Assembly (NCBI GenBank): GCA_963922205.1
Contig: CAWUHX010000005.1
Location: 434,001 to 498,000, forward strand
Origin: Romanomermis culicivorax
Taxonomy: Eukaryota; Nematoda; Enoplea; Mermithida; Mermithidae
Direction of reading: 5' to 3'
Length of the DNA stretch: 64,000 nucleotides
Part shown: piece after piece, positions 1 through 64,000 of the stretch
Layout of the letters: each line of letters begins with the position of its first letter
How positions within the stretch are numbered: position 1 is the first letter of the stretch
Translations under genes and position numbers: made by a program
The notes under the pieces: generated by a model
The model's database searches: none
Seen by the model: only the letters and a program-made list of their open reading frames with translations
Told to the model about the DNA's origin: nothing

Positions 1-59
1 TGTATAAAGTAATATGGAATTTAAATAAAAGTGTGATTAGTTCTGAAAAGTAAAGATTT

Positions 60-370
60 CAGAATGCTCGTGCCATATTTTTACACATAGATGAATCTAC
101 CGACATTTCTGCCACAAATAATTCATTAATTTGGTTGAGGATTTGCAGCAAAGATGCTCAATACAATGGTCAATTTTATGGAACTCTATCAGAACTTGAA
201 AATGAGTGTGATGCCACTACTATTGCCCATAAAGTTGATTTGTTTGGATTTCTGAAATAGGCATTAAGAAAGAAGCATTGGTAATGTTCACCTCAGATGG
301 GGCAGCTGTAATGCTAGGACGTTTTAATGGTGCAGCTGAAAGGCTTCATAAAGAGTATGGCCAATTTCAT
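60..370 (+). pseudogene. Relic of a hAT-superfamily transposase (KIAA1586/ZMYM-like)
   Basis: Reading from base 63 gives HIDESTDIS followed by a hydrophobic stretch and FYGTLSELE, ending at a TAG near 258. After a frame change near 284 comes FTSDGAAVMLGRFNG, then a stop near 371. The DESTDIS and SDGA-VMLGR blocks, about 60 residues apart, are the hallmark of the hAT-derived KIAA1586/zinc-finger-MYM-like transposase core, and the Asp of SDGA belongs to its RNase-H-like fold. One in-frame stop and one frameshift lie within 310 bases, so this is a dead copy. The 5' part may lie before the window; no BED finger or C-terminal dimerisation region was found. Confidence 0.65.
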
Positions 371-1700
371 TAACTCCGTTTGGTGGCTTCTAATATTTCA
401 AATGGTTCATGGCAGGCATTATCCTGATGTAATTGTGGTTGGCAAGTGTTTCGCCAGCCGAAGTAAACCTTGTTATCTCTCAATGAGCATATAAACTTCA
501 TTTAAGTCAATTATTATATATTTAAGCAGGCTGATGAGATGAATGAAACAGACAGGTTCGATGATTTAAACAAGCAAAAGTGGTTTCATAATAAAATTAA
601 AAAATCAATATTGTGATATTTTTATAATTAAATATGAGATGAATGGAGTTCTGGTAATGCCATCTTTGATGATCTGTTTGGCACAACTATTTGCCATTTG
701 TCCTTAGCTGTGGGTGAGATGTAAGGGGCCAGACCTCCGATGGGATGAATGGAGTTTGAAAATCAATTGATGTCAGAATTATGAGGCAATCATACAAGAC
801 CACACTGATGACACATTGCCAGAGTTGAAAATTATCGAAGTGCAATTATGTCGCATTTGGAACTCTAGGATTTTTCACACTCAAGCTACAGTATGATCAG
901 GGTGAAATTAATTCTATTGATTTCATGACCGGCATAGATCATAATTTGGCTGATATGTTAACATATTAAATATTGTGTCTTGCTTATTTTGACTTTCAAA
1001 CTCAAGTGGTAAGATCTGGAGTAAATGTTTAGTTCTGTTGCTTCTGAAAAAATTTGAAGTATGAAGGTATTGGGTATAAGGTTATCTGATCATAGAATCA
1101 TGATCAGATCATGGAATCATAATCAGATCATAGAATCATTTGCATTAGCTAAACTGTGATATGAATCAACTACATAAGTCTGAGGAAAATGAACATACAG
1201 CAAAAATTTTCTGATCCGACAAATTTTGTACAAACAATGCTTCCCTATCAATTTCTGGAGACAATAGTCATTTTTGTCACTTTTTTTATTGCCGGTGCAT
1301 CCATTGCCTTTCTATGATGAATGAAAACATAAAGTTTGTGGATCTGCAAAAAGCGCAATTGCACTTGCCCCAATATACACACAACGCAAATGGGAAAGCA
1401 CAACTGAAATTAATGCATATGGCTACAAACCATAGGCTCACATGTTTTAAGTCCTGTGTAACATACAGCTTAGGTGAAAATCTAAAAAATCGGAAATACT
1501 ACTTGCTTTCCACTCTTACATTTTGGAAGCATTTCAAGAAAATCAGGCTATAGTGTGTGAACAATTGGAAAAAATAAACAAATTGAAGTCACAGTATGGG
1601 TTGGGTAAATTTTTTCAAAAAAATGATGCGTATGATGATATTTTTCAGGATTATGCAAATTTTGCACTTGATCTTTATTTTTTGACACTTATTTTCTTGG
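371..1700. other. Non-coding stretch, no gene recognised
   Basis: AT-rich sequence with only short reading frames of no family resemblance. At about 1084-1140 there is a small run of near-identical GATCATGGAATCAT-like units. The part just after 371 may be further decayed transposon body, but no motif could be followed. Confidence 0.5.
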
Positions 1701-2600
1701 TGTAATCAATTTTTTACTCTATGACCATAGTGTCAGGCTGTAGTTTTTACATCTGATCATGTTTTTTTACATTGAAATTTTCACGCAATAGCTTTTGTAC
1801 TCTACGATCATGTGCATCTATGATACTGTTTTTAATGTGAAAGTTTTCATGATCCTCGAAATTTTACATTCCGGCTTGATCATCATTTTTTACATACAGA
1901 TAAGATGTCTTACCGTAGCTTTTATTCTCATGATCGAAAATTTGTTTCTGACTATTTTGTAAATCATCTTTCTTACTGTAACCATCAAACCGTATGGAAT
2001 GTGATCTAATGTAAATAATTCTGGTACTTCAACTTCATGATCATATAAAAATCTAAAATTCGAGCTTACTCATCTTGTCTATCCGCTCAAATTATTTTAC
2101 TGTAGCTTTTTTGCTTCACTTTTTGCAGTATGGTAATTTTTCAATCCTGAATAATCAAAAAGTTATTTTTCATTAACGTCAAGATCGGAATTTCAAAGTT
2201 GATCATCTTTTTTTGACGCAAAAATTTTTCTAGCTCTTTTTACTCTGATCTGTGCCATAATGAACGTCTTTGGGATGTGAATAAGTCGCAATTTACATTT
2301 CATGATCATTAAGATTGGAAATTCGATCCTGAGCATGTTACAAATCTTCTTTTTTACTGTAGCCTCTGAACACTCTGATATTTGATCTAATACACAAAAT
2401 TGCTGCCATGATCATTAAAATCTGAAATTTTTAATTGATAATCACTTTTCAACACTAATCTTCTAACTATAGTATTCTTATTCTGTTTGGTTATTTATGA
2501 TAGAATAATGGAGAATCACATACTCTCATGATCACAAAGTTTTAATATTTGAACTTGATTATCTTTGTTCAGAGAACAATTTTTACTGTAGCTCTACCTG
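1700..2600 (+). repeat. Degenerate tandem repeat, family R1 (CATGATCAT...TTTACTGTAGC)
   Basis: Several irregular units each contain a CATGATCAT-type palindrome, a TTTGAACTTGATCAT-like segment and TTTTTACTGTAGC. Clear ACTGTAGC or near copies lie around 1915, 2100, 2355 and 2588. The same combination recurs at 27.4-28.5 kb and in better order at 32.8-33.4 kb, so this is one dispersed repeat family. Unit spacing here is irregular and the copies are old. Confidence 0.55.
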
Positions 2601-5220
2601 GTGGATAGTTTTTCAAAATCATCCAGGTTATCCGAGTCATCCATGTTGTTGGAGGTAATCATCGCTTGTTCCGTTCTCATGAATAAGAAAATTTCTTGCT
2701 TTGATTGCAGTAAAGTTAAAGTTCAACAATTTTTATACTTCACTGCAGGCCATGGCCATGGCGACTGGTGTTGGGGTTACTGAAGGTGCATGTGGCTGAC
2801 TTCCGGCATTGGTAAGCAGGTGGCACTGATGCAGTGAAAAGGGTGGAAGTGACAAATTTACAAAGATTTATGTTGCCAATTAGATTTCTTATGCATCCCC
2901 CCTGTTGTCATATTGTTTATTTATATTGGCATTATTTGTCGGCAACCCAATACAAGCTCAACATGATAACTTTTATTGTTTTGTGAGCATCGGGGAGGTT
3001 CTATATGATCAGGACATTAGAGACGAGGGTAGGAACTAATCCATCAGGAATCGTGGTGTTCTGCCTGAGGTTTATGGAGTTTTCTAGTGAGGTATCTGAG
3101 AGTCTGGTGAGAGTGGTAAATCGTTTGTTGTGCTGGCTTGCGGTTGAACTGTTGCAACAGCTCGCGGTTGAACAAATCTGATTGATCACTGCAGGCAATG
3201 ACTGTCGCTATGCTGTGAAGTAGGAATGCAATGTGGCTTAATATTATTGAGTTTTTATGGATTCACTGCAATCCGGGTTTAATTATGCAGTAGTTAAAAC
3301 AGTAAGTGAGTATAAAGAGCACTCTATTTGGCCTCTTGTTGTACGGTAATATACACTACCAGGCGAAATTAATCCCCTATGCGGGACACGTCCAGGATGC
3401 ACTCAGGATTCTGAGACACAATCAACTCACTATACCGACAACAAAATTGACAGGTCATGTGCTTATGTCAAACAAAACCAAAGAATTTTGCCTTTGCTTC
3501 CTTCTTACCCTCATATAGAAAGCACACATTATTTCCCAGATGTAAACCAAAGATCAACTGTTTCCATACTGTAGATCATAGGGAAGTACATAATCACACT
3601 ACACATTCTGAAAAATCCATGATTGACAGCTATTGCATGAATGTCAATCATTAAGAATGATCAGTTTTCTTTGTGCTTTTCTTCTCTCTTTTCTTCTTTT
3701 CTCTTTTCTTTTTTCCATAAAAATATGAAAAAGATGCGTCCTGGGGGACGTGTTCTGGAGGCATACAGAACGTGTCTTACATGCCAATTTTTGAGGGTTA
3801 ATTTGGTCTGATAGTGTACAACATTGCACCCATAGGATTGATATTTCAACTAACCCACAGGTTCCAAACCTGGTCATTTTCGTTGAGCTCTGGTCAGAAT
3901 AGTGACACCTACTCCAACATTGGCCATTAGTTGGACAGTTCCATCCTCATCCAGGAAGCCCTTCAACATTATTTCTCTATTCCATAATGATATATTAAAC
4001 AGGAAGCAAACAGCAAAAGAACAATGTCACACAGGGTAGTCATTATTAACCTTGCACACAGGAGGACATGCTTCAAAATGTATGTCATCCTCGGTAAGTA
4101 GTCTGTAAAAATTAGTAGTGTGTCGTTGCTCAACAATCCAATGCAACAGACCATTGATACACCCCATATTCGTACTTTGCTGCTGAGGAAGGGTGAAACA
4201 GATAATGTATTCACTGCTGAAAGATGAACAGTGTATGTAAGAAAGGAACTATTACTGAATGTTAGGTTGAGAAGCATTCTTTACCCCAGACATTTTTTTT
4301 CATGCCTTTGTTGATCTTCCATTTTCACATCTGAAAATGCAGTGTACTTCATAAAAATGGCTTATATATAATTAGAAACCAGATTGTTAGGTGCTGCATC
4401 CAATTTTTTTGGAGTGAATTGATGATGCCCAAGAACTGTAAAATATACAGAATTAAGTACTTTTGGTACTCTGGTTTGCATGAGGAGTGCCTTTTTTTGG
4501 GGTTCTGAGGCTCCTCTTGCACCTAATTCAGAACTTCTTAAAAATTGCTCAAAATTTTTTAAATGTTATCATAGACTATTGTAGGCAGATTAACCCTATT
4601 TTCACAGCCATAGGGAACATACCATCTCCTTTTGCATTTTTCAGTATCTGTTAAGTATGTCAGCCAAACTTGATTCAGATAAGGTGAAAATTTCAGCCAA
4701 ACATTATGTTGCTGATGATAAATGCAAGGAACACAACAAAACGTTTCAATTTTTTCATTCACTTCAGAGAAATATAGTTCACTTGATAGAACTCGACAAA
4801 AGTGTAAATGGGCTTTTACTTGAATGCATTTGCAGGAGAAAACTACTTAAAGCCAATATCAAAACTTTGATGTAGATGTGTTTGCTACTGAAAAAATCCA
4901 AGAATTTTGCTTGAAAACTTTGTATATGCACCCTTGGTACTTCTTTCTCACTGTAAAAAAAAAGTTTGTTTGACTGTAGATGAAATTTGATGCACGAAAG
5001 TGTTGAGTATCTAAATATCATAATCTTTTCAAAGTTCAATTTGAATAAGCATACTATTTTACTTTCTATGTTGATTGTAATAAAATTGGTACTGGAAGCT
5101 AGTGTTGAATGGAGAAAACTTTTGCACCTAATATTTCACCTAATGTGGAATCATTTCATGCTTTTTGTAGCACTTAATATGCCAAGCACCTAAAAATCAA
5201 ATTTCTATTAGCAGTTATAG
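2600..5220. other. Intergenic stretch, no gene recognised
   Basis: No exon with matching splice sites or family resemblance was found on either strand. A pyrimidine-rich run (about 3665-3715) and short A/T runs are the only local features. Confidence 0.4.
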
Positions 5221-5224
5221 AGGC

Positions 5225-6590
5225 TCATACAAGGGCTAAACAAAAGATACCCGCATACAAAAACACTTCATAAGTATACCACCTTAACTATGTCAGGCCA
5301 TACGGGGGGGGGGGGTATAGAAAGGATAGTCCATGATCCGAATTTGCATAACATGCAGGGTGATACAGGGGGTGTAGAAAGTGTATTGGGCAATGCAATA
5401 CGATCCCAATTTCATTAAATAAGCAGGGTGATGCAGATGACTGTAGATTGGTAAAATTTGACATCAATGTACCTCCCCAGACTTGGGCGATAAAATTGAT
5501 GATGTGTCTCCCTTAAAAATTTAAATGTGATTCTTATAATCTAACAATCTAATGGTTTTACTAATTTCTTTTTGAAATTCCAACAAAAAATTTTGTTTAG
5601 GACACAATTATCCATATTTGGAACAGGTTTCTTGATGATTTCTTATGCTTAAGCATATTTTTTGGAACACATTTTCATTGTTTCAGGACATGTTTTTTCA
5701 TGTCCTAAAAACAATGCCTAAGTATAGGGAATCATCAGAAAACATCTCCCAAATATGTAAAAATTGTTTCCAAAACAAAATTTTTTGTGAAAATTCTGTA
5801 AACACAATGAATTACACTGTTAGATTCAATGAGCTTCTAACATTTTTTGAAAGTTTTTTGAGAATGCAGGCCACACTGAAACCGGTCATCCAACAGGTTA
5901 TAATCAAAAGGGGACGCACCAGACAATACTGACCTTTCAAATAAATTTACAGAACTTTTCTACAATTTTTCTAAGTATAAATTTTAGATCATTCAATACT
6001 ACTCTTATAATCCTGTTGTTTTACTCGTTTTTACAAAATGTTTGTGCTTGGCCAGCTTGGACATGAAACTGGATTATGCAATGTCTTCCCAAAAAAGTTT
6101 TGGTGTGACTCTTAAAATCTAATGATCTAATGGTTTCACTCATTTTTTAAATTTTTTTTACAAAAAAATTTTGTTTAGGATACAATTTTTACATACTGAG
6201 AACACATTTTGTAATGATTCCCTATGCTAAAACATTGTTTTTGAGACAAGTTTTTTACCATTTTGTGAGGTGATCTTCTCCAAGAACTTGTTTAGATTTT
6301 TTGGAAGACACTGCATCATCAGTTTAATTGTCTGAGGTGGTTGAAGTACATCAGAGTTAAATTTTACACATCTGGCATACCTTCTACATTGAAGTCGAAT
6401 TTCACTCCTCGAATCTTTGGGCATACTTTCTACACCCACCCATATCCCCCGGCACATCTGACAACATTTGGATCATATTACATTGTCCACTATACTTTCT
6501 ACACCCCCTGTATCCTATTGTCGCACTGCACAGTTGAGGCTGCATACTTTGATGTATATGTTTTGTACAGGGGTATCTAATGCTTTATGG
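5225..6590. repeat. Foldback-like repeat element, copy 1
   Basis: The left side carries AAAGATACCC and GTGTAGAAAGT motifs. The right side carries ACTTTCTACACC motifs (about 6428, 6495) and ends near 6577 in GGGGTATCT, so the outer motifs are inverted relative to each other. Inside, a segment near 5520-5740 (TCTAATGGTTT, AAATTTTGTTTAGGA) recurs in the same orientation at about 6110-6250. A relative lies at 17.2-18.9 kb. A run of 12 or more G lies near 5300. No coding sequence or clear target duplication was seen. Confidence 0.45.
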
Positions 6591-6599
6591 GCCCAATTT

Positions 6600-6823
6600 C
6601 TATATGTTAAATAACAAACTTGTGCTTCCAAATGAGATTGTGAACTGCTCTCCTAGCCATAAACCATATAAGTTCAATTCGCAGATCACATTCCGAACAA
6701 TGTGGATCTCCAGATTTTCATTGTGGTCATTGCCATAGATATTCTTCCAACTGAGGCTACCAATAATGGTGTTATTCACATGAACACACTGCTCTTTGTA
6801 TGATGTGGATAATTTGGTTGAGC
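6600..6823 (-). CDS. Secreted-protein gene, last exon (module A type, stop codon)
   Basis: Acceptor TTTTTTCAG at 6825-6824; 73 residues, then TAG. It joins in phase 1 to the exon at 8201. It contains NLEIHIVRNVICELNLYG, the same strand-Cys-strand core. No anchor or KDEL-like tail is present, so the product is expected to be released. Confidence 0.6.
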
Positions 6824-9800
6824 CTGAAAAAATTCCCAACTGTTTGAAGTTAAATTAGATTGGTGAGGCTACTCTGGCACTATAAGAGGAAGACAGATTA
6901 ATTAAAGATGCAATAATTGAGACAGGGATCTGGGTGTAAAGTCCAAATTTTTACATGTTATGATACAATCGATATCCAATAAGAAATCAAGTAATCTTAC
7001 ACTAAAACCCATTTCAGTGATAAAAAATTTTGGTCACCGACAGTCATTTATTTAATAGGATTTTCACAAACCTTTTTTAATTTGGTGAGTGACACTTCTT
7101 AACTTTATCAATTCAGATGTGAAATAATTTTAGGATTTTTGTTGGCAACAATCAATGATTGTCTAGGATTATTCCCGACTCTAGGGATTCCTAGGATTTT
7201 ATCAGCAATTCTCCTGATCTCCAACCCTGATCCAGAAGTGAAAAAGCTTGAAGCTTTTTGCCATCAGTAACAATCACTAACAGTCGGCAGTGAATTGATG
7301 ATACTCACTTATTTTAACCCTAGGAATCCAAGAAGAAATCTAAGTAATAAAACATGGCAATTTTTAACTTTTCCTACAGAATATCTGTACTCATAGATAA
7401 TTCAAAACCCTAAAAGCATCCAATGTTTGTGTGTATACAATCAATATGTGTAGGAAGGAAATTTTGTTTCCCTATTTTTGGACGCAATTGGATTTTTTCC
7501 CCTATTATTGGAAAAATGAAACTCTTTGAATAAGCAAAAATCCGTCTCCAAACTGACCCAAGAACTTTATTCCTAAATAATGGCAACAGTTTATTATTTT
7601 AAGGAGTGAGCCAGCAGAATTTCTGATGTTGCTCATTTAGCCAGTTCATCCCGTAGAATTGTTAACTGTGGCCAATTGAATCCTAGGATCAAGTGGCAGT
7701 CAGGCATTCTGCTGATTGCTGATTCATTTCTTGAAAATGTCGACTGCTTCTGATTCAATCCTAGGAATCAGTGTTTGATCAATCTTGCTAAACCTAAGAA
7801 GTTTAATCATCCTTGCCCAGAAGTGATATAGGAGGAACATGCATTATACAATTCATTGTTTATACATAAAATAATTTCTAATAGCCATTTATCTCTAAGA
7901 CCTTTGAAACACATAGTTCCAAACTGCAATAAAATATTAGATATTGGAACATCCGAATCTTCTCATATCTATTGCCTCATTTGTGACAAATGGAGGAAAA
8001 AAATATTTCCCATCTTTTCAAACATAAATTTACAAATTTCAGAAGGAGAACTGCTGCATTGTTGTTCAAACTTGGTATTTTATGCTAATATAATAGATTT
8101 GAAACTGGGACCTAGAGTAGAATAATATATTCTCTGTATGATATTGTCAAATGTCTCTGTATCTACATTCATCATGCACAAAGGCAAAAGCATATTAAAC
8201 CTGCTGAGAATGGCCGAGCACACAATTCGTACATAACTGGAACAGCTGACTCTGGTATAGTCCTGTTTCTGGCATCAATTATGCTCTTTTGTAAAACTAT
8301 TACTCCACGGTAGCAACAGTCCTGAAAGCGTCTTTCCCCAAACTTGAAGCATATTCGATTTTTTGTATCACTTCCATCTCTGAAATAGAAACAGATCTCT
8401 CAGTGCATTTTTTATTGCAGCAGCTATGGTTTACCTAATGCTTTCTAGATTGCATCTCGATTCATTATATTCTGTTGGTACTTCCTCATCTAAAAATCAG
8501 CAAAAAGTTATTCTAATAAATATGGCTCGCTGGATAGTTTTACCATAACTCCAACTCATGCTATCATTGAACTCCAATGTAGTACCATTTTGTTTCACTG
8601 TAATATGTAAGTGACAGTTTTTATCCACCATGAAAGTGACATCTACTGAAGTTTTCTTATTTGATCGAGAGAATAGGAAATATATGGTTGTGTGGTGGTC
8701 AATATAGTTGCACTGTTCACAAAGTGATGGCTGGTTTTCTGTAATAAAATAAATTTGATTAATGGGAATTTGGCCAGTTGAAAAGTAGTATCATAGCAGA
8801 AACCTTGATTTTCAAAAAATAAACTACTTAAAAAGATGGAGTTAGACTCAAGCTAAACTTTTGAACCTTAGTAGAGATCATGCCTTGTTTATAGGAGGTT
8901 TATGGGCAAAAGTTCATCCAAAAAAAAAATTAACACTTGTCACACAAGTTTGCATTGAGTTTAGAATCACAATTATAATTAATCAGACAGTAATATTTTG
9001 ACGTGGCAGATACTAACAGCGAAGTTCATCTTCACATCTCAAGTTTGAAAATGACTGATGAATTTTTGATGCGTGATCAAAAATCTTTATAGTAGTTCTT
9101 TTCAAACCTGAATTTTTCATATTTACTTTTGCTGCCTGCATTTTTGAAGGGTGAGGTGAATTGATGTCTGGGTTTTGGGTAAATACTTGAAAAAAGGAAA
9201 AACCAAAAAAATCTTTTCAAGAGAATTCAATTCCGAGATTAAAAGTCTTTTTAAAGATGGCATAACGTTAGCAGCTGACCTTTTACCAACTAAAAAGTTA
9301 ACTACTAACGATCTCTCAACAAAAATCCACAAATAACACAAAATTACTTTTGTGTGAACAAGTAAAAAGAAGGTTGATTCAAATTGTAAAAGCTCCATAC
9401 ATTATGATAATCACCTTCTTTTTCACCTCTCTATGTCTTACGATAACTCAATATGGGTAGTTCAAGGACACCTTCTATTTCGTATTATTTCTCTATATTT
9501 TTGGTAGCTCCAGTTTCGTGATAAGATCTATTTAGATTACCTATTGTTAGGTATTGAAAGAAAAGAAAGTCTACGTTTGGGGAAGACTTTGCTCTTATTA
9601 TTGTTTCCTAGTCTTTTTTGATTGCATTCCAGTGAAGCTTAGTTCTATTCCATTGTAGCTCAAAGCTACTGTTTTGACATATGGATACTTGGTGTCCAGT
9701 TTTATATTTTGTATGCTATCTTATTGGTAATACTATTTTCAATAAATAAAATTACTAATCATCATTCACATTTAGTATTCCCATTCAGATGTTCTTGTTT

Positions 9801-12800
9801 CAATTGTCGACTGAATTACCAGTTAGTTGGAGTTTATTAATCATGAATCAGGTTCACTCCCTATCAGTCAGGAAGCTGGTTTTTCTTGCTAGAGACAAGG
9901 TGTGCTATTTATTCAATACAATTTTTAGGAGTTCGGGTTCAAGGGTGAAGTGTTCCGATATGTTTAAGCAACCATTGGAATGAATAATCACTTGTCAATC
10001 CATGAAAAACAGCAGGTATGTGTGAAGCGGCACCTTTTCAGAGATGTCACCTGGGTTATTCAAGATCCAACAAAATTATGTTGTAATGTATGTTTGTCAG
10101 CAGTAAATAGATCGAACAATATAAGCTTCAAAGGCCTATGTGTAATATCCAGCTCATTTGGAATAAAATTCAACTTTTTCAAGAACATTTCTCTCTATTC
10201 ACCAGTTATCTTGATTAATAGATAGCCTGGCACTTTAACCAGGAACTTTTCAGTGGCCATACACCCAGCAACATTTGTATTTCTCATCTATGCAAAAGTT
10301 ACAAGCAAACAAAGAAATCCACATACCATCATCACAAAAACTAGGAAGACCAAAAATGTGGAAAATAATTGGAAAAGAGGAGCAGAAAAAAATTACTGAT
10401 ATTAAGTTGCAGTGAGAGTAAGAAAAGAAAAAATGAGGTTGATTCTCATATTGTTCAGGCATCAGGCTCATACAACAAATCAACTCAATTTTTCACAGAA
10501 TTTGCATACTTATCCCTCTTTGTGGACTCAGTGCCTCTACATTATATGCAGAAGCCCAAGGGTTTGAACCACCTGAGCGCGCATTACTTTCCTGACATTC
10601 TGACCAGGTAGATTTCTGTATATGACAATATTATTGAAGCCAAATCGAATAAAATGATTCAAATTCTATGTTTTGATACAAACTTGGAATATTTTTGGAA
10701 AGAAAAGAATTATTGCTTTCAGCATCTCAGTGATTGCAATATTAATCAGTATTTTATTTGGCACTAATGCAAAAAGTGACCTTGACTCATTGGATGATAT
10801 TTAATTCGGAGATAGATTTTAAAACTTGGGTGAACTAAGAAGTAATCCTGACACCTGTTCCTGGAAAATCATTATAATCTATAGCATTATTGTCATCATG
10901 AATAATAGCTTAGTGTCTATTTCCTACTTTCAACACTTGAGGGAGTTGGATAAGGATAACTTGAGGGAGTTGAATACACTATGAGTATAGATATGATCCA
11001 AATCAGAGATTGTGACTACTTATATCACACTTACAAGAGCAACATGAGTACTTCCTAGAGCTTTAGCAGGCTTGAAATGCATTGAACACCATTCTGAGAA
11101 TTTTAGTATAGAAACGACCTTCACTCAACTTTAAACATTACAACAGTTTCAGTAGAATGCACATAATATTGTACTATGGTGTTCAGCTGGATGTGTTTAA
11201 TGTTTCTCTGGTGGTCTAGGCAGCATTGAAACTAGTAAAAAGGTTAAATCTGATGGAAGCATCAGAGATGGACATACTTCATCAGAGAAATTGTGTGGGT
11301 ATGTTAAAAGTTGACATAGAGAGCAACTATGGCAATTCGCATGGCATGCAGATATGAATCTTGTGTCTATGATGTATTTTGGTCATTCACGTTTTTATAT
11401 TGGGAAGGGTAGGTGAAACTGGCCTTATTATTTTATTATGGAATTATTGCCTATAATACAATGTCAAACACCAGTGTGTGCGTTATTGATCATTCTAGAG
11501 TGCAGATAAGGCACCCAAGATCGTGGACCTCAGGAGTATCAACACAGCATGAAAGTTCACAGTTGAGTAGTGGAGTAGGCATGATCCTCTCTTTGTTAAG
11601 TTAACACAACTCTAAGTTGATATTTCAACAAAACAGTGTTTGAGTCAAACAACTACATTTGAGTCACTAGAAAAACTTGTCAGAACTTTTGAATTTCCCT
11701 GAATTTTAGACATTACTGACTTTATGCAAAAGGACATATAATGTGTACTTACTTTTAATACTTGCACACAGGTCAAATGGATATGTATTGTATTTTGCCG
11801 GAGCTGTGAAGTTTCTCCATATGACATTCATTTGCATAACCAGCTCTCCTTCAAAGCATTTGTCCCCATCTTCTGTATATTCATTAAGCCATCTCAGGCA
11901 GTGGCATATGACTGGTATTTTGCCATTGTCATTGACAATGCTGCTCACATGACACTCTTGCTGAGTAAATATTTCTGGGAATACGTAATCTGCAAAAGAT
12001 GTCAAAAATCACAAACTATAACATATATTTAAATTCACTTGGCTACTTTCACATAAACTGCACGAATGGCCCAAAGAGCTTGACTCGGTGATGTGGCTTC
12101 TGTCAATGATATTCAACTGCAGCTGGCAGTCGAGATTATCAACAAATAAAAAGATATCTACAGCATGAGCTTGGTTATCACCATTGACTAACCACCTTCT
12201 GTGTAATTGGGTTTTCCTTGGTGTATTAGCATGGACACATTTTTCCACATTCGTAATAGTGGATTTAGAATTGATAACTTCACTCTTGAATTCATTTTCA
12301 TGGAAAAATTTGTGTGTTTCATCTAAAACAATCGCAGCATTCATGTTAACAGTTTTATCTTTTCAGAAGACTCACAATCAAGCGTTTGAGGGCAAACTTC
12401 GAAAGGCAATGATAAGAATATTGTTTCTTTGAATTCTTTACCAAGAGCTGAAAGCTGGAGCATGCCTTGATAACAACCATGATCATTGAAATAAAATTCT
12501 TGAAAACGACAACAAATATAACTGTGTGAAACAAATAAATCCACAAATAACACAAAATTACTGTAGTGTAAACAATTAAATTATTACTCATGGCAAGCCA
12601 CACTCTTCGCATCATGACTTGGCCCATCACCTTAAAAATTACTGTAGAGCAGATGCAAAAACTAGACATGTTGATCTCACAAATCAGACTTGATCTCCTG
12701 AACATTAGAAATTCAAAGACCATCAGGAAATCACAAGAACATTTGGCAGATGGTGTTTATAAGCATTCTATTTTAGGGTATATCAAGGTTCCCTGCATCT

Positions 12801-15800
12801 TTATACAAAATATCATCAAATATCAATAATAAATTACTAAATTCATGAAAAGTCACATCTAAATTTTGTGTGATCTCAAACCATAACTTATCATCAATGA
12901 ACCATGTTCTTCCATGTGACCTACATGATGAGCAGAACACTTGTGTTTGATTTATAGAATCTTCTGATATTTGAAATATTCACTAAATCTAATTAAGGTG
13001 AAAAAATCCTTCAGAGATCCACATTCAACTGTTACCTGGTCCCAGTTCCTGTTGAACTAACATGGAGTATGTCTGTTGGTGTCGAACTTCTATTGCCAGT
13101 CGGCAATTCGTTTTGAGTGTCAAATTGAGAAAATAACGATTCTGCTCGAATAGTGGTGTTACATACTTGAAATTTCCTGGTACACTTCTGTTGCATATGA
13201 AAGTGTTGGCACTGGATTCTTCATCATTATCTAAATTACATTTCATCTAATTCAGTTTAATTCATTTCCATTTGTCACTACCCTAATAATTAGCAGTTTT
13301 TGAAGTGGTATTTATGACACACTTCGGAATGTTTTGATTTTGTGTCTCAGGAAGATAAAATAAGTTTCTGATGGCAAGTTTGATTATCATAAACACATTG
13401 CAATTTTGTAGAATAGCCCCGAATTACAATTAGGGAATTTGGATGCATCTTGACTGGTAACCCTATTCCTTATCAATCTTTTATTCTCTCGCAAATTCAC
13501 TGGCACATTTGCCATGTTTATTGTAGTTTCAAGAATGAAACTGCAAATCATCTGTCTAGCTAACAGAAGAGTAGCATTTGATAGGAGGACTTGAACCCCA
13601 GACTTTCTGCTCACAAGGTAGTTATGATACCAACTCTGCTAACCAAGATGGTTGATAAACCTGCTAACCAAGATGCTGCTGATTAATTTTATGAGCCTGG
13701 TGCTTATACACAACACGAGAATCAAACTGCTTTACCAATTCCTTAGTCATGCAGTAACTTGATGTGTGTAGCAGGTTTTTTTGCATACAGCAATCAAATT
13801 TTTTGTTGCACAGTGCACCTTGATGTCTGGCTGCTTTTTTGATTAGGTTATACGGTTTTCTGTCCGAAGGTGCAATTTAGAAAATGCCATTGTAGTTAGT
13901 GCTTATAGGTTCTGATTATCAACAAATTACAGATGAATGTTTGATCCTGCAAGTTGTTTTTTCACGATTTGAATGAAAACTAACAATTTCCTCGGTCATT
14001 TTCCCAAAATCTTTTTGAGATCTTCACAAAAATTTTGACTTCCATGTGATTAAAAAATTTTGAGTGTAAGACAATTCTTGCCAGTTGGAAGATCCAAAGT
14101 TTTTGAGTTTTGTTTGTCTGACTGAAAATTCACTAAATTCACCGAGCAATCAAACCTTCTGTCTGGGAAATAAAAGGTGGAAAGATCCATTCTCAAGTGT
14201 TCCAGGATATCAGAATTCAGTAAAAAATTTCGGTGCTACATGCAGAACAAATTCCTCTAGTCTGGTTATAATAATCTTTTCATTTTGTCTCCAAAACTCA
14301 GAAAATCGGATTTTAAATACCTAGAACTGACATGAATCGAATGAAATCCAAGAAAACTAGTTTGCAATCCGATAAATTTAAGCAAATTTATGAGCAACCA
14401 AAAATGTATCTGTGCAACCAAAATTTTTCCCCAAGTTGCACATTGCAACCTGGCCTGTGCAAAACAAACCCTGGTGTGTAGTTCCTGGACCCTTTTCACT
14501 TCCTGTTAATTTTCACATTTTTAGTCTTTCTAGTTTTCATGATGAGGTTATGCAGATTTCTCCACCAGTTTCAAGTTCTGAGATGAGAAAGTTTGGGTTA
14601 GGAGAAGTTAAGTGTATTGGCCAAACATTGCATGTGGCTAATTACCACATCATCCAGTGAATATTTTTTGCTGCATTATTTGCATACTATTACTGGTCTT
14701 CTCATCAAAAATATGAATATTCCAGTTACGTATTGTGTTTCTGTTGAAATTTCCGATTACAGTAATCTTCCAATCATGGATCAAAGTTTGGAGTGTCTCG
14801 TTTCTGCTGGCATTAATGGTGGCTTGAAGCTATTTACAATTTGTTTCGACGTCATCACTACTGTTATTTAATTCATGCTCTGTCAGTCAGAGAGTGCCAA
14901 TTCTCTGCAACTACTAAGGGCACCTAATCACATTTTACACTATAGAAATTTTGGGTCATTTGTTAAAATCCCATACTGATATGTTGAAAGTGAAACTTAA
15001 CATCATCAACTGTAGACTTATTTCACCAGTAAATTTTGCACACTATGAAAATAATAAGTGAAATATTTCTCATAGGCTATTGATTGCACTATTTTGTCTG
15101 AGCTCAGTGTCCAGTTTTTTGAAGCACACCCCAGAAAAAAGTCACACTTCCGCACTCTGTAAAACCATGGAAAAACATGAAATTTCTTCCTAAAGTGTGC
15201 ACCGAAAAATGGGCCCAGGTTTTGGACATATTATGTGTGATTCACTAGTGAGCTAGATTAATTTTGAATTTTCCAAGGGAGAGTTTTACTGTAGGATGAT
15301 CAAGGACAAATTCTTGCATCAGTCTACTGGCCAGGTGGATGCACAGCTGAAATGGCAAGATTTTGCAAAACATCTCTTTGCAGCTGCTGTTCAGCATTTT
15401 TTATTTTTCTTAGTCATCCTTGTTAATGTTTGATTTAACTTGAGCTGAATTGACTACTAGTAAAATTTTTTGGTTAGCACGTTTAACTGGTCTTACAATT
15501 TGGCAAGTCAACACAGTGACTTTTATTATTTTGCGAGCAGTGGACAGTATTTTCAAAATTTGGAAATTGGAAACATGGTAAGGACTTTTGTTGCACATGA
15601 TATGTTGTTCTGCCTCAGGGGAGGGGGGTTTTGTAGTTGTCTCTCAGATTATGATGGAAGAATTATTCATCTCTTCATTTTTGTAAGGTTGTCATATAAC
15701 TGCTGAATTTTTTCCTATATGAGCCCAAAGGCCAAAAAAAGTGCCAAACAAAAGAAAGTCTACTCGAAGTGTCTTCCTGCTGACAACTATTACTACATGG

Positions 15801-18800
15801 CACTACTGAAGGGCTCCTTTTCTTCTTACTTTGTAACAGTATACATTAGAGATGTATGGGGACCTGGACCCAAAATGAGACCCACGATCACCTGATCATT
15901 TTGTTGGACCGGGACCTGATATTTTTAAAATTTTGAACCTGATACATCTCTAATATACATCTCTCTGTGTAACATGTTCTATACTTTATAAAGTGATCTC
16001 CCTTTTTGAACTATAATTGGTCAAGGTTTCCTTTAATTTGTGACTTTGGAGAACTAGATTGGATCCCTGACAAGTAGATTATTACAATGGAACATACTTT
16101 GTTGCTGCAACGTCTGTTGATAAAATGAACCATATAATGATGGAAAACATCTACTATCATCAGTCAATTGCCAATCCTTTATAGGACTTGTGAATAAACC
16201 TGCATGACCCTTAACATAAACTGTGTCTTCCACTGTTTTGGCTAGCCGATGAACAATGCTTTTGAGAACATATTGAGCACTATTCAAAAAACCAACTCGA
16301 TGTGGATTTTGGGTGAAGGATCCAATTTCGAAGTATCGAGTCAAATCATTGCTGCGTATTCGGTGAACATCAAAAGGTGCACCACACCATTGTTCAGCAA
16401 CCTATAATAAAGCAAAAGTAGAAAATTCGAATAACTTCCATCTGGTCAATGGAAAGTGTGTATTAGAGTATCAGCATTGAACTAAACCCTATATGAGGAA
16501 TGAATGGTTTTGGGCAACTTAAATTTCTACTTTCTGTGAATTGTGACAAAAATTTGATTATTTAAAAAATTATTTTTAAAGTTAAAGACTAGGGCAGATT
16601 AAGTACGAAAAATGAGCTGTCTAAAATGGCTTACAATGGTATTTTGGGCCATCTTCATAAAAAGGGCTAAAATCTAAACACATGCAAAAGCCTATTGACT
16701 GACCTAAATTCTGTATTCATAAAAGTTTTTCCACTGTCTATATACATCAGCACACATTAGAGAAAGACCGGTAGATCTAGCACTCTCTGAAAAAAAATAT
16801 GTCAATAGCCAAAACTGTGTCAAAAATGATATTTCAAATGTAAAAGAAGATGTTTCTAGAAAGTTTTTGACTAGCTATATCTATCAATTTTGCTGCAAAC
16901 CAGAAGTACCGAAAGGGAGGTTATCAAGTGTAATATTTGAAAATTACTAAGGGATTAGGGATCCGTCTCAGTCAAGATTAGTTCAGTCAGTGGGTTGGGA
17001 AAAAATCCAGGTATGCTAAGGGTAGATATCAAGGCACCTTAAATCAAAACAGTATCTGGTCAGGATGTTGGCTTCAAGGAGGAAGATGAGAATCTGGAAA
17101 TGATTATCTAATTTTCAATCATAAATTGATAATCAAAATTATTAAACCTTCAGTTTTTAAGCCAGTACATACTCACATGGGCTTGTACAGGGCATCGCAA
17201 AAGATACCCCATTTCAAGTATATGTTTCAAAGCCCGCCCCTTATAAAGTGTTGGGCTATGCCAGGGTGTAGGAAGTATGGTTGACTGTGTAATTTGATCC
17301 GAATTCATTTAACATGCACAGTAATACTGGGTCTGTGGTACGTATGCCATAGCTTTAACCTATGAGATATAGGGGTTGTAGAAAGTACACTTATAGCTTC
17401 AACATCCAAAATTTCACATAACTGTAGACACTACCCACTTTCCTTTAAAGTGTTATTTAACATCAAGTAGAGAGTAGGGACAGATGACCCAACTTGGCCT
17501 GGATGTTAAAAATTGATGATGTTATGTTGTCTCAGGGTTTTATAATTTTGAGGCCTTCACTCATTTTTTACTGCTTTCTACATCATTATGTGACTTTACA
17601 CATTGAAGCTTCTAGTTTACTTCCTGCAGGGATGTGCATTCATGCAATAAAGTGCTAAGCATATTTTCTAACCTGGCACCCAGTTTTGCACATTGGAACT
17701 CCTGGCTTACTTTGCACACCCACAGTATCACTATACATGTTAAAGCCATGGTGTACTTTCTATACACCCTGTATTGCCCTACATATTGAAACTCCAGCCT
17801 ACTTTTAACACCCCTTGGGGTCTGTGACAGTTGGGTGAATGACAGTGGGCTGACTACTACAATTAAGTGAAAGCCATTAAGAAACAGTAGGAATAAGGCA
17901 AATTTGTTAGAAAATGTTTGTACACAAGAGGGGTACATTTTCCATAGACATACACATGAATAGTATAGAGCTGAGAGAAAAGTTTGGGGGACACTCTGTG
18001 CTAGAAATTTTGTTCTTCGTTGCCACTGGATCATTTGTTTTTATAAGAAAGTGATTGGGGGCATGTACTGCTGCCTCCATTACTATGCTTGTCATCATAG
18101 TATTTACAATTTTTCGGGTAGTTTCCTACAAAGTGTAAAACTATTCATAAATTTGTTTTTTGACATATTTTAAATTTTTTACAGGTTCAGCTGAGAAGTT
18201 GTTAAATGATTGAGAGCACAGAGAGTCTTTTCCTCTACCCCCTACATACCAGAGTATCAGTAGCCTGTGTTCACACGATCTCTACAGCTTTCAAAACATG
18301 AACATGAGTTGCATCTGGAGCTTTAGTGTGCTCTGACCACATGGTAACATGGCTTCCAGCATGACAATCAACTGATGGAATAGTGCGGCCTTGCAAAATG
18401 TTTTTTCTTGCATTGCCAGTATACCATAGTATTATGATTTTTTCACAGATGTAAGCTAGAATAGCTTCCTCACTAATCCATGAATTCAGTCATTAGGCAG
18501 TTGTACAAAAACATTCAACTATGAATTCCAGGATCTGTATACCCATACCTATACTGATTTATATTCTTTGTCGCTTTGTGTACTTATTTTCTATATTTAT
18601 TATTGCCTTGTATCTCTATCAGACCTACTGTTATTGTGTCCATCTACATGATACTGTTTTCTGTCCAGCGGCATGCTGCTGTTTTTTATTATTGTCACCC
18701 AATTGCCATATTCACCCCATTGTCATAGTAACCTGATTGTTTTTCGCTCAACTGTGATTCACCCAATTGTGTCATTCACCCAATCCCCACCCCTTTTATG

Positions 18801-21800
18801 CCCATACATGATACAAGTTTGGATCAGACTACACACTCAATCATACTTTCTATACCTCCTGTACTGCCCCACAGATTATAAGCTGCAGGCTAGCCTATGC
18901 TTATAACAAGAGTATCCCTTGTGTACCTCCTGATTAACCCTCATAACGACTTTAGTATCATCCAAGGTTTTGGGAAGTAGAAGGTTTTCTAATTCTACCA
19001 AATAAAAGCCCTCACCTACCTTGGACAAAGTGGACCCAACAGTGCATTGGACAAAAAACAAGTTCAAAATACAAGTAAAACACACTAGTGTGCTGACATT
19101 GGCAGAAATGCACAACCTGTCAACTCATCAATTGAGCAAATTACCTTGTTTTGAATCACATTTCTTCACATCATGAACAAATTTTTTTGTATTTAATGTT
19201 TCAGTAGTCAATGAAAGTTATCAAAAACAAATCTGCTTCCTTCCAAAAAAACTGTAGTCAAATAGTTATTGTTCCTGACAATAGTCCAAAAGTGTTCTAG
19301 TTCTATTCAGATCTTGTTGTACAATGTGACAAATTCCAGAAGATTGTTAAAAGCTGGCATAACATATTAATCAGCTTACAAGTATCCCTCCTTCTTTCAA
19401 GCAACCTAAGAAAATTGCCGAATGCCCACCATCATAGAAGCGATGAAAATTCTCATTTGGATTGGGCATTTTGACCCAATGGAATGTTGCTATTGGAAAA
19501 ATTCCATCCACACTGATGTTTTTCTCACAGCGTGTTTTGATGTCTTCTCCGATTGCGATCCAGTTATCTGGTAGAACTATGACAAAAATCGCCATTAGAT
19601 AATAAGTAAACTATGCAGACAATGCTTCAAATGAACATAAGCTTTGTAGTCAAACATCAGCAGGAAACCGGAGATAATTTGAATGGGTGTAGGTTTTTTG
19701 GAAAGTTAATATTCAGAGTAGGGATTATCAGAATATTTTGCTTGGACATTGAGAGCTTCTAACTTGATTTAACTTTAACTAAATACAAAAAATTAGGTAC
19801 GTATATCCGCAATCCTTTGGATAATTTGTTGCATTGCACAATGATAACACCGCATGCTCTGATTGTGAACCTACCTTTGAAATGAGGAGTCATTCCACAA
19901 TATGTCCCCAACAATAAATCTAAAATTATCCCGTACATAGTATTGAAGAACAAAAAAGTCACATGCAGAAGTTCGGCACCTATTTCATTATAAGTTGAGT
20001 GTAAAAAATTGAACATAGTAAATTTAAAAATAAAATAACACATATTTACATTTCTTGCTTTTTACAGAAAAACAGAATATATAGTCTGTTTTTCCAAGTG
20101 CTGTGTTTTTCAGAAGGAGTTGAAAGCAAGTTCTGCATACATTGGATGCCCTTCCTGAATTACTGTAAATGGAAAATTTGTTAAGAAGGTGGCAATTTGG
20201 CAAAAGAAAACTTCCTAAGAATATTAGCTGTTGCTGTTGGAGCTCAAAGAGATGCAACATAATATCGATCAAACACTGGATAGTTGACAGTTTTCGTGAT
20301 CCGTTCAGTGTCAGGGTGAATTTGAATACAAGAAACTTCAAATATATATGTTTAATTTCGGTTTATTTTTAAAGTTAACAAACTGCACAAATTAAGCAAT
20401 TTTTGCCCACAATGCTGTTCAATTATTCTATAGAAAGTCATAGTCGATTGTGTTGCAATTGCATACCAAGAGAAACATAACAGAATTTAAATGGTGAACT
20501 TGAAATCTAAACTCTATATTTCTTAATTTTAACAATAAAATTAAACAGAAAGGTTTACCTGTATTGAATTTAGAAATTTTTTGTAGCTCCTTGAGCACTT
20601 CACTTCTGATTATTGGCTAGTAAATTCTCAATCTTGACATATTTTCGATTCTCAATAATTTGATGATTTTCTTGAAAATTATCACATTCATCAGAGCTTG
20701 AAATAATAGCTATTTACATGAATAAATCAGTCTATCACTTACTCTGCTTAAAACTATTAAACACTTCACCTGAACAAACAAATAGCATCTGTTTTGTGCC
20801 ACCACCTAAAGCTGGAAATAGAATTTTGCACTTAGTGTTGATACATAAATAATTATCCTTGTGAAATACTTGCTTTCAACTTTTATCAGAAAAATAGCAT
20901 TTGAGAAAGCAACAGACTGTGCATTTTAATTTTTGATAAGGGTAGTCAAATAGATGATTTTATTGCAGATCATTTCTTCTTTGAAACCAAGTACTTCAAC
21001 GTACCACTGTTCATTATCATGTTTACCTAATATGATTAGCACATTTCTCTTTGTTGAACATACAAAACATTCATGGAAGAATTTCCATTAGAATTTCTCC
21101 TTTTCGTGGAAGCATATGCAAGTAAGTCAGGGCTTGTAGCTGTAGCACTCATGTACGTTACAATTTTATGCTGGAGACATTTTGTAGGGGACATTTAGGG
21201 ATACCAAATTAGGGCATTCCGCAACTTGACTGCGTACAATTTCGTTGTCCAATTTGAAAAAATTTGGGCTGTTGACATAGTAGATCATGTTACAACGCAC
21301 TGTCTGTTCTGATTTCTGCAATCTGAATGAAGAAAAAGATATAATTTACATTAGTAGCTTATTAGCAGTGTTTGAATTGCTAAGAATGACACAAACTTTG
21401 AAGAAGTAGTCACTGCTTTGTAGTGTTATTTTATCAGGAATTCAAATATGAGAGCAGTAGTCCAGGGGTCGTTTTCATTAGGGAGACTTAAGCTCCAGCT
21501 GAGCTGCAACTTAAGTTCTACCCCACTTTATATGATTTACCATTGTGAGATGCAGCTTCAGTGCAACTTAACTCATGCTCACAAAACATATTGAGACAGT
21601 TCAACCGCAGCTGAGGAGTAGCTTAACACTACACTGTATGTTACTACATTGCCATCAAGGAACAGCCCAGCTGTAGCCTAACTATTCTGATATGTTTTGT
21701 GCATATGATTTTAACTACAGCTGAGCTGCTCCTGAATGGTAATGATATAACATAAAGAATAGAGCTACAGCTTAGCTGGAGCTTAAGTCCCTTTGATGAA

Positions 21801-24671
21801 ACCAGACCCAGTGTTGAGGCAACCTTTTCCCGCTACTCGGGGCTTCAGTAAAAGTTAGGCTCGGTCTGGGACTTGAACCCAGGACCTTGCAGCTACCGTC
21901 CGCACGCTCTAACCAACTGAGCCAACTGAGCAGCGGGAAAAGCACTCTCTTTTTGCAACAATTCGTAGTTGAGGTGGCTGCTTTGGCCACTCTCAACATC
22001 CCTCAGCCGTCGAGTTTGACGGACCGTCAAGGGCCACCAGTGTTGAGGCAACCTGTTCCCGCTACTCCGGGCTTCAGTAAAAGTTAAGCTCAGTCTGGGA
22101 CTTGAACTCAAGACCTTGCCACTACCGTCCCCATGCTCTAACCAACTGAGCCAACCGAGCAGCGGGAAAGGTGCCCTCATTTTGCAACAATCCATAGTTG
22201 ATGTGGCTGCTGTGGCCACTCTCAACATCCCTCTGCCGTCGAGACATCGAGGTGCTGTCACTTTGATGCCAGGTATTTTTTGGTATAAAGAACAAAATAG
22301 TGATGTAACAATTACATCCCAGATTTTTACGAGCTGTGTGAATATTTTTCATTGAAGTATTTGCATTCCTTATGGTCTGAAACGTTAAGAAACTATGTTT
22401 TGTCTACTGAATCTCCTTCTTTTTCGTTATTTATTTGCACATATTTTCCAATTTTCTGGCTTTTAGCACGTATTTGACCATTTTCACTTTTTTGTGCATT
22501 TTTAAATGGTTTTTCTCCTCATTTTAACGTATTTTTTATAAAGTTTGTATATTTCAGATCAATAGCTAATAGTTTATTCATGATTAGTGCATCCGAATTA
22601 GTGCACCAAATTTCGACATACTTTGTATGGGCGATTGGTTTCAGTTGATGCTGGATGACCTTTTTCAGAGTACAAAAGGACTTTAACTGGCCATAATCAC
22701 AACTCTACGTTTCAAAATATTGGAAGGATTAATATTATTGGCTACAATAGTTTCCTGTATGACCAACATTTTTTGTGGGTTGTATTCTTACATTGTAAAA
22801 ATTTTTAATTGAGGATGTTGTGCATATCTCATCATTTCTGTGCATTTATTCTTGCTTTTATTTGGCAGGAATTCTGTGTATAAAGATCTGGTCTAAGAGA
22901 ATATTAGAAAGGATGATGTTACTAGACTTATTAGTAGAGCACCGATTTTTAAGTGATGCTGCACTTAATCTTTTGTTTTGATGGAATATACTTCCCATGC
23001 TTAGAAATGCAATTATGCATGGTGTCTGATGGTAAAGAATGCTAATTAACAGCACTTAATTGCACTTCATTTGGGGGTCTTGCACTTAATTGCACTTAAT
23101 TTAAACTTTTTGTAAAAGTTGCACCTAAATGCATAGTCTTTAATGAAAAACTTGAAAATACATGGTTAAAAAAAGTTAAAAAGTTAAAAACTTTTTAACT
23201 AGTTTAACTTTTTTAGACTCAAAAACCTTTTTTTAAGTTAAAAACTTTTTAACTATTTTTAACTTTTTAAAAGTTAAAAACTTTTTTAGTTAAAAACTTG
23301 AAGAAACATAGTTAAAAACTTGAAGGAACATAGTTAAAAACTTGAAAAATAAGGTTTAATGAAAGATCAACAGTGGAAAATTTTCAGTGATGCGGTGATT
23401 TTCAGTGATCAATCCGGAATTTAAATTTAAAATGTTGTTCACGACGTAGACCTAGAGCGTTTGTTTTCTCAATGTAATTTAATATTGTCTGATCGCCGTC
23501 AAAGCTTAACATTTGAAAATATTGAAATGATAGATATTGTTATGTTTAATAAGTTTCTTTTCAACTAAACTTGACAGTTTGCTGCCATTGAAACGTCTTA
23601 TTGCAATTTATTAAGGCCAAAAATTAGTGTAAAATTGGTTTTTTTGCACTTAACTGTGCACTTAATTTGCCATTTTTTTGCACTTAATTAGACACTTAAT
23701 TTTGACTTTTTTTGCACTTAAGAATCCGTGCTCTACTTATTAGTTAGTTATTATTATTATAGTACTATACTAGTTATACTAGTTATTGAATTATCATAGG
23801 CAGCAGGATAGTGTCAACCTATACTATTTATTGAATACTCAAAACTCCTGGCAGCATGCAGCTAATTTTCTGTCCACAAAAGAATCTTTCTAAAACATCA
23901 GAAATAGAGAAGAATTAATTTTTACAACACTTTTCCTGAAAACTTATCATAAAACCCAATAGTTGTCGATTCATGTAGTTGGTTTATCATTTAGTAGGAA
24001 ACTTTTTGTGCAAGTTCCTCTCCATGAGTGCCACATTTCACCTTGTTTAAAATTGATTTATGCCAAAATACAGGTGAGGGGATCCAAGCTTGAGGTAAAC
24101 AACTAAGGCTTAGTGTATACTGTGCAGTTTCAAACAAAATTGGGAAGCAGGACCCGAAGTAAATCAAGGACATGATATTAAAAAAAAACTTGTTCTGGAT
24201 CAAAAACTGTTACCATGCAACATTTACAATCTTGGCTTCTCACAGGCAGCAACCTGAAACAACTGGAAGTGCATGAGATGAGCAGAGTATCCAAGATTGG
24301 TATGAGGGCTCCACTAGGTGGCAAAAACGCAATTATACTATACCTCACTTTTCAGAAATGAGATCAGACTTATCAAATTGTGGGATTGCTTATGATAGCC
24401 AAAATTCGACACTGTAAAATCAAATCATAATATGCAAACAATGTTACACTGACCAGTAACTGTGGTTTAGCTATATCATCCCTCATGATATGTCTTAATC
24501 AGAAAACATAAAGTTTTGAACAATCCAAAGTACCCAATTAGGAACTACAAAGGTCACTTACTCATGAATCCTGAAATGATAATAATTCGGGTCATTCGGA
24601 TCTGGCCTAAATATTGCGCTGGTTATGCTTACGATTAAAATCAATATCAATAAGTGGAAAATTTTCAACAT
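6600..24671 (-). CDS. Multi-exon gene for an unrecognised secreted protein with alternating cysteine modules
   Basis: This gene was rebuilt from splice signals. The first exon encodes a signal peptide (MLKIFHLLILILIVSITSA) and the last ends in TAG at 6600-6602. Exons from 20154 downward join in compatible phase across nine introns. Two module types repeat. Module B has Cys-x15-Cys, then C(F/Y)xG(E/V)(L/I)V(M/L)Q, and ends in (W/D/E)LC-like; it occurs in exons at 11753, in 8435+8201, and more loosely in 19380+16098. Module A has a strand ending in (N/D)CxLxI and occurs in exons at 13036, 12047, 8544 and 6600. Two A-type exons are both exactly 195 nt. The protein is probably extracellular and disulphide-bonded; no enzyme motif or membrane anchor was seen. 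About 800 residues are accounted for. Exons between 24562 and 20616 are incompletely joined. Two neighbouring genes instead of one cannot be excluded. Function unknown. Confidence 0.6.
8201..8379 (-). CDS. Secreted-protein gene, internal exon (module B end)
   Basis: Acceptor TTCTATTTCAG; 179 nt end at GTTTAA. It contains DGSDTKNRICFKFGERRF, CCYRGVIVLQKSI, NRT (a possible glycosylation site) and YELCARPF. If the donor is skipped the frame stops within a few codons. Confidence 0.65.
8435..8489 (-). CDS. Secreted-protein gene, short internal exon (module B start)
   Basis: 55 nt encoding EEVPTEYNESRCNLESI between a TTTTTAG acceptor and a GTAAAC donor. Both split codons are restored when joined to its neighbours (Asp before, Arg after). 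Confidence 0.65.
8544..8738 (-). CDS. Secreted-protein gene, internal exon (module A, 195 nt)
   Basis: Acceptor TTTATTACAG, donor GTAAAA, phase 1 to phase 1. It starts NQPSLCEQCNYID and contains VDVTFMVDKNCHLHITVKQ. It pairs with the next two exons, which form module B. Confidence 0.7.
11753..11989 (-). CDS. Secreted-protein gene, internal exon (complete module B)
   Basis: Acceptor CTTTTGCAG, donor GTAAGT, 237 nt, phase 1 to phase 1. It contains ECHVSSIVNDNGKIPVIC (16 residues from Cys to Cys), then CFEGELVMQMNV, NFTAP and FDLC. The first spacing is identical to the module B at 8489-8201. Asn-Phe-Thr is a possible N-glycosylation site. Confidence 0.7.
12047..12322 (-). CDS. Secreted-protein gene, internal exon (module A type)
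   Basis: Acceptor TTGTTTTAG, donor GTAGCC, 276 nt, phase 1 to phase 1. It contains VDIFLFVDNLDCQLQLNII, the same strand-Cys-strand core as the other A exons, and ends CSLCE. The next intron is only 57 bp. Confidence 0.6.
13036..13230 (-). CDS. Secreted-protein gene, internal exon (module A, 195 nt)
   Basis: Acceptor TGTAATTTAG, donor GTAACA, phase 1 to phase 1. It contains FICNRSVPGNFKYV and FLNLTLKTNCRLAIEVR. It is the same length as the exon at 8544-8738 and shares the NCxLxIxV core. Confidence 0.65.
13570..13690 (-). repeat. tRNA-derived (SINE-like) relic
   Basis: On the minus strand, TTGGTTAGCAGAGTTGGT-like (A-box side) is followed about 45 bases later by GGGGTTCAAGTCC (B-box side). The T stem pairs poorly and the TTGGTTAGCA part is duplicated, so this is an old SINE piece rather than a tRNA gene. 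It lies in an intron of the secreted-protein gene. Confidence 0.35.
15847..15952. mobile_element. Short hAT-type MITE (TAGAGATGTAT ends)
   Basis: The 106-bp element has inverted ends TAGAGATGTAT / ATACATCTCTA. It is flanked by GTATACAT (15839-15846) and ATATACAT (15953-15960), a 7-of-8 target duplication of hAT length. It carries no coding capacity. Confidence 0.7.
16098..16401 (-). CDS. Secreted-protein gene, large internal exon
   Basis: Acceptor TTTATTATAG joins phase 0 from the previous exon. 101 open codons end at a GTATGT donor. It begins VAEQWCGAPF, matching the VMYELCARPF end of the module B at 8201, then carries a longer region (YFEIGSFTQNPHRVGFLNS and GHAGLFTSPIKDW) not seen in the other modules. 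If the donor is not used, the frame runs on to a TAG near 16053, which would make this a terminal exon. Confidence 0.65.
17195..18910. repeat. Foldback-like repeat element, copy 2
   Basis: It starts with AAAGATACCCC, continues with GTGTAGGAAGTA and TTGATCCGAATTCATTTAACATG-type motifs seen in copy 1 (5225-6590), and has inverted ACTTTCTATACACC motifs near 17757 and 18843. TTGATGATGTTATGT at about 17512 matches TTGATGATGTGT of copy 1. The right edge is uncertain. Confidence 0.35.
19380..19576 (-). CDS. Secreted-protein gene, internal exon (module B, first half)
   Basis: Acceptor GTCATAG, donor GTAAGC, 197 nt, in phase with both neighbours. It starts LPDNWIAIGEDIKTRC and includes FHRFYDGGHSAIFLGC. 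The RC...DG segment and the FxxxxxGxxxIFLG segment align loosely with the exons at 8435 and 8201. Confidence 0.65.
19875..19979 (-). CDS. Secreted-protein gene, internal exon
   Basis: Acceptor GAAATAG, donor GTAGGT, 105 nt, phase 1 in and out. It encodes a hydrophobic strand-rich stretch (LLHVTFLFFNTMYGIILDLL) followed by a Cys and PHFK. The hydrophobic run could be mistaken for a membrane helix; its position after the shared Cys fits a module A strand. Confidence 0.5.
20050..20154 (-). CDS. Secreted-protein gene, internal exon (module A start)
   Basis: Acceptor AATTCAG, donor GTAAAT, 105 nt. It encodes RASNVCRTCFQLLLKN and continues to YIFCFSVKSKK. The CxxC...Y-FxFS...KK layout matches the start of the exon at 8544-8738. 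It ends with T and joins to GT of the next exon as Cys. Confidence 0.5.
20559..20616 (-). CDS. Secreted-protein gene, probable internal exon
   Basis: The frame encodes SEVLKELQKISKFNT and ends in G before GTAAAC, which joins in phase to the next exon as Gly. The start is uncertain: TTTACTAG gives phase 0 at 20616, and AATCAG gives a shorter exon starting at 20605. Confidence 0.4.
20743..20811 (-). CDS. Secreted-protein gene, probable internal exon
   Basis: Acceptor CTATTTCCAG and a strong GTAAGT donor flank 69 nt encoding LGGGTKQMLFVCSGEVFNSF and two more residues. It reads phase 1 to phase 1. The join to the next exon is unsettled. Confidence 0.45.
21205..21315 (-). CDS. Secreted-protein gene, probable internal exon
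   Basis: Acceptor GATTGCAG precedes 37 open codons with VRCNMIYYVNSPNFFKLD and a second Cys near the end, then GTATCC. The composition resembles the other exons. Its phase does not join directly to the exon at 20743-20811, so a boundary is wrong or a small exon is missing. Confidence 0.4.
21465..21810. mobile_element. MITE with about 30-bp terminal inverted repeats
   Basis: The left end reads GACTTAAGCTCCAGCTGAGC. The right end, reversed, reads GACTTAAGCTCCAGCTAAGC, and similarity extends outward through GTTTTCATTA / GTTTCATCAA. The interior is full of AGCTGAGCTG and CAACTTAA blocks in both directions. No target duplication could be fixed because the right end abuts the SINE pair. Confidence 0.6.
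21811..22260 (-). repeat. Tandem pair of a tRNA-derived SINE
   Basis: Two units 229 bases apart share most of their sequence. On the minus strand each has a D-arm-like GGCTCAGTTGGTTAGAGC and, about 25-30 bases later, a B box (GGTTCAAGTCCC in the first). The first unit can still form a 5-bp anticodon stem around a 7-base loop reading GGT in the anticodon position. A unit-specific part (CCACTCTCAACATCC in plus orientation) follows. Tails and target duplications are not clear. Confidence 0.7.
22935..23735. mobile_element. Non-autonomous hAT element (TAGAGCAC ends) with exact 8-bp duplication
   Basis: The ends TAGAGCACCGATTTTTAAGTG and, reversed, TAGAGCACGGATTCTTAAGTG form inverted repeats. Flanks CTTATTAG (22927-22934) and CTTATTAG (23736-23743) are identical, as expected of hAT insertion. 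Subterminal GCACTTAATT units are clustered near both ends, and the middle is a self-complementary AAAAGTTAAAAACTTTT region (about 23165-23300). No transposase frame. It lies in the first intron of the secreted-protein gene. Confidence 0.8.
24562..24671 (-). CDS. Secreted-protein gene, first coding exon (signal peptide)
   Basis: ATG at 24671 opens 36 codons and ends in GA before a GTAAGT donor (24561-24556). The product starts MLKIFHLLI, has a strongly hydrophobic core and a small-residue SITSA end typical of signal peptidase cleavage, then IFRPDPNDPNYYHFRIH. It ends in phase 2. The exon that follows it in phase was not found with confidence. Confidence 0.65.
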
Positions 24672-25800
24672 AATAATACTACTGTTAAGTACAGCCACTT
24701 CAATGTATGCCAGTTTCTCTCCCATCGATATTTACTTTGCAAAATTTCCAGTTATGCTGAGAAGCAGGTGAAATAGCTGAAAATGAGCCAAATTAAGCAA
24801 TCCAAAAACATGTTGAGGATGTGCTTACGGCAGTAGCAATCCCACATCTATGCAAAATTGGTGAATCGACAAAGTTACGATTTGACCAAAAAAGAGAAAT
24901 GTGGGGCATTCTTTCATATTCTCGTACTTTTGGTGTGTCGTGGGCGAGTCGCATCCGTTTATATTGTATTGTTCTTTTTCGCCTAGTAAAGGCAAGTGTC
25001 GACAGCCCGACACCCAAATTTACATAATAATAGTATTATTATTATTATTTGTTATTTATTATTTGATTATTATATTTACTTGCGCATTAAGCGGAAGGGG
25101 GAGCCACATTACACAGGAGCCAAAGCCAAGGTAAAGCCCCAGCTCCTTTGGATATTATCATAGTGAGTTCTGTGTATTTGTGTAAACCTTTAGGAGGCAT
25201 CTGGGGAGACCCTGAGACGATTGCAAGAGTTAGAGTTTCCAGTTACTTATTAGTGACTGAAGGTTGTGTTTATTTCTGCTTAAGGACTGTTGCACTGTGT
25301 TTAGTTGATTACTAATAGGAAGCTCCTTTGAGTGACCTACAGTAGTCGATTGAGTACAAGCCAATAGGACTTGAGTTATATTGCTGACGTCTTTTGACCT
25401 AAGCAGAGATATAAACATAACAAACAGGAAGCATCCAACATGTATGTTAAAAATGGGGAGCATTCAACATATGGATCGCATCAAAATCTCTTTTCCGTTT
25501 CATATGATAAAATATGGATTTGTTAACTTGACCCTCAAACAAAATGTCAATGTTTCAGGCAGGTTGTTCCTCATGTAAAATTCATTTGATGGTAATAAAA
25601 AGCAAATTGTAATGACTTTTCCTAGAAAAAAATGGCAAAAAATGGCTTTTCCCAGAAAAAATGGCTGAATGTCATATGATGAAATATGGATTTATGAATT
25701 TGACCCTAATGTCGATCTTTCATGCAAGTTTTTGCTCATCGCAAATTCATCTGATCATATGGTAATAAAGAGCAAATTATGGTGAATTTCTCGAGGAGAA
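24672..25800. other. No gene recognised; includes an ATT microsatellite
   Basis: This region lies upstream of the signal-peptide exon, so a promoter is expected near 24.7 kb, but no convincing core element was seen. An imperfect ATT/ATTT run lies at about 25024-25076. Short plus-strand frames here have no recognisable similarity. Confidence 0.4.
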
Positions 25801-26215
25801 ATGTCATGGTTGCAACTAACAGTAAACGCCAATTAATTATCAACAGTTTTCTCGCCTCAATTTGTTGAGGAAAGTTAGTGATGACTGACCCGAATGGTGT
25901 TTGAGGGTTAGTTTCCTGCACCATGACAACGTGAGTACCCACACAGGCAAGAAAACATTAGACTCTTTGACCAAATAAAATGTGCAATTGTTGGCACATC
26001 CACCTTATTTAACACTCAATTTGGCGCCCTGTGACTTTTTTCTGTTTGGAAAAGTCAAAGAAACAATTTGTGGTCAGCAATTCCATCCTTCCAATGACAT
26101 CTTGATGGCTTGCATCTGTTGTATAATAAAGCAGAATCAGAAAAAAATAGATGGAATGCAGAAAAAACTACAGAGACATGCCAAGTGTCCTACTGTTGTC
26201 AGGACGATATGTGAA
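25800..26215 (+). pseudogene. Mariner-family transposase fragment
   Basis: One frame gives TVNA-like, then LHHDNVSTHTG, and after a stop HPPYLTLNLAPCDFFLFGK followed by a region ending in KLQRHAKC. These match the mariner/SETMAR catalytic domain, in which the second Asp lies in HDN(A/V)xxHT and the third in LAP-D-F. Both acids are still readable but in-frame stops (one between the two blocks) and loss of the N-terminal half show a dead copy. No terminal inverted repeats were located. Confidence 0.75.
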
Positions 26216-27400
26216 CAATCTAATGGAGAATGTCTAGATCACAAAGAGCATAATGTCATGGTTCCATTGCAAACATGTTATTGTGCTATAGGATTCTTGT
26301 GCTATAGGATTCCCCTCCCAGGAATCATCGGGCAATTGGCTCCATCGAGCGTCCTCCCCCCCCCAGGATTTTCCAGTTCAGCTATATGGTAGTCATAGGA
26401 ACCACAATACTTTTGGTCGGAAAAATACTGGAAAACGACAATTTTTGAACAAAAAAGGTCAAAAACTTTAATTTTCTAAGTGTTGCACGCTATAATACAT
26501 TTTTGCTGTTTTTTAGACAAAAATCACTATTTTTTACCCATTTCCGAACTTTTGTTAGTAAGAGTTGATTTTTTCCTTCAGAGACCTCCATCTACCCTGA
26601 AAATGTTGGGAACTCAGGGATCCCTGGCCCGGAAAAAGTCACCTGACCCAGCCCCTCCAAACCTCGGAGCCCTGTTATTTATTTGTATGAACTCTAAAGG
26701 TTCTACCTCACTCAAAATGTGTTATTTTGCTAATCTAGGGTTTGTAACCTTTACCCAAATTGATTTCTGGTCAGTTTGATTCAACACATGAAAACACAAT
26801 TTGATTTTATGTTGCCTTTCTCACAGCCTGCACAAGGCAAAAATAAACAGAAAGCAGAGAATACAGCAGCAGGGTCATGAAAAAAACTAAGAATAAAAAT
26901 CAAATTTCATCATGCTACAGTATTTCAGGCCATGAACATTCTAAATGCTTTAGCAGCTATCGTGTATGAACTTGTTGATCGGTCTTGAAAAATGAAAAGC
27001 ATTTACGAATCACCATATTTACACTATTATAAGCCACAGGAGTGGAGTGTTTATATCTGTCATACATGGTTTTACTACTCTGAAAATTAGTTTCGACAAA
27101 TGAAACTTTGTATATTTTTTGTGCATGTTTTTGGAGCCTTATCCTGAAATTATATTTATATAGTGTGCATTGATCGTAGAACAGCGTGAACATTTTTCCA
27201 TGAAACAAGGGTAAGTTTCACAAAACTGGATCTGGAAAATCAATTGAGCAAAGTATAGGCATGATTCAATAAATGAGGCGGAGTAAGACCGATATTAATG
27301 GTAAGCCATGGAGTAGACAAATTACAGTAAATCGACACAAAATGAGGAAGACTAGAGAAATAAACTTTTGTTGTTTACTGTAAGGTATTTTGTACAAAAT
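26216..27400. other. No gene recognised
   Basis: Mixed AT-rich sequence with a C run near 26360 and a GC-richer patch near 26590-26670. No exon with matched splice sites was found. Confidence 0.4.
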
Positions 27401-28460
27401 TTAAAACTATATAAACTCTATAGACTACTCTGATTCTCCCACGAACTTAAAGTTCCATATTTGCACTTGACCATCTTTTCTTGATTGCTCATTTGTACTG
27501 TAGCTTTAAACTATGTATAATATTTTCAAATTCTCCTATTGTTGTATTTTAATTTATGATGGGCGTTTGGGGGCGGCTCTGACCGATTTCTTGCCTCCTT
27601 GATCCGTCAGGTCGGAGGAAGGAGTTGAAATCAGTAAGAAGAATTGAAGTGCAGGAGAGATAGCCAGGGATCGACCTTAATGCCAGTGCTTCCCTGCACC
27701 TGCCCTAAACCTCGGAATGACTCCTCACCAAGGGGCGAGAAGTCAAGAACAGAATACTACCTTCCCAAGAAATGCCTGACTAAAACTAGTCAGACAAGGT
27801 AACACACTTTTGGACACAAATAAAACACTTTCCTAACTAAACATTTATTTATAAAACTTACCTAAAAATCGCCCCTTCCAAAAAACATGACGTCTTTTTA
27901 ATATAAAAACCAGGCGAATAATGTACAGGCGAGAATGATAATTATGATATGAGAGGCGAGACGCACGAGAAGAAATCAATAATATACACTAACTAATTCA
28001 CAAAAACCATCTTCTACAGTAACCATCGCGCTGGGCCAGGTCGGGCATGGTCGACGTCTTGTACTTGCAGGCGTTTTTATAAAATCGACAAAACTATTAG
28101 AAAATCGTGAAAATCGGGGAAAACACACTACAACACTATAAATGAGAGTTGATAATTAGCTTACAACAGTTCGATGATCAGATTTCTTCCTGATCATAAA
28201 TTCTAAAGTTCAATATTTGAATTTGATGATCCCTATTTGATCACTCAGCTTCACCTTAGCTTTATACTTTTTAGAAATTATCCCATAAATAGGAGCCAAT
28301 AAGTTTAGTTTAGCTCACACTGCTGATCATAAAAATCGATATTTGTTGCATCATCTGACTGTAGCCTTACACTGTGTAACTTTCTCAACTTCTCTACCAT
28401 AAAAAGGAGCCAATAATTTTACTTTAGCTCACAGTAACTCTATAATTTTGTCGTACAGTG
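27400..28460. repeat. Family R1 repeat copies, interrupted by a solo LTR
   Basis: CTGTAGCTTTAAACTATG and TTCTCCTAT at 27500-27539, and ATAAATGAG after 28136, are the two halves of one R1 unit. Further R1 sequence (GACTGTAGCCTTACACTGTG near 28370) follows. The best-ordered copies lie at 32.8-33.4 kb. Confidence 0.6.
27540..28135. mobile_element. Solo LTR (TGTTGTA...TACAACA), 596 bp
   Basis: The ends are inverted (TGTTGTA/TACAACA) and flanked by CTAT at 27536-27539 and 28136-28139. Removing the element and one CTAT gives TTCTCCTATAAATG, the sequence seen in the intact R1 unit near 33057. The insert is much GC-richer than its surroundings. No gag-pol or second LTR is present, so it is best read as a solo LTR left by recombination; it is too short to encode anything. 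Confidence 0.7.
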
Positions 28461-28936
28461 AAATTCCAACAGGGTGTGAATTACCAAGATTTTGTGATGT
28501 TTAGCGTAATTCCAATTGAAATGAGCATAGATCTCAAGATGCAACTATTTCTAAAGCTTTTCTATCAATCATATAACACTTTTAATATTTAGTTGAATAA
28601 ACATTTGCAGCAATTAGGGCTGCTAATCGATCTGGCATTGAGGAAACTAACTTTTTCAATAATTCAGCACTTATTCCGTTCAAAACTTTCATCAACTTTT
28701 CTTTCATGTCACATTCATTTATGGCATGGAAGTTGTTGCAAATGAGAAATCCTCCCAAAATCCTCCACAAACTTACGATTGGATTCATATCTGGCGATTG
28801 AGGAGGCCATTCCAAGATGGACATTCCTTCATCAGTGATGAATTTTTTTGTCAGCTTGGCAGAATATAAATCCAGTTCGAAGTGGCACACAACAATATAG
28901 CTGCATCTACTGAAGCCTCCCAATGATTTCTTAAGC

Positions 28937-30072
28937 TGTAGGCATACTTGACTGGTTTTTTTGCGGCCCGCAACTGCGGGTCGGTTGCGGCTCTCACAAT
29001 GGCATACTTTTGTGCAGTTCTGCAAAGTGCGGAACCGGAAAACCGCAATTGTTAGCATAGTTAACCGCAATTTCGAACTGGAAATTACCTAAGAGATGCA
29101 AGGTTGTTCATTTAAGTTAAAACACGGAGAATGAAACATTCACTGTACATATTGAAAATGTATAATTATTCGATTTTTTAATTTGCTAAATGAATTTTAA
29201 TTTTTTAATCGTGCGTGCTTATGAAAAAAACTGTGGACAGAGCAAATTCTGGAAAAAATTGAGTTTTCTAGTTGATAAAGATCAGGTATTCATTGTTATT
29301 CAGTGCAAAACGGCATATACTGTATCAAGTGCCGCTACTGTTGTCGTGTGTTTCCACCGATTTTGTCTTTTTTGTCAATCCGCGCATGAGGCCCGCAAGT
29401 ACCAAGTGGAGTGAGCGATGGGGACCATCAACAGCCGTCTTACTGTAGCGCAAGTCAGTACCCGTGCGCTGGCTCTCTCAATGTGCATTATCTTGTGTTT
29501 TTTATAACATACGTTTTCTATTAATCTTGTGTCCTACTCGCTGCCTCGCCGCACCCTCGTCTTTGTTTGTTTTCTCCCCACTGCTTGGGAGTGAATTGTT
29601 TATACTCTCGCCCAACCGCGTTTGTAAGTAAGTGTTTCTTATTGCGTAAGGTAAAATTGAAGAAGGGTTTTCTTTCTTGTATTTATCTTATTTCGGGAGA
29701 CAATTAGGGAAGTATCTTTTCCTTGATTGGTAGGATTATTAGTGTCGGGTTTAAGTACTATCAATTAAGTTAATCCGGTAAGCGTGGGTGTGGGAAATAT
29801 GTACATTAAGGACTAACCCTGGGATCCCAATCCTGCCTAACTAATCAACCCCTGACTCATTTATAAATACAACATTACCAGAACAGCAAAAAGTACTCCA
29901 TTCCAGAACTCTTTGGGGGTCCATAAACCGTTCTAAACTGCAATGCGGTTGCGGGTTGCCACCCGCAAAATTTTTTTCCGGTTGCGGGTGACTTGCGGGC
30001 TGCAATTTTTGAAAACCACAAAAAAGTGTGTGGGCTGCACACTTTTCCGCCCATTGCGGAAGTATGCCTACG
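28937..30072. mobile_element. hAT-like element inserted in the Tc1 transposase
   Basis: Inverted ends TGTAGGCATACTT / AAGTATGCCTACG bound 1136 bp that split the Tc1 frame. Flanks TCTTAAGC and ACTTTAGT match at 5 of 8 positions, a worn 8-bp duplication. Subterminal GCGGCCCGCAA, TGCGGGT and TTGCGGG motifs in both orientations are typical of hAT elements. It holds a further LTR-like insertion; no transposase frame was found. Confidence 0.65.
29444..29874 (-). mobile_element. Probable solo LTR inside the hAT-like element
   Basis: Flanked by TTAC at 29440-29443 and 29875-29878. On the minus strand it starts TGTTGTATTTATAA and ends GCGCTACA, resembling the LTR at 27540 (TGTTGTATTTTAAT...CTACAACA). 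Composition is GC-richer than its host. The 4-bp duplication alone is weak evidence; the shared end sequence supports it. Confidence 0.5.
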
Positions 30073-30212
30073 ACTTTAGTGATTCTGTCTAGGCCACAGC
30101 AGTAAATTTGAAGTTTTTTGGAATATAAACAAGATCCCCAACACCATTGGCCCCGAATGATCCCTAGACTAGCACTCAACCACCCCCATGTTTTACAGTT
30201 CCAACCATACAT

Positions 30213-30626
30213 GCACGTGGGGGGGTTTGGGGGGGCTTTGACCCCCAGCAGATTTTTATTGACCCCCAGCAGATTCTTGCTGACCCCCAGCAGATTTAAC
30301 TTTTCCAGCAATGATTGAGAAGATGACAAAGGAAAATGAGCAAGAGAGAAGAAAAGTCGTCATAAAAATGGAAATGAAGTTGTAGTTTGACAATTTTTCT
30401 AAACAAATCATACTTGATTCCAAAAATGTAACACGGAAACTTTAAAAAGTGCTGCCTAAGCAAATAGTTTCACATATCTGACTAATATAGGTTGAAGAAT
30501 ATGCTGCTTGGATGTTAGAAGACTTTCTGAGACCTTTCTTTTAATTATCAAGAATGAAAAAAAATTTTGTATTCCACCCCCTGTCCTGGCTGACCCCCCG
30601 CAGAATTTCTATGCTGTGCACGTATG
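30213..30626. mobile_element. Insertion of unknown class with 15-bp target duplication
   Basis: GTTCCAACCATACAT occurs at 30198-30212 and again at 30627-30641. Collapsing the two copies restores the Tc1 reading from CMVG into VKHGGG, which proves an insertion. The 414-bp insert contains three copies of TGACCCCCAGCAGATT-like repeats near one end and a related TGACCCCCCGCAGAA near the other. A 15-bp duplication suggests a LINE-driven or SINE-like insertion. Confidence 0.7.
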
Positions 30627-31683
30627 GTTCCAACCATACATTTAACACAATACCATCTCCCTGGGCAATGACGAACATAAACACATGTTCTCCGATTAAA
30701 ATACTCAAACTTCAATTCGTCTGACCACAAAACTTTAGGCCAATCAGCTGGCATCTATGGAAGATAATGGAGGCAAAATTCCGACGTTTTTGAGGGTTGA
30801 CCTCACTAATGAATGGATTTCGTACAGTGACTTTGTCTTTGAATCCAGCTCGAATAAGAAATCTACGAATAGTTGACAAATGAACGGATATTCCACTGCC
30901 ATTGCCAAGTTGATCTCGAAGTTCCACAGTTGTTTAAATAATATTTTCGCATCTTGCAATTTCGCTCTTCGAAAGTTTTGCATCAATGAATAGAGCAACA
31001 ATTCTGGCACATTTTGTTGGCGAAAGGCTCTTAATTCTGCCCATTTTTTCTCATGAAACGGCTCGTCGTGAAAGATAAAGAAGGACGACATTTTCGAGTT
31101 GAGTGATATTTAAAACCCCAAAGTGCATGCAACTATGTCATACTTCAGTTTAGACATGTAAGTACTATAAACTTGCCCAAAAATGTAAAAAATATGCAGA
31201 CTATCGGAAACTTTTTCACATGACTGTATATGCACTAAAGACAGAGTGTATGCAGAATGATGAAAACCTCTTATAAGAAAACTTGGAATGTTTTACAGTA
31301 ATAGCGTAACAAAAAGAAAATTCAAAATAATGACTGGCTTGTGTAGAAAGCACTGTGTCATGATCCCTTGTAAATTTCCTAAGGTTTTCGGATGCCCAGA
31401 CTCCAAATGTGCTTGACACCTCTACTTCACCCTTACTCCCTCACTACTACTCTAGTTATGAATGGTGAAAGGATTATATATTTTATTGTACTGTCACGTG
31501 CCGATCAATTTTCCCCAAACATCACCTGATTTCCATCATGCTGATATTTTATGTTTTTCGCCACTTTTTATTCGGCAGCTACTTACTTGTTATTTGATTT
31601 CGTTCATTATGTTTTACATGCATTTCTGTGTGTCATTTTTGTTGTATCTTTGTTGTTTTTCTTTTCGCACGTAGGCTACAGTG

Positions 31684-32737
31684 TGACCCTTTAATCAAAA
31701 CTTCTACCAAACGAGCTCTACGAGCTCATGACCATAATTGGGGCATCACGTGCACCTCTTATCAGTAAAACTAGCGACGTTTTGCAATGCAGAACGACTA
31801 GTTTGGAAGTTCTCACTAAATGTTGTTCATATGTTTAGCATGGGGATGTAACTCATCCCCAATGCTAAATGTATTCAAACTGGAAAATGTCTATGTGACC
31901 ATAGGCATCTTCTGCACCCATTTCCACTCCAGAAGTTAGCTTGGGCTTCGTAAGCCCCGCCGAGGCCATACTGTAGGATTACGAGATCCTTAGAAGGGCC
32001 TGTTTTGTTAGTTTTTCACTCATTCTCTGGATTCTTGCTCACGTCTGACTTTGTATTTCACTCCGCATGCGCCTCCTTCTTATTGGATAATAAATTCGAA
32101 TATTCACATTTCCTCTGCATCTATCACCAAATTTGCATATTCCTCCTACTCACTGCGTCCGCTGCTCCAACTCATATAGAGAACACCCATCATCTCTTCG
32201 CACCAGGTCTCCGATTGAATACTAGAGCCTCGGCCCAACCTCCCAAGTTAACCGTTCGCCCAACCTAGTGGACCTTTCCCTGTTCACTGATCGCTCTGAA
32301 GCCACCAGGGACCCGTCCCCCTTTCGTCGAATGGCAGTTTGAGAAGCAGGACTAGGTAGGTAAGTCTTCTCAGGGGATTATTATTGTTGGGGGTGTATTT
32401 TGGGGAACCCTTTCTTAAGTCGGTTTTCCGTTGAGTTTCCCCTCAGTTAGAAGGGCCCTCATTCCCCTTGGGTTAGGGCTAAAAAGGGGATTTGTGGTTT
32501 ACAATCAGGTCCCCTATATCAGGTCATTCCTCGAATGACCTTGTCCATCTTTCATACTGAATGGAACCAGGGATTGCCACCCCTGACCTGGCGGCATTGT
32601 CCATTACTCTACAGCAGAACCCAAGGACAGCACGGGGGTACTCTATAGGCCCTCCTATAGTCACTACTAGCCAGGTCAGGCTCCCGAACTGAAAACCCCT
32701 AGCAAGCCACCCAAACGGGGTCACAGCGTGTCACTCA
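31684..32737. mobile_element. Putative solo LTR, about 1.05 kb
   Basis: TG...CA termini (TGACCC...TCACTCA) are flanked by CAGTG at 31679-31683 and 32738-32742. The interior is GC-richer, with promoter-leader-like pyrimidine tracts, and differs sharply from both flanks. An alternative boundary with inverted TGTGACC/GGTCACA ends has no target duplication. No coding region. Confidence 0.45.
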
Positions 32738-32799
32738 CAGTGATATGGCCATATTTTTCTATCAATATGCCATGGATTTTCTCCATCAATGTGATTGGC

Positions 32800-33400
32800 C
32801 ACATGTGACATGGCTCCAGTTTTCAGACAATGTGACAGATACTTGAACTTGACCATCTTTATTTCATCATTGATTTTTACTGTAGCTTTGCGCTGTGTAA
32901 TTTTCGAAACTTCTACTATAAATAGGAGAAAATAATTTTACTTCAGCTCACAATAAATCTGTAATCTGACTATCTGCCAAGATTTATGAACTTGACTATC
33001 ATCTTTCGATATTTGACTTTTACTGTAGCTTTACACTTTACATAATTCTGTAAAATTCTCCTATAAATGGGGCGTAAAAACTTCACTCTAACTCACATCC
33101 GACTTATATCTGGTTATCTGACTGCCTCATGATCATAAAGTTCAATATTTGAACTTGATCATCTTTGTTGATTTTTACTGTAGCTTCACACTGCGAATAG
33201 TTTTTTTGAAATTCTACAACAAATAAGTGCGAATGTTTTTACTTTTGTTCACAATAACTCCATGATCTGACTGTCTCTCATGATCATGGGGTTTGATTTT
33301 TTGACCTTATCATTTTAATTATATCACTGAGTTTTACTGTAGCATTACACTTTGTATAACTTGCGCAAATTCTCCAATAAATGTAAACCAATGATATCAC
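32800..33400 (+). repeat. Family R1 tandem array, four units of about 130-165 bp
   Basis: TTTTACTGTAGC recurs at about 32876, 33009, 33173 and 33331, each followed by CACT(G/T)TG or similar, a TTCT(A/C)CTATAAAT(A/G)-like segment, then ACTCACA and CATGATCATAAAG blocks. This is the best-preserved array of the family. Confidence 0.7.
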
Positions 33401-33469
33401 TTCACAACAAAACTTCGACCCCAAAAACAAAAAATTATAATCTATCGATTTGAAAGTGAAACATAAAAA

Positions 33470-34083
33470 TCACGGGTTCAAATTGGCACTCGGTCCTTGG
33501 GACAAATGTTTAATAATATCGACCCAATTCCAACCCCTGGCCTTTTCGCCCGTTCCTTCGCCCCTATCCCACATGCGCCTTTTTTGAGCTTTGGACATAG
33601 CACCACCGCCGCCCGCATTTTTAACGTGTTGTTGATTGCTCGCCTCATTTGCATATTTATCATTCAAATCCGGTTTACAATCTTGTTCGACATGCAAATT
33701 TTCTTGCTCTTTAAATAACGTAGTGGATAAATTTGCCAAATTTTCTTTCAATAATTCTATTAAACTAAAAATCATAGGGCAACCGAGTAAATTTTCAAAA
33801 TTTGATTCTAAAAATTTGGTAATTTGATTTTTCGATTCTTCGTTTAAATTTTTATTGTAAAATAAATTTAAATTCAATTTCGGGCCGCATTTCGATGGAT
33901 AATCGGGCGAAAAAATCGTATCGAATTCGATTAAAATCGATTTTCTATGATCGATACCATTATCCGTTTCGCCGAATAAATATTGAATTTTGGGTGGTCC
34001 TGAATCGTCATCGCGATCGATAAATTTGATTGATTCGTCGCCGTCGAATATTGATCGTAAAACTTCGATTTCTTCTAGTTGTT
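33470..34083 (-). CDS. RWDD4: RWDD4 terminal exon
   Basis: Acceptor TTTTTTTTTTGCATAG at 34085-34084; the frame is open for 203 codons to the stop at 33470-33472 and carries the RWD domain and the RGWNWVD motif. Confidence 0.9.
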
Positions 34084-37000
34084 CTATGCAAAAAAAAAAG
34101 AATTTTCGGAATAAAAATCGATTCCGATTCTCTCCGATCCTCTAATTCAGATCCTAATTGACTGATTCTAATTGTCATTCTTTGACTCTTACTTTGATTC
34201 GTTTTTTCTGATTCCTAATTTTGATTGTCAGATTTTAATTTTAAGTCTCTGATTTTGATTCTGATTCTCTAATTCTAATTCTCATTCTACGACTGATTTT
34301 TATTGTCATTTTCTGATTCTGATTTTTATTCTGATGCTCCGATTTCTAATCCTCTGATTTTAATTTCAAGTCTCTGATTTCGATTCTCATTCTATGACTC
34401 TGATCTTGATTTTCATTTCCTCATTTTAATTTTCATTGTAATGCTGCGATTTCCGATTTCTATTCTCAGATTCTGATTCTCAGATTCGATTTATTCTTTT
34501 TCATTCACTGATTTCTGATTCTGATTCTCAAATTATGATTGTCTGATTCGGATTCTGTGATTTTGACTCTCAAATTCCGATCCTCTGAATTTAATTCTAT
34601 GCCTTTGACTTTGATTCTGATTCTCATTCTTCGATTTTGATTATTTTCTGATCCTAATTTTTAAACTTAATCCTCTGATTCCTGATTTTGATTCTATGAT
34701 TTTAATTCTCAGATTCTGATCGTCTGACTTTAGTTCAATGTCTTTGACTTTGATTCTGATTTTCATTCTAATCCTCTAATTTTTGATTTTAATTCTGGTT
34801 CTTTGATTATAGTTCTCATTTTCTGGCTATGATTTTTATCCTTGTTTTCTGTCTCTAATTTTTGTTCTCATTCCCTGATTTAGATTACGATTCTCTGACT
34901 TTGATTCAAAATCTCAGATTCTCACTTCCTAATTCTCAATCTCTGATTCTGATTACGATTCTTCCATTCTAATTTTTTGATTCCGGATTTTGAATATGGT
35001 TATGATTCTCCAATTCTTATTCTCTGATCTTCATTTTCTGACTACGATTGTATTTTTCTGATTCAGAGATTTCTAATTTTCATTTTTCTCATTCCCTGAT
35101 TCTGATTGTGATAATCTGATTTCTGAGTTTAAAGTTCAGATTTTCGAATTATAGGATCGTTTCTGATTCTATCCAAATCTCTCATTCTGATTCTCTGATT
35201 TTAGTTCTGACTTATGATTCTCTAATCCTCATCTTCTGACTCTGATTTTGCCTCTCAATTTCTGATTCTCTGACCCTGATTTTGGTTGTTGTTTTCTAAT
35301 TCTGATTTTTATCTCTATCCTCTGATTTATGATTATGATTCGCTGATTTTAATTTCTAGTCTCTAATTCTGCTTTTAATTCTCGTTTTCTGATCCTAATT
35401 TTTATCCTCATCCCCTGATTCCTGAATTTGATTCTCTGAATTTAATTCAAAGTTTCTGATTTTGATTCAGATTCTTAGACTCCGATTCCCATTCTATGAC
35501 TGGTTTTGATTCAGGTTTTCTGATTCCAATTTTCATTGTGATGCTCTGATTTCTGATTTTGATTCTCATTCTCTGATTCCCATTGTCATTCTATGACTGT
35601 AATTTTGATTCTCGTATTCTGGTTCTAATTTCCAATCTTATGCTCTGATTCCTGATTTTGATTCTCAGATTCTGATTTTGCTTCTCAGATTCTGATTTTG
35701 CTTCTCAGATTCTGATTTTGCTTCTCAGATTCTGATTCTTTGATCTGTCTCTGATTCCCATTGTCATGCTATGACTCTGTTTTTGATTCTCGTTTTCTGA
35801 TTCTAATTTCCATTCTCATGCTCTGATTCCTGATTTTGATTCTCTGCCTCTGATTCACTGATCTGTCTCTGATTTTGATTCTCTGATTCCCATTCTCATT
35901 CTACGACTTTGGTTTTAATTTTCGTTTACTGATTCTAATTTTTATTCCCATGCTCTTATTTCTTGTTTTGATTCTCAGACTTTAATTCTGGTTCTCTCAT
36001 TTTGATTCTGATTCTCTGGTTCTAATTTTCAAGCTCATCTTCTTGACTTTTGATTTTCAACCTTTGATTCTAATTCTCAGACTGTGGTTTTAATTCTGAT
36101 TAATTTTCTGATTTTCAATCTCTGATTTTGATTACGATTCTTTTATTGTGATTTTGAATGGCTCTGATTCTTAATCAGTAATTTTGATTGTGAGATTCCT
36201 CATTCTGACCTTGATTCCTCAATTATTTTTCTGATTCAGTTATTTCTGATTATCCTCACCGTCTGATTCTCATCGAATCTTTCTGATTCTCTGCTTCTGA
36301 GGCCCTCTGATTCTTTCATTCTGGTTCTTTGATTCTCATTCTGTGATTCTAATTCTTTGACTCAGATTCTCTAATTTCTGATTTTCTTCATGATTTTTTG
36401 ACTTTAATTTCAAGTCCCTGGATTTGATCTCGATTCAATGATTCTCATTTTCTATCTACAATTTTCTCATTCTGATTCTGCGACTACGATTCTTTTATTT
36501 TAATTGTCTGATTCTTATTTCGATTCTCATTCTATGATTTCTGATCTTGAATCTGATTATCCCATTTGGTGAATTTCATTTTCTGATTCTATCTTTGATT
36601 CCCCTTCTCGTAGTTCTAACTTTTGACTCTCATTCCGATTCTCCATTCTCATTGCCGGATTTTTTCAGTTTTTCAAAAATGAAAATGCAAATTTCCAGCA
36701 TTTTATGAATTAATGGAGAAAAATCATTAAATTAGCCCAAATCAAATGTTTTGAAACTCAAATGATTCAAATTCAAAAACCTTTATTCTTCCAATAGGTA
36801 ACCACTTTTCGCCGTTTTTTGTTCGAAAACATACATGTATATAACGGGGCCCGGAAGCCTAGGAGGTCGAACGATTTTCTGAGGCCTGGAATCGCTGATT
36901 CCCTAAAATTTCAGGGGAGGGGTCTCTGGAGGAAAAAAATTAAATCTTTTCACCAAGAAAGTCCGAAAAATGTTTTAAAAAATGGTAATTTTTATCTTTA

Positions 37001-40000
37001 AAAAAGCGTAATAACTGTATTTTTGGCGCGAAGCGCCAAGAAAATTGACGTATTTGAATATTTTTTGTTCAAAAATTGACATTTTTCATAAAAAAGGGAC
37101 TTTTTTACTATTTTTTCGACCAAAGGTACGGGACTCCCCATAACTACCATATGGCTAGCCATAGGATAGGAAAATCTTGGCTGAAGGTCGCCCAATGGCT
37201 AGCCATGTGGCCGACGATTTCTTGGGGGGTCCTAAAGCACTACTCCCCCATACCTGTAAGACCTCCGACCAGTTGGAGGGGGGGGGTAAATCCGAAATTT
37301 TTTGGGGAGGGGGTAGGAAAAAGTCGAAATTTTTCCCAAAAAAGGCCAAAAAACATACACTTTTTTGAAAATTTTTTTAATTTTTTCCAAACTGGGGGGG
37401 GGGGGGTTGGGGGGGAAATGATTTTGGGTACAGGGTTGGCCAAGTTGGGGGTGGTCCCCCCCCCAGAACAGGTATGTACTCCCCACAATTGTATTTACGT
37501 TCGAGAAAAAACTAATTATGACTGAAAAATCGTCAATTTGCACCAGTTTTGTTAGATAATTACTTTTTTCCAATAACAAACGACATTTTTAACTGTTTTT
37601 ATTCAAAAATGACTACTTGAAAAAATTGATGTTTTTTCGTACATATAAAAATTACAGTTTTCAACAACAGAATTGACATTTCAGCGTTTCTTGCCCAAAA
37701 ATGACTAATTTCGACGAAAAATGAGCATTTCACAAAGTTTTGTTTAATAACTACTGTTTTGGATAGAAAAATTGAAAATTTTCAACAATTCTATATGAAA
37801 TTCAGCGTTTTGTATTGGCACTCTAGTCACTTTCCAGCGTTTTTTGTTCAAAAAAATTATTTGGGGCCGTCAATTGGAATATTTACTGAATAGATTGTTC
37901 AAAAATTACTTTATAAAAAATTTGAAAAATGGCATTTCTCATGTTTTCCGTTCAAAAACGGGAAAAAATACACTTATCGTTATTTTTAATTTAAAAATGA
38001 CTCTCTTCAACTTAAAAATTGAAAATTTTCACTGTTTTCGGTCAAAAATAGCCATTTTAAAGGGAAAACCATACCTGTACTTGGGAGGGGGGTTGGGGGG
38101 ACCCCCCAACTTGGCCAACCTTGTACCCAAAATCATTTCCCCCCCCCCAGTTTGGAAAAAATTGAAAAAATTTTCAAAAAAAGTGTATGTTTTTAGCCTT
38201 TTTTTGGGGAAAATTTCGACTTTTTTCTACCCCCCCCCAAAAAAATTTCGGATTTACCCCCCCCCCCCCCAACTGGTCGGAGGTCTTACAGGTATGGGGA
38301 AAACCTAATAATTTTTGTCGTTTTTCGCTGAAAGATGATCTTGTTTCGGCAAAAAATTGACTTTTTTCTGAAAAATGACTATTTTTTGACAAAAAATATG
38401 CATTTTTAAACAGTTCTGCCTAAAAATTATCGTTGATTCACAAAGAATCGTTATCTTTCAGCGTTTTTTGTTCAAAAATAACTTTTTCTTATGGTCGAAA
38501 ATTTTTCATTTTTTACCAGTTTTGTTGTAAAATTACTATTTTTCAAAAAACAACGTTCTCTAAACGTTTTTCGTTCAAAAACAACGGAAAAAAAGACATT
38601 TATCACCTTTTTTTGTACAAAATTTTCAGTTTTTTACTCAAAACAGGACAAAAAATTGTTATTTTTAGCCTAAAAATTGAAATTTTTCACTAGTTTTGTT
38701 ATGAGATTGCTTTTTCGATCGAAAAATAACATTTGTAACCGTTTTTAACCCAAAAAACGACCAATTTTCTACTGGAAAATTCACATTTTCCAATATCGTT
38801 TTTTTAAATAACCAAATAACAGAGAAATTAATATTTTCCACTGTTTTCTGTTAAAAGAGTCATCGTTTTCGAACAAAAAATAACATTCTCCAGCGTATTT
38901 TGCTCAAACGTCATTATTTTTGACGAAAAATATACATTTTTCAATATTATTTACAAATCACCATTACCTACAAAAAAGCAGCAATTTTCCAGCCTTCTTT
39001 GTTCTAAAATCATTATTCTGAACCGAAAAATTCCAATCTTTCGCAGGTTTTGTCAAAAAATTACTTCTCTAATCAAAAGATGACATTTTTCACAACTTTT
39101 GTTTAAAAATCACCATGATAAATCAGAAAGTAGTATCTTTTCAAAACTTTTTTCGCTGAAATAATCACTATTTATGACCGAAAAATTTGAATATTCCACG
39201 AGCTTTGTTATGAAATTACCTTTTTTCCATCTAAAATAGGCCAGTTTTCAACTTGTTTGTTCAAAACTGACAATTTTTTCTTTAAAAAATGATATTTTCC
39301 ATCATTTTTCGTCAAATTATTATGCTTTTCGACCCAAAAACTAACGTTTACAGGCGTTTTTCCTCAAAAATACGTATTTTCTGCAAGGTAAATATGAATC
39401 TAAGACCAGTTTTGTTTAATAATTACCGTTTTCTACTAAAAAGTAGCTATTTTTCAGCGTTTCCTATTCAAAAACAACTCTTTTCGGCCGAAAAATTGCC
39501 ATTCTTTAGTCTTTACTAGTTTTAACAGACCGTTTTTCGTTGAAATATTATAGTAGTTATCGATCCCTAAATTGACATCTGGCGGCGTTTTTTGATCAAT
39601 AAATATTTTCGATAGAAAAACGAGAATTTTAGACCAGTTTTGTTTAATAATTACCGTTTACTGTCGGAAATAGCCATTTTTCAACATTTTCCTTACAAAA
39701 TATCGTTTTTGGCCGAAAAATTGAAATTTTCCACCGCACTTATAAGAAAATCACTGTTTCATGCTAAAAATGACAATCGTGATTGCTTTTTATTCCAAAA
39801 TGACGATGTTAAATGGAAGAATTACCAGTTTTCAGTGATTTTGTTGGAAAATTACCTTTGTTACGTCAAAAAATGGTTATTATTATAGTTTTCATTCAAA
39901 TATAACCTTCTTTTCCACGGGAAATTTTAGATTTTTCCGCAGTTTTGTTTACAAACCACCTTTAAATACAAAAAAAATCGTCATTTTTCAGCGCTTCCTG

Positions 40001-40887
40001 ATCGAAAATAATTTTTTCGCCCGAAAATTGCTATTTTTCACTAGATTTAATGAATAATTGGCATTTAACATCGATTTTTGTTGAGAAAATAACCATTTTC
40101 CACGGGAAAATTAGCATTTTCCACCGTTTTGTTCAAAAATAACCATTTTCGATTATTAGTTTTCATGAATAAATATCTTTCCAGTTTTTTGCTCTACAAA
40201 TAATATGCTATTTGATCTTCAAATATAACCAATTTTCTGCATTTTTTTCTTTTAGATCGGTTATAGTTTACAACAGGAATACTGCGGAAGATTTATCGAT
40301 TTGAATTGCGACTTATTCGATACAAAAATATCAAAATCAAAAACATAAATCAATCATCAAAAACCTAAAACTCAAATTTTAGAAAACTAGGTTTTTGCTA
40401 GGTTTTTATCGACCAATCGAGGTTTTATGGGCTCTTTATGATTAAATTACTTCAAACACGCAATATTTGGCAAATTTAGGCGAAAAAAGTCTTGAAACCA
40501 TTTTGATTCCTTCAAACTTGGGTGGTGTAAAGTGCAAAAATCGCAATTTCATGAAAAACAGATGTTTAAATGACCTTGAAAATGCAATATTTCGCATTTT
40601 AAGTAAAAAAACGATCTCATATCATTTTATTTCTGTTGGGTTGGTGTAAAGTATTAGGGTGGTGTAAAGTGCAAAAATCATGCCTCAAACTTTACACTAG
40701 AAAACTTCAATGTTGAAATAATCTAAAAAATGCAATATAAACGCAATTTCAAGCGAAAAAAACGGCTTTGGACACATCTCGTATATTTGAGTGGTGTAAA
40801 GTGCAAAACTGGTGCTTTACACATTACACTAGAAAAATTTGAACTCAATTCAAACTTTCGTTTTTTTTTTTGCTTACCCGTCGTCAT
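33470..40887 (-). CDS. RWDD4: RWD domain-containing protein 4 orthologue (two coding exons)
   Basis: A 10-nt coding exon (ATG at 40887) and a 614-nt terminal exon join in phase 1 to give 207 residues plus TAA; human RWDD4 is 188. The N-terminal MTTEQLEEIEVLRSIFDGDE and a strand-rich region with the FSPDYP segment form the RWD domain (about residues 4-120), with MIFSLIELLKENL as its last helix. After a low-complexity linker comes SKAQKRRMWDR and RGWNWVDIIKHLS, the C-terminal motif that identifies RWDD4 rather than other RWD proteins. RWD domains bind protein partners and share a fold with E2 enzymes but lack the catalytic Cys. Molecular role of RWDD4 is poorly known. The single intron is 6.8 kb and almost entirely repeats. 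It is divergent from the neurobeachin gene. Confidence 0.85.
34100..36650. repeat. 2.5-kb degenerate TGATTC hexamer array in the RWDD4 intron
   Basis: The region is built of TGATTC / TGATTT / ATTCTC-type hexamers with constant substitutions. A perfect short sub-array of a 23-base unit (TCTGATTTTGCTTCTCAGAT) lies at about 35660-35730. On the RWDD4 sense strand the array is purine-biased (GAATCA). Confidence 0.9.
36830..37499. mobile_element. MITE family 2, copy A (CATACATGTA ends), carrying a nested family 1 copy
   Basis: The start CATACATGTATATAACGGGG and the end CAATTGTATTTACG match the other two family 2 copies. Flanks TTCGAAAA (36822-36829) and TTCGAGAA (37500-37507) match at 7 of 8. Net length without the nested insert and its duplication is about 434 bp, agreeing with copies at 53380 and 62547. 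It contains the CATATGGCTAGCCAT palindrome typical of the family and GGCGCGAAGCGCC. Confidence 0.75.
37249..37476. mobile_element. MITE family 1 (CATACCTGTA ends), nested in family 2 copy A
   Basis: 228 bp with ends CATACCTGTAAG / AACAGGTATG. It is flanked by an exact 8-bp duplication TACTCCCC (37241-37248, 37477-37484). Removing it restores the end of the family 2 element, which proves the order of insertion. G-runs of 9-13 are prominent. Confidence 0.85.
38070..38296. mobile_element. MITE family 1, inverted copy in the RWDD4 intron
   Basis: 227 bp from CATACCTGTACTTGG to CTTACAGGTATG, opposite in orientation to the copy at 37249. Exact 8-bp duplication GGGAAAAC at 38062-38069 and 38297-38304. 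Confidence 0.9.
40500..40870. repeat. Short imperfect repeat (GGTGTAAAGTGCAAAA)
   Basis: GGTGTAAAGTGCAAAA-like segments occur near 40521, 40655 and 40793, next to the RWDD4 first exon. The same GTAAAGTGC word is abundant in neurobeachin intron 8. Confidence 0.5.
40878..40887 (-). CDS. RWDD4: RWDD4 first coding exon (10 nt: Met-Thr-Thr plus one base)
   Basis: AAAACATGACGACGG precedes GTAAGC. The leftover G plus AA of the next exon make Glu, so the start reads MTTEQLEEIEVLRS, matching the acidic start of known RWDD4 proteins in position and phase. A 10-nt exon is weak evidence on its own; the donor, start context and phase together support it. Confidence 0.6.
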
Positions 40888-42234
40888 GTTTTTGTGTCGC
40901 TCGAATTTTCTTCAATTATTGACGAAAAATTCTCTACCCAACCAAATTAAAAATAAAAAGAATAAAATGGCCGGTAAACTAGCGGGGAATAAAATTAAAT
41001 AATAATTTAACGACGAATAGAAATTTTCGTCATTTTCTGGTTCGTTCATAAGCCTAAAAAATGAAGAATTTTTTTTTGTAATATATACACGAAACGGGGC
41101 GGAGTTCAAATATTTGGTGCAATAAAAATCGAGCAGTTGATTTGATTAGTTATCATATACGAATTTAAACTGTCAATTTTCGGTAGATAAAAGTAAATTT
41201 TGAACAAAAAACGACGAAAATCGGCCTAAAAACGAAAAACTTTTCCCAAAAATTGCGGCACCGTAAACACTTATGGGCGGAGCTTAAATTTTCGGAGCAA
41301 TGAAAATTGAGCAGTGGATTCGATTCGTCGTTATTTACGTCTTAAAAATGTTAACTTTTGAGAAAAATTAGTAAATTTCAAACGAAAACCGACGAAAATC
41401 GTTCTAAAATGACGCACTTTAAAAAATTCCCGCATCGTAGACATGTATAGGCGGAGTTTAAATTCTTAGAGCAATAAAAATCGAGCAGTCGATTTGATTG
41501 GTTGTTAGCATGTTCAAAATTTCATATTTTGAACAAAAGATAGTGAAAAATAACGACCTTTATTGAAGGATACTCATTTTTAAACAAAAACGAAGAAAAT
41601 CGGCCTAACACCAAAAATTCCTGCACCGTAGACAAGTATAGGCGGAGTTAAAATTTCTTGACCTACGAAAATTGAGCTGTCAATCCAATTGGTTGTTATG
41701 TACGAGATTGACGCCGCCCCAAGAACATTTATGGGCGGAGTTTGAATTTTTAGATCAATGAAAATTGAGAAGTCGATTTAATTCGTTACCGACGAATTAA
41801 AAAAGTTAATTTTTTGATGCAAAACCGTGAATTTTATACAAAAAAAGGAATCAATTTTTAGTTCAAAATTTCTCATTTTTGAGCAAAAAACGGTAAAAAT
41901 TGGTGAAAATGATTCATTTTTCCCAAAAAATCTTGCACCGTAGGCAAGAATCGGCGGAGTTAAAGAAGCAAAGAAGATCGAGCAGTCGATTTGATTTTTA
42001 AAAAAAAATTTTGATTAAAATTTAAAATATCAATTTTCTAGTTAGTTTACACTTGACAAATTTAAACAAAAGAAATCTCAAAAAGATGAATGTTTTTACA
42101 CCACCCAAAAATTTCAGTACTTTAAACATTTATGAGCCGTTTACAATTTGCATATCAATGGAATTCTTGTTGTCGATTTGATTCGCTATTATTTAACAAG
42201 TTTAAAAAGTCAATTTTGTAGTTTACATTGATCA

Positions 42235-43105
42235 TGTAACATACCTGCTAACGCAGTACTGTAAATATATAGCATACTGTATGTGATAAACATTTATTAA
42301 ATATTATTCATTTTCCTATTTTATCGTCTCAAGGGTGTCTGGGATTCACACCCAAACATTCCTATAAAATTACGTGAAGTACTTGATGCCCTAATTAATT
42401 TGCACAAACGGCAGCTGGTCCCCTAGAACCTACACTAAACCACACATTCCATGGCTACCGTAATCCCCCGTAAAAATCGTAAACAACACCTGCACACAGT
42501 AAAATAAATAAAAGCCCCGCCAGACAGTAGTCTCAAGTGTAACGGTAGCGACGGCCCCGCAAAACATGTGTATTCAGAGAAACAGATACAGGAAGCATGC
42601 ACAGAAGCATAGAGGTGTGGCTAAGACCACCGTAGGAAGCGAGCAATACACGAAAAGCATACCATATTAGAAAAGCATTAAAGGGCGTGACTAAGTAAGC
42701 ATGAAAAGCAAAGCAGGAAGCGACGATTGGCGGAAGAAGATGGACAGAAGCACGACCTCCTGCAACGCCCAGGGAGTGGCCAAAAACGTCGTATAAAAAG
42801 AGAAGCAAAGCGTGATTTTATTATTATTGGTGATTATTGAATTCTTCGTTTTTTCAAACCGCACTTGTCTCGTTTTATATTTGCAAGCAGCCATTTTTAC
42901 GAAAGCAGTTAAACCGAGGCCTGTTCATTATTTGCAAGCTGAGACCGGGTTCTTTCGTTTATTGTTGTCGACGTCTCGAAGCAGCCGTCAATTAGTATCC
43001 GTATTGCCCCGTATTGTCGAATCGCCCATCTCCCCCATGCCCCGTTTCGTTGCCCTAACGTCCTTTTGGTTAAAGTAAAGTGCTTCACAAAATCTGGTCG
43101 TTACA
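42235..43105. mobile_element. Solo LTR (TGTAAC...GTTACA), 871 bp, in the satellite
   Basis: Inverted TGTAAC/GTTACA ends bound a GC-richer block unlike the satellite. Flanks ATCA and ATCG match at 3 of 4. A TATA-like TATAAAAAGAG at 42792 lies in the second half, in the right place for the U3-R border in plus orientation. Removing the insert restores a satellite-like GATCA...TCAACAAAA join. Confidence 0.65.
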
Positions 43106-46100
43106 ATCGAATTCAACAAAAAAAACAGCGAAAATTTCCTCACTAATTGCTTTACACCGACCAAATATTTCTTCGCACTAAATATTTATGGGCGGAGTTT
43201 ACAATAATATGCGACTTTACAAATTTAACTTGAAATATTTGATGTAAACTACTCAACATTGGACTCTAATTTTTGCTTTAAACTGATCATTTTTGAACAA
43301 AAAACAACGAAAATTTCCTCAAAAAATTTAAATTGCTTAATTTTTAGCATTTATGAGCAGAGTTAGAATTTTCGATCAACGAAATTCCAGCAGTCGACTT
43401 AATTTTTTTTTAAATGATTACTTCAAAAGCCAATTTTTGGTGTAAAATAGTAATTTTTGAACGGAAAAATTGAAAACAATAATTTTTTGACGTAAAGCGG
43501 TGGTTTGAATTGGTCATTTCTAAGCAAAATACAGCGAAAATTTTTTTGTGGGCGGGGTTTTTAATTCCTGATCAATCAAATTCAACCAGTCGATTCGATT
43601 CGTTGAAATTTACTGGATCAAAAAACCAAGTTCTCTCGATGGAAAATGGTAATTTTTCGAAAAAAAACCACGAAAATATAGATATTTTGGTAGGAGGAAT
43701 TAGCGTTTTCCGAACAAAAAAAGCTTCTAAACGTGAAGGTCAATGCCCAAATGCCAAAAATTCCTGCACCGTAAACATTTATGGGCGGAGTTTGAATTTC
43801 TCGGGCAATGAAACTTGAGCAGTAGATTTGATTGGTTGTTATTTACCAGTTCGAAATGTGAATTTTCGGTAGAAAATGTGTCTCTTTTGTCCGAGTGACA
43901 AAAATAAAATTTTATGGCTTCAAAATGATCAGTGTGGAACCAATAAATTACAATTTTCGATCAATAAAAATCCAGCAGTCGGTTTGATTCGTTGTTTTAC
44001 GAGTTTAAATGTAAATATTTTGGTTTAAATTGGTGATTTTTGAACAAAAATCTTCCAGAAAATGACAAATTGCTTTACACTGATTCAAAAATTTCCGCAC
44101 ACTTAACATCTGTGGGTGGATTTTATATTTTTCGACCAATGAAATTCCAACGCCCGATTTAATTGGTTAATAACTTCACAATTTTTAATTCCAACTTTTT
44201 GGTTTACACTTGTCATTTTTAAACAAAAAAAATCAAATTTTTCAAAAATGACAAATTGTTCCACTAATTCTTCACTCTAGACATTTATGGGCGGAGTTTA
44301 CAATTTTTGATCAATGAAAATTCAGCAGTCGATTTGATTCGTTGTTATTTTACGAGTTTGAATTGTCAATTTTGTAGTTTACACTTGCCATTTTTGAACA
44401 TAAACGCATTGGAAATTTTTTCAAAAATGAAAAATTACTTTACACCGTCCAACATTTTCGCACACTGTTTTTGGATCAATGAAGATTGAGCAGGATTTAT
44501 TCGTTACCATGTGCAAAAATGTAGACTATGTAGTTTACACTTTGGTCATATTTGAACAAGAAACTTTACAAAAATGCAAACTTTGCAGTTTACACTGATC
44601 ATATTTAACCAAAACCTTCAAAATCGTTCTAAAGAAGGGTAATTTTTTTACACCGTCCGAAAATTCTTCCACGCCAAACATCTGTGGATTTACAGTTTTC
44701 GTTTACAGTTTTCGACAAAGAGTTTACAGGTTGTTTTTCTTTTTGACAAAGAGTTTCACAAAGATTTTACAGTTTTCGACCAATGAAATTCCAGCTTATT
44801 TTGTTTACACTACATTTATGAACATATTATTTTGTTTACACTACATTTCTGAACAAAAAAGTTGCAAAATTTTTTTTGAAAAAGTTTAACCGTCCAAAAA
44901 TTTTAGCATTTATGGGCAGAGTTTACAATTTTCGATCAATGAAGTTCCAGCGGTATTTGATTGGTTGTTAATTAAAATATTCAAAGGTAAATTTTGTAGT
45001 TTAAAGTTTTCGTTTTTAAACAAAAATGGTAAAAATCGTCCTGAAAAAAACAAATTACTTTACATCACAAAAATTTTCGTGCACTGAAAATTTATGGGCG
45101 GGAGTTTATAATTTTCGATCAATGAAAACTCAGCAGTCGATTCGATTCTTTATTATTTACAAAAATGTAAACTTTGTAGTTTACACTAATCTTATTAAAA
45201 AAAAACGGTGAAAATTGTTCTGAAAAATGACAAAGATTTTTTACAGCGTCCAAAAATTTTTTCAGGCCAAATATCCATGGACAGAGTTGAAAATTTTCGA
45301 TCAATGAAACTCTAGTGGTCATTCGTTGTTATACTTTACAAGTTTAAAATTTTGATTCTTGGTTTACATTGTTAACATTTAGATAAAAAACGAAAAATTT
45401 CTGCACAATGAACATTTTTTGGTCAATGAAAGATTTGATTCGTCGTTACTTTACAATTTCGATTTCCAATTTTTTGGTTTAAACTGGTCATTTTTAAACA
45501 CAGAAAACGACGAAAATTTTTCCAAAAATGTCCAATTGACTTACACCGTCCAGACTTTTCTTTACACTGCTTGTTTATGGGCGGTCTTTACGTTTTGGGA
45601 GAAATGAAAATTGATCAGTTCTACAGAAATGTAAATTTTGTAGTTTAAACTGATCATTTTCAAAAATTAAAAAGGCAAAAATTTTCTCAAGATGGGCGGA
45701 GTTTACAATCTTCGAGCAATGAAATCCCCGCGGTCAATTTGATTCGTTGTTACTTTCCAATTTTGAACCTAAATTTTTTGGTTTAAACTAACAAACGGTG
45801 AAGAATCTTTCTGAGAATGGTAAATTTTGTATACCATTTCTGCACTCCAAACGTTTATGGGCGGAGTTTACACTTTTCATGTAATGGAAGCTCTCGATTT
45901 GATTCGTTGTTATTTTATGTACAAGATTAAAATGTCGATTTGGTAGTTTACACTGATAAATTTAAACAAAAAAGGCGAAAATTTTTCCAAAAATGACGAA
46001 TTGTTTTACAATTCACACTAAACACTTATGGGGGCGGAGTTTATAATTTTTAGCAAATAAAATTCCAGCGGTCGATTTGATTTGTTGTTACTTTACAAGT

Positions 46101-47436
46101 TTAAACTCTCAATTTTTTACTTTAAACTAATAATTTTGAAGACAAAAAAGGGCAAAACTTTTTTCGGAAATTACAAATTGCATTACACTGTCCAAGATTT
46201 CGGCACTATGGGCGTACTTTACAATTTACGATCATCAGCAGTTCATTTCATTCATTGTTATTTGCAAGTTTAAACTGTCAATTTTTTTGGTTTGAACGTC
46301 ATTTTAAACTTAAAAAGGGCAACAATTTTTTCAAAGTTACAAATTGCTTTACACCGTGAAAACTTTCCACGCAATGAATACATATTTATGAACTGAGTTT
46401 ACAATTTTCGATGACTGAAACTTGAAACGTCTATTTTATTCGCTGCTAGTTTAAACAAAATGTCAATTTTGTAGTATAAACCGATCATTTGTATACAAAA
46501 AACGGAGGAAAATTAGAAAGGAAGACAAATTGCTTTGCACTGTCCAAATCCGTATCTTGAACATCCGTGGGCGGAGCTTATATTTTTCGATCAATGAAAT
46601 TCCATGAGTCGATTTGATTGGCTGTTACTTTACATTTTTGCACTTAAATTTTATAGTTTAAACTGGTCGTATTTAAACATAAAAAGATCGAATTTTTTTC
46701 GAAAATTACAAATTGCTTTACACCGTTCGAAATTTCCGCTTATTGAACATTTATGGGCGTAGTTTACATTTTACGATTATCAGCAGTTGATTCCATTCGT
46801 TGTTATTTTACAAGTTCAAACTGTCAATTTTTCGGTTTAAACTGGTCATTTTAAACATAAAAAGGGAAAAAATTTTCACGGTGACCAATTGCTTTACACC
46901 GTGGAAAAATTTTTGATAATGAATATTTATGAGCTGAGTTTACAATTTTTCCATCAATGGAACTTCAAAAGTCTATTTATTTCCTGTTATGCCAATTTTG
47001 TAGTTTAAACTGATCATTTTTAAACAAAAAACGGCGGATTTTTTGTCAAAAAACATAACTTGCTTTACACTGTCCAAAAATTTCCGTATCTTGGACATCT
47101 ATATATGGGCGTAGTTTATATTTTTCGACCAATGAAATTCCATGAGTCGATTTGATTGGTTGTTACTTTTCAATATTGAACTTAAATTCTGTAGTTTGAA
47201 CTGGTCATATTTAAACTTAAAAACGGCGAAATTTTTTTTAGAAATGACAGGTTGCTTTACACCGCCCAAAATTTCCTCACACATGGGCGTGCGTAGTTCA
47301 AAATTTCTGATCAATGAAACATCAACTGTCCATTCCATTCGTTGTTATTTTAAAAGATTAAACTGCCAATTTTTTGGTTTAAACTGATCATTTGTAACAT
47401 AAAAAGGGCAAAACATTTTACGAGAATTACAAATTG

Positions 47437-48009
47437 TGTTGTGCGTGAGAAAATAAGAGTAGACGACGGAACGCAAAGCTGTGTAGCTTGACGATTTATC
47501 GCGCATTTTAGAAGAGACGTACGGAACGTAGAAGAGAGTGCAGAAAGCTAGAAACAGAACACTCGGAGTGTTTTACGGAATTACGCAACGATAATCAAAC
47601 ACAGGAGATTGACGGGCTCGTAGAGAGCGCTGTGTCAATTATCCAGGGATCTTCGCTCAGGTCGTCAAAGGTTTTCGGATGCCGAAACTCGGGCCGTACT
47701 ATCTTAACCGCTTAGGAGTTTCACCTGAATACTCAAACTATTTTCCAAATAGTTTGACTCACATAGAACACACTTTTTCACACAATTTACTAATGTACAA
47801 ATCGCAGCCTCACACTTTTCCAGACAAACAACAAAATACAACCGTCTGCCTACAGTACAACGGAATCTAACGGAAAACATTTTCATAATTTCTTCACGTC
47901 GTAGCCACGCCTCTCCGCGGGTCTCATCACGATCTTTCTCCTTCGAACTTGCCGATCTTTTTTCGAAAACAACACGAACTTTACAAATACGCCGAATCGC
48001 TCCACAACA
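47437..48009. mobile_element. Solo LTR (TGTTGTG...CACAACA), 573 bp, in the satellite
   Basis: Inverted ends TGTTGTG/CACAACA are flanked by exact ATTG at 47433-47436 and 48010-48013. Removing the insert and one ATTG gives ACAAATTGCTTTACA, the word found in most satellite units, so the boundaries are firm. No internal retroelement sequence. Confidence 0.85.
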
Positions 48010-48989
48010 ATTGCTTTACAACGTCCATAACTTTCGCACACTGAGCATATATGGTCGTAGTTTACAATTTCCAGTCAATGAAACATAGCATTTCATATCA
48101 TGTTATTTTACAAGTTTAAACTGTCATTTTTTGGTTTAAACTGGTCAATATAAACATAAAAAGGGAACTGCGGAATGGAAAACAAATTGCTTTACACTGT
48201 TCAAAAATTTCCAAATCTTGAACATCTATGGGGGCGGAGCTTATATTTTTTGATCAATGAAATTCCATGAGACAATTTGAGTGGTTGTTACCTTACAATC
48301 TTGTAGTTTAAACTGGTCCAGGGAAAATTTTCCCAAAAAAGAAAAATTGTTTTACATTCTGCAGAAGCATCCGAACAATAAATATTTATGGGCGGAATTT
48401 ACAAATTTACAAAAAAGTTTACAAAAAAAAAGGAATTCCAACAGTAAATTTGATTCGGTCACTATTTCACGAGTTCAAAATGTCAATTTTGTAGTTTAAA
48501 CTTTTACTTTTTAAACAAAAAAAAGTGAAAATCGGTCCAAAAATAACAGGTTACTTTACACCATACAGCCTTCATCGGAAATTTGTAGGCGGAGTTTACA
48601 ATTTTCGATCAATGAAATTTCGGTCGTCGATTCGATTCGTTGTTATTTTTCAAGTCTATGATGCCAATTTTTGATGTAAAATGGTGATTTAATTGTCAAC
48701 TTTTGGTTTAAAATCATCAAAACCCTGAACTTGTTTGATGGGCGGGGTTTCTAAAATTTCGACCAATCAAATTCGATCAATCGATTTGATACGTTGTAAT
48801 TTACCAACCAATTTCTTAGTAGAAAAAAAAGTAATTTTAGGATAAAAAACTATTAAAACATCGATATTTTTAGTAAAAATTAGCAATTCATGAACAAAAA
48901 ACGCTAAAAATCGTTCCACAAATCCAGAATCCATTTCCTCATCTAGAAATTTCCCGCACCGTAGACGTTTATGGGCGTGGTTCAACTTT

Positions 48990-49150
48990 TTGATCAATCA
49001 AAATAGAGCGTCCGATTTGATTCGTCCAAGAGTTACATGGTTACGGTGCAGGTTTTTTGTCGCTCCGCCCCAATTTCTTAGCAACGACGACCAGGACGAC
49101 GGAAATTTTGGAATTTTTCATCGGTCGTTTGGGAAAATTGAACAAAAATT
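48990..49150 (+). promoter_or_regulatory. Presumed neurobeachin 5' flank and leader
   Basis: A GC-richer stretch (CGCTCCGCCCC, AACGACGACCAGGACGACGG) separates the satellite from the ATG. An in-frame TGA at 49139-49141 shows that translation does not start further upstream in this exon. No TATA box was seen. The call as promoter rests on position only. Confidence 0.35.
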
Positions 49151-49328
49151 ATGAGCGTCGAAAACGCTAGGACGCTCGACGTTACGAAAATCACCGGCGG
49201 CGGCAACGAACAGAATTTATCGGAAATTGATTTAAACGACGACGAAAATGAACCGAAATCGCCGCCGGCCAAAATTGCTCAAAACGTCGACGATCCGGAT
49301 TCTAGCCCCTCTAAATCCTTAGAATTTG
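49151..49328 (+). CDS. Neurobeachin-like exon 1
   Basis: ATG at 49151, 59 codons plus one base, donor GTGAGT. Rich in Asp, Glu, Ser and Pro ([16 protein letters not shown]); no domain. Confidence 0.75.
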
Positions 49329-52300
49329 GTGAGTTAGTTGAAAATTTTGCAAATTTTGAGCAAAAAATCGCCGAAAAAGCAAGATTTTTATTCAAATCGC
49401 CGCAAAAATTAAATTTTGGGCGGAAAATCACTGAAAAAATTACAATTTGGGCAGAAAAGAGCCCAAATATTTGAATTTTTCACGGGATCGCGGACTATAA
49501 ATTAAATTTTCGGCGTGGAATTGTTGGGAAGATTAAATTTTTTTTCGGTAAATCGCCGACTAAATACGAAATTTTGGGCGAAAAACCGCCAGGAATAATT
49601 AAAAAAAATGCCCACTGAGAATAAATTTTGGGCGGAAAATCTTCTCTTTAAAAAATCGCTGACGTATATGACGTCGAATCGTTGAAAACATAAAATTTCT
49701 TGAAAAATCGCCGAAAAAGCAAGATTTTTATTTGAATCGCCGCAGAAATTAAATTTTGGGCGGAAAATCACTGAAAAAATTGCAATTTGGGCAGAAAAGA
49801 GCCCAAATATTTGAATTTTTCACGAAATCGCGGACTATAAATTAAATATTGGGCGTCGAATTGTTGGGGAAATTGAATTTTTTCGGAAAATCACCGACTA
49901 AAAATGAAATTTTGGGCGAAAAACCGCCGGGAATATTTCGAAAAAATGCCGACTGAGAATAAATTTTGGGCGGAAAATCTTCTCTTTAAAAAATCGCCGA
50001 CACTTAAGACGTCAAAGCGTCGAAAATATAAAATTTCTCGAAAAATCGCCGAATGTAATTGCAATTTTTGACGAAAAATCACCGACTAATTTAATTTGAA
50101 TTCTCCGGAAAGCGCCAACTAAAAATTTCTTTCTGGTCATACCTGTAAGAGCTCCGACCCCTACCTGTAATTGCGAGGGGGAAGTTAGGGGGCGGACCTC
50201 CCAACTTGGCCAACCCTATACCCAACCCCCCCCCCAACCTGGAAAAATTGGGAAGAATGTGCCTTTTTGGAAAAAGATTCGACTTTTTTCGACCACCCCC
50301 AAATTTCGGGGTTATCCCCCTCCCGACTAGTCGGACCTCTTACAGGTATGGTCGGCCCTGGGACGGGGTCCCAAGAATCCCAAGACAGTTGGAAAAATTT
50401 GGAAAACCCACAAAAAAGGTATACTTCTTTCTAAATTTTTCTGAGTTTGGGAAACGAGGGGGTCCGACATTTGGGTATAGGCTTCGACCAAGTTGGGGAG
50501 GAGTCCCCCCCCAACCCCCTACCAATTACAGGTATGATTGTGGGTGATGAATCGTCGGAAAATTTTGATTTTCTCAAAAGTGGCTGACTAAAAATTGAAT
50601 TTTGGGTGGAAAATCGCCAGGAAAATAAATTTTTCCAATAAATCGTCGATTTAAAATTTGATTTTGAGCAAAAATCGCCGAAAAATCAGAACTTTTAGAA
50701 GAATTTCTGGCTAAATATATAATTTTGGTCGAAAAATCTCTGAAAAATCAAATTTTGCGTCGAAAATGGCCGAAAAAATTAAATTTTCCGGAAGATCGGA
50801 GGCTAAGGTTTGAATTATGGACAAAAATCGTTGAAAAAGCAATTATTTTCCAAAAAAATTGTCTCTAAAATTTAGTTTTGGGCGGAAAATTCTCGAAAAA
50901 TGGACGACTGAAAATCCATTTTCGCGTGCAGAATATAGTCGAAAATCGTTGAAAAAATTGCACTTTTTAAAAATTCGCCGACAAAATGTTCTAGAAACGT
51001 CGACGATCAGGAGTTATAGTCCGTCTTGATCGTTAGAATTTTTCAACAAAATTTCAATTTTTTGTAGATATTTGGCGAAAAATCGCCGAATAAACCAAAC
51101 TTTCCGAAAAATTGCCTACTCAAAAATTAGATTTTGACTGAAAATCGCCGAAAAAATTTAATTTTTTTTCAAAAGTCGCCGACTGAAAATTAAATTTTTG
51201 GCGAAAATTCGTCGAAAAAAACTCGATTTTTCGAAAAATCGACGAAAAAAATTGAACTATTTGAAGAATTGCTGACTATAAATTTAATTTTGGGCGAAAA
51301 ATCGTCAGAAAAATTAAATTGAAAAATTCGCCGAAAAAATTAAATTTTGAGTGGAAAATCGCCGAAAACATTAAATTTCTCGGAAAATTGCTGAATAAAA
51401 ATTGAATTTTGTGCGAAAAATCTTCGCGTGTAAAATTAAATTTTGGGCTTAAAATTGCTGGCAAAATTGAATTTTTCGGAAAATCTCTGACTGAAAGCTA
51501 AATTTTAGGCGAAAAATCGCTCAAGAAGCAATATTTTCCGAAAAATTGCCGACTAAAAATTGAATTTTTTGAGAAATCGTCAACTAAAGGTTAAATTTCG
51601 AACAAAAAATCGCTGAAAAAATTTAATTTTCGGGAAAATCGTCGACTTCAAATTAATTTTTGGCCGTAAAATCGCCTAAAAAGCAAAATTTTCAAAAAAT
51701 TGCCGACAAAATTAATTTTCAGGCGTAAAATCGTCGTTGAGATATAATTTTTTGAAAAATCACGTACTCGAAATTCAATTTTGACGAAAAATCATCTTCA
51801 AAATCAAATTTCTCGAATAATGGCACAATATAAATTAAAATTTGGCGAATAATCGCCAGGAAAATTAAACTTTTTGGAAAAGTCACCGACTAAAAATTGA
51901 ATTCTGGTGGAAAATTGCCGTAAAAATATAATTTTTTGAAAAATCACTGACTCCAAATTCAATTTTGGGCGGGAAATTGCCGGAAAAATCGAATTTTGCG
52001 AAAAATCGCCGACGAAAAAAATCATCGGAAAAATAAAATTTTTCGAGTAATCCTTGGCTGAAAATTGAATTTTGGGGCAAAAAATCGCCGAAAAAATCTA
52101 GCTTTTTTAAAAATTGCCGCTATTATTTAAATTTTCGGCGCAAAATTGTCGAAAAAAATATATTTGTCGAAAAATCGCCAACCGAGCATTAAATTTTTGA
52201 CGAAAATTGCAGAAAAAGTTGAATTATTCGGAAAATCACCGACTGAAAATGAAATTTTAGGTGAAAAATCAATTTTACGCAAAATCGTCGACTAAGAATT

Positions 52301-55300
52301 TAATTTTGAGTGAAAAATTGCTAAAAAAATTAATTTTTTGGAAAATTGGCGTCTAATAATTGAATATTGAGGGAAAACTCGTTAAAAAAGCAAAATTTCT
52401 CAAGAAATCGCCAAAAAGTTTAAATTTGGGTGATAGATAAATCACTGAAAAATCGACAAATCGCCCAAGAAAACAATTTTTTTCCAGCTCCCACCGTCGC
52501 TGTTGCCGTCGCCCCGTCCGCCGTCGTCAGAATTTCCCTATCCAACGTTTCTAAAAACGGCGACGTCAAAAGTGTAAACCAATTCGGCGAAATTTTCGCC
52601 AATTTACAACCGGAAAAAACGTCGAATAAAGAAATTTCCTATTCCATATTTAATACGGTAGTTAAAACTTGAAAAAATATAAATTTTGAAAATTTTCTTC
52701 TTTTCCAGCTAGTCGGCGGCATTTTCGACGTCGAACATAAATTTATTATTGTAAATTCGATTATCGTTCGAAAAATGGTGGAATTCTTGGATAAATGCCA
52801 TCCTAGTTTACAGGTGCCCATTCTACGCGCAAAAAAGTGGAAAATGCTAATTTTTCGGCAGAAATTGGTCATTTTCGAGCATACAAATGTCAAAAAAATT
52901 TATTTTTAGTGAAAAATAGTTTTTTGAACATATAGAACGGTCAAAAAAATCAATTTTTCATGAAAAACGGACGATTTTTGAGCATAAAACTGTTCTAAAT
53001 GTTCATTTTTTACATGTACAACCGTCTAAAATGTGCATATGCGGTACAAAATGCTCGATGTTTGGCATTGTATAACGGTGAAAAATATCAATACTTGGCA
53101 GAAAACGATCAATTTTGAGCATAAAACCGTAAAATTGTCTATTTTTGGTCATGTACCAACATATGATGGTCAAAAATGTCTAATTTCGGCAGAAAACGGT
53201 AATTTCTGAACTAAAAATCGTAAAAATTTATTTTTCCAGAAAATATTTGATTTTGAACACGTACAACGGACAAAATTTTTTTTCTGACTTAAAACGGTAA
53301 ATTTTGAGCAGGAAATTTATCAAAAATAACCTTATTTGGTAGAAAATTGTTAATTTTGAATGTATATAACGATCGAAAACATATATTTAACGGAGCCTCG
53401 AGGTCTGGGGGAGGGGGTTGGGCGACTTTTTTAGGGCCGGGGGTCAGTAATTCCCAAAATTTTGGGGGGGGGAGGGGTCTCAAGGAAAAAAATTCGATTT
53501 TTTCACTAAAAATAGTTCAAAAAGTAGTAATTTTTCCCTAAAAAGACCGAAAAATCTATCCATGGCGCGAAGCGCCAAGAAAATTCACATTTTCTACCAT
53601 TTTTCATTCAAAAATTGACATTTTTAATCAAAAAATTGACATTTTTCAGTATTTTTTCGACCAAAAGTATGTGGGTCCCAACGGCTATCATATGGCTAGC
53701 CATTGGATTGGAAAATCCTGGGGGGCGGTCGCCCAATGGCTAGCCATATGGTCGACGATGTCTGGGGGGGGGGTTCCCATAGCACTTCTCCCCCCAATTA
53801 CATGTATGGTCGGAAATATCCATTTTTCGTAGAAAACGATAAATTTTGGGCATTTAGCTGTCACAAATATTGATTTTTGAGCATATACCGGTAAAAATAT
53901 CAATTTTCAATAGAAAACTAATATTTGAACATTTAACAATGTTCATTTGTTAAGTAGAGAACAGTCAATCTTGAGGTCAGAAATGTCCATTTTTGAACAT
54001 ACATCGGTCGAAAATATTTATTTTTAGTAGAAAGTGATCATGTTTGAGCAAATATCGGTCAAAAATTTCTAATTTCGGTAGAAATGGTCATTTTTGAGCA
54101 TACAACATTCAAAAAATTCTCCGCTGAAAAATAATTATTTTCGAACAAAAACAGTCAAAAAAGTGAATTTTTTGGTGGAAAATCAGTTTTCGAGCGGAAA
54201 AACGTTGAAAAATATAGATTTTTCGTAAGAAAACGGCGATTTTTGAACGGAAAATGTGGAAAGTGTAAATTTTTTGCTGAAGAATTGTAATTTTTCGATC
54301 TAAAAGGCAACTTGAATGTTAATTTTTCGTTCGAAAAAAATCTTTAAAGAAAAACGGTCAAAAATATCCATATTTGGAAGAAAACACGATTGAGCGTTTC
54401 CATAAATTTTGGCAGAAAATGATCCATTTATAAGATTATTACCGTCAAAAATTTCTAATTTTGGTAGAAAACAGTCAATTTTGAGTTTAAAACTCACAAA
54501 ATTGTCAATTTTTGGAAGAAAATGTAAATTTTTGAACCTAAAACCTTCAAAAATATCAATTTTTAGTAGAAAACAATGGTTTTTGAACAAAAAACGGTTC
54601 AAAATGTCTATTTTGTGATAGAAAATTGTCATTTTTGGAGAAGAACGTTTAAAAATGCCAATTTTGAAGTTTCCGCTAGAAAATAGTGATTTTCGGGTGA
54701 GAGAAAAAACAAACTGTGCATTACACAACAAAAAAAACGTTTAAAAATGTCCGTTTTTTGGTAGAAAATGGTTATTTATAAAAAATAACCATTGTAAATG
54801 TCATTTTTTGATCACAAAAAAACGGTGATATTTGAACCAAACGACTTCCTGCAAATGCCATTTTTCTTTGGTGTAAAACAAAAACAGTCAAAAATGTCAA
54901 CTTTTGGTAAAAAAATGACCAAACATCGGCAAGAGTATTGATTTTTTAGACGAAAACGGTCATTTATAAACCAAAACCGGTCGAAACGTCAACTTTTTGG
55001 TGAAAACGGTCATATTTAAATAAAAAAAACAGTCCTAATAAGAATTTCTAGGTAGAAAATGTTCATTTTCGAAGGTGAAACAGTCAAAAATTTAGTAGGA
55101 AAAAGTTTTGCCGTTTATAAATCAAAAAAGGTCAAAAGTGTCAATTTTCCGCTACAAAATAGTAATTTTTGAAGAAAAATGTACCAAAAATATGTTATTT
55201 CGTTAGAAAACGACGTTTTATATTGAAAAAAAATCCGTCGAAACTGTCAATTTTTTTCAAAATGGTAATTTTCGAACGAAAAATCCGACAAAAAATCACA

Positions 55301-58300
55301 GTTTTTGCTAAGAAAAACGGACTTTCTTGAACAAAGCTGTCGAAAATGTCGATTTTTTAAAGCAGAAAATGGTCATTTTTGAGCGAAAACTCAAGAATAT
55401 GAATTTTAGGTTTGAAAACGGTCATTTTTGAATAGAAAAACTGTCAAAATTTCAATTTAACGGTGGAAAAATCGTCGTTTTTGAAAAGAAACTGTCGAAA
55501 GAGCCAATTATTTATTTTAAAATAGTCATTTTTGGAAAGAAAACCGGACAAAAATGCATAATTTTTGGCAGAAAATCGTCATTTTCCAATCAAAACTCTC
55601 AAAAATGCCAATTTTAAGCTTAAAAATAGTCAACCTTGACCAAAAATCCGAGTTTTGGGTTGAAAATGGGCTTTTTTGAATAGAAAAACTATTAAAATGT
55701 CAGTTTTTATGGTGGAATAATCGTCGTTCTTGAAAAAAAACTGTCAAAAATTCAAGTTTTCGGTTCTGAAAATAAAAAACTGCCAGAATGTCATTTTTTC
55801 CGGTAAAAAAATCGTCTTCTTTGAACAAAAACTGTCAAAAATGTGAATTCTTTTGTTTAGAAAATGGTCATTTTTGAACCAAAACTCTCAAAAATTAAAA
55901 GTTTTCGTTTGAAAATGGTGATTTTTGAATCAAACCTTCAAAAACCTTCAAAGTAACAAAGATCAGGTTTTTATGGTTTTTTGGACTTTTCCAGCGAAAA
56001 AACGGTATTTTTCCGCTGTCCTTCACAAACTTTTTTGCACCTTAAAATTAATAGCCGTAAAAAATTATTTTTTTAATGTGAAAAAATTAAATTAAATTAA
56101 AATTAATAATTTTAGTTTAATCTTTAGGCCGAAATTTGGAGCATTTTCATCGGTATCGCTCGAAAAAGCCACAAAAATTTAGAATGTTGCCGCGAAATTA
56201 GCCTAATTAGCCTGATTTTGGATCGTTTAAGCTCGTGCGATTTAATCGTCGCCGGTAAGAAAAATTTTAAAATTTAAAATTTTTATTTTAAAAATTAGAA
56301 GTTTTAAAATTTAGGAATTTGAAATTCGAATAATTTAAATCGATTTTTTTAAGATTTATTGATCGATTTGCTATCAGTTTTGGCCAATTATAGCGTTAAT
56401 GTGAAAGAAATTAAAAAATTTCTTCATTCGCTCAAAACTATCGATGGATATTGGGTAAGAAAAAATTTTTTTTTGAAAAATACAAAAATAAATTGAAAAA
56501 AACTGAAAAAGATAATGAAATTTAAATTTTTGTCTTTTTCTACTGATTTTTCTGTCTCGAATTTTTCAAGTTTTTTAGTCAAACTACTCTAAAATTTTTA
56601 AAAATTTGAAAAAGGTAAAATTTGAAAATTTTACCTGAAAAAATTCAAAAAATATTTTGGTAATCCGAATTTAAATTTTATTTTTTTGTCATTTTAAACT
56701 GATTTTTATGTTTTTTTTGTCCAAATTTTTATTGTTTTTCGGTCAAACTACTCTAAAATTGAAAAAATTTCAAAAAGTTGGAAAAAATAAATTACTTTTC
56801 CGAAAAAAATTGAAAAAATATTGATGGAATCCGAATTTAAATTTCAACTTTTTGACGTTCTAAACGAATTTTTATGTCTTTTTTGTCCAAATTTTTATGG
56901 TTTTTAGCCAAGCTACTCCTCAATCTAAAAAAATTTTAGAAAAATAATAAAAAAAGTTTCTGAAAAAAATTTAAAAATATGTTGAAATTTGTATTTGAAT
57001 TCCGACGTTTTTACTGTTTTTAATTAAAATTTTTAGACAAACTACTCTAAAATAAAATAAAATTTGAGAAAAATGCAAAAAAGAAATTATTTTTCCGAAA
57101 AAATTTAAGAAGATGTTGGAATCTGAATTTGAATTTCAACTTTTTCTCTTTTTTGACTGATTTTTCTGTCTTTTTTGTTCACGTTTTCCTGCCAAACCGC
57201 TCTAAAACTGAAAAAATTGGGAAAAAATTTTTTCTCGAAAGAAAGTCAAAAAGATTTTCATATCCCAATTTAAACTTCAACCTTTTGCTCTTTTGAAATG
57301 ATTTTTCAATGTTTTTTTTTAATTCGAATTTTTCTACTTTTTCGTCCTAGGTGTTCAGCCAAATTATCCTAAAAATGAAAAAATTATAAAAAAATTCTCT
57401 TTTTTAACAATTTTTGATCATTTCCCTTCAAATTTTACATTATTCCAGTCCAAGCATTGATCCAAACTATTCTAAAATTGAAAAATTTCTAAAAAAAATT
57501 GAATAAAATTGAAAAAGATGTTAAAATCTGAATATTAATTTGAACTTTTTATTGTTTTTGGCTGATTTTTTAATGTTTTTTTGCTCTAATTCTTCCACCT
57601 TTTCAGCCTAGGCATTCGGCCAAACTACTCTACGTCCTCAAACAGATGCCAAAACGCGACGGTCCGGATACATTTTTTACATTCAACGGGGCTAGAAAAT
57701 GCGTAAATTTGCAAAAAAAATCATTTTTTTTTGAAAAAGATTTATCATTTCAAACTTTTTTTCAGGGCATTCAAATTCCTCCGCTCACCAAATGGCCTTA
57801 TCAAAACGGTTGGACGTTCGCGACTTGGTTTAGAATCGACCCTTCTAGCGCCGCCAATTACGAAATGCATATTCCATATTTATATTCGTGAGTTGTTTTT
57901 TGTTGCTTGACTTTTTCGTTCGGAAATAACATTTTTCCGAAAAATTGTCATTTTTCGTCGTTTTTACTCAAAAATTACCATTTTTGTCGAAAAATGGACA
58001 TTTTTCCTTTTTTTTGACCCCGAATTAATACTTTCTGGCCTAAAATTGCCATTTTTTGTTGAAAAATAATCATTTTGTATTTGAAAAATTGATATTTTTT
58101 GTCATTTTCATTCGAAAAGTCAACATTTTTCTGTTTTTCTTGTTCAAAATAGTCATTTTCTATCCGAAAATTGCATTTTTCACCATATTTTATTGAAAAA
58201 CCTATATTTTATACCAAAAAAGGGGATTTTTCATAGCTTTTATTACCTGTAAAAAATCAGCATTTTTGCTTTTTTTTGTCTCAAATCACAATTTTCTATC

Positions 58301-61300
58301 CTAAAAGTGACATTTTCTTGGTAAAAAAGGTATCTTATATCCATACCTGTAAGACCTCCGACCAGTTGGGGGGGGGGGTAAATCCGAAATTTTGGGGGGG
58401 GGGTAGGAAAAAGTCGAAATTTTTCCCAAAAAAGGCCAAAAAACATACACTTTTTGGCAAATTTTTTTAATTTTTTTCCAACTGGGGGGGGGGGGGGGTT
58501 GGGGGGAAAATGATTTTGGGTATAGGGTTGGCCGAGTTGGGGGGGGGGGGTCCCCCCCAAACCCCCCCCCCAAGTACAGGTATGCTTATATCAAGAAATC
58601 TATATTTTTGCTTTTATTTCTCCAAAATCACATTTTTCTGGCGAAAAATCGACATTTTTCACGATATGTATTTTCTCGGCGAATTATATTTTGTACTGAA
58701 AAATTCACATTTTTTAAATCGTTTTTACTCAAAAATAAACATTTTGTGTCGATAAGTCTATATTCTTCTCTTGTTTTTTGTCCAAAATCGTCATTTCCTG
58801 CCGTTAAATGGCATTTATTCACATTATTTTGTTGAAAAATGACCATTTTTTATTTAAGAAAATGAGATTTTCCATGGTTTTTATTCAAAAATAACCATTT
58901 TGTATCGGAAAAATTGAAATTTTCTTATTTTTTATTGTCCAGAATCTCTATTTTCTACCGGAAAATTGGCATTTTTCCCTACATTTTGTCAAAAATGGTC
59001 ATTTTATCTTTAAAAAACTTGCGATTTTTTACTCTTTGTCGTTCGAAAATTATTATTTTGTGTCAAAAAATCAACATGCTTACGTTTTTTTGGTTCAAAA
59101 TCAGTATTTTCTATCGAAAAATAGACATTTTTTGCGATATTCTGTCAAAAAAAGACCATTTTATACTGTTAAATTACATTTCAATCGTTTTTACTCAAAA
59201 ATAACCATTTTTAAATGTCGAAATTGTCATTTTCTACCGGAAAAATTTTTTGTTAAAACATGGCTCTTTTGTACTGAGAAAAATTGACATCTTGACCGTT
59301 TTTGTTCGAAAAAGACAAAAAAATTTTGTTAAAAAGATTTTTAAATACAAAAATTTAATGATATTTTTTTAAATCTCAACGAGATTTTTCCACTTTACAC
59401 TGCTATTTAAAACAAAACTTGTGTTCGCAAATTTTCAAATTTGGAACGGCGTATCCTGAAATTTTTTTGTAAAGTTATCATGTTTACAATAGTTTTACAC
59501 TTCCTACTGAATTTTGTTTACAATATAATTGAAAAAATGTTCGACCCCAAATTTTAAACTTCAATAATTAAATTAAAAACAAAAATACAAAAATTTGATT
59601 TATATTTTTGTAAAGATCTCCGATGTGTAATACTTTACACTGCGATTTAAAACGAAAATTTTTTTTCTCAATTTTAGTTTCCGAACCAGCAAAGGTCTAG
59701 GCTACAGTTGCCATTTCGTCGGCTATTGTTTGGTCGTGACGAGCCTTAAAACCAAAACGGGCAAAGGTTACCAATTGTGCGTCAAATACGAATTGCAACC
59801 CCGAAAATGGCACCACGTCGCCCTGAGCCACGTCTACGGGCGTTGGGGCCGGCCCAACGAAGTCCAATGTTTCTTGGACGGGCAACACGTGGCCACTTTG
59901 GATATGGCCTGGCACGTCAATACTTCCGATGTAAAGTTGTAATGTGAAGTGTAAAGTACGAAATCCAGTTTTTGTAAAGTAATTATTTGAGAATGTCCTA
60001 CAGTAGTAATCCGAAAATGTACAGTTTACATTTTGTTGGCGATCACAATCTCAGAAAATCATCAAAGAGTTGCGACTTCTTATGATTTTTAATGCATTTT
60101 CTCCAGTGAATTCTTAAAGTGTAAAGTGCGAAATTTGGTTTTGTAAAGTATTAATTTGAGTAAATGCTACAGTAATGAAAAACATAGAGTTTGTAAAGTT
60201 TAAAGTGCGAAGTGAGATTTTGTAAAGCACTAAATTGAGAAAGTGCTACGATACTAAAAAATGCAAAATTTGTAAAGTTTAAAGCGCCAAATTTGATTTT
60301 TTAGAGTAGTGATTTGAGAAAGTACTACAGCAATCCAGAAATACAAAGTTTTGGAAAATGCTGTTTGTAAAGTTTAAAGTGCAAAGTCAGATTCTGTAAC
60401 ATTTAAATTGCAAAGTCAGATTTTGTAAAGCATTGAATTGAGAAAGTGCTACACTAATCAAAAAATGCAAGCTTGGTAAAGCTTCAAGTGCCAAATTTGG
60501 TTTTGTAAAGTAATGATTTAAGAAAGTGTCCGAAAATGCAAAGTTTACATTTTTGATTTTTTGGCCATCACAATCTCAAAAAATCACCAAAGACTTGCAA
60601 TTTTTTGTAATTTTAATGCATTTTCTTCAGTAAATTTGTTAAGTGTAAAGTGTGAAATTTTGTTTTGTAAAGTAACGATTTGAGAAAGTGCTAAAGTAAT
60701 AAAAAATCGAAACCTGTAAAGTTTAAAGTGCGAAATCAGGTTTTTATAGTAATGATCTGACAAAGTTCTATAATAATCAAAATGTACCAAGTTTTGAAAA
60801 AATTCAGAAATTGTATAGTTTAAAGTGTCAAATCTAGTTTTGTAAACCTTTAATCTGAGGATGTGCAACAGTAATTAAAAATTCGAAGTGTGTAAAGTTT
60901 AAAGTGATAAATCTGGTTTCGTAGAGTAATCATTTGACAAAATGTTTAGAGTGTGAAGTCAGGTTTTGTAGAGCCTTAATTTGAGGCTACAGTAATTAAA
61001 AATGCAGAATTTGTAAAGTTAAGTGCAAAATTTCGTTTTGTAAAGTAATTTAACAAAGTGCTACAGTCAGTCAAAAATGTAAAGTTTCGAAAAAATGCTG
61101 TTTGTAATGTTTAAAGTTCAAATTCAGGTTGTGTAAAACACTAATTTAAGGAAGTAATAATTTGACAGAGTGCTACAGTAATCCAAGAATACAAAGTTCT
61201 GAAAAATGCCGAGTTTAAAGTGCGGAATCAGATGTTGTAATGCACTGAATTCAGTGACACAATGAAATCGTATGTTTTGTGGACGGCCAACACGCGTACC

Positions 61301-64000
61301 ACTTTGGACGTGACACGACACGTTTATATCTTCGATGTAAAGTTGTAATTTGAAGTTTAAAGTGTTTTGTAAAGTAACGATTTGAGAGGCTAGTACAGTA
61401 ATCCAAAAATACGATTTGTAAAGTTTGAACTGCGAAACCAGGTTTTGTAAAAGACTAATTCGACAGAGCACCGCAGTTATCCAAAAAGGCAAAATTGCTA
61501 GAGTTTAAAGAGCTATATCAGTTTTTTTAGAAGCACCAATTTGAGAAAATGCTACAGTAATCCAAAGTTTAAAGTGCGAAATCAGGTTTTGTAAAACGCT
61601 GATTCAAGAAAGTGATGCACTAATCCAGAGATGTAAAATTTTGGAACTCAAAGCGCAAAGGTTTTTCAATGTACACTGATTCGGAAAACTGATACGCCAA
61701 TCCAAAGACGCAAAGTTTAAAAAACTTCAAGTTTGTAAAGTGTATAAGTGTGAAAAATGAGATTGTAGAACGTTGATTTTCCTACGTTCCACCCGCAAAA
61801 TTGTGAATGGTGATTGTAGAAAAGGCGGTCACATTATGATCTAAATCATTTGCGTGCTCTTACAATCGTCCGAACAATTTCTACAGTAAGATTTAAACAT
61901 TCGATTTGCAAGTAAACCTATCGAAAATTGATGATGTAAAATGCTATCATTTACTGTAAGTATATACGCAGTTTACACGATCTTTTTTACAGCATTTCGA
62001 CAAATGTTACATCGGTTATACGTACGAAGAAGAAAAGTGTTCTTCGTTTTGCGGTCAAATGTCGTCTATATATCTTTTCGCCGAAGCTTTAAACATGCAA
62101 CAGGCGGCCAGTTTACACAATTTGGGACCCAATTATCAAAGTTCGTTTAAATTCGAAAATGAATCGGAAACTTTGCCTGCCGGCTACGCTAAAGTATTTA
62201 CGCTTTTTTGTTTCTAGAATGTGGATTTTTACTTTACACTTTTTTTCCGAGAATGTAAAGTGGACTGTAATTTTTTACTTTATACTTTTCTCTTCGGCTA
62301 AAATGTAAACTGAAATTAAATTTTTGACTTGAAACGTTTTTCATTCTAGAATGTGAATTGAACTATTATCCTCAACGTGTTTTTTCCAGTAATGTAAGTC
62401 GAATTATAGTTTTCGACTTTACACTTTTTTCTCAAATGTAAACTAAAGTATAAGTTTCGACTTTAGCCTTTTTCCGCCTTCGAAGGAAAAACGAACTATA
62501 TCTGAATTAAAGTGTCATTTTTGACGATACACTTTTATGTTCATATCATACATGTAACGGAGCTCCGAGGTCTGGGGGGGGGGGGGTCGGACGACTTTTT
62601 TTGGGCCGGGGGTCAGTAATTCCCAAAATTTTGGGGGGAGGGGTCTCCCAAGGAAAAAAATTGATTTTTTCACGAAAAATTCCGAAAAGTAGTTCAAAAT
62701 ATAGTAATTTTTCTCTAAAAAGACGGAAAAATGTATTCATGGAACCAAGAAAATTCACATTTTTTACCATTTTTTGTTCAAAAATTGACATTTTTCATCA
62801 AAAAATTGACATTTTTCAGTATTTTTCCGACCAAAAGTATGGGGGTCCCTAGGCCTACCATATGGCTAGCCATTGGATTGGAAAATCCTGGGGGGGGGCG
62901 GTCGCCCAATGGCTGGCCATATGGTCGACGATTTCTGGGGGGGGGGGGGTTCCCATAGCACTTCCCCCCCAATTACATGTATGGGTCATATTACTGTATA
63001 TACCTCTTGACTTTACACTTTTTCCGTGTAAAATTTAAATGGAACTCGGACATTTGTTTTCGCACTGTTTAGAATATCGAATGAACTGCAATTTTTAACT
63101 TTACAATTTTTTCTTTGTGGAATTCAATTTGGAGTGTCGTTCTTCCACTTTACATTTTTTTCTTTATAGAGTGTAAATTGAATTCAATTTTTGACTTTAC
63201 ATTTTTCTTGAATCTCAATTTTACCTTAGTCCTCGGCTTCACACTTTTCTTCACCTAGAATTCGAATTGAACGGTAATTCTTGACTTTACATCCTTCTCT
63301 CCGTAGAGTGTAAATTTAAATGTCATTCTTGACTTTACACTTTTATCTTTATAATATGTAAATTTATTCTAGTTTTTCGACTTTACACTTTTTCTTCCCA
63401 TGTAGGATGTAAATACAACTCTAATTTTTAATTTTACGCTTATTTTCCTTCTAGAACTTAGATTGAACTGTAATTTTTGATTTTAAACTTATTTATATAA
63501 GTCGAGCTGTTGAATTTGACTTCACATTTCTTCCTAGAATGCAAATTTAACCGTTATTTACAACTTCAAAAATGTGGATTAAACTGGAACTTTAGCTTTA
63601 CTTACTCTTAATTCTGTCTGGAGTGTAAATTGAGCCTTAGTTTTTTACCTTAAGCTTTTTCTATCTAGAATGTAAACTGAACGTAATTTTCGACTTTACA
63701 CTTTTCTGTCTCTATGATGTAAAGTGAACCTCAATGTCCGACTTTACACTTTTTCCTTCATCTAATGTAAAGTGTAAAATTGATTTTGACTTTACTCTTC
63801 TTCATCCTAGAATATGTAAATTAAACCGTAATTTGCAACTTTACACTTTTTTCTTCCTACAGTTTTTATTCGATGGGAAATTAGCCGATTCGCTAGTTTT
63901 CGCCTATTGTCCGAAAAACTGCGATCGTCAATTATGCCTCGAATCGTCGCCTAAAGAAAATAACGTCAATTATTTTCAACATACGCCTCATGCTTTGATG
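49151..64000 (+). CDS. Neurobeachin/LRBA-type BEACH protein, first ten coding exons (3' part outside window)
   Basis: Ten exons join in phase to about 497 residues. Residues 1-80 are an acidic, poorly conserved start. Residues about 90-227 match the helical armadillo-like N-terminal region ([28 protein letters not shown]). [20 protein letters not shown] then leads into the ConA-like lectin domain (from about residue 260), with LPPI-like [32 protein letters not shown] and FDKCYIG, ending at CLESSPKE and HTPHALM. These blocks are diagnostic of NBEA/LRBA (Rugose in Drosophila, SEL-2 in nematodes), proteins of roughly 2500-3500 residues that act in membrane trafficking and bind PKA. PH, BEACH and WD40 domains lie downstream. 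Start chosen after the in-frame TGA at 49139. NBEA versus LRBA cannot be told; many invertebrates have one gene. Introns 1, 3, 5, 7, 8 and 9 are filled with tandem repeats. Confidence 0.93.
49364..50040 (+). repeat. Recent tandem duplication, about 338 bp per copy, within intron 1
   Basis: AAAATCGCCGAAAAAGCAAG and the following 330 bases (through GGGCAGAAAAGAGCCCAAAT and CTTCTCTTTAAAAAATCG) occur twice, starting near 49364 and 49702, with far fewer differences than between the basic units. Confidence 0.85.
50138..50536. mobile_element. MITE family 1, composite copy in intron 1
   Basis: Outer ends CATACCTGTAAGAGC / TTACAGGTATG; flanks TTTCTGGT and ATTGTGGG match at 5 of 8. A second family 1 element sits inside it (50161-50350). 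Confidence 0.65.
50161..50350. mobile_element. MITE family 1, nested inner copy
   Basis: Ends CTACCTGTAATTGCG / CTTACAGGTATG; flanks TCCGACCC and GTCGGCCC match at 5 of 8. Orientation is opposite to the outer copy. Confidence 0.6.
52488..52657 (+). CDS. Neurobeachin-like exon 2
   Basis: Acceptor TTTTTTTCCAG; phase 1 joins exon 1 as Ala. It ends FGEIFANL...ISYSIFNT before GTAGTT, matching the human segment that precedes LLVGGEFD. Confidence 0.85.
52709..52813 (+). CDS. Neurobeachin-like exon 3
   Basis: Thirty-five codons beginning [17 protein letters not shown] and ending in CAG before GTGCCC. The preceding intron is 51 bp. Confidence 0.9.
52830..56100 (+). repeat. Neurobeachin intron 3 array (AAAACGGTCATTTTTGA type)
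   Basis: Units of about 60 bp with AGAAAACGGTCATTTTTGA, GCATAAAACCGTC and AAAAATGTCAATTTTTGGT segments, all diverged, fill the intron apart from one MITE. Related in sequence to the RWDD4 intron array read in that gene's sense. Confidence 0.85.
53380..53808. mobile_element. MITE family 2, copy B
   Basis: 429 bp from CATATATTTAACGGAGCC to CCAATTACATGTATG; flanks ATCGAAAA and GTCGGAAA match at 6 of 8. Contains GGCGCGAAGCGCC, the CATATGGCTAGCCAT palindrome and long G-runs. Confidence 0.75.
56128..56254 (+). CDS. Neurobeachin-like exon 4
   Basis: Begins [18 protein letters not shown] and ends in phase 1 at GTAAGA; matches human AEIWSMFTAILRKS. Confidence 0.95.
56354..56454 (+). CDS. Neurobeachin-like exon 5
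   Basis: Encodes [19 protein letters not shown] and ends GYW before GTAAGA. The preceding intron is 99 bp. Confidence 0.95.
56455..57606 (+). repeat. Neurobeachin intron 5 array whose unit includes the exon 6 boundary
   Basis: About seven units, 110-175 bp apart, each with AATTGAAAAA(A/G), ACTGATTTTTCTGTCTTTTTTG-like and a CCAAACTACTCTAAAA-like block. That last block matches GGCCAAACTACTCTACG of exon 6. Copies lie near 56575, 56750, 56910, 57035, 57187, 57342 and 57445; those at 57342 (TCCTAGGTGTTCAGCCAAA) and 57445 (CCAGTCCAAGCATTG) also preserve the splice-site side. Confidence 0.8.
57607..57702 (+). CDS. Neurobeachin-like exon 6
   Basis: Acceptor CTTTTCAG, 32 codons starting [20 protein letters not shown] and ending in TGC before GTAAAT. 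Decayed copies of its first bases occur through intron 5. Confidence 0.95.
57766..57887 (+). CDS. Neurobeachin-like exon 7
   Basis: Begins [20 protein letters not shown] (start of the ConA-like domain), ends in phase 2 at GTGAGT. The preceding intron is 63 bp. Confidence 0.95.
57890..59320 (+). repeat. Neurobeachin intron 7 array
   Basis: Units of about 60 bp with GTTTTTACTCAAAAATNACC, ATTTTNTNTCGAAAAATTG and ACATTTTTC. It resembles the RWDD4 intron array in plus orientation, i.e. inverted relative to intron 3. One MITE interrupts it. 59320-59677 is AT-rich without clear units. Confidence 0.8.
58342..58584. mobile_element. MITE family 1, copy in intron 7
   Basis: 243 bp from CATACCTGTAAGACC to AGTACAGGTATG with an exact 8-bp duplication CTTATATC (58334-58341, 58585-58592). 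G-runs up to 15. Confidence 0.9.
59678..59930 (+). CDS. Neurobeachin-like exon 8
   Basis: Eighty-four full codons including [30 protein letters not shown] and AWHVNTSD, then GTAAAG. Core of the ConA-like domain. Confidence 0.97.
59935..61960 (+). repeat. Neurobeachin intron 8 array (GTAAAGTTTAAAGTGCGAAA type)
   Basis: Units carry TTTGTAAAGTTTAAAGTG, CGAAATCAGGTTTTGTAAAG, TAATGATTTGAGAAAGTG and CTACAGTAATCNAAAAATG. A longer segment (ATCACAATCTCA...TTAATGCATTTTCT) near 60040 recurs near 60560, so there is higher-order structure. Units begin right at the exon 8 donor. Confidence 0.85.
61260..61338 (+). pseudogene. Decayed duplicate of the 3' end of exon 8 plus donor, inside intron 8
   Basis: AATGAAATCGTATGTTTTGT, GGACGGCCAACACG and CCACTTTGGACGTG match AACGAAGTCCAATGTTTCTT, GGACGGGCAACACG and CCACTTTGGATATG of exon 8 (59855-59930), and TTCGATGTAAAGTTGTAATTTGAAG continues across the donor. 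Small indels break the frame, so it cannot serve as an alternative exon. Confidence 0.85.
61993..62193 (+). CDS. Neurobeachin-like exon 9
   Basis: Sixty-seven codons: [46 protein letters not shown], ending GYAK before GTATTT. Confidence 0.97.
62194..63862 (+). repeat. Neurobeachin intron 9 array with many acceptor-like units
   Basis: Units of about 60-75 bp carry GACTTTACACTTTTTCTTCC, then TAGAATGTAAATTGAACTGT and AATTTT. Each contains a pyrimidine tract ending in TAG or AG, closely resembling the real acceptor TTACACTTTTTTCTTCCTAC|AG. One MITE interrupts the array. Confidence 0.85.
62547..62983. mobile_element. MITE family 2, copy C
   Basis: 437 bp from CATACATGTAACGGAG to CCAATTACATGTATG; flanks GTTCATAT and GGTCATAT match at 7 of 8. 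It shares G-runs and the CATATGGCTAGCCAT-type palindrome with copies A and B. Confidence 0.85.
63863..64000 (+). CDS. Neurobeachin-like exon 10 (runs off the window)
   Basis: Acceptor TTCTTCCTACAG, 46 codons to the last base: [16 protein letters not shown] and CLESSPKEN...HTPHALM. No donor inside the window. Confidence 0.95.

Follow-up and report, generated by a model that had tools for sequence, protein, structure and literature searches.

What protein does the intron-rich gene on the minus strand of this stretch of the Romanomermis culicivorax genome encode, and what might that protein do? The window, by which we mean the whole stretch of 64,000 nucleotides analysed, carries 16 exons between 24671 and 4027 that join into a putative secreted protein of 854 amino acids with 39 cysteines. 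Splice sites were chosen by hand alongside those of the paralogues, which are labelled here by their contigs in the same 359-Mb nematode genome (C2, C4, C5 and so on). That genome gave 50 matches to the cuticle-collagen family Col_cuticle_N, as suits a nematode, and none to Chitin_bind_4, a family typical of arthropods that was equally without matches in the control genomes. All 15 acceptors are AG, 14 of the 15 donors are GT and no stop codon falls inside the 16 exons. The phase-compatible exons noted in a preliminary description of this DNA are borne out by the joined gene model. The gene nevertheless extends beyond the outline given there, with extra exons and a different 3' end: E1b (21322-21205), E1c (19874-19805), s1 (12630-12588), B1 (12521-12376), s4 (4330-4285) and B4 (4216-4027), six exons in all, were missing from it.

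Exon E1 (24671-24562) supplies the start codon and the hydrophobic, signal-peptide-like N-terminus that had been proposed for this position, and the three most hydrophobic 19-residue segments of the protein begin at residues 2-4. A similar exon is found in the paralogue C4b, 110 nt long in both genes; the C4b N-terminus is less hydrophobic than that of the window copy and makes a weaker signal peptide. The first intron holds a 229-bp tandem pair (21808-22243) that includes a tRNA-Thr-like sequence on the minus strand (21858-21931) and looks like a tRNA-derived SINE. At the other end of the gene, an exon reaching a stop near 6600 had been taken as terminal. We rejected this stop as the gene end because a donor precedes it and the exons s4 and B4 follow downstream. 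Exon A4 (6823-6620), 204 nt long as in C4a, C4b and C2, is accordingly internal, and the gene closes with B4, which ends in TGA at 4027 and shares 58-60% identity with three paralogues. Downstream of the gene, at about 1555-1449, a short block is similar in three frames to offsets 63507-63613 of the fetched C4 stretch (C4b). Similarity in three frames suggests that the block is perhaps conserved as DNA, as a 3' element or a repeat. Elsewhere in the window, open frames judged by eye resemble an RWD-domain protein (33473-34141, minus strand), a neurobeachin-like protein (57574-59939, plus strand) and a Tc1/mariner transposase (28585-29088, minus strand).

The one donor without GT belongs to E1c. 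At position 19804 it reads ATACGT, compared with GTACGT in the tandem copy on C5, GTACAT in C222, GTATGT in C103 and GTGAGA in C94. Because of this missing GT the window copy may be an impaired member of such a gene, a possibility that we take seriously without favouring it and that fits every reading of the family. Against impairment stand the GT at all its other donors and the stop-free exons, and the deviating base may reflect an error of assembly, allelic variation or a rare AT-AG intron. Apart from this donor the window copy shows no broken-looking feature. What is concluded about the family in any case draws equally on the paralogues and the window copy.

The N-terminal region begins with E1b, which shares 60% identity with C4a and C4b across 40 amino acids. 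E1c follows with the segment SEHAVLSLC, corresponding to the helix that bears the nucleophile Cys in a bacterial family described below, E2 (19576-19380) encodes the core with PIATF and GGHSAIFLGC, and E3 (16401-16098) encodes the domain end (VAEQWC ... R.I ... YFEIGS) and a linker. Together, E1c, E2 and E3 encode W..G, PIATF, GGHSAIFLGC, VA(D/E)QWC and R.I. A Pfam scan of the N-terminal region gave no match. Using NCBIfam, five of seven nematode members matched the BPSL0067 family NF033857, the best with an E-value of 3.9e-4 and 20.7 bits, which like every single-sequence score lies below the curated cut-off of 27 bits. A second scan with this model matched four of eight members and found no match in the other four. 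Searching PDB sequences with the seven-member nematode profile returned Tae2 (6WIN) as the sole match (E 0.096), and a single-sequence search returned 6WIN again (E 0.86); the wider eight-member profile, which includes more distant copies, matched nothing there. The Tae2 stretch of 6WIN is itself a member of NF033857 (E 3.4e-35). Scanning with the NF033857 model itself gave no match in this genome or in the control genomes. PHROGs gave no match for seven members. A stray match of one protein to an aminoglycoside phosphotransferase model (E 0.094, 12.5 bits against 530) was treated as noise.

Stronger evidence came from comparing profile with profile. The family profile was built from five annotated proteins of environmental plasmids, one unannotated Caballeronia frame and the Tae2 stretch; a Rhizobium frame containing a stop was excluded. 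With hhalign, the seven-member nematode profile aligned to these seven family sequences with a probability of 95.6% (E 1.2e-8), and the wider nematode profile did so with 96.0% (E 3.9e-9), covering the first helix too. Sixty column shuffles reached at most 1.4%, with a minimum E of 0.036, while the reversed profile gave 1.0% and an alignment of the cysteine-rich modules 0.1%. At the level of sequence profiles, this alignment shows the N-terminal domain to be homologous to the BPSL0067/Tae2 branch of the NlpC/P60-like peptidoglycan amidases. The same alignment excludes the reading of 19576-16098 as a third, looser copy of a B module, which the preliminary description had put forward; the segment is the second part of the BPSL0067/Tae2-like domain together with the linker. 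Since even the Tae2 stretch was assigned to no Pfam family, annotation based on Pfam would miss such genes.

The catalytic residues of the family are only partly retained. All seven family sequences carry the nucleophile Cys, in the context G(E/Q/G)CV or HQCV. In the nematode domain the site reads EHAV in all five members of the wider alignment that cover it (the window copy, C4b, C103, C94 and C170) and in five further copies (C4a, C222, C268, the C5 tandem copy and another copy on C103). The Cys at the nucleophile position is thus absent from all ten nematode copies in which this segment was read, a count that leaves aside C581 and C2:2467k. The aligners place V opposite the family Cys and a register shift of two residues would place H there; neither is a Cys. 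By contrast, the His motif H(A/T/S/V)AI(Y/F) is kept in all eight members of the wider alignment, and most members that extend that far show (D/E)QW or a close variant of it. We read the absence of the Cys together with the kept His motif as an apparent loss of the usual Cys-His chemistry, predicted from these residues, with the fold retained.

A domain of this kind might still be enzymatic, using another nucleophile or another chemistry, and kill bacteria as tick Dae2 does. A candidate nucleophile would be the conserved Cys four residues past the V of EHAV; the invariance of EHAV..LC in the five covering members suits a selected function, and the kept His and (D/E)QW motifs speak for this reading too. 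Set against it is the lack, in every nematode copy read, of the Cys that all seven bacterial family sequences carry, and we consider continued catalysis unlikely. The loss of activity with retention of ligand binding remains our preferred reading.

The gene belongs to a family. Using tblastn, nine first-guess exon peptides were found in conserved order across several paralogous loci when compared with the fetched sequences. The best-resolved paralogue, C4b, has 15 exons, since E1b and E1c are fused, and 14 of 14 introns are GT-AG. Its product is again 854 amino acids long and is identical to the window protein at 388 of 847 aligned residues, with 36 of 40 Cys columns in common. Eleven of the 14 one-to-one exons are equal in length, although the acceptor of C4b exon B3 was picked from two AGs to give equal length. 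An automated search gave exon lengths equal to those of the window gene for 12 of 13 exons in C4a and 11 of 12 in C2; the search required AG and GT, so the splice sites of these two genes are not independent evidence. On contig C2 some 19 kb separate the match to E1c from E2 downstream of it (1084397, 1103343), an intron far longer than in the window copy.

Querying the genome with single exons and with the domain gave a sense of family size. Exon B2 (about 11990-11754 as queried) has 13 full-length, stop-free matches at 48-100% identity, and exon E3 (about 16401-16099) has 16, of which 10 are strong at 39-100% identity; the B2 count includes the window. The domain query found at least 15 exons of E2 type, all with E up to 0.13, of which 10 belong to the main family and five are distant (C94, C268, C170, C581 and C2:2467k). 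Copies are clustered on C5, C103 and C4. Across A2 and B2 no difference separates the C85, C4a and C4m copies, which may have arisen by recent duplication or represent haplotypes. Contig C4 also holds a partial copy (offsets 32724-41567 of the fetched stretch) that consists of modules; its A1 seems to carry a frameshift, and neither E2 nor E3 was matched between this copy and the preceding gene.

Coding constraint was measured on E2, E3, A2 and B2, whose aligned copies contain no stops. Relative to the window copy, dN/dS stayed below 1, between 0.05 and 0.62, in every one of 24 unsaturated comparisons, several of which are rough as their dS exceeds 1; seven further comparisons, with more distant copies, were saturated at synonymous sites. 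Exon E2 is the most conserved, with 0.05-0.16 compared with 0.11-0.62 in the other tested exons. Over modules 1 and 2, the window copy and the C5 tandem copy align without gaps in the exons at 0.83-0.86 identity, compared with 0.66 in the long intron and 0.72-0.81 in three short introns. As judged from these substitution rates, the four tested exons are shown to be under purifying selection. This bears on a further reading, in which the protein is a secreted parasitism factor aimed at a host or prey animal and the bacterial-type domain has been reused for an unrelated target. A multigene family with clustered copies is what such a factor might look like. The low dN/dS gives no gene-level sign of positive selection and no link to a host was seen, so that we find this reading slightly harder to credit even than that of an active enzyme.

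The remainder of the protein consists of four tandem modules, D1-D4, of 127-170 amino acids, each composed of an A, a small and a B exon. Phase-1 introns delimit the modules everywhere but at the end of the gene. Module 1 comprises A1 (13230-13036), s1 and B1; s1 is 43 nt long, as in C4a, C4b and C2, and has the weakest similarity of all exons, while B1 is 57-60% identical to three paralogues. Module 2 comprises A2 (12322-12047) and B2 (11989-11753), where the small part and B form a single 1-1 exon. Module 3 consists of A3 (8738-8544), s3 (8489-8435) and B3 (8379-8201), and module 4 of A4, s4 and B4; s3, B3 and s4 were placed by paralogue comparison in the joined gene model. All nine Cys of A2 and B2, four in the former and five in the latter, are invariant in the 13 copies (11 distinct sequences), none of which contains a stop. 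In the C103 and C222 copies, A2, the short intron and B2 form one open frame of 265 and 202 amino acids, respectively, so an intron-retaining transcript would remain readable.

Several features had been recognized before. A1 and A3 are indeed both exactly 195 nt long and flanked on either side by phase-1 introns, and the B exons do bear C(F/Y)xG, NxT and (D/E)LC. The spacing between the first two Cys of B, given as 16 residues, is 15 in both copies. What had been called a single B module at 8489-8201 corresponds to s3 and B3, two exons split by an intron at 8434-8380, although the joined product may have been meant. The A and B units had also been described as separate, alternating modules, which we rejected because the phases 1-1, 1-2 and 2-1 run together and the parts share a cysteine frame; A, the small exon and B are one module.

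That the protein is probably secreted and that its cysteine modules were duplicated in tandem both found support. Using profiles built from four genes, D1 and D3 aligned with 93.5% probability (E 2.3e-7; best of 60 shuffles 0.015) and D2 and D3 with 64.3% (E 6.4e-5; best shuffle 0.0012), so at profile level modules 1 and 3, and 2 and 3, are shown to be homologous. Neither D1 with D2 (E 0.042) nor the three pairs involving D4 (E 0.05-0.48) reached significance by profile comparison, and D4 is assigned on its cysteine frame, exon phases and position. An alignment of nine module sequences has six invariant columns, five of them Cys. As first suspected, the modules match no described family among those searched: a Pfam scan of nine module sequences gave none (best E 0.056, a BTB model), as did single exons, and a search of PDB sequences gave no match (best E 1.8). 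An AlphaFold2 model of module 2, whose input read through the 57-nt intron and had two extra rows, reached a pLDDT of 41.8, too low to use; its second half is dominated by strands. In the distant C94 copy, and judging by coordinates also in C268, the amidase-like domain passes at its end into an A-like segment within one frame of 201 amino acids, indicating that the two domain types are joined beyond the window subfamily too.

Repeated disulphide-rich modules, and the 39 cysteines of the window protein, would also suit a structural role in extracellular matrix, cuticle or eggshell, with the amidase-like domain as nothing more than a scaffold. Conservation is highest in E2, the amidase-like core, as a mere scaffold would not need, and we regard a structural role as improbable. 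An origin of the exons from a degenerate transposon protein, an outcome already contemplated in the preliminary description, can be practically dismissed: several genome copies exist, but the Pfam search found no transposon family beyond one weak MuDR-like match in one member (E 0.13), two exons are stop-free in 13 copies with dN/dS below 1 and several copies clustered, and exon lengths and intron phases are conserved.

The evidence seems to us evenly balanced for and against the full form of the preferred reading, namely that the gene encodes a secreted member of a multigene family in which a signal peptide is followed by a nucleophile-less BPSL0067/Tae2 domain that binds cell-wall peptide and by four disulphide-rich modules. 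A conserved amidase-like domain without its nucleophile suggests ligand binding, for which the non-catalytic PGRPs provide a precedent. Amidase activity would have been lost and binding of cell-wall peptide, or of a similar ligand, retained; bacterial wall fragments might then be recognized or sequestered, and the four modules could serve as a stalk or spacer for the domain or offer extra binding surfaces. More tentatively, and with doubts that outweigh our confidence, we propose an old nematode family in which the inactive Tae2/BPSL0067 amidase is the recognition head of a four-module receptor or scavenger for bacterial wall fragments, PGRP-like in role, arisen independently from an interbacterial weapon and carried on an undescribed extracellular domain. 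Whatever its function, the extracellular module is new in that it is absent from Pfam.

Compared with known systems, the nematode domain shares with the BPSL0067 family NF033857, which includes bacterial Tae2 (6WIN), the motif order W..G, I.TF, H.AI(F/Y), V.(D/E)QW and R.I. It differs from the family in lacking the nucleophile Cys, in its insertions, in the four added modules and in being encoded by an intron-rich animal gene. Tick Dae2 is already known as a bacterial amidase domesticated by animals that still acts as an antibacterial enzyme. Dae2 is an animal member of the Tae2-like family (PMC10318531) and is antibacterial in ticks (PMC11347951). A BPSL0067/Tae2-like protein of nematodes is not described in the accessible literature searched, which included these two papers, PMC5986905 and PMC13342648. 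We set the nematode protein beside Dae2 by description only. Like that of tick Dae2, the nematode domain probably came from bacteria by horizontal transfer. Dae2 kills bacteria, whereas the nematode domain is without the nucleophile and sits within an 854-residue protein, and the missing residue argues against peptidoglycan hydrolysis and bacterial killing of the Dae2 kind. PGRPs belong to a different fold family from BPSL0067/Tae2, and nematodes are not known to have them. Here the likeness is that an amidase fold devoid of activity serves recognition, as PMC8124813 describes for non-catalytic PGRPs, which makes this an analogy of logic and not of membership. If the preferred reading of ligand binding is true, the nematode family would represent a bacterial weapon converted to binding, its nucleophile lost, purifying selection kept and the domain fused to new modules.
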